A DNA stretch of 64,000 nt from Eledone cirrhosa. Lineage: Eukaryota; Mollusca; Cephalopoda; Octopoda; Eledonidae. The DNA is taken from assembly GCA_964016885.1 (NCBI GenBank), contig OZ024742.1, forward strand, positions 119,758,016 to 119,822,015, written 5' to 3'. The position numbers and the translations under genes are program-made. The notes beneath the pieces were generated by a model. It worked only from the letters and a program-made list of their open reading frames with translations. It made no database searches and was not told where the DNA came from. Positions 1-64,000 of the stretch are shown one piece after another. Positions within the stretch are counted from its first letter, which is position 1. Each line of letters begins with the position of its first letter.

Positions 1-258
1 ACAGATGCACTCTTCTCAGTGAGGCAACTACAAGAGAGGTTCCTAGCTAAAAATAAACCACTATATTTAGCTTTTGTTGATCTAGAAGAGGCCTTTGATC
101 TATTATCTGGTGGTCCTTAAGGGAATTAGGTGTAGAGGAATCGCTTGTGAGGGCAGTGCAAGCTATGTACAGAGGAGCTATCAGTAAAGTGAGAGTATGA
201 AATGAGTGTAGCAAGGAATTCAAGGTACAGGTAGGAGTTCATGAAGGAGAATGTCTAT
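1..258 (+). mobile_element. RTE-like LINE reverse transcriptase fragment
   Basis: The stretch reads TDALFSVRQLQERFLAKNKP and YLAFVDLEEAFD, the first RT aspartate block, and is a diverged copy of 9605-9880 in this window. The motif FDRVPH is partly deleted and stops interrupt the frame. It is cut by the window start on the left and breaks off near 258. Confidence 0.85.
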
Positions 259-284
259 ATAAGGTACAACAGGAAATGTTTTTA

Positions 285-1115
285 ATCTGACAAGATTGAA
301 ATTAAAATCCAAAGTTTTCACTTCATTGGTTAGAGACTCGCTGTATATCGATGATTGTGACTTTGTTAGTCATACAGAGCATGGCTTGCAATTATTTATT
401 TCTTCATTTGATGCAGCTTGTGATGTCAATAAAAATGGTTCTTTGAACTCAGAAATATACTTGAGAATTCAAAAGGCTGAAAAATCTTTTGGGAATTTAG
501 AATCTTATGTGAGGTCACATATTAAAACCAAGACAAAAGTTTCTTTTGTGCTGTTGTCTCTTCTTTATTCTTCTGAGATATGGGGCATGCTATAAATGCC
601 ATATAAAGCTACATGAAAGATTTCATCTAAAATGTTGGTGCAGAATCCTGAAACTCTCATAAAACATCAGTGTCTGCCGTGAAAGAGGTCCAACTGCTGT
701 TGGTATTCCTTCAATTTAATCTTTAATCTTTAGAAACCAACTCAGATGGTTGGAGCAACTTGTGCACATGCATGACAAACATGCTCCCAAACAGTTGTTT
801 TCTGGGTTAGCAGTGCAAACCCAGGAAAAAATTTATGGATGCATTGAAGGATTGTTTGAAAAACATCGGAATTGATGCAAGAATTGATGTTTTGACAGCA
901 GATCATAATAATTGGAACTCAAAATTATGGGATTGTATGAAAAGTTTTGAGGAAAACAACATAAAACATGCCAATCTAAAACGTAAAATTAGGAAAAACC
1001 AGGTGGTTACAGAACATGAGAATGGCACTAAGGTTTCGTCTTATGAAGTTTGTGACAAAATATGCCTATCTCTTGCTGGCCATAAATCCCACACCAGAGT
1101 ATACAACAATCATCA
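285..1115 (+). mobile_element. LINE C-terminal half, second family, degraded
   Basis: Frame pieces read LVRDSLYIDDCDFVSHTE (the RT YADD box with Ala changed to Ile), then EIYLRIQKAEKSFGNLE, then QLRW, and from 835 DCLKNIGIDARID and LWDCMKSFEENNIKHANLKR. This order (RT catalytic box, thumb, LRW motif, C-terminal basic helix) is that of a widespread animal non-LTR retrotransposon. Several stops and frame changes make it dead. Confidence 0.8.
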
Positions 1116-1400
1116 TTATCATCCTCATTTTACATCCATTCTTCCACGCTAGCATAGGTTAGACGGGTTGTCCTGTTCTGGGCAGTGTCTGGTCGGCTGA
1201 CCTTGTCTTGTTCATACTGGAACTGATTCTTTCTTGATTTCTACAGCTGGATGCCCTTCCTAACACTAACCTCATTTACAGTGAGTGCTGGGTGCTTTAT
1301 TTCCGTGGTGCCTACACGTCCACTTTACAGTGTGGGCTGGGTGCTTTTTTGCTGTGGCACCTCCATGATCACTTTGCAGGGGGGGGGGGGGGGCATATTG
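1100..1400 (-). repeat. LINE 3' tail repeat (catcat / ggatgcccttcc family)
   Basis: It runs from a CAT-rich start through CACGCTAGCATAGG, CAGCTGGATGCCCTTCC and GTGAGTGCTGGGTGC to a G-run of about 14 at 1379-1393. The same sequence, opposite strand, forms the 3' end of the RTE-like LINE at 10900-11307. Other copies: 17750-17863, 22430-22620 and 42900-43130. Confidence 0.8.
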
Positions 1401-1504
1401 TCTATATGCTTCAGCTTCGGCTTGTATCCGTGGGAAGTCGGGTCTTCTGTATTACTGCGTGATGCCATGTCTCATATTAACTATAGCAGCTACTTGACAG
1501 TAAA

Positions 1505-1700
1505 GCCTAATCAATGCCACATCTGCCACATTTGTAAATCATAGGGAGGTTTAAAGAGACAAGTACATCAAGTGCAGGCACCACAGTCTTTGCCAAAAGT
1601 TACCTGTAGTTTGTGTGGCTGACTTTGTAATTTGTGTGCTTCCATACCTGGTTTAAAAAGCCACATAAGACACCATGCTGGAAATGATCTTCATATGGTC
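1505..1700 (+). mobile_element. LINE C-terminal zinc-knuckle tail fragment
   Basis: Frame pieces CHICHICKS and CSLCG, then ASIPGLKSHIRHH, form the C-x2-C ... GLKSH-x3-H tail that ends the LINE family seen at 285-1115. The copy is frameshifted. Confidence 0.6.
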
Positions 1701-2329
1701 AAGTTCTGTATTGAATATACAACCAACATGTATGTATATGCATCATCATTATCATCATCATCATCGTTTAATGTCCATCTTTCATATATATGTATTTATA
1801 CATCTATATGAAGCTTCCATGTTTTTATAGATGTGTTATAGTAATATACATGAATGCCAAAGACCTTTCCTTTGCTATTATGGTGCTATCTACCTTATCA
1901 TTCCATCATCATGTCACTTTCTGTTTTGCTGAGACTTTGCTACAGCTGCAATCATGGTCCACAGCTTTCAGCAGATTGTCTTGTAGAAATTCCCAATGTT
2001 TCTCTATGCTGTAGATTTGCATTTCTTATTGCTGTAGGCATCAATATACATACAGACATACACATATATACAAATTAATATCCATACATATATACATTGT
2101 CATCCTTTAATGACTCTTCTACAGATTACACACACGCACATATATATATACATTATCATCATTCTTTATACATCTGATTCTCTATGCTAGTATGGGTTGG
2201 ATGTGTCTTTTTCAACGCAGATTCCCTCTAATCATAATGATTTTTGTTGTATCCTCTGTGAAGCTTAGCATTCTGAGATCTTTCACTACTTTTGTCCAGA
2301 TTTTCCTTGGCCTTCCATATATACATTCA

Positions 2330-2430
2330 TATACACCCACATATATACATATATGCACACACACACATACACACAAGTGTGCGCACATGCGCGCACGCAC
2401 GCGCACACACACACACACACACACACATAC
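2330..2430. repeat. (TATACA)n and (CA)n microsatellite
   Basis: Mixed TATACA, ACAC and GCGCAC repeats ending in a pure CA run of about 28 bases. ORFs across it are low-complexity artefacts. Confidence 0.9.
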
Positions 2431-3133
2431 TCTCTTATTTAGTAGAATAAAGATTACTTTTGAATATTCTCACATATATAAACATGCATATTGAAAGTCT
2501 AAGAATATTCATGTGATGTAAATAGATCACTATTGAACAATTATTGAAAAGGTGTTTAGGAGAGGAAAATGGAAAGTTGTAATGTTTTTGCTTTCCTAAT
2601 AGCACAAGTAACATAATTGAAGTTAAACGGCTTCAACTAAGATTGCAGCCTAATAAAATAATAAAAAGCTTGGTGAAGATTTGACATATTCAAGAGTTGA
2701 ATGTAGCAATAGTAGTACCAATAAGTTTTTCATTGCTATCTAGCTTACATACTTGATGCATAAACAGTAGTAGTTGTAGTATTAGTAGTACTAATAGTTG
2801 TTGTTTCAGAAGTTTTAAGGACATAGACTTGTGAGATGAATAACTAATAATGACTATTGCTGCTAATGTATATGAATGCTGTAAAATGAATTTGCTCTTC
2901 ATTTTATTTTATCTTTATTATTCTAACTTCATTTAATTTGAATGCATGAATTATTTAGTAGAATAAAGATTACTTTTTGAATAGGTGTACAGTAATTTTA
3001 TATATTTACTGCTTTTAAAATTTTAACACATTTTTCTTTTTAACACATTTGTTTTCCATTAATATGGTTTAAAAATTGATAGTAAAATATTGATAACTAC
3101 ACGGTAATTTAGCTTTACTATTAGTTTAGTAGT

Positions 3134-3290
3134 TAACCCATTTGTTTCTATATTTCTAATGAAAGACTATGCCTATGATTTTCTATTTATTTGAGAGATA
3201 GTCAAGAATATAACTTTTTCGTTATTAAGCTGATGATTGGAACAGAACTTCACAAAGATTCTTACATAAAATTATAATGAAAGGTTTTTA
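3134..3290 (-). mobile_element. Short MITE-like repeat with TTAACCC end
   Basis: It begins TTAACCCATTTGTTTC and includes TTTCTAATGAAAGACTATGCC, the reverse complement of the end of the repeat at 49590-49716. Diverged. It belongs to the same family as 23473-23600. Confidence 0.5.
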
Positions 3291-3479
3291 GTTAAACATA
3301 AACACTTAAAAAAAAACATTTTTGTATCATAGAACCAGGGGCAATTCCAAGCAGTTAGGTACCAAAAGTCTATGGCAACTTTTATTCACAGTTGTATAAA
3401 TAACAGAAATTGTTTATAATTTTTTCAGAATGAAAATATAAACACATAACAAATACAATTAACTATTGCTGGCAACCTC

Positions 3480-4310
3480 ACAAATACAATGCACAAAAAT
3501 ACATGATTAAAACGAAAGAAAAAAAGAACCCCATCAATTCATCACTAAATGCAACAATCAGCTCCACATTATAAGGGTCAATGGAAAGTTTTGAGGCAAG
3601 CCAACACACTTGCGGCTTTACCACGGGTGATGGCAAAGCTACGGTGCTTAAACAACCAAGCACCCTCAGGAGCATCACTTGACACCTTGGTAAGGTGAAC
3701 CACCAATGATGATAAGAACTTTGGTGGAGCTGTCAGCGGCCCAGCTCTAACCAAACGTCTGAAATGCCACAGGCTGGAAAAAATAGTTGTTTGATAGTTC
3801 CCGGTATTTAAGGATTTTATTTTGTTTGGTAATGGAAGCAGTGACCCTCATATTTACTGCAGCATTCATGATGTGGGAGGGAGCAAAAGTGTCACTGACT
3901 GTGGCATCTCAGATGGGTTATCTGCCTCTTACCCAGGAATAAGGGGTAAAATCGTCTGATCTCTTCCCATTAATTCTGGAGAATCCAGTTGGCTCCAGAA
4001 ATGAGGGGATATTTAACCAAGCTAGGGCCTGCTTAATGATGAGGTTTAGCTCAGTGTGGCAGGCAAAGCAACCAACACTCAGGTGACAGGACAAACCATG
4101 GAGACCTGTGGAGTCGAGGGACCTACCACAGTGACATCTCATACCCCCCACAGTCATCGACTCCCACTCATAGTGCAATGGAGATGTGGCATTCATCCAG
4201 ACTAAGAAGACCACAAATGTTGGCATCAATACAGTTTTATCGACTGGGACCATGAGATGACTGCCATCTAATGTTTTGCAAAGGACAAGGGATAGTAATA
4301 TCATCAATGA
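3480..4310 (-). mobile_element. LINE-associated C-terminal domain fragment (HGLSC / DATxxDTFAPSH family)
   Basis: On the minus strand it reads MRCHCGRSLDSTGLHGLSC, then LEPTGFSRINGKRSDDFTPY, and after a stop DATVSDTFAPSHI. This C-x-C ... GLHxLSC ... LEPxG ... GKRxD ... DATxxDTF order is known to me from the C-terminal parts of non-LTR retrotransposon proteins in invertebrates. Two more copies, both minus strand, are at 33195-33510 and 55340-55905. Stops mark it as dead. Confidence 0.7.
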
Positions 4311-4739
4311 ATAGTTCTTTTAAGTATGAGTCAACTGAATATAATTGGTGATATAATATGACTTTTTCTATTTTGACTAGTTTAAACATATTTCCCTTTT
4401 ATCTAAAACCAGTAAAACATACTTCTGAAGAAGAATAAATTATAGGCTTTACAGAAATGGGACTTTGATCAGTTTTTAACAATGTTCTATTGATTCAATA
4501 GAAAATTAATTTGAAGGTTGATCAGTAACCACACACCTTAATGAATAGAATTAAAGTCATTTTATTTTAACACTCTTGGATGAATGGTCACGCATGTTAT
4601 TATTACCCATAATAATACCAATCACCCAGAGGCAGTAATTTGTCTTGCTTCCAATGATGTGTTTTGACTCAGGAGCCATGTTTCAATTAAAAAAATACCA
4701 TTTATATCTTCTTGTAACTATGTTTAGGGTCAGTTTATC

Positions 4740-5330
4740 TTCATCTTTATCACCTTCATCAACTTGATCATTATCATTTTTTAATTATATTCAGCTGTAG
4801 CATCACCTTCACTGCCATCTCTGTCTTTGTTAGCTTTTTCATTGTTGTGGTTGTCAGCATTAACCCTTTAGCATTTAAACCAGCTGTATCCAACCAGAAT
4901 TCTCTCACCTCTTTCTGTTCAAACAGGCCTTATATGGCTGCTCATCCTTTTTTAAGGTATTGTTCTCAAAATAAATGATACCAAAATCTCATGGATTCCA
5001 TATTATGTGAGATAATTATGTGAGATAAAGCCTTTACCATAAAATTACAACAGTAAATATAGAGTAATGTAAATGCTAAAGGGTTAAACTTCATCACTAT
5101 CACCAACAGTTTATTTTCATCAGCATCATCACCTTTGTTGTATTTGTCATTGTTGTAATCATAGTCAGGTTTGTATTTATGCTTGTTGTTATCCCCATCA
5201 TAGCTGTCATTGCCTTTGTGTTGTCATCACTTTTGCTGTGTTGTTTTCATTGCTAGTGCCATTCTGACTGCTAACATTATCATCTCAACACCTTCATTCT
5301 CTTCATCTTCCCCTGTCATCATTTTCGCCA
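4740..5330. repeat. Diverged CAT/TTG trinucleotide-rich tract
   Basis: Long run of imperfect CATCAC, TCATCA and TTGTTG triplets, interrupted by the MITE at 4860-5087. The apparent ORFs on both strands are low complexity. Confidence 0.7.
4860..5087. mobile_element. piggyBac-type MITE
   Basis: 228 bp bounded by TTAA on both sides. The ends read TTAACCCTTTAGCATTTA and TAAATGCTAAAGGGTTAA, a perfect 18-bp inverted repeat including the TTAA target. TTAA duplication with CCC-starting termini is the signature of piggyBac elements; there is no transposase, so it is non-autonomous. Confidence 0.85.
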
Positions 5331-5488
5331 TTTTCACTTTCATCTTCTTAATCAGTTTCATCGTCTTCCCCATAACATCCATTTTTCTGTGCTGATATAG
5401 GTTGGACAGCATCTATCAATTCAGTTTAGTTTTGAAAAGAAATAATCCACAAGCATCTTCACATGTAGTAAAGATGTACTCAACTTTG
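5327..5488 (+). repeat. Local duplication, copy 1
   Basis: 162 bp, starting GCCATTTTCACTTTC and ending GTACTCAACTTTG, repeated at 6997-7151 with two substitutions and a 7-bp gap. It contains CTGTGCTGATATAGG, like the tail of the local LINE family. Confidence 0.9.
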
Positions 5489-5819
5489 AATGACAGCTTA
5501 CATAATGTCAATTATAGAAACATAATCGGTAAACACAATTCTCACTGACATTGGTATGAATAATTCATTCTTGTTGAATACATTCAATTCAATACTATTT
5601 AATGTCATATTTTACACCAAAAATTCATGTTTTAATACAAATACAAATACAATGCAATAATAAAATTGTTCAATAAGTGTTACATTGAAGCACAAACAGA
5701 TATCTAAACATGTCAAGATATGTTAGAAATCACAAGCCAACAAGGGAATCTGTGTGGCTGCTTGCTATCTATATATAAATTTAGGTGAATTCCGTCTGTC
5801 TGTCCTTCTGTCAAACACC

Positions 5820-6010
5820 AGCGATGACTGAGGAAGGAAGGGGTAATGATGTCACACAATAGATATGATTGAGGAAAGAAGGGAGGATGACGTCACACAC
5901 TAGAGATGACTGAGGAAGGAAGGGGTGATGACGTCACGCACTAGAGATGACTGAGGAAGGAAGGGGTGATGATGTCACGCACTAGAGATGACTGAGAAAC
6001 AAAGGGGAGA
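5820..6010. repeat. 41-bp minisatellite with TGACGTCA motifs
   Basis: About 4.5 units of 41 bp (AGAGATGACTGAGGAAGGAA followed by GGGGTGATGACGTCACGCACT). Two units carry the perfect cAMP-response palindrome TGACGTCA (5888-5895, 5929-5936) and two carry TGATGTCA (5848, 5970). Whether these bind any factor is unknown. Confidence 0.9.
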
Positions 6011-6057
6011 TGACAGACCAAACAGCGTCTAACATTCACTATGCTTGTGTGTACAAT

Positions 6058-6065
6058 CTGCACAT

Positions 6066-6092
<27 letters not shown>
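6058..6092. repeat. (CA)n microsatellite
   Basis: Pure CA run of about 24 bases with flanking ACATATACAC. Confidence 0.9.
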
Positions 6093-6096
<4 letters not shown>

Positions 6097-6205
6097 TAAG
6101 TGTCAGTGTGTTGAAAAAAATTCTAGTATTAGAAATAGCAATCAAATCTTTCTCAAATGACATTCTGTCACCTTAAAAAGGAAGGACATATTGCATAATT
6201 ATAAT

Positions 6206-6391
6206 TGTTTCTACTTTTGGCACAAAGCCAGCAATTACCCAGTGCATTACTGGTACTTTATTTTATTGACCCCCGTAAGGATGAAAGGCAAAGTTAACCT
6301 CGGCAGGATTTGAACCCAAACTGTAAAGGGCCGTAACTCTATGCTACAAACATGTTGTTCGACGTTCTACCGATACTGCCAATCCACTACA
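6206..6391 (-). mobile_element. tRNA-derived SINE (octopus OR-like)
   Basis: Read on the minus strand it starts GGATTGGCAGTATCGGTAGA (box A-like region), has GGTTCAAATCC-like box B (GGATTTGAACCC on plus), then GGTCGATAAAATAAA-type body and GCTGGCTTTGTGCC end. At least nine copies occur in the window in both orientations. Confidence 0.85.
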
Positions 6392-6723
6392 TAATTGTAA
6401 TGCTACATAGATAGAAAAATGGAATGGTCATTTCTAAAATTCCATTGATTACCAATCAAGTGTGACCTTGATCTAACAACATAGCACTGTTTAACTATAT
6501 GACAATCCTAAAGAAAAAATTACTTCTAAATGTATATATAACATTTATTAGCTAACAGCTACATAAACAATCTTTACTTGGAACAAGTAGCTACTATCTG
6601 AAATGATTTTATTCTTCTTAAACTGTGGCCATGGAATATTTCTTCCAGTGAAAGTTGTTTACACTTTTCACCACCCTCTAAAGTCCTTTCCAGTTTGATT
6701 TAGAGCTATTGTTATTTTACACT

Positions 6724-6955
6724 GTGGTGGATTGGCAGTATCAGTAGAGCATCGGACAGTGTGCTTTGTGGCATAGAGTTATGGTCCTTTGCATTTTGTG
6801 TTCAAATCCCACCGAGGTTAGCTTTGCTTCTCATCCTTAAGGGTCGATGAAATAAAATACCACTGAAATAAAATACCCACTGGGGTCTATTTAATCGAGC
6901 CCCCTTCCCCCGCAAAATTGCTGGCCTTAGGCCTAAAGCAGAATGTAATAGAGTA
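6724..6955 (+). mobile_element. tRNA-derived SINE (octopus OR-like)
   Basis: Starts GTGGATTGGCAGTATCAGTA, then GTGTTCAAATCCCACC (box B), GGGTCGATGAAATAAAATACC with a short internal duplication of AATAAAATACC, and GCTGGCCTTAGGCC at the end. Confidence 0.85.
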
Positions 6956-6996
6956 AAAGTGTACAATAAGGTGATCTGTATATATCCATGTGCCTG

Positions 6997-7151
6997 GCCA
7001 TTTTCACTTTCATCTTCTTAATCAGTTTCATCATCTTCCCCATAACATCCATTTTTCTGTGCTGATATAGTTTGGACAGCAATTCAGTTTAGTTTTGAAA
7101 AGAAATAATCCACAAGCATCTTCACATGTAGTAAAGATGTACTCAACTTTG
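6997..7151 (+). repeat. Local duplication, copy 2
   Basis: 155 bp, nearly identical to 5327-5488; it lacks 7 bp (CATCTAT region) after GGACAG and differs at two positions. Confidence 0.9.
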
Positions 7152-7544
7152 TACATTTTGTGCAACTTTGTACAGATTTTGGAACTTGCTTGGGCTTCAG
7201 GACATTGAGTGGATACTCTTTTGCAAGGAACTAATTAAGAGGGTGCACTATTGAAAAGCAGTGGGGTGGGGCAGGGCGTCAGTGTCACCCAGTATGCCCT
7301 CCCCTTGCCATCAGGCCTATCATGTGAACTTGTTGAAGGGTATTTAAGAAAGTGGTTTGCTTTTCTTATCATCTTAAAACAATATAAATGCTGTTTATCT
7401 TTCATCAGTTGGGCATCTGTATTGTAGCATCATGAAAGATACTCAATGATGTGAACACAAAGTAATTACAGATCATTTTTATATCATTTATATTTATGTG
7501 AATTGGAAAGTATGTTAAACCATACTACCTCATGTTTGTTGTCC

Positions 7545-7735
7545 ATGATAGACTCCATAATTCTAATATCTGCATTTTCCTCTAATCTGATTCATCATTG
7601 TTCAGACCAAACACTGTGGTATCATCCACAACCTTTATGATCCTAATGGGATTATTTACGATGCAGTTACAGATGATAAGTTCAGCATAAGGGGCTTGGC
7701 ACACATCCCTGTAGTACACTAGGTACCAGGTTAAT
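7545..7735 (-). mobile_element. CR1/L2-like LINE RT fragment
   Basis: The minus strand reads IIKVVDDTTVFGLNNDESD, the degenerate catalytic box of CR1/L2-type reverse transcriptases (usually KFADDTTVVGLI). Upstream on that strand is a short diverged stretch, and a stop follows NDESD. Confidence 0.7.
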
Positions 7736-8220
7736 AGAAGAAAATGTGTTAGTGTCTGTAAACATAGAATTTAGTTTGAAAAATTCTATATTTACATATT
7801 GTTTTTATACAGAACATAACAGCATTATTCCAATATTCAAATATCAGCTCATAACTGCAGTGCACTGTTAAATATTATATATTTGTATGCAAATGATGAG
7901 TTCATTTAATATTTTAAATAATTTTTTCTTTTATTATTTGATGTTTATTCACTTTTTGTTTTTGTATATATTTCATAGTCATTTTCTTTTGATGGAATTG
8001 GAGGGAATTTATTATGCATTGCTTTCAATAAAGTTTCAATTTTTTTTCAAATAGAATATTTATTTTCATCCTTTATAACCATTTAATTTGTTTGTTTTAA
8101 TTTATTAGTTCTGAAATGTTACTTGTAATTACCTTATTTTTTCTCATTTAGAAGATAAATATGTTGGTTTATGAAATCTGAATTTTAGAATATTGAGCCA
8201 TAATTGTTAACTAATTCCTT

Positions 8221-8221
8221 G

Positions 8222-8262
<41 letters not shown>
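8221..8262. repeat. (TA)n microsatellite
   Basis: About 40 bases of TA. Confidence 0.95.
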
Positions 8263-8263
<1 letters not shown>

Positions 8264-8299
8264 ATAATAGTATTGGTGCTCTGAAATAGCGATGTATAC

Positions 8300-8383
8300 A
8301 TGAATGTATGTATAGTATATTTGGCAATATACTGTATGTTTAATTAAACAGTATATTGCCAAATATACTATACATACATTCAT
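8300..8383. repeat. Perfect 36-bp palindrome
   Basis: Arms 8300-8335 and 8348-8383 are exact reverse complements around a 12-base loop (ATGTTTAATTAA). It is next to a TA run, like the other foldback sequences in this window. Confidence 0.9.
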
Positions 8384-8392
8384 ATATATATA

Positions 8393-11307
8393 TAGACTCC
8401 TGGAATTCTGTAACCTAACTATCTGTAACACAAACTTCAAAAAATGAGAAAACCACTTGATCACCTATAGATCAGGGGAACATGCCAGTCAGATAGATTA
8501 TATCCTTACTAGAAGATGTGACAAAGTGTCTGTTGTAAACATTAAATCCCTCCCCTGTGAAGAAGGCACCTCTCAACATAGGCTAGTAGTTAGTGACCTC
8601 ATAGTCAGGAATAGATGTACTCGACGACAAAGGAGGCCTACCTTGAGGAGGAGAATATGGAAGTTGAAGGACCCCATAGCCAGTGACAAATTTAAAAGCT
8701 TATTACTTGATGCCTTTGACAATAAGGAAGAGCAATTAGAGACGTGCAATATAGAGGAACAGTGGGAATTCTTGAAAGTGAACCTGCTGAAAGCAACGGA
8801 TGAAATCTGTGGCTGGAGCAGACCTATTGGCAGGAGGAGGGTAACTTGGTGGTGGAACAGTAAGGTGGAGGAGACAATCAAGGCCAAAAAGCAGGCTTGG
8901 AAAGTATGGAAGGATGGGGGAAGTAGAGAGAACTATCAAGTGGCCAAGAGAGAAGGTAGGAGACAAGTGTACCTTGCAAAAAGTGAAGCAGAGGATAGAA
9001 AGTTCAAGCATGTTCTACAACATGAGGACCAAAAACGTGGGGTGTTCAGGATTGCTAGACAATGTGCCAAGGAAAACCGTGATATTGTCGGGGAGAAGTG
9101 TATATGTAATGATAACAGTGTACTTGCAATCACTGATACTGATAAGAAGATAGCCTGGAAGTGTCACTACGAGAGACTATTAAATGAGGAGAATAAATGG
9201 GAAAAAGATAGTCTGCCCCAAATCGATCCAGTAGAATGACCAGCGGTGCAAGTTAAAGGTAGTATAATAAGTAAGGCAATCAAAGATATGAAGACAGGTA
9301 AGGTAGCTGGGCCTTCGGAGGTGGTTCCTAAGATGTTGAAGGCATCTGAAATGGTAGGACATACTATGGTCACCTGTATAGTTAACCAAGTAATACAGAA
9401 TGGGGTCATACCAAAAGACTGGCGTAGCAGCAGCCTCATTAACTGTTACAAGGGTAAAGGGATGCTCTAGATAGGGGATACTATAGAAGCATTAAGTTAG
9501 TTGACCAGGTCATGAAGGTCACAGAAAGAGTTATAGCGCAACTAATCAGAGAGCGAATTGATCTAGATGAAATGCAGTTTGGGTTTGTGTCAGGTAAAAG
9601 TACTACAGACGCTCTTTTCCTTGTACGACAACTACAGGAGAAGTACCTAGCTAAAAGTAAACCCCTCTACTTAGCTTTTGTAGACCTGGAGAAAGCCTTT
9701 GACAGAGTACCCCACTCCATTATCTGGTGGGCTCTTAGAAAACTAGGTGTAGATGAATGGCTTGTGAGAGCTATGCAAGCTATGTATAAAGAAACAGTCA
9801 GTAAGGTTAGAATTAACAATGGATATTGTTAAGAATTTAGTGTAAAAGTTGGTGTTCATCAAGGCATGGTCCTTAGCCCCCTCCTATTTATTATTGCCCT
9901 TCAGGCTATAACAGAGGAGCTCAAGACTGGCTTCCCCTGGGAACTCCTATATGCTGATGATCTAACGCTCATAGCTGAATCTATGGCTGAACTAGAGAAG
10001 AAATTTGAAACATGGAAGCATGGCCTAGAATCAAAAGGCCTTAAAGTTAACTTGTCTAAGACTAAAATTCTAGTTTGTAGAAAGGAAAATAGGGCACAGG
10101 TGCCCTCAGGGAAATGGCCATGCTCAGTATGTAGAAAAGGAGTAGGCAGAAATTCCATTTTATGTCCCAAATGCAAATTATAGGTACATAAAAGATGTAG
10201 TGGGATCACAGGTAAACTATCTAAGAACATAGACTCTATATGTGGCCGATGCTCAGATGCAATAAGTAGCAAGTGCCTACAGGATACTAGCTCCTTCTAT
10301 TGCCCAGATGGTTCTATAGAAATAGTGGACACTTTCCATTACCTGGGTGACGAAATCAGCAGTGGTGGAAGGTGTTCAGAATGGGATGGAAAAAGTTCAG
10401 AGAGCTTATACCGCTGTTGGCCACAAAAGGTTTCTCTCTAAAAATGAAAGGCAGATTGTATGATCCCTGTATACGAACAGCAATGCTCATGGCAGTGAGA
10501 CATAGGCATTGCGTGCAGAGGACCTGCGCAGACTGGAAAAGAATGAAGCATGCATGCTCCGCTGGATGTGTAATAATATTATACATGAACGGCAAAGCAT
10601 AAATGAACTAAGTGAGAAATTAGGAATAAGAGGGATCAGATGCTGTTTACTTGAGAGAAGACTACGTTGGTATGGTCACGTGATGCGCATGAAGGACGAC
10701 AGCTGTATAAAAAAGTGCAGGGCGATCAAAATTGATGGAAGTTACGAAGTAGGTAGACCCAGAAAAACCTGGGATTTGATAAATTCCGACCTTACACACT
10801 TGCACCTCTCAATGTCACTGGCCCTCAATGTCACTGGACCGAGATCTTTGGCGCTACACAATAATACAGAAGACTCACCTTACCTATATACAAAGTGAAA
10901 CCCACAGTCAGTAGGCACCTCTTAACCAAATATACACCCCAATCCACTACCCCTACCCTATCCTCCCACTCCCACCAACACCACCCCCTCTCTGTAAAGT
11001 TGGTACCACAACATCCAGTTCAAATAAATGAGATGATCAAGATTGTGTAGGTGTCACGACAAAAAAACACACAGTCCACGCTGTAATGTAGCCGTGTAGG
11101 TAAAACGGTAAAAAGTTCCGCCAATGTGGTTGGTGTTGGGAAGGGCATCCAGCTGTAGAAAACCTGCCAGATAGTCCTATATGAGCGAGACACGGTCACC
11201 CGACCAACCTTGCCTCAAGTGGGACAACTCCCGTCTAACCCATGCTAGCGTGGAAGATGGACGTTAAACGAAGAGGATGAAGATGATGATGATGATGATG
11301 ATATATA
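8393..11307 (+). mobile_element. RTE-like LINE, 5'-truncated, inactive
   Basis: In order it shows the end of an APE endonuclease (SGEHASQIDYIL, QHRLVVSDL), a linker, the reverse transcriptase with FVDLEKAFDRVPH (9677-9715) and YADDLTLIAE (9950-9979), a Cys/His finger (CSVCRKGVGRNSILCPKCK), and the C-terminal motifs LRWYGHVMRMKDD and GRPRKTW (10660-10770). Stops at 9237, 9468, 9830 and 10181 and at least two frame changes kill it. It ends in GATGAT repeats at 11276-11302 rather than poly-A, as RTE-clade elements do. It is the longest retroelement copy in the window. Confidence 0.9.
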
Positions 11308-11376
11308 TATATGAGTGTACTATAGGTTTGGTAGAAATATTCCAGTGTAAGAGCACTCAGTCCATAGGATAAGTTA

Positions 11377-11434
11377 AGTTACAACAGTGACATATACAGG
11401 TACTTTAGTACTTGTATATATCACTGTTGTAACT
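11377..11434. repeat. Near-perfect 28-bp palindrome
   Basis: Arms AGTTACAACAGTGACATATA and on, 11377-11404 and 11407-11434, with two mismatches and a 2-base centre. Probably the core of a foldback MITE flanked by TA repeats. Confidence 0.85.
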
Positions 11435-11504
11435 AATTATATATATATATAAGCCCACTGAATGGAAAAAGATGTTAATTTTTTCTGTTCAGTGAGCTTA
11501 TGCA

Positions 11505-11612
11505 CCCCTTCTTCTTGTTCTTCTTCTGCGTGTTCTCCTTGTTGTTGTTGGTGTTGTTGTTCTTCTTCTCCTCCTTCTTCTTTTTCTTCTTCTCCTTCTC
11601 CTTCTCCTTCTT
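11505..11612. repeat. (CTT)n-rich pyrimidine tract
   Basis: Imperfect TTC, TTG and CTCCTT triplets on the plus strand. The serine/cysteine-rich ORF across it is an artefact. Confidence 0.85.
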
Positions 11613-11735
11613 CCAGCTCACCCTGTCAAGTTCCTGAAAAACATATGTAGCAAATAAATTGCTCCACAGTTCACCTAAGTCAGTTATGTCGAGATCTAAT
11701 TCGATCTTAAAATTCTGCTCACCATTTTTATTTAT

Positions 11736-11738
<3 letters not shown>

Positions 11739-11803
<65 letters not shown>

Positions 11804-11804
11804 C
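11739..11804. repeat. (TA)n microsatellite
   Basis: TA run of about 60 bases. Confidence 0.95.
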
Positions 11805-11834
11805 TGTTGTCCACTGTAGTCTCCTTATACGAAA

Positions 11835-12345
11835 CACAGTATTAGGAAAATTGAAGTACCTCAAAGGTCAATCACAAAAAAGATAGACGGCATGACATGC
11901 CTTGACTATTGGGGTCGACTAGAAAAGCTCAAACTCTACTCTCTCTAATACTGCCATGAGCCCTACATTATCTGCATGATGTGGAAAAATTCCATCAGCA
12001 TTGCCCAAATGATGTTGGCATCATCTTTAATGTACACCTAAGGCTTGGGCCCTATTCTGTTTGCCCACAACAAAAATCAAACTCACATCACATAACTACA
12101 TTATGGCACACTTCAACTGGTCCTGCTCTCTTTAACATTACACCAAAATACATTAAAACAGAAACAGATCCCATAAAATTCAAATGGTCTATGGAAAAAT
12201 TCCTCGAAGAAATCCTGGATAAATCTCCTACACTCGCATATGTCTCCATAAACAATAACTCTCTACTTGAATGGGCTATAGTGTCCAAATTCCGATTTGA
12301 AAGATTTCATCACGTGGTACTATTAGGTTAGATACGACCTGGACC
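11835..12345 (+). mobile_element. LINE 3' ORF end, third family (LFNITPKYIK type)
   Basis: Frame pieces ITKKIDGMTCLDYWGRLEKL and LKLYSL, then after a frame change GPALFNITPKYIK, and SMEKFLEEILDKSPTL followed by NNNSLLEW and RFERFHHVVLLG. This RLxxLxLYSL ... GPALFNxxPKxI ... F ... NSLLEW order is the C-terminus of a non-LTR retrotransposon reverse transcriptase protein. A second copy is at 19885-20280. It is probably the same family as the RT box at 39300-40480. Confidence 0.7.
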
Positions 12346-12746
12346 AATACTGGCCAAAACCTATCAAAGTTATATATATATATATAAATCACATATGTTT
12401 AGAAAATGTGATCAGACCAAACAAACTTGGCACAAAGAGCAGAAATGGCTCTTTGTTTAAATTACATAACAAATGCCTCACAATCCTATTCTATGTTTTT
12501 TTAATTTTCTTTTAGCTTATAATTGTAGGACCTAAAATTCTGTCAGGGGAAATACATGGTCTTTGGTTCCTTTAATAAGTCCTGTTATACCAACAAGCTT
12601 TTAGAATAGTCTTCCAGTGAAAAAATTCATGGTTCTTGAAATGTACTAATTAAGAAGAAAAAAAATCTAGCTTTAAGTATGTGATTTAATGAAAGCATTT
12701 ATGTAGGTAAATTAGTTGAAGTAATTTAAAACATTTTTCTTTTATT

Positions 12747-12898
12747 TATATAAAAATGAGAAAACTCATTGCTAGAACACTTGTTGACCACTTGCCACTG
12801 GTCTCTGTCCTCTGAGGTATTTTTGCCCATCACTGTCTTTTACACCATTTAGCTGTTTTAACGGCTGTTCTAATGATGAGTATTCTCATTTTTATATG
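12747..12898. mobile_element. MITE with 24-bp inverted ends
   Basis: About 150 bp. The ends TATATAAAAATGAGAAAACT and the reverse complement of AGTATTCTCATTTTTATATG pair with a few mismatches, and pairing continues inward (GCTAGAACAC against GGCTGTTCTA). No coding content. Confidence 0.7.
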
Positions 12899-15117
12899 TA
12901 TTCAAATACACTTTCGCTTCATCTCGATCAGAGACAATATTGTTTTAATTTTTCTTTTTATAAATTTCTTTTTAAAAAGACATCTATAAACTATAACTGT
13001 TCTATGCTGGGGATACACACACACACAACTTTCTTTAAACTATGCCTGAAGATACATTTCTATATCTATGAACTTTGTGGGTATCTATACTAAAATATCG
13101 TTTTTCCTTTTCAAAGTATTGAACTCTTTCTTGCTTCAGATGGAAGAGGTTATTTATAATACATTTCTCCCAAAATATGTTTTAGAGATTGTATTTTTTC
13201 CCAAATTGTTTCTGTATCATCTTTATTAGAGTAATTTATTTTAAAGCTTTCTTTCGAAAACAGCAACATCAATCAAATCAGTATTTGCTTTTTATTTATT
13301 ACAATATTGTCTAGATTTGATTATTTAATTGTTGTGTATACAAAACTGATCTAATCTGGTGTAATGTCAGGTAACTGAAAGACTCAAAGATTTTTACACA
13401 ACTTTATGGGAAACAAACTAAATACAACGCTAGAATATTGTCAATTTAACTTATATAAGATGTTCCTTTTCATGAGTTCGATAAAACAACCAATATTCAA
13501 TTACATTTCTTTGTACTTGCTGAACTAAAATCATTGCCTTGTCATAGTTTAATATCAAATCAATACATCTATAATAATTTTAATGTGTATTTTCTCTTAC
13601 CCTGTATAATAAACAATATTCTTTGTCTCAACCATAGAATCCTTCAATATAAAATATTTTAACTCAATTTATTTAAAATTATTGACTTTCCTGTTTCAAT
13701 AGATATCTCCATATCCATGGAGCTAATCTTAATTCAGTTACTCCTCCCAACTCTACTTTACAACACAGCACATCATTTTTATCCGATTCTATTCTAGACA
13801 CGATAGAAACAGTAACTTTATTACACCAAATATACTTGAGCTGATTCTCTATATTGTCTGTCCCTTTATCATAAAAAATATCTATTTCCTGTCAGAATAG
13901 GTAAAAGTTCTTTGAACTTCTCAACTATGAACTGTAGACACTCTACTTCACTTAGTATTGATTATGTCTATTATTTTTGTATTCATATTCGAGTTTTACT
14001 TTCCATTGATGTTCATTGGCAATATTGCTTATGAATGAAGTGTGAGTTGTTAGTCTCAAATTTTACTTTTTTATATGCTATTATAGAGAAAATAACAGCA
14101 ATGAAATAACATCTAAGATATTTTTGATATTTGTTTGGAAATGTAAAATAGATTATATTTGATTAATGCAGTGTTTGTATGATGAAATATGAAACCAAAC
14201 TAAAATCCAGTATGAATAATTTACCAGATTTTAAATGGAACAGTAATAAATGACTAGACAATCAGTTTTAGGTGTCAGTCACAATGGAGAAAACTGAGAA
14301 TGTTTTTAATGGGTGTATTTAATTGAAATGTTGTTGCTGCATGGGTAGTGAGTCAAATATAAAATAGATGGATAGTGTGCAAAATAGCAGCTGTTGGTGT
14401 GATGTGCAGTATGTTAAACCATGCAGTTTAATTTGATTAGTAATGAGGCAGGTGATTATGATATGTACAATTTTCAGTTGATCTTTTATCTCTTACCTCC
14501 AGTTGCTATCCAGTTACCTTAGCTATTTAGTCTCTATAATATTTTCTGATACAATGACGAATTGTTGTTTTTCTCAAGGTTAACCTAATTCAACAGACCT
14601 ATGATCAAAAGTGTTTTTGCCATGACCATCTATTTTCTTTTTTCAGCAATGTAGTACTCAGAACTACAGTACTCAATGTGTTCTATCTTTTTAAAGATTA
14701 TATGATGTAATTCCAAGGAAATTTGGTTGCTAATTCTAACAAGTCAAGTGATAGATATGTAAAAAGTAATAGATGTTTGAAACTAAAATCTATATTTTGT
14801 GGATTATTTTCTTGGTTAATTCTTAAATATGAATTACATTTTGTTATGTCAATTTAAAGTATATAAACCCATAAAGCATCAAGTATACAGGATTAATATG
14901 AATGTTTCATAACATTATACACCACCCCTTAAAGAGAGAGAATTTTAGAACATAGAGACTTTTTTTTTTTGAAGAACAGGGCCCTAACGAAAATATTTTG
15001 TGATACCCCTAGATGGGAAATCAAGGAAAAATTTAAGTTTAGTTTTATTATTGAAACAATTTGTGAAGCTCGTGCTAAAATGACAAGACTATTGTTATAC
15101 ACTAATACAAATGTATT

Positions 15118-15345
15118 CTCTCTCTCTGGCACTCCGTCAGTTACGACAACGAATGTTCCACTTGATCCGATCAACTGGAACAGCCTGCTCATGAAATTAA
15201 CATGCAAGTGGCTGAGTATTCCCCAGACATGCATACTCTTAATGTAGTTCTCTGGGAGATTCAGCATGACATCAAACATGACAAGGCTGGCCCTTTGAAT
15301 TAATGATACAACTCATTTTTGCCAGCTGAGTGGATTATTGTGAGC
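15118..15345 (-). mobile_element. Second SINE-type repeat, body only
   Basis: Contains CACTCCGTCAGTTACGACAA, GGAACAGCCTGCTCATGAAA and GGAGATTCAGCATGACA. The reverse complement of the first two blocks is present at 63140-63265, where it is attached to a tRNA-like head. The head is missing in this copy. Confidence 0.7.
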
Positions 15346-15451
15346 TGAATACCTTAAAAACACAGCCACATGCCTTTTACATACAAATGTATTAATTACC
15401 TCAAATACTTATGCTTAGAGATGCATCAATAAGCAAATTGGCCAATTACCA

Positions 15452-15594
15452 ATTAATCAGCCTGGTATTTTATTTTATCGACCCTATAAGGATGAAAGAC
15501 AAAGCTAAAATTGGCAGGATTTGAATTCAGAATCTAAAGGGCCTATCAAAGCATATTGTCTGACACTTTACTTATACTGCCAATCCCCCACCTT
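15452..15594 (-). mobile_element. tRNA-derived SINE (octopus OR-like), diverged
   Basis: TATTTTATTTTATCGACCCT, GGATTTGAATTCAGA and ACTGCCAATCCCC are the SINE body, box B and head on the minus strand. Confidence 0.8.
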
Positions 15595-16092
15595 TTGCCT
15601 ATTAATAGCAATTATCAAAACTGATTAATCAGCAAAAATAAATAAAATGAAAAAGCTGATACTGATTAATCAACAAAATGGCCAATATGGCTGATATTGA
15701 TCTACTGATTATCTGCAGATTAATTGGTGCAGCCCTGCTCATGATTATATTTAATTGTCAGGTCAGGTCATAAAAATCCATATAGCTAATGTATCTAAGA
15801 AAGAATATTACCTACAACAATTCTATTATTTTCCTTGTGATAATATATTTTCTTAGATACATATCAATTACAGATCATTACAAAAACATTAATTGTTGGG
15901 GAAAATATTATTTGTCAAAGAGGTTACCTGTAGAAATTGAAAACCAGTTTCTTCTGACCAACTTAAATAGATTCAATTAAGAAACACCCAAATTTCAACA
16001 TGAAAATAGAAATAAATAGGATGTTTCACAAATTCTGTATAAGTATGTATATTTATATAATAATAGTCAACCTTCTTTGTTTCTGAATTCTA

Positions 16093-16268
16093 GTACAGTG
16101 AAATTCTGTTATAATGAAATTCACTAGGTATAAAAAAATTTTGTTGTAATGAAAAATTCTTTATAACAAGATTAACCAAAACAAATTGAGCATTGTGTTG
16201 TTATTATCTCGGGAATTGAAAAAAATTTGTTATACTGAAAAATTCGTTATAACGGAATTTGACCTATA
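16093..16268. mobile_element. Small DNA transposon relic (pogo/Tigger-like ends)
   Basis: Left end ACAGTGAAATTCTGTTATAA and right end CGTTATAACGGAATTTGACC are inverted relatives; the interior repeats GTTATAATGAAAT-like modules. Ends of the CAGT...GTTATAAC kind are typical of pogo-group MITEs. The element lies 0.5 kb before the first exon seen. Confidence 0.55.
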
Positions 16269-16740
16269 TTCTAAAAGTTATCTAATAAAACTTGCATAAA
16301 ATACAGTTAATTTATATATATACTTGAAATTAACTCACTTTAAGAAAGTTTTATTAGTGTTAATTATTCTAGCATTTAAAATAGCAGTGCGATATTGCTA
16401 AATGCCTTAAAGCAATGAGTCATCTATTTGTATATCGATAATTTACAGATGAATGATTTCATAAATAGCCACTTTATAGTTTTATAGTTTAAATACTATT
16501 TCATATTTTCTCAACTTGGCATCAATTGGTTCAATTGGCCCAAAGCTAATCCATTCATCCACATATAAATGCAAGACTTGCATATTTTACTTTGGAAAAT
16601 ATTATTTGGGGATTTTGTTTTCATATTTGCTATTTTCAAGTTAATATGAATATATCCAAATATGGTGTATGTCACAATTTTGATTTTTTCATTTTCTGTG
16701 ATAAATTAATGGATTTTCATTTTCTGTTTTATATTTACAG

Positions 16741-16872
16741 ATATAGACATACTCAATGGATTAGGATGGTCAGCACAACTTGATAAAGTTTTTGAAGAGA
16801 ATTACAGAAAAAATAATAAGTTGCTGTGGCAGTATTTTGGAAGCCAAAGTGGCTTTATGAGAATGTATCCTG
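16741..16872 (+). CDS. CACNA2D: alpha2/delta exon: end of VWA_N region
   Basis: 132 nt, acceptor TTTACAG before it and donor GTAAAT after it. The first two bases finish a codon begun upstream; it then reads [17 protein letters not shown] and on to [20 protein letters not shown], ending with one base of the next codon. This matches the alpha2delta block in which a tryptophan (LLWQ) and the FGS turn precede the VWA domain. It is the first exon of the gene I could find; the preceding exon (usually carrying a VPTxVY-like stretch) was not seen in the 16.7 kb upstream. Confidence 0.93.
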
Positions 16873-19778
16873 GTAAATTATATTTTTGTTTTAAATTCTA
16901 AAATTCTAATATATTCATATCATTAAATAAAAGATAAATCCCATAGAATGGAAAGAACTGCTTTGTTTCGTGCCATATTGGTTTCATTTGTAAATATTTC
17001 TTTCCACTTGTGAATAAGAGGGCAAAAAGCTGACAGAAAAACAGAGCACTAGTTTCTTCACCATGTTTCACATTTTGAACTCAAATATTACTGGAAATCT
17101 GTTTTGGCTTTCATCCCACAAAACCAGTGATGCATTGGGGTTGATTCAGTTAATTATATTTCTGAATTTAGAAAAAAACAAAACAAAATAGGATTTCTGA
17201 TTTTCTGATGTCATCTAATATCACATATTCATTTCACAAAATTTAAAGCATGTTTGTCATATCATTTGAGAAAAGCAAAAAAAAAAATAAATACAAAATT
17301 TATTTTGAAAAACTTTGAATACAAAACTCATAACATTGATTCACATGAAAATATTGTTAATCCAGTTAGATATATGGTGTGTTTATAAATAAACATTTTG
17401 AAAGCTTCAGCTATGAATTTGGAAACTGATGATGTAGCACCATCTGGCAGATTCCAGCAGAAACAAAGGGTGGGTAACTGTCAATGATGTCGTTTCTGAC
17501 TCTGGTCATTATTAACACAGTGCTCTCTTACCATGCTCTCTTCTGGAACTCAATATAGGCAAAAACATATAGTTTTGATACCTATGTAGATAGGCTGATT
17601 ATCCTCATTTTCATATAGAGCTATTGGCTGGCTCGGCTGAAAAATAACATTAAGGAGTTCGCTCTTACATAGCTTAAAGCTATAAGTATGTTTATTTATA
17701 AACATACCATATATCACTAGATATACAAAATATTCATACTTTAACAGATTAGATGAGTTGTCCTCTTGCCTCTTGGGAGCAATACTAGGTCAGGTGATCA
17801 TGTCTTTGCTTATAACAGAATTGATTTTGGCTTGGTTTCTACAGCTGGATGCCCATCCTAATGACTGGGTCATATAACCTGATGGGAGACTTCAATGCCC
17901 ATATTGGCACAGACCACCTGATATAGAAAAGAGTAATTGGAAGGAATAGCAACCCTGATCTAAATACAAATGGAGAGGCCCTACTAGACTTCTGTTCTAG
18001 TAATGGACTCTCTATTATGAACACCTTCTTTCAGCACAGAGACATCCATAAATATACATGGTGTAAGGGAAATCGGGGACAGAGATCAATAATTGATTTT
18101 GTTATTGTCTCTTTGATTCTGTGCTGGATGTTAAGAGTGGGGCTGAGCTGTCAACTGATCACCATCTAGTTATCTGAGACTAACTAAAGCCAAAGAAGCC
18201 CACAAAACTGGCAGGTACAGGGTGACCTACAGGATAAAGTGGGAAGCATTGGTGGATAAAGAAATCAGGATCAGGTATGCAGATACTATTGCATTCAAAT
18301 TCAGAGATCTCTCTGAGCAAACTGAAGGCGTTGAGACAGAGTGGAAATTGTTCAGCACAGCAGTTTCTGCTTCAGCTGTTAAATGCTGCAGGCGAAAGAG
18401 GCTTGGTGTGGTACTGGATGGCAGGAAAACCCCTTGGTTCAATCAAGAGGTCAAAGATGCCATCCAAGCAAAGAGGAGGCTTGCAAAGCTTGGCTTATAA
18501 ATAAGACCTCCTTCTTGCATTTGCAGTACAATCAGGGATGAAGAATCACAGTAAGAGAAACTAAAGGCGTCCAAAGTTAAGATATGGGAGGACTTTGGGG
18601 TTAAGCTGAAATCCGACTTCAGATCAGCAAATAAAGTGTTCTGGCAGACCAATTGCTGACTTTGTAATAAGAAGCCCTCCTCCACACCTGCTATTAAGGA
18701 CACATCTGGGGTTCTCCTCTCTTCAGAGAGGGGCTTCCTCGCGAGGTGGAGAGAATATTTTGCTGATCTCCTAAACCCAATCACAACAGCATATTCTGAT
18801 GTACATGAGGTGCATCTGGGAGCAGTGACTATTCTCAGAGACTGAGGTCACAAGAGCAATTAAAGAGTTCAATTGTGGCAAGGCTGCTGGGGAAGATGAA
18901 ATGTGGCCCAAGAATTAAAAGCCTTAAATAGAGAAGGTATCCTCCTGCTGATCCATGTGTACTGGGTGGCCTAGATCTCTGGAGAAGGGACCTAAGAAAT
19001 GGCAATCAGGAGTGATAATCCCAATTTTTAAAAAGGGAGACAAAAGAGATTGTTCTAATTACAGAGGGATCTCCTTGTTAAGCCTCCCCGGTAAAGTCTA
19101 TTCTAAGTGTCTGGCAAAGAAATGCAGGGAGATTGTTGAGTCCAAGCTAGCTGATGAACGGTGTGGTTTTCACCCCAGACACAGTACAACCAACCAAATA
19201 TTCACACTGCGACAGGTCTTCAAGAAATCATGGGAGTATTGCCAAGAGGTATATTCTTGTTTTGTTGACCTTGAAAAAGCATATGATCATGTTCCTCAGG
19301 ATATGCTGTGGAAGGTTCTGCAGGAGTATGGGATCGATGGTCAGTTCCTTGCTGCCCATTCCCATCTGAACTCTTGACCAATCCACTAACACAATTGATA
19401 TTTTCAATGAAAGGAATACAACTACGAACACTGCTGCTGCTGCTACTACCACCTCTCTCTCTATACTCAAGAGTTACTTTTACAGTCTCCTTCTCAACAA
19501 AGAAAATGCAACAACTTACATCAACGCTTAATTTTAAATCTTTAATTTTTTAGTTTTTAATCCTTATTAATTCTTTTTAATTGTAATACTCAATATTTGA
19601 TAACATGAATTTTACTAATACATCGAAACCGGTAATACTTTATATACTTTATATACATTATAAAACTTTTTTTTAAAAGCATTGTCTCTCTCATTTTTTC
19701 AATAATGCCACGAATCAAAGAAAAGAAAAAATAAGAAAAACAGACCCTTAAATATATTTTCAGTGCTATTTCCAATCT

Positions 19779-19838
<60 letters not shown>

Positions 19839-20277
19839 ATATATATATATATTTATATGCATATATATATGTGTGTATATGTGTAGTGGAAAATATTCCA
19901 TCAGCATTGCCCAAATGATGTTGGCATCACCTTTAATGTACACCCAAGGTTTGGGCTCCATGCTATCTGCCCACAACAAAAATCAAACTTGCATCTCATA
20001 ACATGAATACGCCACAGTTATTTCACCTCAATTGTCCCTTCTCTCTTTAACATTACACCAAAACATATTAAAACAGAAATAGACCCTATAAAGTTCAAGA
20101 AGTCTTTGGACTTCATGAAATCCCGGATAAACCTCCTACAATTGGATATGTCTCCGTAAACAATACCTCTCTAATTGAGTGGGGCATGTTGTCCAAATCC
20201 TGATTTGAAAGACTTCACCAGGTGGTGCTATTAAGTTAAACATGGCCTGGGCCAATACTGGCCGAAACCTATCATAG

Positions 20278-20314
<37 letters not shown>

Positions 20315-23300
20315 TTAAAATGTTGAGAAGTGACACACGAGTTGATGTATATTAAGAAAATAAGAAAAGAAGTAGAAAATGTCAATGGGATTTTTTCATA
20401 GAATAGCAACAAAACGTTTTTTTAAAAGTAATTTATCGTACCGGTTTCAGCCGATACTTGTTTCAGCTTCTTCATGCTAAAGGAAATATGATAAAAAGTA
20501 TGTAATTAAATTAAGGTGTATATTAATTAGAAGAGGATATTAGAGATCATAGTTTACATATATATATAAGAAATTTCACATTTTCGTTTATCTCTTTCTT
20601 TCTCTCCTCCTTGGTGGTTTGGTGGTAGTAGTAGCTGGAATAGAAGTTGGTTTGTTCCCTGTTATTGTTTGACATACATATATATATCAAATGAGGCAAC
20701 GGAGTAATGGACTCGTGTTAATCCCTGTAATTTAATGAGCTCAAGGAAATTTGTCTGTGTTCTTCAAAATATAATATAAAGAGGAGAGAATATATGAAAA
20801 GAATGTGTTTTCATTACAGGGTATATTACCACCAGAGTGAAAAACATAAAAACTGCGAGTGGTACAGCAAATCCATTATAATCAAACAGATTAATTAAAA
20901 TGTAAAATGTAACTTTATAACTATGACACCTGTACAGTCCCAGAAAATGGAAACCCTAAAACTAACATTACACCCAACCCCCAATCCAGGACAAAAAGTC
21001 GATTGCAAGCATTTAAGAGATCCAGAAAAAATTGAGGAAAGATAATTGTGCATAGATCTGCAAAACACTGATAGTCTTTTCGCCCCCTTTCACTCTACTT
21101 TTTCTATAAATCTAGTCATTTCTGACTGGTCTGGAGGTCATATTCGTTGATATCACATGAAAAAATAAATTGTATAGAAAACTCCCAGGTGGAGTATCCT
21201 CCATTCTCCAGGAAAAAAGTTGATTGCCAGTATCTTGGAGGTCAGATTGATAACACACACACAACAAAAAACAAAAAAAGAGGAAAAATATTTTTTGCAC
21301 TGAAATCGGGGTGTGTGTTCTATAATAATACCGGAAATATTTAAGAAGTTTTAATATTTTGATATTTGAAATATTATATCTTTCATAATCAATAGGGAAT
21401 AGTTGAAAGAGATCAACTAAGAGAGCACAGAGTAGTGTGTGGGAGTGAGGGAGGAGTAAGAGACAGAGTGAGAAAAAGACAGGGTGAAAACAACAGTAGG
21501 GAGAGAGAGAGCAAGCAAAATAAAACAAAACAAGATTAAAGCAAAAGTATAATTAAATCGCAGAGAGTGTATGTGTATGTGTGCATATATGTGAAGGGGA
21601 TATTTATGTATTAAAAAGTTCAAATAACAGAAATTTGTTGGAATTGTTTTCAAGGCAATGCATAATTAAAACTCATGCAGTAAATGTAGAAAAACAGTGT
21701 TTCATTGTGAAATAATTACTCCAAATATTTTAGTATCTTATTTATGTAGAATTTGAAATTAGTGAAAATCCTCAAAGCATTGATATCAAATATAAGCCGA
21801 CCTCCTTTCCCATTTTACCATCAAAGTTTTGATCATATATTCCTTGGCTTATATTCGACTATATACGGTAGTTTATTACTTTCAACATAATCAGATGTGG
21901 TAATAATTTTCATTTGTAAATACATAATAAATGTTTATCTAATGAAAAAGCAATTGAAAGGTTATTTATTTGTTTTCAGAATTTACAAATTCCTTAGTGT
22001 TTTTATTGCAGCAAGCAGATGGAGAACACATGGTAGTGTTGATCTATTTGATGTGCGTAGACGTCCATGGTAAGATCTATTAAATTTAAAAAATTGTCAG
22101 TAAACCTTTAGTGATAGTTTAACTTGTTAATTAGATAAAATATTTTTCAAATTATGTTTTCAATTAATATTCTTTTTAGACAAACATAATATTTACTTTG
22201 TTATTTAATATTACATTTAATAAATGAAAATATTTTTACTGGTAAATTAAATACAGATTATGTTTTTATGAAAAAAATATGTTAACATTGAATGTATTAT
22301 TATTAACAACATTCTAAGAAAATTGGTGTGTGGAATCAGAAAATTTAACCTTCATTTTTTGCCTTTAAATTTGTTGCCATTTGTTATGCAAATCCTCATA
22401 TAGTCATTATACTATTCTATTAAAATGAATGATGATGATGATGATCATCATCATCATCATTTTACGTCCGCTTTTCCCTGCTTGCAAGGGTGGGACGGGA
22501 ACTGATTCTGGCTTGATTTCTACAGCTGGATGCCCTTCCTAACACCAACCTCATTTACAGTGAGTGCTGGGTGCTTTTTTGCCGTGGCACCTCCACGACC
22601 ACTTTACAGTGGAATGATAGGGACCTCAGTCCCTATCATCTCATTTCTACAGCTGAGTAAACTGGAGCAATGTGAAATAAAGTGTCTTGCTCAAGGAAAC
22701 AACACATCACCCAGTCTGAGAATTGAACTCACAACCTTTCGGTTGCAAGCCCAATGCTCTAACCACTAAGCCATGTGCCTCCATATTAAATCTATTATAC
22801 TATTCATTAGACCTATTTAAGTCTTTATTCTAAATTTAATAGTTTTCATTTGCATTTAGTCAAAGCACTTTTTACAGTTAGAATTTAAGGAAAAGAATTT
22901 CTCTTTAATTGGTGAGTCACAGGTGACTGAATCAATAGGCCAAAAGTGCCACTTTGTTACTTACTGTCCTTGGTCAAAACAAATAACATTTAAAATTACA
23001 GACCCCCATGTAACTGTAAATAGGTAATAATGTACAAGCATATAGCTTATAACTGTAAGCAATGGTGGTACTACAAGACTAACTAGTATTTTGTGAGGTT
23101 GAAGAATTAACTTCATATCTTCCTGTAAATATTTGGAGAAAGGTGAACTTTGTTTAGTTAATCTGCCTTTAGATACTGCCCTTGAAGATAATATATTCAA
23201 GTGATACCAAGTAATTACAAACTTTTTAATTCAGATATTCTTACAATTTTATTAAATGAATTTTTTTATGGTGGTAAGCTTTTGTAACTAACAAAGATAC

Positions 23301-25463
23301 ACACTGCAAAAATTACCTGATTTTAATACACATAAAATGTTTGAACATTTTGGGACCAACCTACCTGAATCCATCTATGGATTTATGATACAAAACTGTT
23401 ATTTTAGAGTTTATAATCATCTAAAAACCTTCCATTATAATTTCTATGTAAATTCCTTTGTTAAGTTATGCTCCAAACACCAGCTTAATAATCAGAAAAT
23501 TATTAGAATAAATAATTAGAAAATATTACAAAATCTCTCAAAATTATTTGAAAATCATGGACAGTGTCTTTCATTAGAAATAGACTAATGAAAGGATTAA
23601 AGTATCATCATTTTAATTATTTTAGTTGATTTTTATTCTCAACTTGAGTGTTTTATATGTTAAACTTAGATTTTTTTCAACAATCTAAATCTCTCATAAA
23701 TTTGATTATACATATATCACAATACTTGCAAATAGAAGATACTCATTACATTAAGAACTAAAGTAAAGATATATAAATCATTGTGTTAGCATGTTCAACA
23801 AAAGGGATACAAAAATGTTACCAATGTTACACTTGAAGCTGCTTTGGTTTTATTTTTTCATTCTTAACAATATGTTTCTGTATTAAATGCTTTGCTTAAT
23901 TTTCTTAAGATGTTCTTTCATGATTATTCCAATAATTTTTGTAATATTTTATTGTCAGGTATACTCAAGGAGCAAGTTCACCCAAAGACATGATGATTAT
24001 TATCGATACGTAAGTATAATCTTTCAGATTTAGTAGATATTGTCCCATTATTGTCTGGAGAATTCTTACGAAAATTAAAGGTATCCATTTGTCTGTTGAT
24101 CTTACCAAGTGTAATATATCAGTCATTTTCTATAAGGTTTTAGTGTTTGTTCATGATTTCTTTGTTCATATTGTTTCAGTATTAGTTTTCTTTTATCCAC
24201 TCAATAATTTTGAACTGAAAACATCTTAATGTAATAAACTTACACGTTTAGATTTATAATATTGTTTATGTCTTGAAATTTCAAAGTATTAAGCATTATC
24301 TTCATTACATTTTCTATTATATTCTCCAGTAATTTTAAGATGAGTCTGTATGTGATCTATGACGTATGTAGTGGTGTGTATAACAGCAGTTCTATCTGAT
24401 GTTAGCAGTACTTCAATGTAGCCCATTTCTTGTCCCTGATAATTAAAGCACATGATGATTTGCCCTGGAAATTAATGTTAAAACATGTTTTTTAATGTTA
24501 ATTATCAAATTACTGAATTTAATTTTGTTATAAGTATTTCATTTTTTGAGGTTTTGTTTAAAATACATTTATACTCATTAGCTTAAGACTCGTTGTTTGC
24601 TAGCTGGGAGATTAACACTATGAATTGTTTTATTTGTGTTAGATTGAGTCACTGGAAAAGATATATAATTCTCAATAGCTCTGTCTATTTAGCTTTGAAA
24701 TAAGTATTGCAAGAAACGACAACACATAACTGTAAATAGTGGTAGCATTGAATAATTGATGAGTTTTGCTAACATTGTATGCTAACATTTCAAATGTTTT
24801 TATTTTTGCCAGAGTCTTTTATACTGCCATTCTTATCTAGAAAAATGTCTCCCATATGTTTAACATCATGAAATTCATGATAAACAGTTCACATTGTTTA
24901 CTACCATTCAGCAGGTAGCTAGTTCTCACACACAATGATTTATAGTAAACATTCTTGTGCAAATTACTTTCTGTCCACCCATATTCAATATTCAAAGCTT
25001 GCCTAAGCTTCAGATATCCCCCATTAATGTACTTAAACGCAAGAAACAAATGCATAAATTATGACATACATTTGTATGTAATTATATTTGTATAAACCTC
25101 TTTTTTCTCCCTTTGTTGCAGGAGTGGTAGTGTGCACGGGCAAGCCCTTCAGCTTATTAAGGTGGCAGTGAAATCTTTATTGGATACTCTGGGAGAAAAC
25201 GATTTTGTAAATATTGCTCATGTAAGAAATAATTAACTACAGCTTCTGTTGTTGTTTTGCCATGGGGGTGGGTGATTGTTTAGTAAATATAATGATTTCT
25301 TTTTTTTTTAATTCTTCTTCTTTAATAATCAAAATGTCCAAAAGTGGCAGTACTTTTACATGTCATTCACAGCAGTAGTAGTGGTAGTAGTAATAATAAT
25401 AATGGTTTCTTTATTGGCCACAAGGGCTAACATGTAGAAAAACATTACAGATTGCACAGGATG

Positions 25464-25494
<31 letters not shown>

Positions 25495-26858
25495 TGATGA
25501 CAACAATAATAACAACAATAATAAAAAAGAAAAGGAAACAAAGGAAAAAATAATAGGAAAATATAGAGAAAGAAGAGAAAAAGAAAGAAAACTGATTGTT
25601 ATATGTATTTTCTTGCTGAAGCTATTTAAATGAAAAATATAAATGTTTTGTAAAAACAAAGTTGTTTTATGAGTAAATTGTTAATTATTTTCCATTTAGG
25701 AGGAAAATATGTAATTGCAAGTTGTCAAAAGATAGAAAATGTTTGATCTATGTAAGAAAGCCATCTATGTACAATAAGGAATACTTAATAAAATATGTTG
25801 TTAGTTGATATGCTCTGTAGATATGGTTACTTCATCTTGGTGACCTGGTGTTTAGAAATTAAAATTTAGAGCATCAAATCTCAGTACATAATATAGGACG
25901 TGTATAAAGGAAGATTTTATTGAAATTGTATAGTCAAGGGGTTTATATAAAGTCAAAGAGATTATATAAAAGCTCTTTTGGTGTTTTTTTCAAAACATAT
26001 TATATATATTTTGAAGAGACTGAGCAAACTATAGCCTTGGAATAATTACTCTAATGCTTGTTGTTGATCTACAAGATAAAAGTGATTGATATTCAATATT
26101 TTTATTAGCACATAGCTTTTTATTATCAATTTTTAATATCATCTCAGAATGCAAAAGACTATTTTTTCAGGTAAATTATGTAGTCATGCTCCCAAAAACT
26201 ATGAGTTAGCAGCATCAAATCAATTGTTTTTATCAGTTTCTCATTGTAGATTATTACCCACAAACATCAATAGAGGGAATACTTTTAACTATAAATTTAT
26301 ATATACATATATATATGTGTGTCTGTGTGTGTATACATATGTGTGTATGTATGTAAAGAGGGAGAGAGAGGCGGTATGTAAAATATTGATACTGAAAATG
26401 GACACTGTTGGTGTTTATGTAGTTTGGGTTTTGCTTTGGAGCCTTAGAAAATAAAGGTCTTGTTTGAAATATTTAAATTTATTTTAATCTCATAACACTC
26501 TAGCATTGATCATATTTTAAACCTCATTTACATAATATTTGCCAATGTATGCAAGTCGTAGTTTCTCTCTAACTAGAATAAAGTATTAAAGCACAGTAAG
26601 ATTTAGTGTTGTTTGTTATATTGTTGATAGTTTTTGAAAGTCTATTTACTACTCAAAGCAATTACTATCATTTTTTTCCAGTTTTCGAAAGAAGCAAGTT
26701 TTGTCAGCTGTTTTAATGACACATTTGTGCAAGCTAATTACAGAAATAAAAAGGTTAGTATATTTTCATACATTGAGAATAGGTAATTCTAAAGCTTAAT
26801 TGTTTTCTGCAAATATAAAACAATAGCCATCTTGCCTTTTACACGCACACGCGCATGC

Positions 26859-26902
<44 letters not shown>

Positions 26903-29900
26903 CCTCATTTGTCCATCCATATGAGTATGCATAGATATGCCCAAGACTCGTTGAGAAGTCCTTTTTTCACCAATTTGCTGACAGCTCTATACTTTCTCAG
27001 CTTCAGCTTCTTCTTAACTCATCATCTCCTGGCATGCTCATATGCTAGAGCATGTTTCTTTATGAGACTAGGATTAATGATGAAGTCTTTTAGGGAGACC
27101 ATGAGAGAACTGTTGTAGAGTTTATGCTGCCCACCAATTATTCATTTACCCAATACTAACTCCCTATAGAATACATATTTTAGAAGTCCTCATCCATTCT
27201 GACAGTGTGGTCTGCCCAGTGCAGCAGAACTCTGCATAGAAGAATGTGGATGTGAAGTAATATCATACAATTGAGGACCTTAGTTTCTGGGACCTTATCC
27301 TTCCAATAAATGTGCTGCAATTTACACAGACAGCAGAGGATATGTACGTTTCTTGGTATTTCTGCAGTTCATTCACATATAACAAAGCTAGAATAACAAC
27401 CCTGTAGAATTTCAATTTGGTTTGGATACTGAGACCCTATCTCCCCCAAACTTTCCTGAGGAGTGTATCAAAGGCAATGCTGGCTTTGGTATTGATTTTA
27501 TCATAGATGTAGATGATCCTTGGGAGATGTTGCCAAAATATGCAAACCTGACAAATCCACAGCCATGATTGCTATGTCTTGTACTTCTTGTGGTGGGGGT
27601 GTCTGATTGGTAACATGACTTTGTGCATCTCAGACACTAAACTTTCATTGAAAGAACATTCAACTACAAACAGAAACTCACAAACTGCAAATTTCTTCAT
27701 CTGATAATGTCTGATAAAGCTATTCTGGATACATCAGTCAGCATGGCTGTAACCAAAAAACATACATAAAAACACAGGGGCCAACACAATCAAATTTAAC
27801 ATTGTGGTTTGGAATATTGCTATTGACTCTCAATCATCAATTACACTGGCAAATCTGCCCCCATAGAATAACCATACTAGGATAATATATTGGCACTGGT
27901 ACACATACAGTTACACATTTTCAATCATGTAGTTCTTAATCACTATTTTTGTTTCATTATTTTCGGTGGATTGATTGGCAGTATTGGTAGAGCGTCAGAA
28001 ACCATGCTTTGCAGCACATAGTTATGGCCCTTTACGTTCTGAGTTCTAATCCTGCCAAAGTTAACTTTGCCTTTCGTTCTTACTGGGTTGATAAAATAAA
28101 GCACCAGTAATGCGGTGGGGTAATTGCTGGCCTTGTGCCAAAAGTATAGAAACAAATATTTTGTTTTGTAACATTTGTTACTTGAGTTCTTCTGAGAGGG
28201 TCATGGGGGCAGAGTCCTCAAACACTCCTTCCAGCTGGTCCTGTCTGAAGCAACCGTCTCTAATTAATCTGGCTGGATCACCAAGCATGACCAGTCAAGC
28301 TCATGGATGTTATCCAACCATCTTGCTCGGGGACTACCCCTGGGTCTCTTGCCGGTTGGTTTTGTCCGTAAAATCTGTCCAGCAATCCTTTCCTGAGACA
28401 TTCTAACCACAAGCCCATAATATCGGAGCTGTGATCTCTCAATTCAGAGAAGTAGCAGCTCTACCTGGAGAGACAGTAAAAGCGTCCAAAGTTAAGACAT
28501 GGGAGGACTTTGGGGTTAGGTTGAAATCTGACTTCAGATCAGCAAATAAAGTGTTCTGGCAGACCATCCGCCAACTTTGTAATAAGAAGCCCTCCTCCAC
28601 ACCTTCTATCAAGAATGCATCCTTGTTGAGAGAAAACTTTGCTAATCCCCTAAACCCAATGTTATTTGAATTCACTTTGCAAATATATAAAATATTATAG
28701 ATATCATGAAGGTTTGTAATTATTTTGTCATTGTTGTTGTTGCTTATAAAATTCTCATTATCATTGATTCTACTAGATACTTACAAAGGCTGTGGAAAAT
28801 CTTACAGCAAGGGATATGGCAAATTTTAAGAGGGGATTTGAATTTGCTTTTAAAGAATTTGAAAAGGTACGGCATACAAAAATTATTACCTTTTCTTTTA
28901 TTTTGTATTATTTTTAATTTTTTCAGGTGACATTATGAATGGGATTAATATTTAATTAGCAAATTTTCTCAAGCCAATGTGCAAATTACAGTATATAAAG
29001 ACATTTATTTATGAATAATAGAGCTTGCGCAATGTTTTTTCAAAATTTTTATTTCACCCATATATTTTTTCAACTTATCCTTAACATACTAGAATAATAT
29101 GTTTGAACTTTTTCATTTTAGATGTGATTTAATAAATCTGTTAGGATATAACTATATATGTGTGTGAGAGTATGCATATATATGTGTATGCATGTGTGTA
29201 TATATATATATATGTGTGTGTGTGTATGTATGTGCATGTGTTTATATATATATATACATATATATATATAGCTAGTCTCTAAAGTCTGGCTCAAGCCCAG
29301 AGTCTCACCCGGCCGGTGCTTATCCCAATTTCCATGGCGTTAAGCAACTGAAAGTACAATACTAACCCTTGGACAGGACACCAGACCATTGCAGGGTTAA
29401 ACTCTCAACTATTGCTAGTATTCATTTTCAGTTGAGTATACTGGAAAAACATGAAATGAAGTCTTTTGTTCAAGAACACAACACACAACCCAGTCCAGGA
29501 ATTGAACCCACAACTTTATGGTCATAAGTCAAACACCCTTACCACTAGGTCACGTGCTTCCATATATACATATATATATCTTATGAGACATTTGAGCAAG
29601 TGACATTGCAGCAAAAATATTGGGGATCTGCGTGTTACAATGAGATCAGGAACTTTGAGTCCAGTTGTATCCATAGGCTACAAGAAGCAGGAGGGAGGAG
29701 AAAATCATTATCAAACATACCAGCAATATTATCCAGTAAACCTCACCCTTGCAGGATCTGGGAACTTGCTTGCAAATCCTTGGCTGGTCTAAAGTGTCAT
29801 ACCTGATATAAACATCCAAACTGAATGAACTGAATAGGTTGTTTGGATCCTTATATACTTGGCGTAGCAATAAAGTCTTTAGAATAGTATTCTGTCTGCC

Positions 29901-32900
29901 ATATATAGCAGTAAATGTAGTTAATATTAGTTGGAATTTGAACTTTGTTGTACAAGTGTGATATTCTGTATGAATGTGTATTTTGTCACAGGCCCATGCA
30001 TAATTATTTTGTTGTCATTCTTGTGAGTTTATAATACACACATCGAATGGATTTAAGTAAAGAAAATTTTAGATCATGTGTTTTCATTGAATGGAAATGA
30101 GGCAAATCAGCAACAAATATTGTACAATTGAAGGAGAGTGGAATTAACAACATTCCATCAAATTCAACCATTTATCATTGGCCGTCTTTGCACAACCACT
30201 ATTCATGCCAAACTCATTCATTAATGCAGAACCAAAACAATCATTGTGTTGCATTGCACATGTTACTGGAATAAACAAAGAAAATTTGTTTTTGCTTCAT
30301 TAGAAGAGGTGGTGGATGAATCGTTGCACTGATTTCAACAATTGCCGAAAGAACGATTCCAGAGAGAGTTAAATGCTTTGCATAAGCACTGTAAAGATGT
30401 TATTGCCCTCAATGGAGATTATGTTTTGCAGAATAAATAAATTTTAGTTTCAATATATTGTGCATTTTCATTTAAAAGGTTATTGTAAGGAATTTATTGC
30501 CACGCCAAGTATATATATATTTATGTTGTATGGTTTTGTTAATAGGTAGCTGGGTTTGTGATCTAGCTTCAACAATGAAAGTGTGATATTAATTTGTGTT
30601 AAATTATTGATTTTTTAATGTATTTTCATATTATTTATTTATCTTTTCCATTTCATTATTTGTTACTTACTCTTCAATAATTCACTTCATTATAGTTCAG
30701 GAATAAGTCTAAACAAAATGGAGTAGGAGCTCAATGCAATGAAGTTATTATGTTACTTACTGATGGTGGGACAGATAATGCTAAAGATGTTTTTGATAAA
30801 TATAATTGGCCAAATAAGACGGTATGTATATTTTCTTACATTGGGAAGGCAGCATTTTAAAACTCATTTCTTGTTGTTTAACCACAATTCAAACCTGATT
30901 GAACAAACCTATGATCAAAGGTTTTCCAGTCATAACCATCATATCTGTTTTTAATATATTGTATATCTAGGTCCACATTTACCAATACAGTCCTCTTCCT
31001 ATTTTAATATACAGTATATCTAGGTCCACATTTACCAATACAGTCCTCTTCCTGTTTTAATATACAGTATATCTAGGTCCACATTTACCAATACAGTCCT
31101 CTCCCTGTTTTAATATACAGTATATCTAGGTCCACATTTACCAATACAGTCCTCTTCCTGTTTTAATATACAGTATATCTAGGTTCACATTTACCAATAC
31201 AGTCCTCTTCCTGTTTTAATATACAGTATATCTAGGTTCACATTTACCAATACAGTCCTCTCCCTGTTTTAATATACAGTATATCTAGGTCCACATTCAT
31301 CAATACAGTCCTCTTCCTGTTTTAATATACAGTATATCTAGGTCCACATTTACCAATACAGTCCTCTTCCTGTTTTAATATACAGTATATCTAGGTCCAC
31401 ATTTACCAATACAGTCCTCTTCCTGTTTTAATATACAGTATATCTAGGTCCACATTTACCAATACAGTCCTCTTCCTGTTTTAGTATACAGTATATCTAG
31501 GTCCACATTTACCAATACAGTCCTCTTCCTGTTTTAATATACAGTATATCTAGGTCCACATTTACCAATACAGTCCTCTTCCTGTTTTAGTATATAGTAT
31601 ATCTAGGTCCACATTTATCAATGCAATCTTCCTTCCTTTTTTTAAAATAGTAGGTCGAGCAACTACATGGAAAGTTCCCTAAATAATTTTAGAGTCTTAA
31701 ATCCTGCCTCTTGTCACTAGAAAAGTGATAGCATTTTTTTCCATGATTTTCAACAAATGGATAATATCAGCAGTGGAAAAAACCTAAAGAACTAAAAAAA
31801 CAGTATCCTTGGTTCTTTCTGGAAAATCGGCTTCTTTCCTTTCTTGATGATGATGATGATGATATATATAAACTTAAGAAAATTAACAGAGAAGACGGGA
31901 CAAAAACGGAAACAAGGCAAAACAAAAAACAATTTTTTTAGAGGACTTTTTATTTTAATTATTTTTTTAAAATAAAATACAAACGAAGGACACAGAGCTC
32001 CTTGGTTATTAGCCATTGACGTGGACTTTGGCAGTTTTGACCCCTACCAATGGTACTGCTAGTTTACCCAGGGTCCCAGCATCTGACATAAGCCAAACAC
32101 TGTCCAGTGGAGTAAGCAACAAGAGACAAAACATTAATTTATAGCAATTAATCTACAAGTATACACAGAATTTTATGTGATGTTATAGCATGAGATTCAT
32201 GAATGAAACAAAGAAAAAAAGGAAGAAGAAAGTAAGATAACGTTTTAAAAAATATAAGCCATTGTAATAAATGGGGAGAGAAGAGATAAACACATTCGTC
32301 ACATTAGTATTGATAAACTTAAATCAGGATAGATTCAGTTAGAAACTGATTGGACCATTACTCACCAGTGTACTTGATATTTGGGGTAGTAGAGTATAGT
32401 TATATGAAAGAGTTGGGACCCCAATGGCTGAGCTCTTGCCGTTTCAACAGCTAATTCTATACTGAATGCCAAAGGCATTGGTAGTTAACTGACTGTCTCA
32501 TTAGGAGACGTCATTTATCCAAATAAGGGCATACATTGTACTTAAGAAAATTAACAAAGAGAACAAGGCAAGGTTTACATTTTCAGACTTCTGTGATTGT
32601 CTTATGGACATGTGTTGTTAAATATTAATGTTATTTAATAGATTCTGAAGAGATTAATATAGCAGGAATGAATATTCCTGTTATTTTGATTGAAACATTC
32701 ATCAATCAATTAAATGATTTAATTTAAATCCTGGTTATTTTTTATTCATGTATGTATATGAAGTTTGTGTATTTGTATATGTAAGCATACATATTAATGT
32801 ACATTAGTTCCATTATCTAAGATGGTATGGTATGGTTGGTGGGTTATTTGACTGCTATTTCTAGTATATCAAGTGGCTACATAATAGTTTCCTCATTGGC

Positions 32901-35900
32901 TCTTAATAAAAGTAAGTTTGTTGTAAAACAATTATGGTTTCATATTTGAAATAAAAATATTGGTAGATGGTTGGACATTTCTTAGAGTGAATTCAAGTAT
33001 TTTAGATTATGCCATGAAATATAATCTGAGAATAGTAAATGGAGTTTTTTACTTCTCTTTATTCTTATATCTCCTAAATATTATGACATTGATGTTTTCA
33101 GTGAGTCATAGATGAGAAAATTGTAATAAATGTTTAGTTGTCTAGATATAAATGTTTGGTTGTCTAGATATAAATTTCATCATGAAATGTGAGTGTGTCA
33201 GTGAAACATATACATATACACCAGGTCCAAACAGAAAGGAACCAAACTCCCACTATCACTGCCTCCGTCTCTCCCATTCTCCCATCTCTCACTATTATGA
33301 GCAAATGGGGGCCCATGTGTTGGCCACCCCGTGGGCCAAGGACACCAAAAGTCTCCATTGCTACAGACCCAAGTGCAAACCCGAGAGTGACCGATATTTG
33401 GCTCAAAGTGCACCAGGTTGCCACTGAAGAATGTGTTGTTGCATGTGGCATCCCAGATGAGGATTTTACCAAGGCAGAACGGGAAGATGGTGGTGATGTC
33501 TGGCATTTATGAAACGTTATTGTTTAATCTTAATGTGTAATTATTTGGTGGGATAATGGATTGACAGATGTTAAATAAACACTTTTTTGTATTAATTAAA
33601 TACCTTATATACTCTGTTTAAATATAACTATGGTTGACTTTGCCCAACTTAACGCAATTTATATTCAATACCAGGTTGTAATAATAGCTGTTTATTTCTT
33701 TTTATTAAAGGTAAGAGTGTTCACGTATGCTGTAGGTCCTACTGCAAATCCTACATCTGCTATACGTTGGATGGCCTGTAGTAATCGAGGTAATCTTATT
33801 TGATGATGCTTTCAGTGTTTCAATATTAATTATATTTTTATAATTTGATTAAGATCTGTAACCATTACAAATCTGATTGATTAAGATCTGTAACTATTGT
33901 AGATTTGAAAAGTTCTTAAAATGATTAGATGGGTTGTCCAGAGTATAAATGACATTGATTGAAGTGCTGAGTTTTTTATATTTTGTTGTCTGGCCATAGC
34001 TTTTTCTTACCATGCCAATCACAGCTGTATTTTTAGCAAACTTTACTTTTTTGTACATCTGTAATTGCAAATTAAAAATAAAATACTTAAATCTTCGTAG
34101 ATAACCACTTGATGTCAACTATAAGTATCATTACAAAGTAACTCTCACAACCAAAAATATCTCATTTAAATAATATATTCTGTTACTATCAGAAGTTTAG
34201 TATCTGTTTTTTTTGTTTTTTTTTTATTATTGAGATTACTTTATGGCACACATTTTAAAGCTGGTGGCAAGCAATGCAAAGGTTTAATACAGAAGTTTCG
34301 TAATGTAGTTAATATTTATTGATATTAAATGTGATTGGTGTAATCCAATGTAAAGATGAGTTCAAATATTATGTACAGTATATTGAACATACATGTATTT
34401 TATATCATTGTAAAAGGCCTAATAGTCTAAGGCTGCTAGATTTGGAGAATTTGTTAGTAGTCTGATAATGTTGATAATTATATTGATTGTTGTGGATTTT
34501 ATTTTTTCAGGATATTTTTCACAGATTCCAGCTATGGGTGCTATACGATCCAAAGTTCAAGTAAGTTATCAAAAATTCTTAATCGAAATTCAATTAAAAT
34601 CTAAAATATTAAAACAATGTTAATTTCTGATATTATTCAATAATTGCTTGCATTTTAAATACTTCTTTCAATCTAAATATTTATCAGTAAATTAATTTGA
34701 TTTCAAAATATTTCTTAAATTCTACGAGACATTTCATCAATTGTAATAAGTTCTTTTTCAAACATCTATTCATTAAATGCAAATGTTGATTATTCTATAA
34801 ATGTAGCATGATTCTATAAAAAATTACATTTTTTTCCAGGTGTCATTCAGAAAATGTCTTAAATCATATTTTACCACTTCCCGATTAAAATTAAATTATA
34901 TGAATGTTAAATAATTCAGATTATTTTTTTTTCATAAATTACAGGTTTACTTATGGAAATTAAATCTAATTTGCTTTGTTTTAAATTTAGCATATAAAAA
35001 CATATATATATATATCAGCTGTTTATAACGGATTTATAAGATATTCTTTGCATGAAAACAAAAACAGGAAGAGCAGTTAATTAAATCCAAAGGAATCTTG
35101 CACCTTCATGGGGTTTTAACATTCAATGAAACGGAAAATGTTTTTTTGGCTTGTTTAACTCTCGGCTAGTTTCAATATGCATTGATTCTTGTTATCATTA
35201 TTCTTTCAAAGCATTGATTTTTAAAAAAATTGTTTTTAGAATTTAAAAAAGAAACAAAACAATTATGAAAAGTAATTAAATCTTAGGGAGGTTCTACTCG
35301 CTAAAGTAATACAATATTTGAATTAATCATAGATAAGCAGCTCTTTTATTTAGTGTCATGTGAAAGAAGACATTTTTGTTTTTTAATTTCTACTTCAAAA
35401 TGAAAGTTATGTCTAAGTTGAGGAAAAAATTATGTATTTTTGCAATGGCTCATATTTAATCTTTCAAAATACTAAAACATTAATGACTGCAGTACCAATA
35501 AAAATTTAGATAAATGATAAATATATATATATATTTATTGTCTATAATATTAATGCAGTATAGGTAGATATGCTTTAAGCTTTTCATGTTTCTCAAACAA
35601 TGTTATTTAGCAATGCAATTTGATATGTTAGAAACTTTGGAAGAAAATAGCAATTTTGAACCCAAATTGGTAAGAAATCAAATTCTTGATTTAATTAACT
35701 AGGTTTATTTAAAATTTATCTAACTGGATAACACATCATCATTCTCATCATTTAATTCCAACTACCAAGATTGTTTTAATTGTGTTGTTTATCAGTATTC
35801 CATTTCAATATGATTTCAGTATACTATCCTTCTCCATTATAGAGTGTGGTTGAGAAAGAAATAGAAAGCTGTAAAAACATTTTCTGGTGCTAGTTGTTAT

Positions 35901-38900
35901 TTAGCCTTAGGTCTGCTCTAATTGAACAGAGCTATGGTCAAAGGCATTTTAGCTGTAACCATCCCATTTTCCCCACACATACTATAGCCAAAACTATATT
36001 GTACTGTATGGTCATCCATTTTCTTAGATGGTAGTATGTAAGTTGAGGGAGACTTGGTTGCTATTTATAGCTGATCGAAAAACCATTAGATGCTCCCTCA
36101 TATCTAAGACTAGTTGTTAAATACATTGCATAAGGGTAATTTCTTTAGTAGTAAACAAATATTAAATAGTGGTTTGTTTTATGAATACTCTGTTTGGAAA
36201 GGTTATTTATTCTGACAACATCAAAATGAGATGACCTACTGCAAATGGAATTATTCCAATTTATGGCTTTAGTTACTTAATCTGCTACATTAGAATAATT
36301 TTCAGCTGTTTTTTTCCTCTTTGCCTATATAAAATGTGTTTTGTAAAACATATCTGCTCTTTTTCATCTTCAATTAAGACATCATTTCACATTTGTCAAT
36401 TCCTGTTTTTAAACCCTGTATAAAAGATTGCATTTTTAGGAATGACCTTATTCCATGCATGTTCTATCAAGATGTTTTAAAACATTAAAATAACTTCTTT
36501 GTAAGCATAAAATTGAGTTCCTGTCATAGTTTTTAACTCTAAAACAGTTTGTAAACATTCACTGTAGGTCAACCCGTTTTCTTCAGAAAATTAATAAAAA
36601 AAAAAAGAGAAAACGTACTAATTCAGCTGTTACTATTACTGCTGTTATTATTACTGCATTTACTAATGTTCATACTGCTATTACAACTAACAACTATCAG
36701 TATGCCTAACACTACAAATAATAATAATAATAATAGTTGTTTCTACTTTTGGCACAAGGCCAGCAATTATCCCAATACATTACTGGTACTTTATTTTATC
36801 GACCCCATAAGGATGAAAGGCAAAGTTAACCTTGGCAGGATTTGAACTCAGACCGTAAAGGGCCGTAACTCTATGCTGAAAAAAATGTATCCAACCCTCT
36901 ACCGATACTGCCATACCACTACCCTAATAATAACAATAATGATTTCTAATTTAAACACATATCAAGCAATTTTAGGGTGGAGGAGGTCAATTAAATTATC
37001 CCCAGTACTTGACTAGTACTTTATCTTATCAACCCTAGAAAGATGAACAGCAATGTTAATCTTGATGTGATTTAAACTTCAGATGTAAAGCATCAGAACA
37101 AAAAACTGATTGGTTGATGCGTTAACAATTCTGCCAATCCATTACCTTAATATAACGGTTTCTGATTTAGGTGCAAGGCCAACAATTTTAGGGGGAGTGG
37201 AAAGTCGATTAAATCAATTCCCGTGCTTTACTGGTACTTTATTTTATCGACCCTGCAAGGATGAGAGACAAATTAACCTTGCTGGGATTTGAACTCGGAA
37301 TGTAAAAGGCTGTAACTATATGCTGCAAAGCATGTTGTTCAATACTCTACCAATACTATAATAATAGCATTAAGTCAGCCAAAACTTTGGATGAAATTTG
37401 AAAATTATAGGCCCCAAAAGATGAATTCTGAAGTCACTCTGCTCATAGGATAAAATAATTGTTTCTACTTTAGGCACAAGGCCAACAATTACCCAGTGCA
37501 TTACTGGTACTTTATTTTATTGACCCCGTAAGGATGAAAGGCAAAGTCAACCTCGGCGGGATTTGAACTCAGATCGTAAAGGGACGTAACTATGCTGGAA
37601 AGCATGGTGTCCGACCCTCTACTGATACTGCCAATCCACCGCTCATAGGATAAAATTAAATACTGCAAGACATTTTCTTGGTGGCTCAACCAATTCCGAT
37701 TACCACTAATAATGATAGTAATAATAGTAATAATTACAACAATAATAATTGTTTCTATACTTGCTTAGCTTTTCCTTTAAAGTTGGCTTATTATGTTGGC
37801 TCCTGTATTTAACTGGCAAAGTTTGAACTCATAATGTAAAAGGGATGTAACTAAATACCCCAAAACCATTTTGACCAACCCTCCAATGGTTCTACCTATC
37901 CACCACCCAAATGATAATAATTGCAATCATGAAGTTTAAAATATATTAGGAATTCTGGAGTGTTTTCTGGTACACTAAATATAATGCATATTTCTTTTTA
38001 TGATATAAAGTGTCTTCGTTAATGATATTTTCAAACCAGCAATAAAAGATTATTGATTAAAGAAAGAAAACAGCATGAAAGGAATTTCACGAACAAAAAT
38101 TTTCTCTTATTTATTAATTATATGCAAAAAATAAGAATCGATGCATATTTACTACAAAATATCTAAATAAATGATTTCATTTATTACTGAATTTAAAAAG
38201 AAAATGATTATAAAAATTTTACTTTTGAAAAATTTATCATTTTTTAAAAACAATGTTTGATATTTTGGTTGCAATCCATGTAAAATATGTTGGTACTGCT
38301 ACGTGTAATGTATGTGACTTAAGCTCTGCTTGCTATGTTATTTATTCCAGCACTATATAGGAGTTCTAGCTCGACCTTTGGCCCTTAATCATTCTGAATA
38401 CATCAAGTGGGCTGGGGTTTACCAGGATAGCCATGTAAGCTGGCTATTACCTCTTCCTTCTACAACTTATATTCCTATTCACTAGTTATCAACACAATGC
38501 TATGCCACATGTTTTCTTTCTTTTCCTACTGCTTGTTTGCCTTACGCTCTAGTTTCTTTACACAATTTTATATTTGTCTCTTTTTTTTATGTGTGTGTGT
38601 ATTTTTGATCTCTTTCTTTCCCCACATACAACTGCTTGCATATTTTTTTATGAAATATTTTTTGTATGTATTTACCATCTGTTGTTACACCTTTTGTAAG
38701 TGTGTTTCCTGCTGTCTTTCTCTACATACTGCATTGTGGCACTATCTTTATTGATGTCAAGTGTACCTGATTTTAGCCTGAACCAAAAAACAAAAAAAAA
38801 CAAAAAATGATGTGTGCGTATTTCTTTTATTATTTTGCTGGTTTCAGTCATTGGCTTGTGGCCATCCTGGAGCACTGCCTTCAAGGATCTTCAAGCTTCA

Positions 38901-40649
38901 TTTTGACCTCTGTACTCATTTCAGTCTAGTATTTATTTTATTGAAATCTATTTATCAAATAAATAAGTTGTGTGTTTGACATAAAGGGACATAACACACT
39001 GGTTTACACTGGTACACACACACATGCAACATCTACTAAATTTAAATTCAAATATATAGAATTACTATCATTCCACTTAAAAGCATCAACAGCTTCAGTA
39101 GAAGACACTTGCCTAAGGAGCTGCACAGTGGGATTGAACCCTCAACTATTTGCTTGTAAACTTCTAAACCACATGGCTAAGCTTGCACATATGCATAATG
39201 CTGAAGGAACTAGCTTGTCATGTTCCTTTTGGATGATGTTTTCATAGTCTCTGTTCAAGAAAAGACTAGCATGAGGTGTTTAAGTTTTAAGTGGATGACA
39301 CTGTGCCATGGAGCATTAAAGAAGATTAAATGGTGGTATAATTTACCTGTGTTGTAATAAGTGATAGTAAGCTTATCCTTAATATAAAAGAAAAGAGAAT
39401 GGAGATATAACTCTCCCTTTGGTTTGATGTATTTTCATTGCAGTTTGTTTGGCTGATAGTGGAGGGTTTAAAATTTCCTAACATTAAATTGCATGTTGCT
39501 GTCTTCAGGCTACTTGTTGCTTTTAAGTCTCATTGTGTGTATGTAACATCATCCAGATTCTTGATTGCCTGTGATATTTTCGTATCATCAGCATAGCTAG
39601 TGAGAGCAGCTGCCTGTATAATTGAGTGTATGTCTGAGTGAGCTACTACAAACAACAGCTACTCTAAGTTCCCTGGTGGATTCCATTGACTATTTTATTT
39701 CTTTTGTGAGGACACCACAAATTGCAACTGCCTTACTTCTGCCTCTTAAAGAAGTCATATAGCACTTCTCTAGTTTACCGACTATGTCGAGATCTCACAG
39801 TTTGTGACATATTATTCTATGATAAACTTTATCACAGGGATTTGTAAAGTCACGATAATATATCCACTTTTGATATCCACCTGATGATAGCTCTGTTTAC
39901 CTTTGGAAGAGAATCTGTAGTGGTTTTGCTAAATCCTATTGAGGACTAGTTACTGAGTTTAAGCTCATTTCATCTGTGTATGTTATTTCATTTTCCTCCT
40001 TAACATCCATATAATTGAAGATTACCATTTCTCTATGTAGAGAAGTAGAATCAAAGAACTCATCTGGCTTATTTATTAGTTATTTATGTGATCTCTCAGT
40101 TTGAAGTAGCGACTCTAACTGACGTAACTCTGATCTCTGACCTATGCACTCTATCAAGCAACGTTACTTCACAGACCCTGTTGGCATTATATAAATTTCT
40201 TAAGTTATATCAATGTCTTTTATAAGGACTTTCAGACCTATTTGGTTTGAGGATCTCTTTCTCATTAGCTCTTTCCGTGTGGAGAGCATGTGTGGTTTCC
40301 ATCAGACCAAACATTGTTAGTGCAATGTTGTGGTCCAAGAAAATCATCTGTGCCACCTTCACACTTGAAGCTGAAATCGAGAATATTTTTACCTCTCATT
40401 GGATAAAGTTGTATTTGTTCCAAGAATAACAAGTTAGATAGATAAAGCTGAGACCCTGATTCTCTTTTGTTCATACAGCAACATTCCTGAGAGAATGTGA
40501 CCTTCAGGTCATTTGAAATTGGAGAGCTTGAAGTATCTCAAGAGAAGTATTGAAGTGTTGATCCAATTTAGTCAACACACCCTCCATTTTTCAAAGTCTA
40601 TCTTCAAGTATATCTTTGATTTGAAACATCTGGTAGATATGTGGGAGCC

Positions 40650-40699
<50 letters not shown>

Positions 40700-41020
40700 A
40701 TAAGTGGCAGTTACTCACAAGCTACAGATTTGTTCAAGCCTGTTAGTAGGCTTCTTGCTCTTTTCTGTCTAAAACTGAATGCTAATTGTATTGTTTAATA
40801 TATATATATGATGTTTATGTATGTAAGGCATCTAATATTATAAGTGTGTTTATCAGCTTGCCTATGTATTTAATGTTTGATTAATATTAACATTGCCAAA
40901 ATATCCCAGAGTGACATTCTACATTGAATGCATTACACATAGATTATGAAGGATTATAGTAGAAATGTGGTTTCATTAATGTTCTTTTCTCTGAAGTTCT
41001 CTCTGCTGTCTCTCTCTGAG

Positions 41021-41054
<34 letters not shown>

Positions 41055-41077
41055 TATATACAGGTACACACACACAT

Positions 41078-41114
<37 letters not shown>

Positions 41115-42434
41115 CTAGGGCGGATAAAATTCCCGAGATCCATGGACGAGTTCTCTCCAGCGGTCTCTGTCCCTCATTATCGCTGCCATGTCCTTCGTCT
41201 CCAACAGACCAGTGTACTGTCCTTAGGGCATCAACATACGTTAACCTTGGTCTTCCTCTTCCAGTGTGTCCATGTAGGGGCTCCCACAGGAGCACTGAGT
41301 GCAATGTCAACTCTGGATGTCGGTGAGCATGTCCAGCTAACCTCAGTCTCCTCTGTGTCACTTTTGAGCTGACTTTTGGGAGGCTCCCATACAGCTCTGA
41401 GTTTTTCATCCTCAGTGTATATATAAGTTGTGTAATGTTTGTATTAAATAAATATACATTAATCAGTATATATATATATATATATAGTAGATATGTGTGT
41501 AACTACAGTTATATGCAGTTCACTGGTTAAAGCACTCAATATTGTTACAAGGGTTCATCTCATGTGAGGTTTATATTTCAATATACTCCAGGATTAAGGC
41601 AACTGTAATATGCAGAGTGTAAATACAGGTAAGCAGGAACAAAGTCAAAGTTGCACCATAAATAAATGTGCCTATGAACTTGAACTCACATATCCAATGA
41701 GATGTTGATGTGAAGTCGAGCCCCGATTATGATCAGAACCTGGGCTGATCAATATCAAAACAATTGTTATCTGCAATAAAGTTTATTTATCACAATTGTT
41801 TTGATATTGATCAGCCCAGGTTCTGATCATAATCGGGGCTCGACTTCACATCAACATCTCATTGGATATGTGAGTTCAAGTTCATAGGCACATTTATTTA
41901 TGGTGCAACTTTGACTTTGTTCCTGCTTACCTGTATTTACACTCTGCATATTACAGTTGCCTTAATCCTGGAGTATATTGAAATATAAACCTCACATGAG
42001 ATGAACCCTTGTAACAATATTGAGTGCTTTAACCAGTGAACTGCATATAACTGTAGTTACACACATATCTACTATATATATATATATAGTTATTTAATGT
42101 ATATTTATTTATAGATATATATAGTTATTTAATGTATATTTACTTATAGATATATATAGTTATTTAATACAAACATTACACAACTTATATATACAGTTAC
42201 TGGCTAGTTTCATGTAAGGTGTAGATTACTTTATTACAGACAATATATTTGCATCTACTGAGGAAATTTTCAAACCTTAATGTTCACAAACAGTGGATCA
42301 GTAAATTGTAAGAAAAAAAAAATGAGAATTGTATATTATTTGCGAGTAGAGATTTAAAATGATATTTATTTTCCAATGAAATAATCTGCACAAAACATGA
42401 AACCAGCCAGTAACCTTATATAATGTTATATTTA

Positions 42435-42505
<71 letters not shown>

Positions 42506-43842
42506 GTAGGCACCTACATGTATGTATATAAGTGTGTATCTTTGTGGATGCAAGCAAGTCCAAATAGTTAGGAAGTTTGCTTTGCAATCATACAGGCCTT
42601 GGTTTGATACCACTGTGTGTACTCTTGGACAAGTGTCTTTTACCATATCCTTGGGTCGACCCAAGCCAGTGAGTAAAATTAGATAGCAAGAAATTGTGTG
42701 GGATTTTGTCAGATAGATTGTGCCTGTTATTCCATAGTCTAGCCTTGTCATATAAAGTAAGAGAAGGGTACATGTGTCCATGGGATACTCATTCACCTGC
42801 ACGATGATTAAACAGCTGAGTGCGCATCACTGAAACTGACAGAAGATCCACCATGTATGTGCCTGTATGTTTGTATATATGTATATATAAAGATATATAT
42901 ATATATCATCATCACTGCTTAACGTTTATTTTCCATACCCGCATAGGGTAGATGGCCTGTCAAATTATGAAGTCAGCCAAGTCAAGTGCCTATGTCTTGT
43001 TTATACAATCTGTTGAGATTTTTGTTTTCTATGACTGGATGTCCTCCCTAACATCAACCATATTACAGTGTGTACTGGAAGCTTTTTTTTGTGCTACCAC
43101 CACTACCACTTTACAACGTGGAATGACACATTTTTAAAATGTTTATACCAATAGTTGTTTTCTTAATATCATACATTATTATATTGACCCTAGTACTATT
43201 TTATTGACCATTCATTAATCTCACAAGGCTAAACACATAGCTCACTTCTTGACCAATGGTTGTGAAAACAATGGCGATCCCATGCTGTTTAGAACAGCCA
43301 AATAAAAACCTTGTCAGAATAAAAGCTTTGGCTGGAGTTAACATTTGAGACATTGTAATGCAAGATAATAGTTTTATTAAAGAAACAAAGTACATCAAAC
43401 CTAGAGCTGCACTGTAAACTGCCTATTAAAATGTAGTTTGAAGTTATGTGTAATTATAATCAGTAATATGGATATAAGGTATATGCATCATATGAGATAC
43501 ACAGATCATTGAGTTATGATGCATAGTTGTGAACAAACTCAATATGAAAAGAAAATCTGGTTTTACAAACCGCTAGTGTAAACCATCTCATAGTATACTT
43601 GTCTATCCTAGATAAATGCTTCATATAGCATGCTCTGCCAATTGAACTATGTCTCAAATATAGTGTTGGTGGAAACGTTTTGCTGCAACCACTACATTAA
43701 AATGCACACAATCAGCAGTCATAACTAGGCTATGCTGTCAATGCAATATGAAAGATGTGCAAGGACCAGTACTCTCACCAGTACATTAGTGCTTGATGCT
43801 TGATGCCAAACCTCTCACTTTGAATAGGGGTTTTCTGCACTC

Positions 43843-43883
<41 letters not shown>

Positions 43884-46800
43884 ATATATATATATATATG
43901 GAATAAACTTCTAGAAACTACAGTTATGGCAATCGTAGTGGTTTAAATGGAAGTTTTTCAAAAGCACCATACATTGTTACTTTCATATACAATAATGAAA
44001 TGAGCCATTGATTGGGTTGTTGAACCCTACTCTTTCTGCCCGTATATTCAAATATGTTGCGATAAAAACAAACCGTGTGTGTGTGCACACCAGTGGTTCT
44101 CTAATTGTGTGGCATAGTATACTGATGTGCCATGAAATATAGTTAGATGCACTGAAAAAATAAAATATCTAAAAAGTACAAAAAATAAAAACTGAAGTTC
44201 TAAATATAAATTCTTTATCTATGCCTCATTTATTGAATAAAGAAATATTTTAAATCACTTATATTTAAAGGTTAAAATATATAAATACCATGATTTGATA
44301 TATTTTTTATTTATGTAAAACATGTGCTAAAATATATCTATTTGCTGTTGAGTGTGAGTAAAAAACATTTTAGAATCACTAATGCATATATAAAATAGTT
44401 TCTGATAAAATAGTGACATGTTTAATGCTTTTAGTCTAGTTTAGAAACTGAGGGCAATAAAATATATCATTGGTTTTATTTGAATATAAATGTATCATCT
44501 ATTTTTTTCTTATAAATATTCATAAGTAATACATTATCTGAAAAGAATAGGTTTCTTAAATTAAATTCAGTTTATGTAAAAGAATTTCTGAAATATAAAT
44601 ATTATATTACCTTCAACTTAACTCTGGAGTGATTTCATGTTAAAGTTGAAATATTCATAAGTTTACATATACCAAATTAATGCTATATATCTTTTGATGT
44701 TTTAAAAATATTTGAGTTATATTTAGTTTCTTATTTTTTCTAAACTTTCTTAGTATCTAAGCAAAATGTAAAACGTATTGGTAATCCATTGTATGAAAAG
44801 TATTTTATTCACAACATAGTCTTGAGTAGTTTTTTAATATGTAGCATGTATATTAGAGATATTTGTTAAATACATTAGGGTGAAACAAATATATTAATTT
44901 AACATTAATTATATCTGTTTTAAATATATTACTCAAAGCAACTATTCAATTATATATAATTATATCAGGCTAAAACAGTTTCTCTTAAACCAGAGTTCCA
45001 AGCACTTTTGTTATGTCCTTTTTCACTTATTATGCTAGTTACCCAGCTTATTTCATTTATTTCTCACTTGCATCAATTATCACCCCATCATTCCTTTTAC
45101 GGATCTCACAGATTGGTTCCAAATGAATATCACATAATTGTTATTTAAACATTTGTTGTTGTTTTTTTTTTCATAAATATTCAAAACTTTACTTTCAGCT
45201 ATAATCAAGCCAGGTGCATATCACAGACATTTTGTGATTTATGTTTTGATAATTTCTTTTATTTCATTTAATACAACTTTATAATATTTCACTCTATCCA
45301 GACATTTTCTCAAGTTTTTATGTGGATTTTTTTGTTAAAATTTGATTTTATGAATATTTTTTGTTGATGTTTTTATAAAACATTTTGTTGCATCTGTATT
45401 ACCTACAGGAGTTTTTGAAGCATATGGGTTTTCCAGAAGATGACACTGAACAATTTCATTGGTCTCTTGGACTAGATCGTTCGGTAACATTTAATACTTA
45501 TATAGCTGGTGAAATTTATAAGTTTAGGGTTGCTTCTACTGCTGCAAATACCCACTGTTTTCTTTTAAAGAAATGTTAATGTTTTTTTTTCTCTTCTGCT
45601 AAAATGAACATTGGCATGTCTTCTCAGTCTATAAGAATCATTAACTTCTTTAGAAATGTTTTAGTAAATAATATTTCTTTCATATATTTCATAAAACTAA
45701 GAATACACTACCATATAAGGCTATAATGATGTAAACTTTTCTCAAATATACACAACCAGTAAAATGTTTCAGATAAATTATTTTGAATATGAATAAGTTT
45801 CTTCCCTGAAGACCTTCTGGTGTCCAGTTCTCCTGAGAGTTTGTTACCACAGCACTAATTTTACCTTTCAACAAAGTAATGAAAGGTAAAGTTTGTGTAA
45901 CTGAGATTTAAAATCAAATCAAATTACCCATGTATTCACATAGATATATATATGCAAATTTCTGTAAATACATGGCACAACATTAAGTTTAAAATGTATT
46001 TATTATATATATTTGTACATTATTTGAGAAAAATGAACACATAGTTCCTTACTGTATGTTAATTGTATTCTTTGTTTGGTCTGCTAGAAAATACAGATGA
46101 TTATTCTAATTGATTTATAAAACTGTAATGGCATGGTGGAATTGCTTTCAGGATTATTATTCAAATATTATGAAATTGTGCACATTTGACTGGGTGTGAT
46201 AATTTTTGGTGGTGGATATTTGATAGTCATCATAATTTAGTAGCTTCTCTGAAACTAAACGTAATTATATGCATATTAAAAAAATATTTCTGTATCTTCT
46301 ATTTATCTATTCATCATTGCTTCTTCTTTTATCATTACAAAAAGGATCATGATCAACTTTTAAAACATTTTGACTCAAATTGGTTTCAGTTCAAAATAAG
46401 GTTCCAGCATTGAATTGTTGTACATAATATGAAATAAAATATTCAGTGTCTTCCCTAGAACACAATACATTGCTGGCAAAGTGGTACAAACTTATGATTC
46501 TTCAGTTACAATCTAATCTCTATTCACAGTCATTGCAAACCTTCATGAATTTTCTCACTCATTTTAACTTTTTGGAGACATATTGTATTGTTACCTTACT
46601 ATACTGCTTTACTTTATATCCATTGCAGTATTTAGTCTTATCTTTTTATGTTTTGACTGCATCATATGATTATTGGCAAAATGAAACAGGCACCAGGTAT
46701 GCTGAGATTGTGTATGAACTGATCAGTTAGGTAATACATCTATTTTGAAAGGTCAATTTGGTCATACACTGAACTTTTGTCTTACGTTGAAATATTAGTT

Positions 46801-49800
46801 AAGAGTTAGTGACTTGATTGATAAACAAAACTGTCAAGAAACTAATGACTTATTTGGTAGTTATAGTTATTATTTATATTGAATTTTTTATCCCTCGAAT
46901 GAATAAATACAACTCAGACTTTAAATCCTATATGTAAACAGACTAGTTTATTAGTTATATTTGTGTAGCTTTCTCTAGACAAAGGGAAGTAGCTGGAGTT
47001 ACTTCCTGTTGAATTCTAGGTAGGAATTATAAAAGAGGGAGAAAAGAGACATCTTAGCCTTTTGGCGACCGGCTCTCGGACAGTTCACTCACGAGCGAGT
47101 TTGGTATAATCTTATATCTGTATCGAATTAAATTAGTGGTTGGCCTGCAGTGGTGTTTACCAAAGTAAATAACCCTGTGACCAACTCACTAAAGTGGTGA
47201 CCCCGACATGAGTGATGGTCTGGATGCCAGCGCAAATGGTTGGTTTTAACTGTTTAAGGGAAAGTCTGTTGGTTTATATTATATAGATATATAATATATA
47301 TATATGTGTGTTTCTTTTTTCCAGGGCCAAGTTGGCGGGGTGGGTTTATTACTAATATCAACATTTAATTAATTAACAATGATACATTTCAAACATTAGA
47401 TATCAGTAGAAATAAAAAATTGTCCAAGTAGTTGGGACTCCAGAAAATCTTATTGCTAAACAGTTTGCATATAGGAAATAAGAAAATGGTTTTGTATATA
47501 ACTATGGTAAATGGAGAGAAAATAAAAATTAAGTTTCAAATTTGCTGAATCAGTATTGTTATTATTTAGTTGTGAAGCATTTTGTTAGATATCAAAGATT
47601 CTCGGTAAATTGTTCTGTTAAATAGTTTATATAAATATATAAATATGGGAAAATTAAATACTTGCAATAAATAATAATTGAATAAGCTGAATGTTTTATA
47701 TGTCAATTAATTAATTCTATTTGCTCATACAGGCAATGGGCTAAAGGATATTTATATATAACATTAGAGGGGAGCTGCTTCTTAAAAAATGATCTAGTGT
47801 TTTACAAAATAGCTTTTTTTGTTTTCAAAGCACTGTAAGCTTGCTTTATTTTTTTTTATGGAAGTAGGCATTTGGTTAGCAGGTGTATCTATCATTTTTC
47901 CATTGTATCTAAATAGGCTATTTTTAGATGAACATTTGTTATGTCTTTTTTGTCCCTAACATACATGATGCACCCTATTCAGCAATTGCTTTTTAAATAT
48001 AATAAATTAAATATAATAAATTAAATTAGGTAAAATACTGTTTAGTAGTTTGTGAAGAAAATATTATTTCATCAATTCCTCTTACATTTCCTATCCTCTT
48101 CTTGCAAGTGGTGAATGGTGACCTTTTGGTATACCTAAATCTTTAAACTATAATAATTTTCTACTTTTTCTGTCTAAAAGCATTGTTGTTAAGATCTCCA
48201 GTGTTTCTCCAATCTTGATAATACAGAACTTTTTTCAGTAAGTTTTTTCCCAACTATATAACAATTTAATCAAGAAGGCTTAAGTCATATTATTATATAC
48301 ATTAAAGTCATGTTCTTAAATAAATAACAGTATTTTGTTATTTTCTCAATAAGTGAAGTATAAATTTACTGTTTTTAAATAAGGCCAAAATTATGGATTT
48401 AGACACCTTAATGCTTTGTTGTTTACTTTTTCTATTAATCTTCATTATTGTTATGATGATTGGCATGCTGTTAAAAATTTAGTGTTTGCATAGTTACAAC
48501 CAATCTACCTCTATTGCTTGGGCATGAGTTATGATATACGGTGCATATAAAGTAGAATGGCTCTTACTAAAACTGAATAAAAATTTATAAAAATTTATTC
48601 TATAATTCCTTGCAAAACTGTTTCTAAAATATGCACTATAAATATTTCTAAAAAATGTATGTTAGAATTTTCCCTACATTTAATTTATAAGTTATAAACA
48701 CAAATTGCTTTTGTTATAAATTACATTATTATGTACACCATAATTTAGCTTTTAGTTTTCAGTAAATTGAGTCCACAAACTTAATTTCCTTTCTGGTGAA
48801 AACTATTTTTCTTGCGTTTTAAAGACACCGAGAGAAAGCTGAATGTAAGAATGTGAGATTTCTTAACCTTTATAGATATAATAATTCACAACATTGTAAA
48901 AGATATTATCTATATTTAGATATTACCTATTCAACTAATTTTATCAAAAATACTAAACATTTTATTGGAATTAATGCATTTTCTTAAAACAGCTACAGTA
49001 AAACATCTTCTTATGCAGTTGTTGTTTAACCCCAGCTTGACCATGATCAAGCATTCCTATGATCAACAGCATACCAACTATGACCATTCCATCTTTTTAA
49101 AGGAGTGCATTATCAAATATATTCTTTTATTATAAGATGCTAAGGTTTTATTTGAGAGAGAAATATCTAATCACATAGAACTTTCCATATTGACTCCCTG
49201 TTACACTAATTTTAGATTGAGTTGCTATCATAATATTTATGAAAGTAACATGTGTAATTGCTGATTATAAATTTTTAATTACCATGTAATGATTGCAATT
49301 AATTGGTTATCTGATGGATAGTAGTATTCAATATCAACTAGCTACAAAAATCTCTATTTCATATGTGTGTGAGTGTGTGTGTGTTTGAGAGAGGGGGAAG
49401 AGAGCAATATATATTAATATCATGTATATCTCTTAAATTGTTTCCATTTGTTGGTTTCATATAAATTGTAATTTTCTTTACCCTGTTTGATAGCAAATCT
49501 TCTTAACGCATTCCTGGTTCTACAAAACAAAGCTGTTAATTTTAAAATATTTAATTATAGTTCTAGGTAAGAACTTTTATGTTGTATTCCAGACACCAGA
49601 TAAATAATGAGAAAATTAGTTATGTTACTAAATCATTCCAAATTATTGAATGTCTTCAAAATTATTTGAAAATCATAGACAATGTATTCCACTAAAAATA
49701 TGGTAATGAAAGGGTTAATTATAATAAAATATAACACAATATGCAGTTGATAAGGTTATACCAAACTTTGACATCTAAATTATTTTCTTCCTCAGGAAAC

Positions 49801-52800
49801 ATGTTAGTTCTTTCAGTTTATCTAGCAAAAGCTTACATTTCATTTTTTCATCATAATTGTTCTCATTTGGGCAAATCACTCAAGTACAAAGCAACATTGT
49901 ATGTACTCAGGTACATTCAACATTGCATGAGGATGTTTGAAGCTTGACAGCCATCCAGCAATGGTAACATTTTGGATAAATCATTTTTCTAAATTTTTGT
50001 TTACCATTAATATTGCTATTCCTGAATTTTATTGCACAACAGAAATAAATGAATGGAAATTATATACTTAAAATAATTAAGCGATTGTGTGTACATTGCT
50101 TTCTTACACCCTTAGTAAAATTAAATTGAGCAGAAATGATATAGCAATACTATTGTCATCAGCTACAAGGATAAAGCAATGACGAATTTAGCTCACTGGA
50201 AATACAGTTTGATATGATGCAGTTTGATTTTTTTTCTTTTGAATATAGAACCATTAATAGCATATTTATAATGAACTAGCTTCAAAAGTAATTGACAAAG
50301 AATGAATGAATATTAAAACTATTTAAAAGTTTCAGGTCTATGTTCTTGCGAGGGTCTATGTGCCAACACTTGGTTCACCTTGTAAAGTCTATGAGCAAAC
50401 TGCAACAAAAGCTTAAGTTGTAGAAGTGAGAGATAATGTCATAATCTGAAGGTAAAATATTCTACGAATAAGAGACTAATTAAAGGCCTGGGCTACAATG
50501 TCTAACAAGTTTAAAGAATGTTGATTTTTTTTATGTCCAATGCAAAGGAAGAAATTAATTTCATGTTTCAATACTTATTCAATACTATTGTGTTGAATGA
50601 TTGGTAACAAACCTTTTGGTGTGCCATATATACTTGTGTAAGAAGCGTCATATACATTGGAGAACAGGTGACTGTGACTGGATCATTGGAAATAAATTTC
50701 TAGATTTTGAACTATCTTTTGTTTTCACACAAGTTGAAAGTAAAATTTGTTTTTAGTAACACAATATCTCTGCATTCAAAATACGAATAGAAAGTATATT
50801 ACATTCTAGTAGAATTTGAGCAATGAAATCAAAAGATGTGTTATGATTAGAGAGAAAGGCATTCCAATAAACTGGAAATGTATAAGAATATTAGAATTAA
50901 TGTGTGATAAAATCATGCAAGAGATGACTATGTGAAAAGTTTACATAAGCTGATTTTAGAAACCAACATAGGATAAAGGATGAACTAGAGTTTATCTTAG
51001 AAAGTTAGACTACTCACATCAGGTGAGACAAAATTGAAATGTTTGAAATGTCATGCTACAGATCCATCTGCTTCGTGCCAACATAGGAAAGTTGATGTAA
51101 ATTATTGATTTTTCTTTTATACGATTAACATTATTAGACTGGTTCGACTTTCTTCAATACATATGTTTTTCATATTATGGAATGGAAAATTTACGTGATA
51201 AATTTTTTGTAGTAAAATCCATTCAATTTTGTTAATAAAAATATTTTTTATTGATAATCCTTCCGGCAGCAAATATATTATGATAATCTGTCTGATTGAT
51301 AATTTTACATAAATTTATTTCATATTTACGTTTAACACTATTAACGTAATCAACTACTAGGCCATATAATGTTGGTTGTTTTGTTTTTTTAGATTAGCAG
51401 GGAGCATCATTAATTTCATACTCAATTTTTTACAATTTTTACTTAGCTTCTCACAAATTATATTCAGTAATGTTGTCCTTATATAAATCTTAGTTCCCAC
51501 ATTCTGATGTCAAATTCTTTTTATTACCCACGCAGGGAAAACTTCTATTTCTTTCAAGTCCTGAAAGCTGTATGAAATATACTACCAGTAATAATTTGAA
51601 CACCACTCCAACAGAACTTGCTACAATTTAAAGGGTGAGACCTTGAATTATGTGTCCTTTCTAGCAATACATATTTTCTCTTTATAAGATGGAAGTTTAA
51701 AAAGGAATTGGTTTCTAATCTCAACAGATTGAGCAAACATTTAGAGGCTTCTCCTTTGCTGGCTTCCGTCTCTATGTAGAAGCTGCTTTGGTGGCAACCA
51801 TATAGAAGCAAGCATATAGAAGCTTTCTAGTTGGCTTGAGTGACTCTGTTGAAGATTCCTTATTTACTTAAGCAAGTGCAAAGAAACTCCCTCATTAGAA
51901 CAAAAGTAATGATTTACTCCCTTCAACTAATCTGAAAAGTGATTATATATTATGTCTGCTTACTGGTGTGTCTTATATGGGAAGTTAAAATATTTGTACC
52001 TATCTTCCTCACTAAATGTTAAACTCTATAATATAGGACAGTATGAACAAATTTTTCAATATTAAAAAGGGTTTACACTCCTTTGAGTTCTTTCTATCAC
52101 TAGGTTGATTCCACTTTGCTTCTAATATTTTTATCATACATTAGGAAGAATTTAATGTTGATGCTTTTAATTCACAAGAGGAAATATAAATACATAGCTT
52201 TTTTATGATTATTTATAAAATAACTGTATTAAATCTGAAACTTTCAACAAGTTATTTTAAATAACATAGCCTTATGTTTTGATCATATTTCAGCTGACTT
52301 TAAACCATTATCTAGTTCCTTCTGATGGATTATTAAATTAAAGCAAACTGATTAGTAACCAAGAAAAAATGAATGCTTTAACATACATTGAGGCATTCTA
52401 TTTTTAGAGCAAAAATCTAAAGGTATAAAGTTATTTGTATTTACTTTGTTTAACAAATGCAAAATTAGCCATGTGTTCAACTCTAATAAACAAGTAGTCA
52501 TAGATTTACATGTTTCTCTATTAAAAGTAATAATGTTCATTCAATTATGTTCTGAATGGATAATTTAAAATATGTGTAAAAGCTCCAAAAATACTTATCA
52601 CCAAATATAATAACTGTAGTAACAAATCATTATTCAATTAGTAGCAAAGAATTACTTATATTTATTTAAATTTCAAATATAGCTTTAAAAACAAATATGG
52701 TTATTCAATCTGATTGTGTTGCTATTTTCTTATCTCTTGTCTAAATATGATTTTTAAAATATTAAGATTTTAATAAGCTATAATGATTGTGATGTTAATA

Positions 52801-53968
52801 TACTTAACCAAAGATTACATGGTTTAAATGTTACTATTGCCAGTGTGTTGTGTGTTTAGGTAAGCTGCCTAACTAAAGTTCCAGTTCTATTTCTCTGAAC
52901 CAGCTGAAAAATTAAATTGAAAATCAAAATCTAAATTGATATAACTAAATACTGCAAACTATTTTGTCTAACACTAATCTAATTCTATAAATCCACCACA
53001 CATTTAAACTTATTAATCATTTGAAATGGTTGAAATACACACAATTGAAAAAGTTACAAAAGTTATCCCAAGGATAAAAGTCAAGACTTATTTGATTTAC
53101 ATAGAAATGGGGAATGTTTAAAGGGTTTTCCAGAAAATGTTAGAATAATTCAGCATAAAAATTTCAAACTTTTCATGTTACTAGAATATTTCAGAAAAAG
53201 TTAAAGATGTAACCATCAGCCTCCTACAAAATAACCTACAACTGTAACTTTATAGCACATGTATGTTTAAATAATTTTAAATATGCTAAATGCATATTCT
53301 AATTTTGAATAAACTTATTCAAATGCTGGCTGACCATTATCCTGTTATAAGATCAGTTATTTATATTATGTTAGTAATATCAATGATTAGATTACTTAAT
53401 TTCCAATTTTGTAATAGTTAATGATTCTACTATTTAAATATATTTACATAAAATGCTTTAGGTTTTGAAATAGTAAATTGTTGAATATTATAAATATATA
53501 TATAGATATTTAACTGAAAATTAACCTATATCTATACTGTGTGGGTGGGAATGGATGTTGGAAACATGAGTTTTGGAACAACTTTGGAAGTTTTCTATCA
53601 ATGTTTTCGAATTTGCAGATTTTACTAATATCTGTAAATACTGTCATATTATTATTATACATCAGCGTGAAGGAATTCATATAAAAAGATGTCTAATTCC
53701 AATGATGGAAAGTAGAATCTGCAATTTAGAAAAGCTTAATGGTAAGCTACTGAAATTGCTTTACACATTCATTTCAATACAATATGCTTATATGCTTCAA
53801 CACTATTTGCTTTATATATGTATATATATATATATATATTAATATATATTAATATATATATATTAATATATATTAGTCCAGAAATAGCCGTCGAAACGGC
53901 TTGAGCTCTGCCGTCAGGGTCATACTTTTTCCTATATAATATATATATATATATATATTAATATATAT

Positions 53969-54061
<93 letters not shown>

Positions 54062-56573
54062 ATGAACACTTATACTGCAGTAATATTGATAAAATATTTT
54101 GTTTTTAATGATTTTTTTAGAATATTTATATCCATATTCTGTGTTAGACAATCATCAACTCTCTTCACAAGGGGCCTTGTTATCATGCCTTCACCTAAAT
54201 AAATTTGCTGTGAATATTTATATTAAGTTTTTCAGTACTTTTATTTGATACCCACTGATCATTTGATCCACAAATTCTGTTCACTCCACTCTTATCATGT
54301 TTACTGAATGTCTATATGATTGAACTTTTCTCTTTTGCAGAAAAAAATATCTGATCTTCATAATTACTAGTTGTCTTTATAGCTTATCTAAACATTCTAT
54401 CACTTTTGATTTATTATAGATATATCTAATCATATTGGCTCTTCTTTCTAGACTTTGTTGATCATCTATATTTAATGCTTCTTTTATGCCTTTTTTTATG
54501 AAGAGAAAATCCCACAAACATCAACATCTTTTCTTTGAACATCTCCTAATCAATTTTGGCTTGTATTATTCCATTATGTATTGATCAAGACCCTTACATA
54601 ACATATCTCTTATCTGTATTTTACTATCTTGGGGAAGGATTTTTGCCATAAGACTTGTATGCAGTATCAGCCTTCTCATTTTATAACTGCTGCTTTTTAA
54701 TCAACTCATTGGTTGTATTACTTTTGAAGGCTATCAATATTTGTCTTTGTGAACTTTAGAAAGAAAAACACTCTAACAGTTTCATCAAAAACAGTATTTG
54801 TTCTTTCCTATATATAGAAACTAACAAGTCATAACTCTGATGCAATTTGCTATCCTAATGAGAGTATGAAATAGTTTCTGTTACAATTAGACATATTTCA
54901 ACTGTCTTATTTATTTTGGTTTGGTATATATTTTTTCTAGTTAAATTGTTGAAAACGTTTTAGTCAAAACTGTGGACATGTAGTCTCATACATCATGTCT
55001 AATTGGAAAGGAAAGAGTTTTAAAGTTTAATACTACAACCTAATGAAAATTTTCCAACGTTTTAATAGCAGAATGTTTCACTTCATTACATCAATACCCA
55101 TACTACTTACCATGTCTGAAAATATCTCATTTGCAATGATGACTTTCTGTACAAAATTCTCATTTCCAGTATTTGATTCTGCAATAACGTTCAGCACATC
55201 ACTTTTATACTTCGAAACAATCCTTCCAAGATCAGCTTTAAAAACTTTCTTAATTTATAACGTGATACTAAACTTCTTTTTCTATTTATATATTTTTTAA
55301 AAATATAAAATGTTTTATTGTAAAAAATGCAAGTGCCTTTTGTGGTTATGAAAACGGAAAAGGCTTTAGGGTCAAAGAAGAATGGGAAGGGTGATGGGCA
55401 TAGGGTGCGACAGTATTGGGGCTGTGCTCCATGGACAGGACAATGGCTAGTGTCACCTGATGCAACAGCCGCACCACCTTGCAGAGCTCCTTCCTCAGAT
55501 GAGCGGCTGATGTTCTGATCTTGCAGAGGAGCTCAACAATACGGGGTCCAAGTATGCCTGAGGTCTCGACAGTGACCAGTCTGAAAAGGAAGTGGCCAGA
55601 CAATCCCCAGTATTTGTTTATCTTCCTTTCCTCTGCATTGCGGGCTGTGGTACCAGGGTATGTGGCCAAAGCGACTAAGTTGGAGGCGGAGAATGTGTCA
55701 CAATATGTAGTGTCTAAGATGAGGGATCTACTTCCTTTGAATGGAAGAAGGTAATTCCATTGGGGTGCTTGCCATCTCCAGTTGTGATGGGAAGCCATCT
55801 GTATCGAGGCTCCTTCTCAATATGTTGTTGAGAGCGGCATGATGGGGGAACCAGACTGTGCTCTGATTGCAAGACAGTGGGTGCAGGCCTCTTTCAATTG
55901 ATATATACTGTAATGGAATACTATTTTCTATGTCAAATATTTTGTATAATTTTTTTTATCTCAGTCTTGGGGATATCATAAGGAAAGAATTTAAGTATGT
56001 TTTCTCTCTCCGCAAGTTAGTTGATTTCTATTGTTTATATTACTAATAATATTGCGAATTCTACTGTTTCTATAAGCTTCCAAATGTTCGTAAATATTAC
56101 ATAATTTACAAGACACTGGTATTTCAGTGTTAATTGATCATTGTAAACAATTTCATTATTCCACACTCCTTTTTACTATTCACATATATTAAATGGAACT
56201 GACTGACATCATAAGGAAAACTATTCTTTAATGTTTATTTAAATAAGTTATAAGGTTTTGTCATTTTTATACCATTTTGAAATTGCTGCTCTATATAACC
56301 TCACTCTGTATCTTGTTTTTATTCAGAACTAACAGAATTGTTTGTCATTATTTTCTTTTTATTAAGATAAACTTTCTGTTCCTTTTTTTAGAAAGACATT
56401 AATGTAAATTCCATTTTTAGTATCGCATTGGATATTTTACAATGTAATACTTTGATTTGGCTAACTTGAAAACCTTGATTTGTTCAAAGGAATATCTTCC
56501 TGTTCTCAGTCGACCATTGGTGCTAGACAATGCCAAACACAGTGAGTGGGTGAACATCTATTCTGACAAAATG
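16741..56573 (+). CDS. CACNA2D: Calcium channel alpha2/delta subunit gene, internal exons (partial)
   Basis: Alpha2/delta is an extracellular, membrane-anchored auxiliary subunit of voltage-gated (Cav1/Cav2) calcium channels that promotes channel trafficking and synaptic function. Nine exons (16741-16872, 22012-22069, 23959-24009, 25122-25221, 26682-26753, 28777-28866, 30696-30821, 33711-33789, 34511-34560) join in one frame to 252 whole codons, followed by alternative 84-nt exons at 38351 or 56490. In order they give the end of VWA_N (LLWQYFGS), the RRR motif ([10 protein letters not shown]), a full VWA domain (DTSGS MIDAS, LLTDGG), and the VWA-Cache linker. The order is collinear with vertebrate alpha2delta-1/2 as I know it, with no missing block. 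DVRRRPW separates it from alpha2delta-3/4, which lack the arginine triplet. Signal peptide, Cache domains and delta part are not in the window. The family call is very secure; exact orthology (1/2-like) is inferred. Confidence 0.95.
17369..17715. mobile_element. MITE with 28-bp terminal inverted repeats
   Basis: 347 bp. The ends 17369-17396 (GATATATGGTGTGTTTATAA and on) and 17688-17715 match with one mismatch, and looser pairing continues inward to about 50 bp (AGCTTCAGCTATG against CATAGCTTAAAGCT). No transposase. Confidence 0.8.
17864..19375 (+). mobile_element. LINE fragment, endonuclease plus RT, inactive
   Basis: It shows the APE endonuclease end ([13 protein letters not shown], then [19 protein letters not shown]), the linker ([30 protein letters not shown]), and RT blocks [33 protein letters not shown] and [14 protein letters not shown]. 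It stops shortly after the first catalytic block, so YADD and the C-terminus are absent. Several frame breaks. It directly follows a LINE tail repeat at 17750-17863. Confidence 0.85.
19787..19833. repeat. (CT)n microsatellite
   Basis: About 46 bases of TCTC, followed by a TA run. Confidence 0.95.
19885..20280 (+). mobile_element. LINE 3' ORF end, copy 2
   Basis: Diverged copy of 11980-12370: both start GTGGAAAA(A/T)ATTCCATCAGC, share ATGATGTTGGCATCA and TTTAACATTACACCAAAA, and end in TGGCC(A/G)AAACCTATCA then TATATA. This copy has more stops. Confidence 0.75.
20277..20310. repeat. (TA)n microsatellite
   Basis: TA run after the LINE end, as at the sister copy. Confidence 0.9.
22012..22069 (+). 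CDS. CACNA2D: alpha2/delta exon with RRR (gabapentinoid-site) motif
   Basis: 58 nt between TATTGCAG and GTAAGA. It encodes [19 protein letters not shown], with split codons at both ends (Ala at the start, Trp at the end). The DVRRRPW motif lies just before the VWA domain. In mammalian alpha2delta-1/2 the third arginine of this triplet is needed for gabapentin and pregabalin binding; alpha2delta-3/4 have no triplet here. The triplet is intact in this gene. Confidence 0.95.
22425..22785 (-). mobile_element. LINE tail and tRNA-like SINE head
   Basis: GATGATGAT then CATCATCATCATTTTACGTC, CAGCTGGATGCCCTTCC and GTGAGTGCTGGGTGC (LINE tail family), followed by AAGTGTCTTGCTCAAGGAAA and GAATTGAACTCACAACC (box B on the minus strand), then CTAACCACTAAGCCATGTGC (box A). 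It looks like a SINE whose tail was borrowed from the LINE. Confidence 0.75.
23473..23600. repeat. MITE-like repeat, AATGAAAGG end
   Basis: Shares CAAAATTATTTGAAAATCAT and GACAGTGTCTTTCATTAGAA-like sequence with 49590-49716, and ends in AATGAAAGGATTAA. Confidence 0.6.
23959..24009 (+). CDS. CACNA2D: alpha2/delta exon: start of VWA domain
   Basis: 51 nt, acceptor ATTGTCAG, donor GTAAGT. It completes the Trp codon and reads [16 protein letters not shown], then two bases of a Thr codon. The hydrophobic strand MMIIID ends in the first MIDAS aspartate, so the metal site DTSGS is divided between this exon and the next. Confidence 0.95.
24010..25121 (+). other. Intron (1.1 kb)
   Basis: AT-rich; I see no element or gene in it. 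Confidence 0.85.
25122..25221 (+). CDS. CACNA2D: alpha2/delta exon: MIDAS SGS and VWA helix 1
   Basis: 100 nt, acceptor TTGTTGCAG, donor GTAAGA. It completes the Thr codon, then [18 protein letters not shown] and [15 protein letters not shown], ending in phase 0. With the previous exon it forms the metal-ion-dependent adhesion site DTSGS, which in mammalian alpha2delta is required for channel trafficking. The motif is complete. Confidence 0.95.
25222..26681 (+). other. Intron (1.5 kb)
   Basis: A TAG/TAA triplet tract at 25376-25530 (including AATAATAATAATAATAATAA), a purine tract to 25590 and a TATG/GAGA tract near 26300-26375; otherwise plain. Confidence 0.85.
26682..26753 (+). CDS. CACNA2D: alpha2/delta exon: VWA domain, [12 protein letters not shown] segment
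   Basis: 72 nt (24 codons, phase 0/0) between TTTTTTTCCAG and GTTAGT. It reads [15 protein letters not shown] and VQANYRNKK. The cysteine and the VQANxRNKK run are hallmarks of alpha2delta-1/2. NDT is a potential N-glycosylation site. Confidence 0.94.
26840..26900. repeat. (CA)n microsatellite
   Basis: Run of about 40 bases of CA preceded by ACACGCACACGCGC. Confidence 0.95.
26920..27560 (-). mobile_element. LINE RT thumb fragment (LRKVWG type)
   Basis: The minus strand reads [19 protein letters not shown], a stop, then [20 protein letters not shown] and [10 protein letters not shown]. This is the thumb region after the catalytic box (usually LRKxVWxxRGIxxxTKLKVYxAxVLxxLLY). It belongs to the same broad family as 285-1115. 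Many stops. Confidence 0.7.
27962..28158 (+). mobile_element. tRNA-derived SINE (octopus OR-like)
   Basis: GGATTGATTGGCAGTATTGG head, GTTCTAATCCTGCC box B, GGGTTGATAAAATAAAGCACC body, GCTGGCCTTGTGCC end. Confidence 0.85.
28190..28435 (-). mobile_element. LINE C-terminal fragment
   Basis: The minus strand is open for [19 protein letters not shown], then [20 protein letters not shown] and [13 protein letters not shown], the (Y/W)xGHxxRM ... GRPRxRWLD end of a non-LTR retrotransposon protein. Confidence 0.75.
28436..28690 (+). mobile_element. LINE linker fragment, sister of 18560-18790
   Basis: Open for [40 protein letters not shown] and [10 protein letters not shown], matching the linker of the LINE at 17864-19375. 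It abuts the oppositely oriented C-terminal fragment at 28435, an apparent inversion junction, and ends about 85 bp before an alpha2/delta exon. Confidence 0.8.
28777..28866 (+). CDS. CACNA2D: alpha2/delta exon: VWA helix ([11 protein letters not shown])
   Basis: 90 nt (30 codons, phase 0/0), acceptor TTCTACTAG, donor GTACGG. It reads [20 protein letters not shown] and [10 protein letters not shown], collinear with the alpha2delta-1/2 VWA helices. NLT is a sequon. The exon lies only about 80 bp downstream of a LINE remnant (28436-28690), so the retroelement landed next to the acceptor. Confidence 0.93.
29290..29570 (-). mobile_element. tRNA-derived SINE, second type
   Basis: AATTGAACCCACAACTTTAT (box B, minus strand) and CTTACCACTAGGTCACGTGC (box A), with the body containing CAAGAACACAACACACAACC and CCGGTGCTTATCCC. 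Confidence 0.7.
29856..30512 (+). mobile_element. Internally deleted Tc1/mariner element
   Basis: The termini TACTTGGCGTAGCAATAAAG and the reverse complement of TTATTGCCACGCCAAGTA form inverted repeats of about 25 bp next to TA. Inside are a transposase N-terminus ([17 protein letters not shown]) and a C-terminus ([20 protein letters not shown], then [12 protein letters not shown] and a stop), with the catalytic middle missing. It is about 660 bp, against about 1.3 kb for a complete mariner. Confidence 0.8.
30696..30821 (+). CDS. CACNA2D: alpha2/delta exon: LLTDGG strand of VWA
   Basis: 126 nt (42 codons, phase 0/0), acceptor TTCATTATAG, donor GTATGT. It reads [20 protein letters not shown], then [19 protein letters not shown] and NKT. 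TDGG supplies the last MIDAS aspartate. Sequons NKS and NKT are present. The insert KQNGVGAQ is longer than the corresponding mammalian loop. Confidence 0.95.
30953..31640. repeat. 53-bp minisatellite, 13 units
   Basis: The unit is TTTAATATACAGTATATCTA then GGTCCACATTTACCAATACA then GTCCTCTTCCTGT. CTAGGT recurs every 53 bases from 30967 to 31603. Units differ by only one or two bases, except at the two edges. The first unit is continuous with an interspersed repeat (TGATTGAACAAACCTATGAT) found at four other places, so the array seems to have grown out of that repeat. Confidence 0.95.
31860..32560. repeat. Unclassified repeat with direct CTTAAGAAAATTAACA ends
   Basis: The 16-mer CTTAAGAAAATTAACA occurs at about 31871 and 32538, each followed by a similar GAGA(A)CAAGGCA-like stretch. 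The interior has TTGGCAGTTTTGACCCCTAC and ATGCCAAAGGCATTGG. There is no coding content that I can support. Confidence 0.4.
33195..33510 (-). mobile_element. LINE-associated C-terminal fragment (WDATC family)
   Basis: The minus strand reads [20 protein letters not shown] and, in another frame, [15 protein letters not shown]. These are the WDATCxDTF and VETxGIxG blocks of the family at 3480-4310 and 55340-55905. Confidence 0.7.
33711..33789 (+). CDS. CACNA2D: alpha2/delta exon: C-terminal VWA strand (WMACSNRG)
   Basis: 79 nt, acceptor TTATTAAAG (followed directly by GTAAGA, which is coding here), donor GTAATC. It reads [20 protein letters not shown] and MACSNR plus one base of Gly. The block VRVFxxxVG and WMACxNxGY is diagnostic of the family. 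Confidence 0.95.
33790..34510 (+). other. Intron (0.7 kb)
   Basis: AT-rich; a short tandem pair of GATTAAGATCTGTAAC at 33848 and 33879 is the only structure seen. Confidence 0.85.
34511..34560 (+). CDS. CACNA2D: alpha2/delta exon: last common exon before the alternative exons
   Basis: 50 nt, acceptor TTTTTTCAG, donor GTAAGT. It completes Gly, then reads [16 protein letters not shown] and ends in phase 0. It corresponds to vertebrate YYYEIPSIGAIRINTQ. The next residues in vertebrates are EYLDVLGRP, which is exactly what the exons at 38351 and 56490 encode. Confidence 0.95.
35895..36130 (+). repeat. Interspersed repeat (CTATGATCAAAGG family)
   Basis: TTGAACAGAGCTATGGTCAA, TGTAACCATCCCATTTT and TTCTTAGATGGTAGTATGTA. 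Related copies: 14578-14690, 30880-30970, 32815-32900 and 49020-49110. Confidence 0.6.
36735..37905 (-). mobile_element. Cluster of five SINE copies, same orientation
   Basis: Copies at about 36737-36923, 36955-37143, 37158-37362, 37456-37645 and 37745-37905, each with GGCACAAGGCC(A), TACTTTATTTTAT(C/T)GACCC, GGATTTGAACTC and CTGCCAATCCA in that order on the plus strand (minus-strand elements). The second and fifth are strongly diverged, the fourth the best preserved, so they are not a simple recent tandem. Confidence 0.8.
38351..38434 (+). CDS. CACNA2D: alpha2/delta linker exon, alternative copy A
   Basis: 84 nt (28 codons, phase 0/0), acceptor TTTATTCCAG, donor GTAAGC. It begins [12 protein letters not shown], has Trp at codon 20, and ends GVYQDSH. 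It encodes the segment between the VWA domain and the first Cache domain (vertebrate EYLDVLGRPMVL and WTNVYLDAL). NHS at codons 13-15 is an N-glycosylation sequon not found in the other copies. It is homologous to the exon at 56490 (10 of 28 residues identical, same length, same phase), so I infer that the two are spliced in alternatively. Confidence 0.9.
39055..39200 (-). mobile_element. tRNA-like SINE head, second type
   Basis: GACACTTGCCTAAGGAGCTG, GGGATTGAACCCTCAACTA (box B on minus) and AACCACATGGCTAAGCTTGC (box A). Confidence 0.55.
39300..40480 (-). mobile_element. LINE reverse transcriptase remnant ([11 protein letters not shown])
   Basis: The minus strand gives [20 protein letters not shown] at 39550-39620, the intact catalytic box of a jockey/RTE-like reverse transcriptase, and further upstream on that strand many diverged RT-like pieces ([28 protein letters not shown]) out to about 40480. 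Heavily interrupted. Confidence 0.7.
40651..40697. repeat. (TA)n microsatellite
   Basis: About 46 bases of TA. Confidence 0.95.
41022..41112. repeat. (TA)n with internal ACACAC
   Basis: Two TA runs around GGTACACACACACATAC. Confidence 0.9.
41105..41410 (-). mobile_element. LINE C-terminal fragment
   Basis: The minus strand is open for about 100 codons: [20 protein letters not shown], then [17 protein letters not shown]. RRLRxAGHxxRHPE and GRGRPxxTYVD is the usual end of non-LTR retrotransposon proteins. This copy is uninterrupted, so fairly young. It directly abuts the foldback element. Confidence 0.75.
41416..42195. mobile_element. Large near-perfect foldback (hairpin) element
   Basis: The left arm 41416-41767 (352 nt) is the reverse complement of the right arm 41792-42195 (404 nt), around a 24-base loop. 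Matching blocks include CGAGCCCCGATTATGATCAG with its complement, and the outer ends GTATATATAAGTTGTG and CACAACTTATATATAC. The extra length of the right arm is a triplicated TAGTTATTTAATGTATATTT stretch. Outside that AT tract I see almost no mismatches. No coding content. It is a foldback or palindromic MITE. Confidence 0.9.
42443..42505. repeat. (TA)n microsatellite
   Basis: About 62 bases of TA. Confidence 0.95.
42545..42850 (+). mobile_element. SINE-type repeat, second type, diverged
   Basis: GTTTGATACCACTGTGTGTA (box B-like), CTTGGACAAGTGTCTTTTAC, CAGCTGAGTGCGCATCACTG and GATCCACCAT line up with the element at 62935-63265. Confidence 0.6.
42900..43130 (-). repeat. LINE tail repeat
   Basis: ATATCATCATCACTGCTTAACG, CCGCATAGGGTAGATGG and GACTGGATGTCCTCCCTAAC, a diverged copy of the tail at 1100-1400. 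Confidence 0.7.
43480..43810. repeat. Possible interspersed repeat
   Basis: GCATGCTCTGCCAATTGAAC and TAGTGTTGGTGGAAACG have the look of a multi-copy cephalopod repeat, but I see no second copy in the window. Confidence 0.3.
43845..43881. repeat. (CT)n microsatellite
   Basis: About 36 bases of CT followed by TA. Confidence 0.95.
45409..45483 (+). CDS. CACNA2D: Candidate divergent linker exon, alternative copy B
   Basis: 75 nt open in the same phase (0/0), acceptor ATTACCTACAG, donor GTAACA. It begins EFLKHMGFP, has Trp at codon 18, and ends LGLDRS. The pattern E-aromatic-L-x-x-hydrophobic-G-x-P, then a Trp, then Asp two residues from the end, follows the two clear linker exons (copies A and C) with three residues fewer. 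Vertebrate EYLDVLGRP has the same E, L, G and P. It is weaker than the flanking copies and could be a decaying or chance exon; the reading frame runs on 96 bases past the proposed donor before a stop. Confidence 0.5.
46870..47230 (+). mobile_element. LTR end and primer-binding site of a Ty3/gypsy (Mag-like) element
   Basis: TATA box ATTATAAAAG at about 47027, then a transcribed-looking region with TTGGCGACCGGCTCTCGG and ending CCAACTCACTAAAG, followed by TGGTGACCCCGACATG at 47195-47210. TGGTGACCCCGAC after an LTR is the primer-binding site seen in Mag-clade elements. No gag or pol follows; the copy breaks off near 47240. The left LTR boundary is uncertain. Confidence 0.65.
49590..49716. repeat. 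MITE-like repeat ending AATGAAAGGGTTAA
   Basis: Shares CAAAATTATTTGAAAATCAT with 23473-23600 and ends GGTAATGAAAGGGTTAA, with a TTAA at the border as in piggyBac-type MITEs. Confidence 0.6.
53820..54060. repeat. Long (TA)n tract with embedded repeat piece
   Basis: TA runs of up to about 90 bases (53936-54037) and then (TG)n, with a 60-base insert containing GCCGTCGAAACGGCTTGAGC. The insert is not TA-derived and looks like part of another repeat. Confidence 0.9.
55340..55905 (-). mobile_element. LINE-associated C-terminal fragment, best copy
   Basis: The minus strand reads [20 protein letters not shown] and [15 protein letters not shown], then after a frame change [39 protein letters not shown] and [12 protein letters not shown]. 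Same family as 3480-4310 and 33195-33510, with all blocks present in one copy. Confidence 0.8.
56490..56573 (+). CDS. CACNA2D: alpha2/delta linker exon, alternative copy C
   Basis: 84 nt (28 codons, phase 0/0), acceptor TTGTTCAAAG (weak, AAG), donor GTATTT (weak). It begins [12 protein letters not shown], has Trp at codon 20, and ends NIYSDKM. It is closer than copy A to vertebrate EYLDVLGRPMVL. There is no N-glycosylation sequon. Its splice sites are weaker than those of copy A, consistent with regulated use. It is the last exon of the gene I can support in the window. Confidence 0.9.
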
Positions 56574-59500
56574 GTATTTATACTTCATTTGCAAGTATGC
56601 TGTTTAGGCAATTACCTGCTTTTATACAGTTAAAATTGCTTGACCAACAACCTAGCATCCATATTCTTGAGAGTCAGTGTGCTGTTTACTGTTACCTGCT
56701 ATATATATATATATACATATATATTATATTATATATATATATATTATATTATATATATTTATATATACATATATATTTATATATGCATATATATTTAATA
56801 AGACTGGGTACATTAATGAAAATATTGCAAGACTTTTGAAGTAGATTTGTATTATTGTTTCTTTCTTTATCTCTCCTCTTGCTCTCTGTTCATTCATTTA
56901 TATATATATATATATGATTATTGATTTGAAAATGTATTAGAAGTTACTAGACTACATTTCTCTCTAGCTTGGCTCATGATTTTAGTATTTCATCAGTTGT
57001 CCCTAAATTACCTAGAAAGTCTTAAGTTGTTTATTCTAAATGCTCTTTACTTGATTAATACTTTTTAGTTACACTATGTTAAAGCCAAGCATTTCCAACA
57101 TAGATTTAATCATTTTTCATTTCATCTTCTCAAGTAACTTAGTCTCTTTGTTATTTGTAGAATGTTTCTTTCACTGTTAGTATTCAATTCCTCTATGATT
57201 CAGTATCTTAAAGTCACATATAAAGACTTTTGCTGTGGAAATCTGTAACATTTCTTAAAGTATATATAATAAAACTTAAAATCAGTCTACCTCTGTCTCC
57301 TCTCCCAGAAGGAAAAGGTGAAAGTTGACTGGTAGAGCTTTCTGAAATTGAACATCATTGAGACAGCATTCTAGCCACAATAATCTCATATCTATAGTCA
57401 GTATGTTAAGTGTCAAGACTTAAAAAACATGGTTGCCATTTTAAACATTGTAGGATGTTTGTTGTTAAAGTTTTGACACTATACTTATCTGCTGAATATC
57501 TTTTAATATCTTGAGATGTTTCCTATATACCTTTCCAAAATATTAAAACAGGGTATAGTATGTCCATATTGCTCTCCTCTAAACCAACTACTGTATTATG
57601 AAGTTTACAGTATAGTCTACACTGTGGTTTAGCACAACTGACCTTGATTAATAAACAATTGCTCAAAATGGTAATGCATTTTGATAGCTGAATATATATT
57701 TGGATGAATTTACCTCTTTTAGGAGATTTTTAAAAAAGCACAGGCATATAATTCTTTTTCATCCAAATCGAGTGATTATCTTGTCAAATTTCTTACCACT
57801 GCCCTATATGGAAAACACAGTAGCTTTATTATGAATTAACTTAGTACAAGCATTCATGGACAGATCTCAAAAAGATTGAACCACTGGCAAGCTCTCTCAG
57901 ACCTTGTGTGATGATATCCATTTTAGCAGTGTATATACATTAGAATGCTCTCTTTTTTGTCAATACCTTTGATTAAGTATAGATATTACCATTCTATTAA
58001 GACTTTTTCTATGTATCTATCTAGTTTGATGTTCAATTCCATTATGCAGCATCTTAGATAAACTAATATCTTGTGAATGAAATTTTGAAAAAAGGAACCG
58101 TGTAAAAATCCACCAGAAGAATTTCTGCTGTTAGATTTGATACATTGCATGATTTAAAACCTCCACATGAGCCTTGATCTCATTATTAAGGATAACTTTG
58201 AGGCTCTGAGAAGAAACATGGATGCTAACTATCCCCTTCACCAATATTTGACTGAAATACAATTATGCATTAGAATTTTAGTTTAAACTTATTCATGGTG
58301 GATTAATATGTTTCTAAGAATTTTAGCTAGTTTTGTAGTAAGCCATTTTAATTTGGACTATTTCTTTTAAGTTTTAAAAATGTTCATAGCAGATTATATA
58401 TTGATCCTGCCACGAAAATAAGTTTACCTATAACTAGGACCACCATATCAAGTTTTAAAAGGAATAGCAGAAAGCTTTATGAAGAACTTTGTACATGACA
58501 TTTTCCACTTAATGCTAATACATTGACTATGCTTATACATTTTTATCAGTCATCCTTAAAATAACCAAATATTTCCAGTAGTACAGAATACAGGCATGTA
58601 ACTAGCTAAATTTTGTATTCATAGTATCCTAGATTGAGACATTTGTGGCATATCATCTGTAGCTAGATATATTTTTTGTTAAAATCCTGCTGAGTCATAT
58701 CTCTTTAAGATATTAAAAAATAACTTTAATATTGTTTCTTTTTCTTTGTTATGAACAATATCAAGTAGTTACTTTTACATTTTTTTTTTTAAAGTTTATC
58801 TCTTACATAAAAGTAAAATATAGGCGATATATTAGAGACAAATTTTTAGTTTTGCTGTTTTTGTTTTACTCGACGTAAAGTTTAAGTAGAAATATAAAGT
58901 TTTGATGGTAATACTTTTCCCAAGGATATTAACAGGATTAGTAAAGTTAAAGTCTGTATTGTTGATTTGAGATAGCAGCAGTTGTGTTGTTTACTATTCA
59001 CAGTATTTTTATATTATTTTCATTTTGGTCTATAGGAATTTTATACTTTGTCGCATTTTCTACTCTTTAAAAATCATTATATTTGAAATCATTGATAATA
59101 TTATGATTTTAAAATGTACCCAGTCTTTCTTAACAAAAACATTGCCTATTATGCATGCAGGTCCAAACTCCTTTTTTCCTATCATCTTAAACCAGTTTGG
59201 TGAGTTCACATTTCACCAAGTTCTGTCATAGCATAATATTTTTCAGTAATACTGTTTGTTGTCTTTTCAATAATATTGTAATTCATTATATTTTAAATCC
59301 TTTAAGTACTGTCAACTTTAAGTAGATTCTTATCAGTGTGCTATTCAATATGGGATATCAATTATATAATTCAATGTTTAAAAAATATAATATACATTTA
59401 AAATTTTAATAATTCAACATTTAATAGTTTTAATTTTTTAATATATTGTAACTTAGTATATGAAATATGTGTTGAGTGTACATTGTGGAGTGTTTACCAG

Positions 59501-62500
59501 AAATTGGTGAATTTAATAACATTTGACCAATTTTAACATGTTTTTAATAATTAGTCAAAACACTTCTACCTTGAAAAACCATGTGCAGTGTACCTGTATA
59601 ATTTTGATAACCTGTGTATTAATAATAATTATGAAAATACTATTGTCAGTTATAGCAAATATTTTAAATGAACTTTTTCATTAATAATGAATAAAATAAT
59701 TGTATAATGCCTGGACATTGATTGAGTATTTTCATAAATATCTGTTTTGTTTTTTTATAAACAAAGCTAATTATTCCTAACTGATTAATATATTACAAAT
59801 TTGGAGTTAATTTGATTAACTAAATTAAACAGGATTTATTAACCTTTTTATGTTGAAATATATAGACATTTATTTCATGGAATATGGGAGAGATCCTCAT
59901 ATTAAAGATAAAGCAAGAAGATTGCCATAAAATTTCATCTCTAACATTTTAGCATTTAATCCTCATTTTGATCATATCTGTTTTTAAGATTATATTGTTT
60001 AACATTCTTTCTTGACAAAAACTTTACAGTTACGTTAGCTTTTTATCTAAAATATTAGTTTTGGAACATTCTTTTAATGAAGTCAGTTTATGTGTCCTAC
60101 AAATATGATTTTCCATATCAAGTTTGTTGAGTATTTGTAACTGGGTTCTGCAGAAATTAAATAAATTATAGTGAAACTTGCAAACTTCAGGGTATCATTT
60201 AAACACTATAAATATAAGTTTTAATTGTTTTGGGAAATCTACAAAGCTTCTTTTAGGATTTGCCTACAGATTCTCTAATATTCTTCAATTTTCCAATGAA
60301 GCTTTTTCCTATATATATTATTTGTTAATAAGACTTATTGTCAGTGCTGCAATACTAATGTGATTTAAGTGAAATATTTATGTGATAATCCTTAGTTCAC
60401 ACCAGACAACAATCAATTTAGATATCTATAGCAAATAACTAAAATGTGTGAATCAAATTCTTCATCAGAAGCATCCTTTATTGATCAAAATATGTTTACA
60501 CATGAGCATATTCTTTTATTTTCCCATCAATCTACCATATTTTCCATTATCTGAAATATTGTTTGAATGGAATATGACATGCAAATTAACAGATGTAATT
60601 TTATATATATTTTTTGTTTTTAGCTTTGCATCAAAACTATTCAAAACATAAACAAACAGATCATAAAATGAGAAACCTTCCATGATAGAAATAATAATTA
60701 TTTCATTGATCTAATATTGATTTTTTTTATGTTGAAACAATATGATAAACTTGTAGGAAAGGAGTATAGTTCATTGAAATTACCTGTATATAACTGGCAT
60801 TTTATTCAGATTCAGAAAGATTTTATGAAAAGTTCACTCTGACAAAATTTTAACTCAAAATACTGAGGAATTAATTTAAATACTTAAAGTATTTAATCCA
60901 GGGCTATACCATTTTTGCCAGTTCAGCCTTTATTTTGATAATTTAAAAGGGCTATTAACTCAAATATAATCAACTAGTCAATGAAATGTATACATACACA
61001 TTGAAGTGCATCATATTTTTGTTTATTTTACTTTTCAATTTAATTCTGTCTACAAAGTTTTCAATCTGTCAAAAATAAATTGCCTGTCTAATATTTTGTT
61101 TTTTAGCCCCGAACCTATATCTGTTTCTACATGTGATAATCTTTTCCAATATACCATTACTTCTTGTACACATTTAAATTGTAGTTTCTTTGTCCATTAC
61201 TTTTTTCAATTTCTATCTCTAAATTTAGCTAAAATGAACAACGTTTATGTCTCTGCAAATAAATGTTTGCACGTGCACAAACAAACATATAAATTCCCAC
61301 GAAATATATATAAGAAACATTTATATTAAACATATTGAACTTATGGCTTATGTTTAAGTTTAGTTTATTTTATGTTCAAATATTTTATTTTATTTTTGAA
61401 ATTTCTAACTTTTATCGAAACTGAGGAAAAGGTATGGGAAGATGGAAGACAGACTAAACTGGAACATAACCATTTACTCAATATAACATATATATATGTA
61501 TGTGAGTATGTGTGTATATTTATATACAAATATGATAAAATACAGTTTCAGTTAAAGTTGAGTTAAACAAAGGGCTTCTAGATTCTGTATATTCAATTCT
61601 TTAATTATCTGTCTTTACTGTTACTCTCTCTTTGTTTCCTCAAGCACCAAACCCGATATCTTGATACTCTTCAGAGTGTCTGGGAATCAGTAATTGAAGA
61701 CCTATCTTTTAGGTTAGGTGATCATGGTTTATCAATAACTGCAAATCACCAACTATTTGGTTGTTTGGAATGTTTGTTTTTATTGTATCATTTGTATGCT
61801 TAGAATACATAAATAAGTTAGAAAAATGAATTTGTTTCTAAAATCCTCTGTATAATCATAATCCTTTCATTGATAAGGGAAATGTAGTAATATTATCAGA
61901 ATTATTTCGTATTCAAATTAATATGAGTGCTGCATCTAACATCTTAACATATACGATATCCATCCACTTTACTTCTATTGCAGTTTTGTCAACTATAAAA
62001 CTACTTATAAGCACATACATCCACAATAAATAAATCAACTATAACAACTGTGTTAGCTATCAATTTCTCCATTAAGGATTCCAATATTTATATATCAATA
62101 TTTCAGAGTCACAGCACTCTATTTTCAAGATTCCAGTATTGATTTCAAGGTTGAGGTTTTGCACATCATTAGTATTCACATAAGTATAACCAATACAAAT
62201 TTTCATTGGTTGTTTTTATTTTTTTATTTATGTGTGCAGTGATCTGATTAGTTCTAGTCCTTGTAGTTGTTTGATATGTATTGAGAGGCTCCATGAATAT
62301 GTTTGTCTTTAGTCATATATCATTGTGTATTTCCACAGTTTTTCTAAGTGTTCTTTATTATGTGGCAATCACTTTTATTAGAATAGGCAAATGGTTAGTT
62401 AATGAAGCAATGTAACATTGTGTGGCCAATAGAAACATTTAACAATGAAATTGCAAACTTTTAAGTTTGAATTAAATTTACATTTTTATTGTTATTGCTG

Positions 62501-64000
62501 TTGTTTTTGAATGGCTCTATTAAAAAGTTATTTGATCTAAAATATTTAAATGCCATGCAGATTTAAAAGTATGTGTATGTGTCATGGATTCATTAGTGTT
62601 TGTATGAGCTGTGAATTTTTACATCCTCCATTTTGTTATTTGGAATGTGACAGAGCATGTTGCATCATATTTGACAGCCATCCTACTTTCTACAATGTAT
62701 TCTCTTGATAGTTTAAGATACTACCATGTCATATGTATATTTGATATATATATATATATAGCTGAATTGATAAGGTTTTTGTTTGGTGTGCCTTACTCAG
62801 AGATGTACATCACTGCACAAAGTTGAGGTATAGACGGACTATTGAGATTGCAGTAATTTTATTATACTCATGTTTTGTTTTACTGTTTATTATGTATCTG
62901 GATCCAACTGAGGAGAGAGATTTAGATATATTCTGAAGGCATGTGGCTTAGTGGTTAAGGTATTGGGTTAATGACTATAAAGTCATGTGTTCAATTTCCA
63001 GGCTGGGTAGCACATTGTGTCCTTGAGAAAGACACTTTATTTAAATTGCTCCAGTTCATTCAATTGACAAAAATGAGTTGTACCTGTAATCCAAAGGGCT
63101 AACCTTATCACACACTATGTCACACTGAACCTTTCTGGGAGTTATATTAAGGATATATGTGTCTGTGGAATGCTCAGCCACTTGCACATTAATTTCAAGA
63201 GCAGGCTGTTCCATTGTTCAAATGACTGAAACACTCATTGTCATAACTGACGATGATCCAACATACAGATATATTTTTGGCTTTTGTTGGTTTTGGTGAC
63301 ATGTGGCTGCATGGCTTGAGTGTGTTAAAACCAACATCTGCTATAAATTGAGTATCTTGCATGTTTAGTTGGTTTTGCCTTTGAAACATTTACTATCTAT
63401 AAAGAATATTTTCTGGGAAATGTTGTTTTGCTGGGAACTGGATTTTAAATTATTTTTTCATAATACACACTTTAAAAATAGTTTCCTCTGTTTGATTAAG
63501 TCATTAGTTTTATGAATTTTATTTTTTTTTTTTATCTGACAGTCATTTGCTTTTGATATTATTATTTCTGAGTATGTTTTAATATTCATAATACTTGTGT
63601 TTGTATGTATTATTACATGTTAATATATGCCTATGGATAGATGTATATCAATATATATACATATTTATATATGCATGTATGGAAGTGTGAGTGTTGATAT
63701 AAACAGGAGTGATGTTGCCATAGTTTAACATCTCTATCTATGGTTAGATGAAATTATATTGATCATTGTTTTTTTGTTTTTTATAATTAGAAGATACATT
63801 ATTTAAGAACATTAATCATTCCTATATTCAATTATATTTCTTCTCGTGTATCAATAACTGTGTACTAATATCTAAAACACAGAAAAATACTTTTGTGTTG
63901 AATTTCATACAAACACTTTTTGGCTGATTTATAAACATAGAAACCATTTCCTCTCAATTTTCACCTTGATATAAGAAATAGAAATTGGAATATTCCCCAA
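56574..64000 (+). other. Intron after the alternative exons (at least 7.4 kb)
   Basis: TA tracts at 56700-56800, a SINE at 62935 and otherwise AT-rich sequence with no recognisable gene or element. No Cache-domain exon was found, so the next coding exon lies beyond the window. Confidence 0.7.
62935..63265 (+). mobile_element. Full tRNA-derived SINE, second type
   Basis: Head GGCATGTGGCTTAGTGGTTA (box A), GTGTTCAATTTCCAGG (box B), then CTTGAGAAAGACACTTTATT, CACTTGCACATTAATTTCAA, GCAGGCTGTTCCATTGTTC and the end CATAACTGACGATGATCCAA. The second half is the complement of 15118-15290, showing a conserved central body shared between copies. Confidence 0.8.

Follow-up and report, generated by a model that had tools for sequence, protein, structure and literature searches.

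Within a 64,000-nucleotide stretch of DNA from the octopod Eledone cirrhosa (contig OZ024742.1; the whole stretch is called the window below), an earlier note described two short, similar exons in a calcium-channel alpha2/delta gene and proposed that each transcript carries only one of them. This raises the questions of whether the two exons are a genuine duplicate pair within a single gene, which part of the protein they encode, and whether both are in use as alternatives.

The Gene and Its Common Exons

Nine exons within window positions 16741–34560 splice into a single frame and encode an alpha2/delta calcium-channel subunit. They were located by tblastn with the human alpha2delta-1 protein as the query, and their boundaries were set by hand, guided by frame and homology. 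The exons, with the evidence for each, are as follows.

16741..16872, + strand, exon e1: end of the VWA_N region; W205 kept, V207 replaced by Y, A215 by M, and Y217 by M; 5′ boundary provisional (tblastn, splice join, PDB alignment, residue mapping)
22012..22069, + strand, exon e2: R241 of the pocket; Y236 replaced by F (tblastn, splice join, residue mapping)
23959..24009, + strand, exon e3 (tblastn, splice join)
25122..25221, + strand, exon e4: together with e3 makes the intact MIDAS, DTSGS (tblastn, splice join, residue mapping)
26682..26753, + strand, exon e5: VWA (tblastn, splice join)
28777..28866, + strand, exon e6: VWA (tblastn, splice join)
30696..30821, + strand, exon e7: VWA; acceptor picked so that the frame holds (tblastn, splice join)
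33711..33789, + strand, exon e8: end of VWA (tblastn, splice join)
34511..34560, + strand, exon e9: last common exon ahead of the alternative pair; ends in phase 0 (tblastn, splice join)

Joined across GT-AG introns, e1–e9 give an open frame of 252 residues that ends ..AIRSKVQ at 34560 in phase 0. When the second of the alternative exons (B, see below) is appended, the product contains the Pfam domains VWA_N (E = 3.8e-17) and VWA (E = 6.6e-14) in that order and matches the alpha2delta-1 chains in PDB with E = 1.4e-88, which bears out the assignment to alpha2/delta made in the earlier note; 143 of the 269 residues aligned in the PDB comparison are identical to those of human alpha2delta-1. The MIDAS is intact (DTSGS, with the D259, S261, and S263 positions conserved), and the arginine triplet reads RRR, with the R241 position conserved. 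Both features are criteria for the alpha2delta-1/2 type (PMC9901441; PMC7426832), and on these motifs the gene is classed as an alpha2/delta gene of that type.

Because every upstream exon has a single tblastn match in the window, the alternative exons look like alternatives of one gene, not of two. A tandem duplication of the gene was rejected on the same ground, with the limit that a much diverged copy would escape tblastn. No match to the rest of the dCache domains, the delta part, or the GPI signal of human alpha2delta-1 was found in the window by tblastn, and these parts are presumably located past it. Open reading frames at 8448–10895, upstream of e1, and at 18159–19374, between e1 and e2, contain a reverse-transcriptase-like motif and are probably LINE remnants. 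A single tRNA match from Rfam, with 36 bits against a threshold of 29, lies between e2 and e3 at 22712–22775 on the minus strand and is possibly a tRNA-derived SINE.

The Duplicated Exon Pair

Downstream of e9 lie the two alternative exons.

38351..38434, + strand, alternative exon A: donor CAT/gtaagc; NHS sequon; His at residue 454
56490..56573, + strand, alternative exon B: weak donor ATG/gtattt; Met at residue 454; the more similar of the two to human alpha2delta-1

The coordinates and splice sites given in the earlier note were recovered exactly: each exon is 84 nt long and in phase 0/0, with an AG acceptor and a GT donor, and either one fits directly after the common exon that ends RSKVQ. 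The homology reported for the two 28-residue peptides (shared Y, V-L, R-P-L, L, W, Y, and D) also stands, with 10/28 residues and 43/84 bases identical between A and B. Their BLOSUM62 score is 66, whereas neither exon scores above 29 with any other ungapped window of 28 codons on either strand. In addition, among 267 open AG-to-GT/GC stretches of 72–108 nt between 34561 and about 63900, scores above 17 were obtained for A, B, and three overlapping variants only. A third copy of the exon is absent from the window in these same ungapped and open-stretch scans.

The equivalent of A and B in human alpha2delta-1 is a single segment, residues 425–454, which at 30 residues is two longer than either exon product (a two-residue gap). 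The statement that vertebrate alpha2delta has one such segment holds for alpha2delta-1 as represented in PDB, the one paralog that the comparison covered. B is the closer relative of this segment (16/28 residues identical, as against 10/28 for A). With the human segment alone as the query, B scores 35.0 bits and A 25.0 bits (about 30 kb searched), and the 17 residues of e9 followed by B match PDB alpha2delta-1 with E = 3.3e-9, compared with 1.6e-5 when followed by A, e9 contributing part of both scores. The exon that takes the protein back into its first dCache domain once the VWA insertion has ended has been duplicated and has diverged. Use of a further in-frame donor (gtatgc), 21 bases beyond the first donor of B (window 56490–56594), could extend B by VFILHLQ.

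Besides A and B, no alpha2/delta exon was recognized in 34561–64000, where a strongly diverged exon could escape. Queries comprising residues 455–560 of human alpha2delta-1 and a stretch of alpha2delta-3 revealed no common exon in the space separating A from B, nor any downstream of B in the window: the best plus-strand match reached 17.7 bits and the best overall, on the minus strand, 21.6 bits, both taken as chance, and control runs of the same search recovered e2, e3, e9, A, and B at 24–35 bits. A and B are therefore adjacent as far as constitutive exons recognizable in this interval are concerned (a strongly diverged one could be overlooked), and the next common exon is presumably located past the window. 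The interval containing A and B has TA microsatellites at 40652–40697, 41021–41109, 42443–42504, 53813–53873, 53933–54037, and 56700–56794.

The Segment as Part of the Ligand Pocket

The dCache_1 domain of alpha2/delta proteins is split by the VWA insertion, with YxxxRxWY as the motif of its first cache and Y...D as that of its second (PMC9901441). To judge from the numbering, the Y of the second half is probably Y450. Alanine scanning has identified 12 residues that are important for mirogabalin binding: Y236, R241, W243, Y450, D452, T461, D491, W205, V207, Y217, W223, and L454 (PMC11308618). The duplicated exon covers three of these positions, Y450, D452, and L454 (human numbering, PDB alignment). 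The term 'VWA-Cache linker' used in the earlier note is therefore incomplete: the exon is not a bare linker and belongs to the pocket region of dCache_1. W446, Y450, and D452 are kept in both A and B, whereas the residue at 454, Leu in human, is His in A and Met in B.

Elsewhere in the protein, W205, W223, R241, W243, and Y244 are kept, and four positions are changed (Y236 to F, Y217 to M, V207 to Y, and A215 to M). In terms of the YxxxRxWY...Y...D motif, R, W, Y244, and Y450 are kept and the first Y is F; the exons seen stop short of D491. The inability of alpha2delta-3 and -4 to bind gabapentinoids has been attributed to a Phe at the A215 position, numbered Ala217 in that work (PMC9901441). 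Given the four changed positions, this protein may have another ligand than human alpha2delta-1, and it may be that neither isoform binds the human ligands, since Y236 is F and Y217 is M.

The best reading of these data, which we hold tentatively and at a little under an even chance once exclusive use is granted, is that splicing would swap one wall of the dCache_1 ligand pocket. A and B would retain two polar contacts and would alter the wall at 454 (His or Met) together with the neighbouring helix and loop. As the Y450, D452, and L454 positions of the amino-acid/gabapentin pocket come from this exon, the isoforms would then be unequal in their affinity for the ligand, in trafficking, or in the boost given to the channel. 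Mutation of the pocket is reported to impair channel enhancement and trafficking (PMC12303104).

A competing account of this step, somewhat less probable and still a serious one, accepts exclusive splicing and leaves ligand binding unaltered, so that the swap would change the surface, glycosylation, or assembly of the protein. It agrees with the identity of Y450 and D452 in A and B, with the location of 17 of the 18 A–B differences outside the three named pocket positions, and with an NHS N-glycosylation sequon that is present in A (38351–38434) and missing from both B and the human segment; against it stands the difference at 454, one of the 12 mirogabalin residues (PMC11308618), which is His in A and Met in B. 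An extension of the pocket-wall reading, in which splicing would switch a neuronal amino-acid sensor from one ligand specificity to another, is rather unlikely: through its dCache_1 pocket, each isoform would sense its own extracellular amino acid, or its own range of concentrations, and would set calcium-channel trafficking to match, with the exon chosen by cell type.

Splice Sites and the Probable Use of One Exon per Transcript

Mutually exclusive exons are predicted from similarity of length, agreement of splice sites and frame, and homology (PMC3228551; PMC3923563). All of them are found in A and B, which are similar in length, compatible in splice sites, homologous, and neighbouring, and which share a frame. 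In a test on the X chromosome of the fly, the same combination was shown by 90 of the 16,180 exons that carry an annotation as constitutive or differentially included, a figure that gives a background rate and not the probability of exclusivity for a predicted pair (PMC3228551). From homology, length, phase, splice sites, and the single human segment, the earlier proposal of one exon per transcript is likely, although exclusivity itself is something that we infer from these features. Each transcript would take A or B because the fold probably accommodates a single copy.

The splice sites of the two exons are unequal. With a donor matrix, A scores 8.0, the nine common exons 6.1–9.8, and B 1.7, by far the weakest of all 11 donors; the A donor beats 98.9% of 1,579 intronic GTs and the B donor only 80%. 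The acceptor of B has 10 pyrimidines among 17 positions (joint lowest with e7) and that of A has 12. We therefore propose that the choice would be regulated, with A, which has the strong donor, as the probable default, whereas B would probably require an activator or repression of A.

As to how exclusion might be brought about, steric exclusion by close spacing is unlikely, since the introns are kilobases long. The splice sites of A and B are alike of the GT-AG class. Exact matches between 1-kb stretches in 10 region pairs gave no convincing signal of intronic base-pairing; two of the 10 pairs beat the shuffles, and these consist of a TA repeat and a purine-rich tract, neither convincing, so that pairing was rejected as the cause. 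Nor is exclusion enforced by the frame, as 84 is a multiple of 3 and joining of A to B would preserve it.

The main rival to the proposal of A as default and B as regulated is a decaying B. More generally, one exon may be dead or decaying and a single one in use, B if ancestral sequence decides and A if splice strength decides; we consider this unlikely. The donor of B, at 1.7 against 6.1–9.8 for the ten others and above just 80% of intronic GTs, is as expected of a decaying B, and the greater divergence of A from human (10/28 identical, compared with 16/28 for B) points to decay of A. However, both exons are open, have their AG and GT, and retain W, Y, and D, and the pattern of identity by codon position (14/28 at first, 19/28 at second, and 10/28 at third positions) favours selection on both exons. 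In simulated neutral drift to 43/84 identity (20,000 runs from each exon, splice-letter retention left out), 0.45% of runs from B and 0.40% of runs from A retained an open frame together with 10 or more identical residues, a result with which the recent loss of one exon is compatible. The exons have a GC content of 45% (A) and 43% (B), and the flanking 500-base stretches 25–34%. By codon-usage score A ranks second and B sixth of 17, the controls being 15 open intronic AG-84-GT stretches, from which the exons are not separated. B would therefore be either a regulated choice or, less likely, a decaying exon.

Joining of A and B in tandem, whether constitutively or as cassettes, would keep the frame, with both exons of 84 nt in phase 0 and with the A donor and B acceptor compatible, but a protein with a doubled segment is very unlikely, as PDB alpha2delta-1 has this segment once, the extra copy would fall within the folded dCache domain at pocket residues, and constitutive exons in this gene do not typically have a donor as weak as that of B.

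Comparison with Known Systems

A and B are a real, open, and probably mutually exclusive pair, a gene structure of known kind in an alpha2/delta gene. Its interest is raised by the place of the exon on the amino-acid/gabapentin pocket. The purpose of a bacterial-type amino-acid pocket in alpha2/delta proteins is still unsettled (PMC9901441; PMC12303104). If the proposed reading is true, two isoforms that differ in one pocket wall would form a natural mutant pair for comparing ligand binding and channel trafficking, and regulation by exon swapping would extend to an auxiliary rather than a pore subunit.

Among the matches listed from a limited set of open-access papers, none was found to describe homologous exons that alternate in an alpha2/delta gene; an annotated isoform pair may well exist. 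'CACNA2D' is absent from the main text of a human survey (PMC5740500), and 'exon' and 'mutually exclusive' are absent from a study of two fly subunits (PMC7426832). An octopus CACNA2D3 transcript has been reported, in an excerpt with nothing on this exon (PMC12919962).

The closest parallels are exons 8/8a of CACNA1C and the exon pairs of Drosophila cacophony, which, like A and B, are homologous calcium-channel exons that recode one structural element, and which are used there one per transcript. Those pairs belong to the pore-forming alpha1 subunit, whereas A and B belong to an extracellular auxiliary subunit, and their exclusive use is predicted from sequence. Splice regions A, B, and C of vertebrate alpha2delta-1 likewise represent alternative splicing inside the dCache domains, and the form without region C has a lower affinity for gabapentin (PMC9901441). 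These regions, however, comprise an alternative acceptor and two cassette exons, described as situated elsewhere in the dCache domains (PMC9901441). Their effect is to insert or delete sequence, not to put a homologue in the place of a segment. Of the universal dCache_1 amino-acid pocket, whose motif is split by VWA, the protein encoded here keeps the R241, W243, Y244, Y450, and D452 positions; it differs from that pocket in having F at Y236 and M at Y217, and in that one portion of the pocket has two coding versions, which place His or Met at 454.
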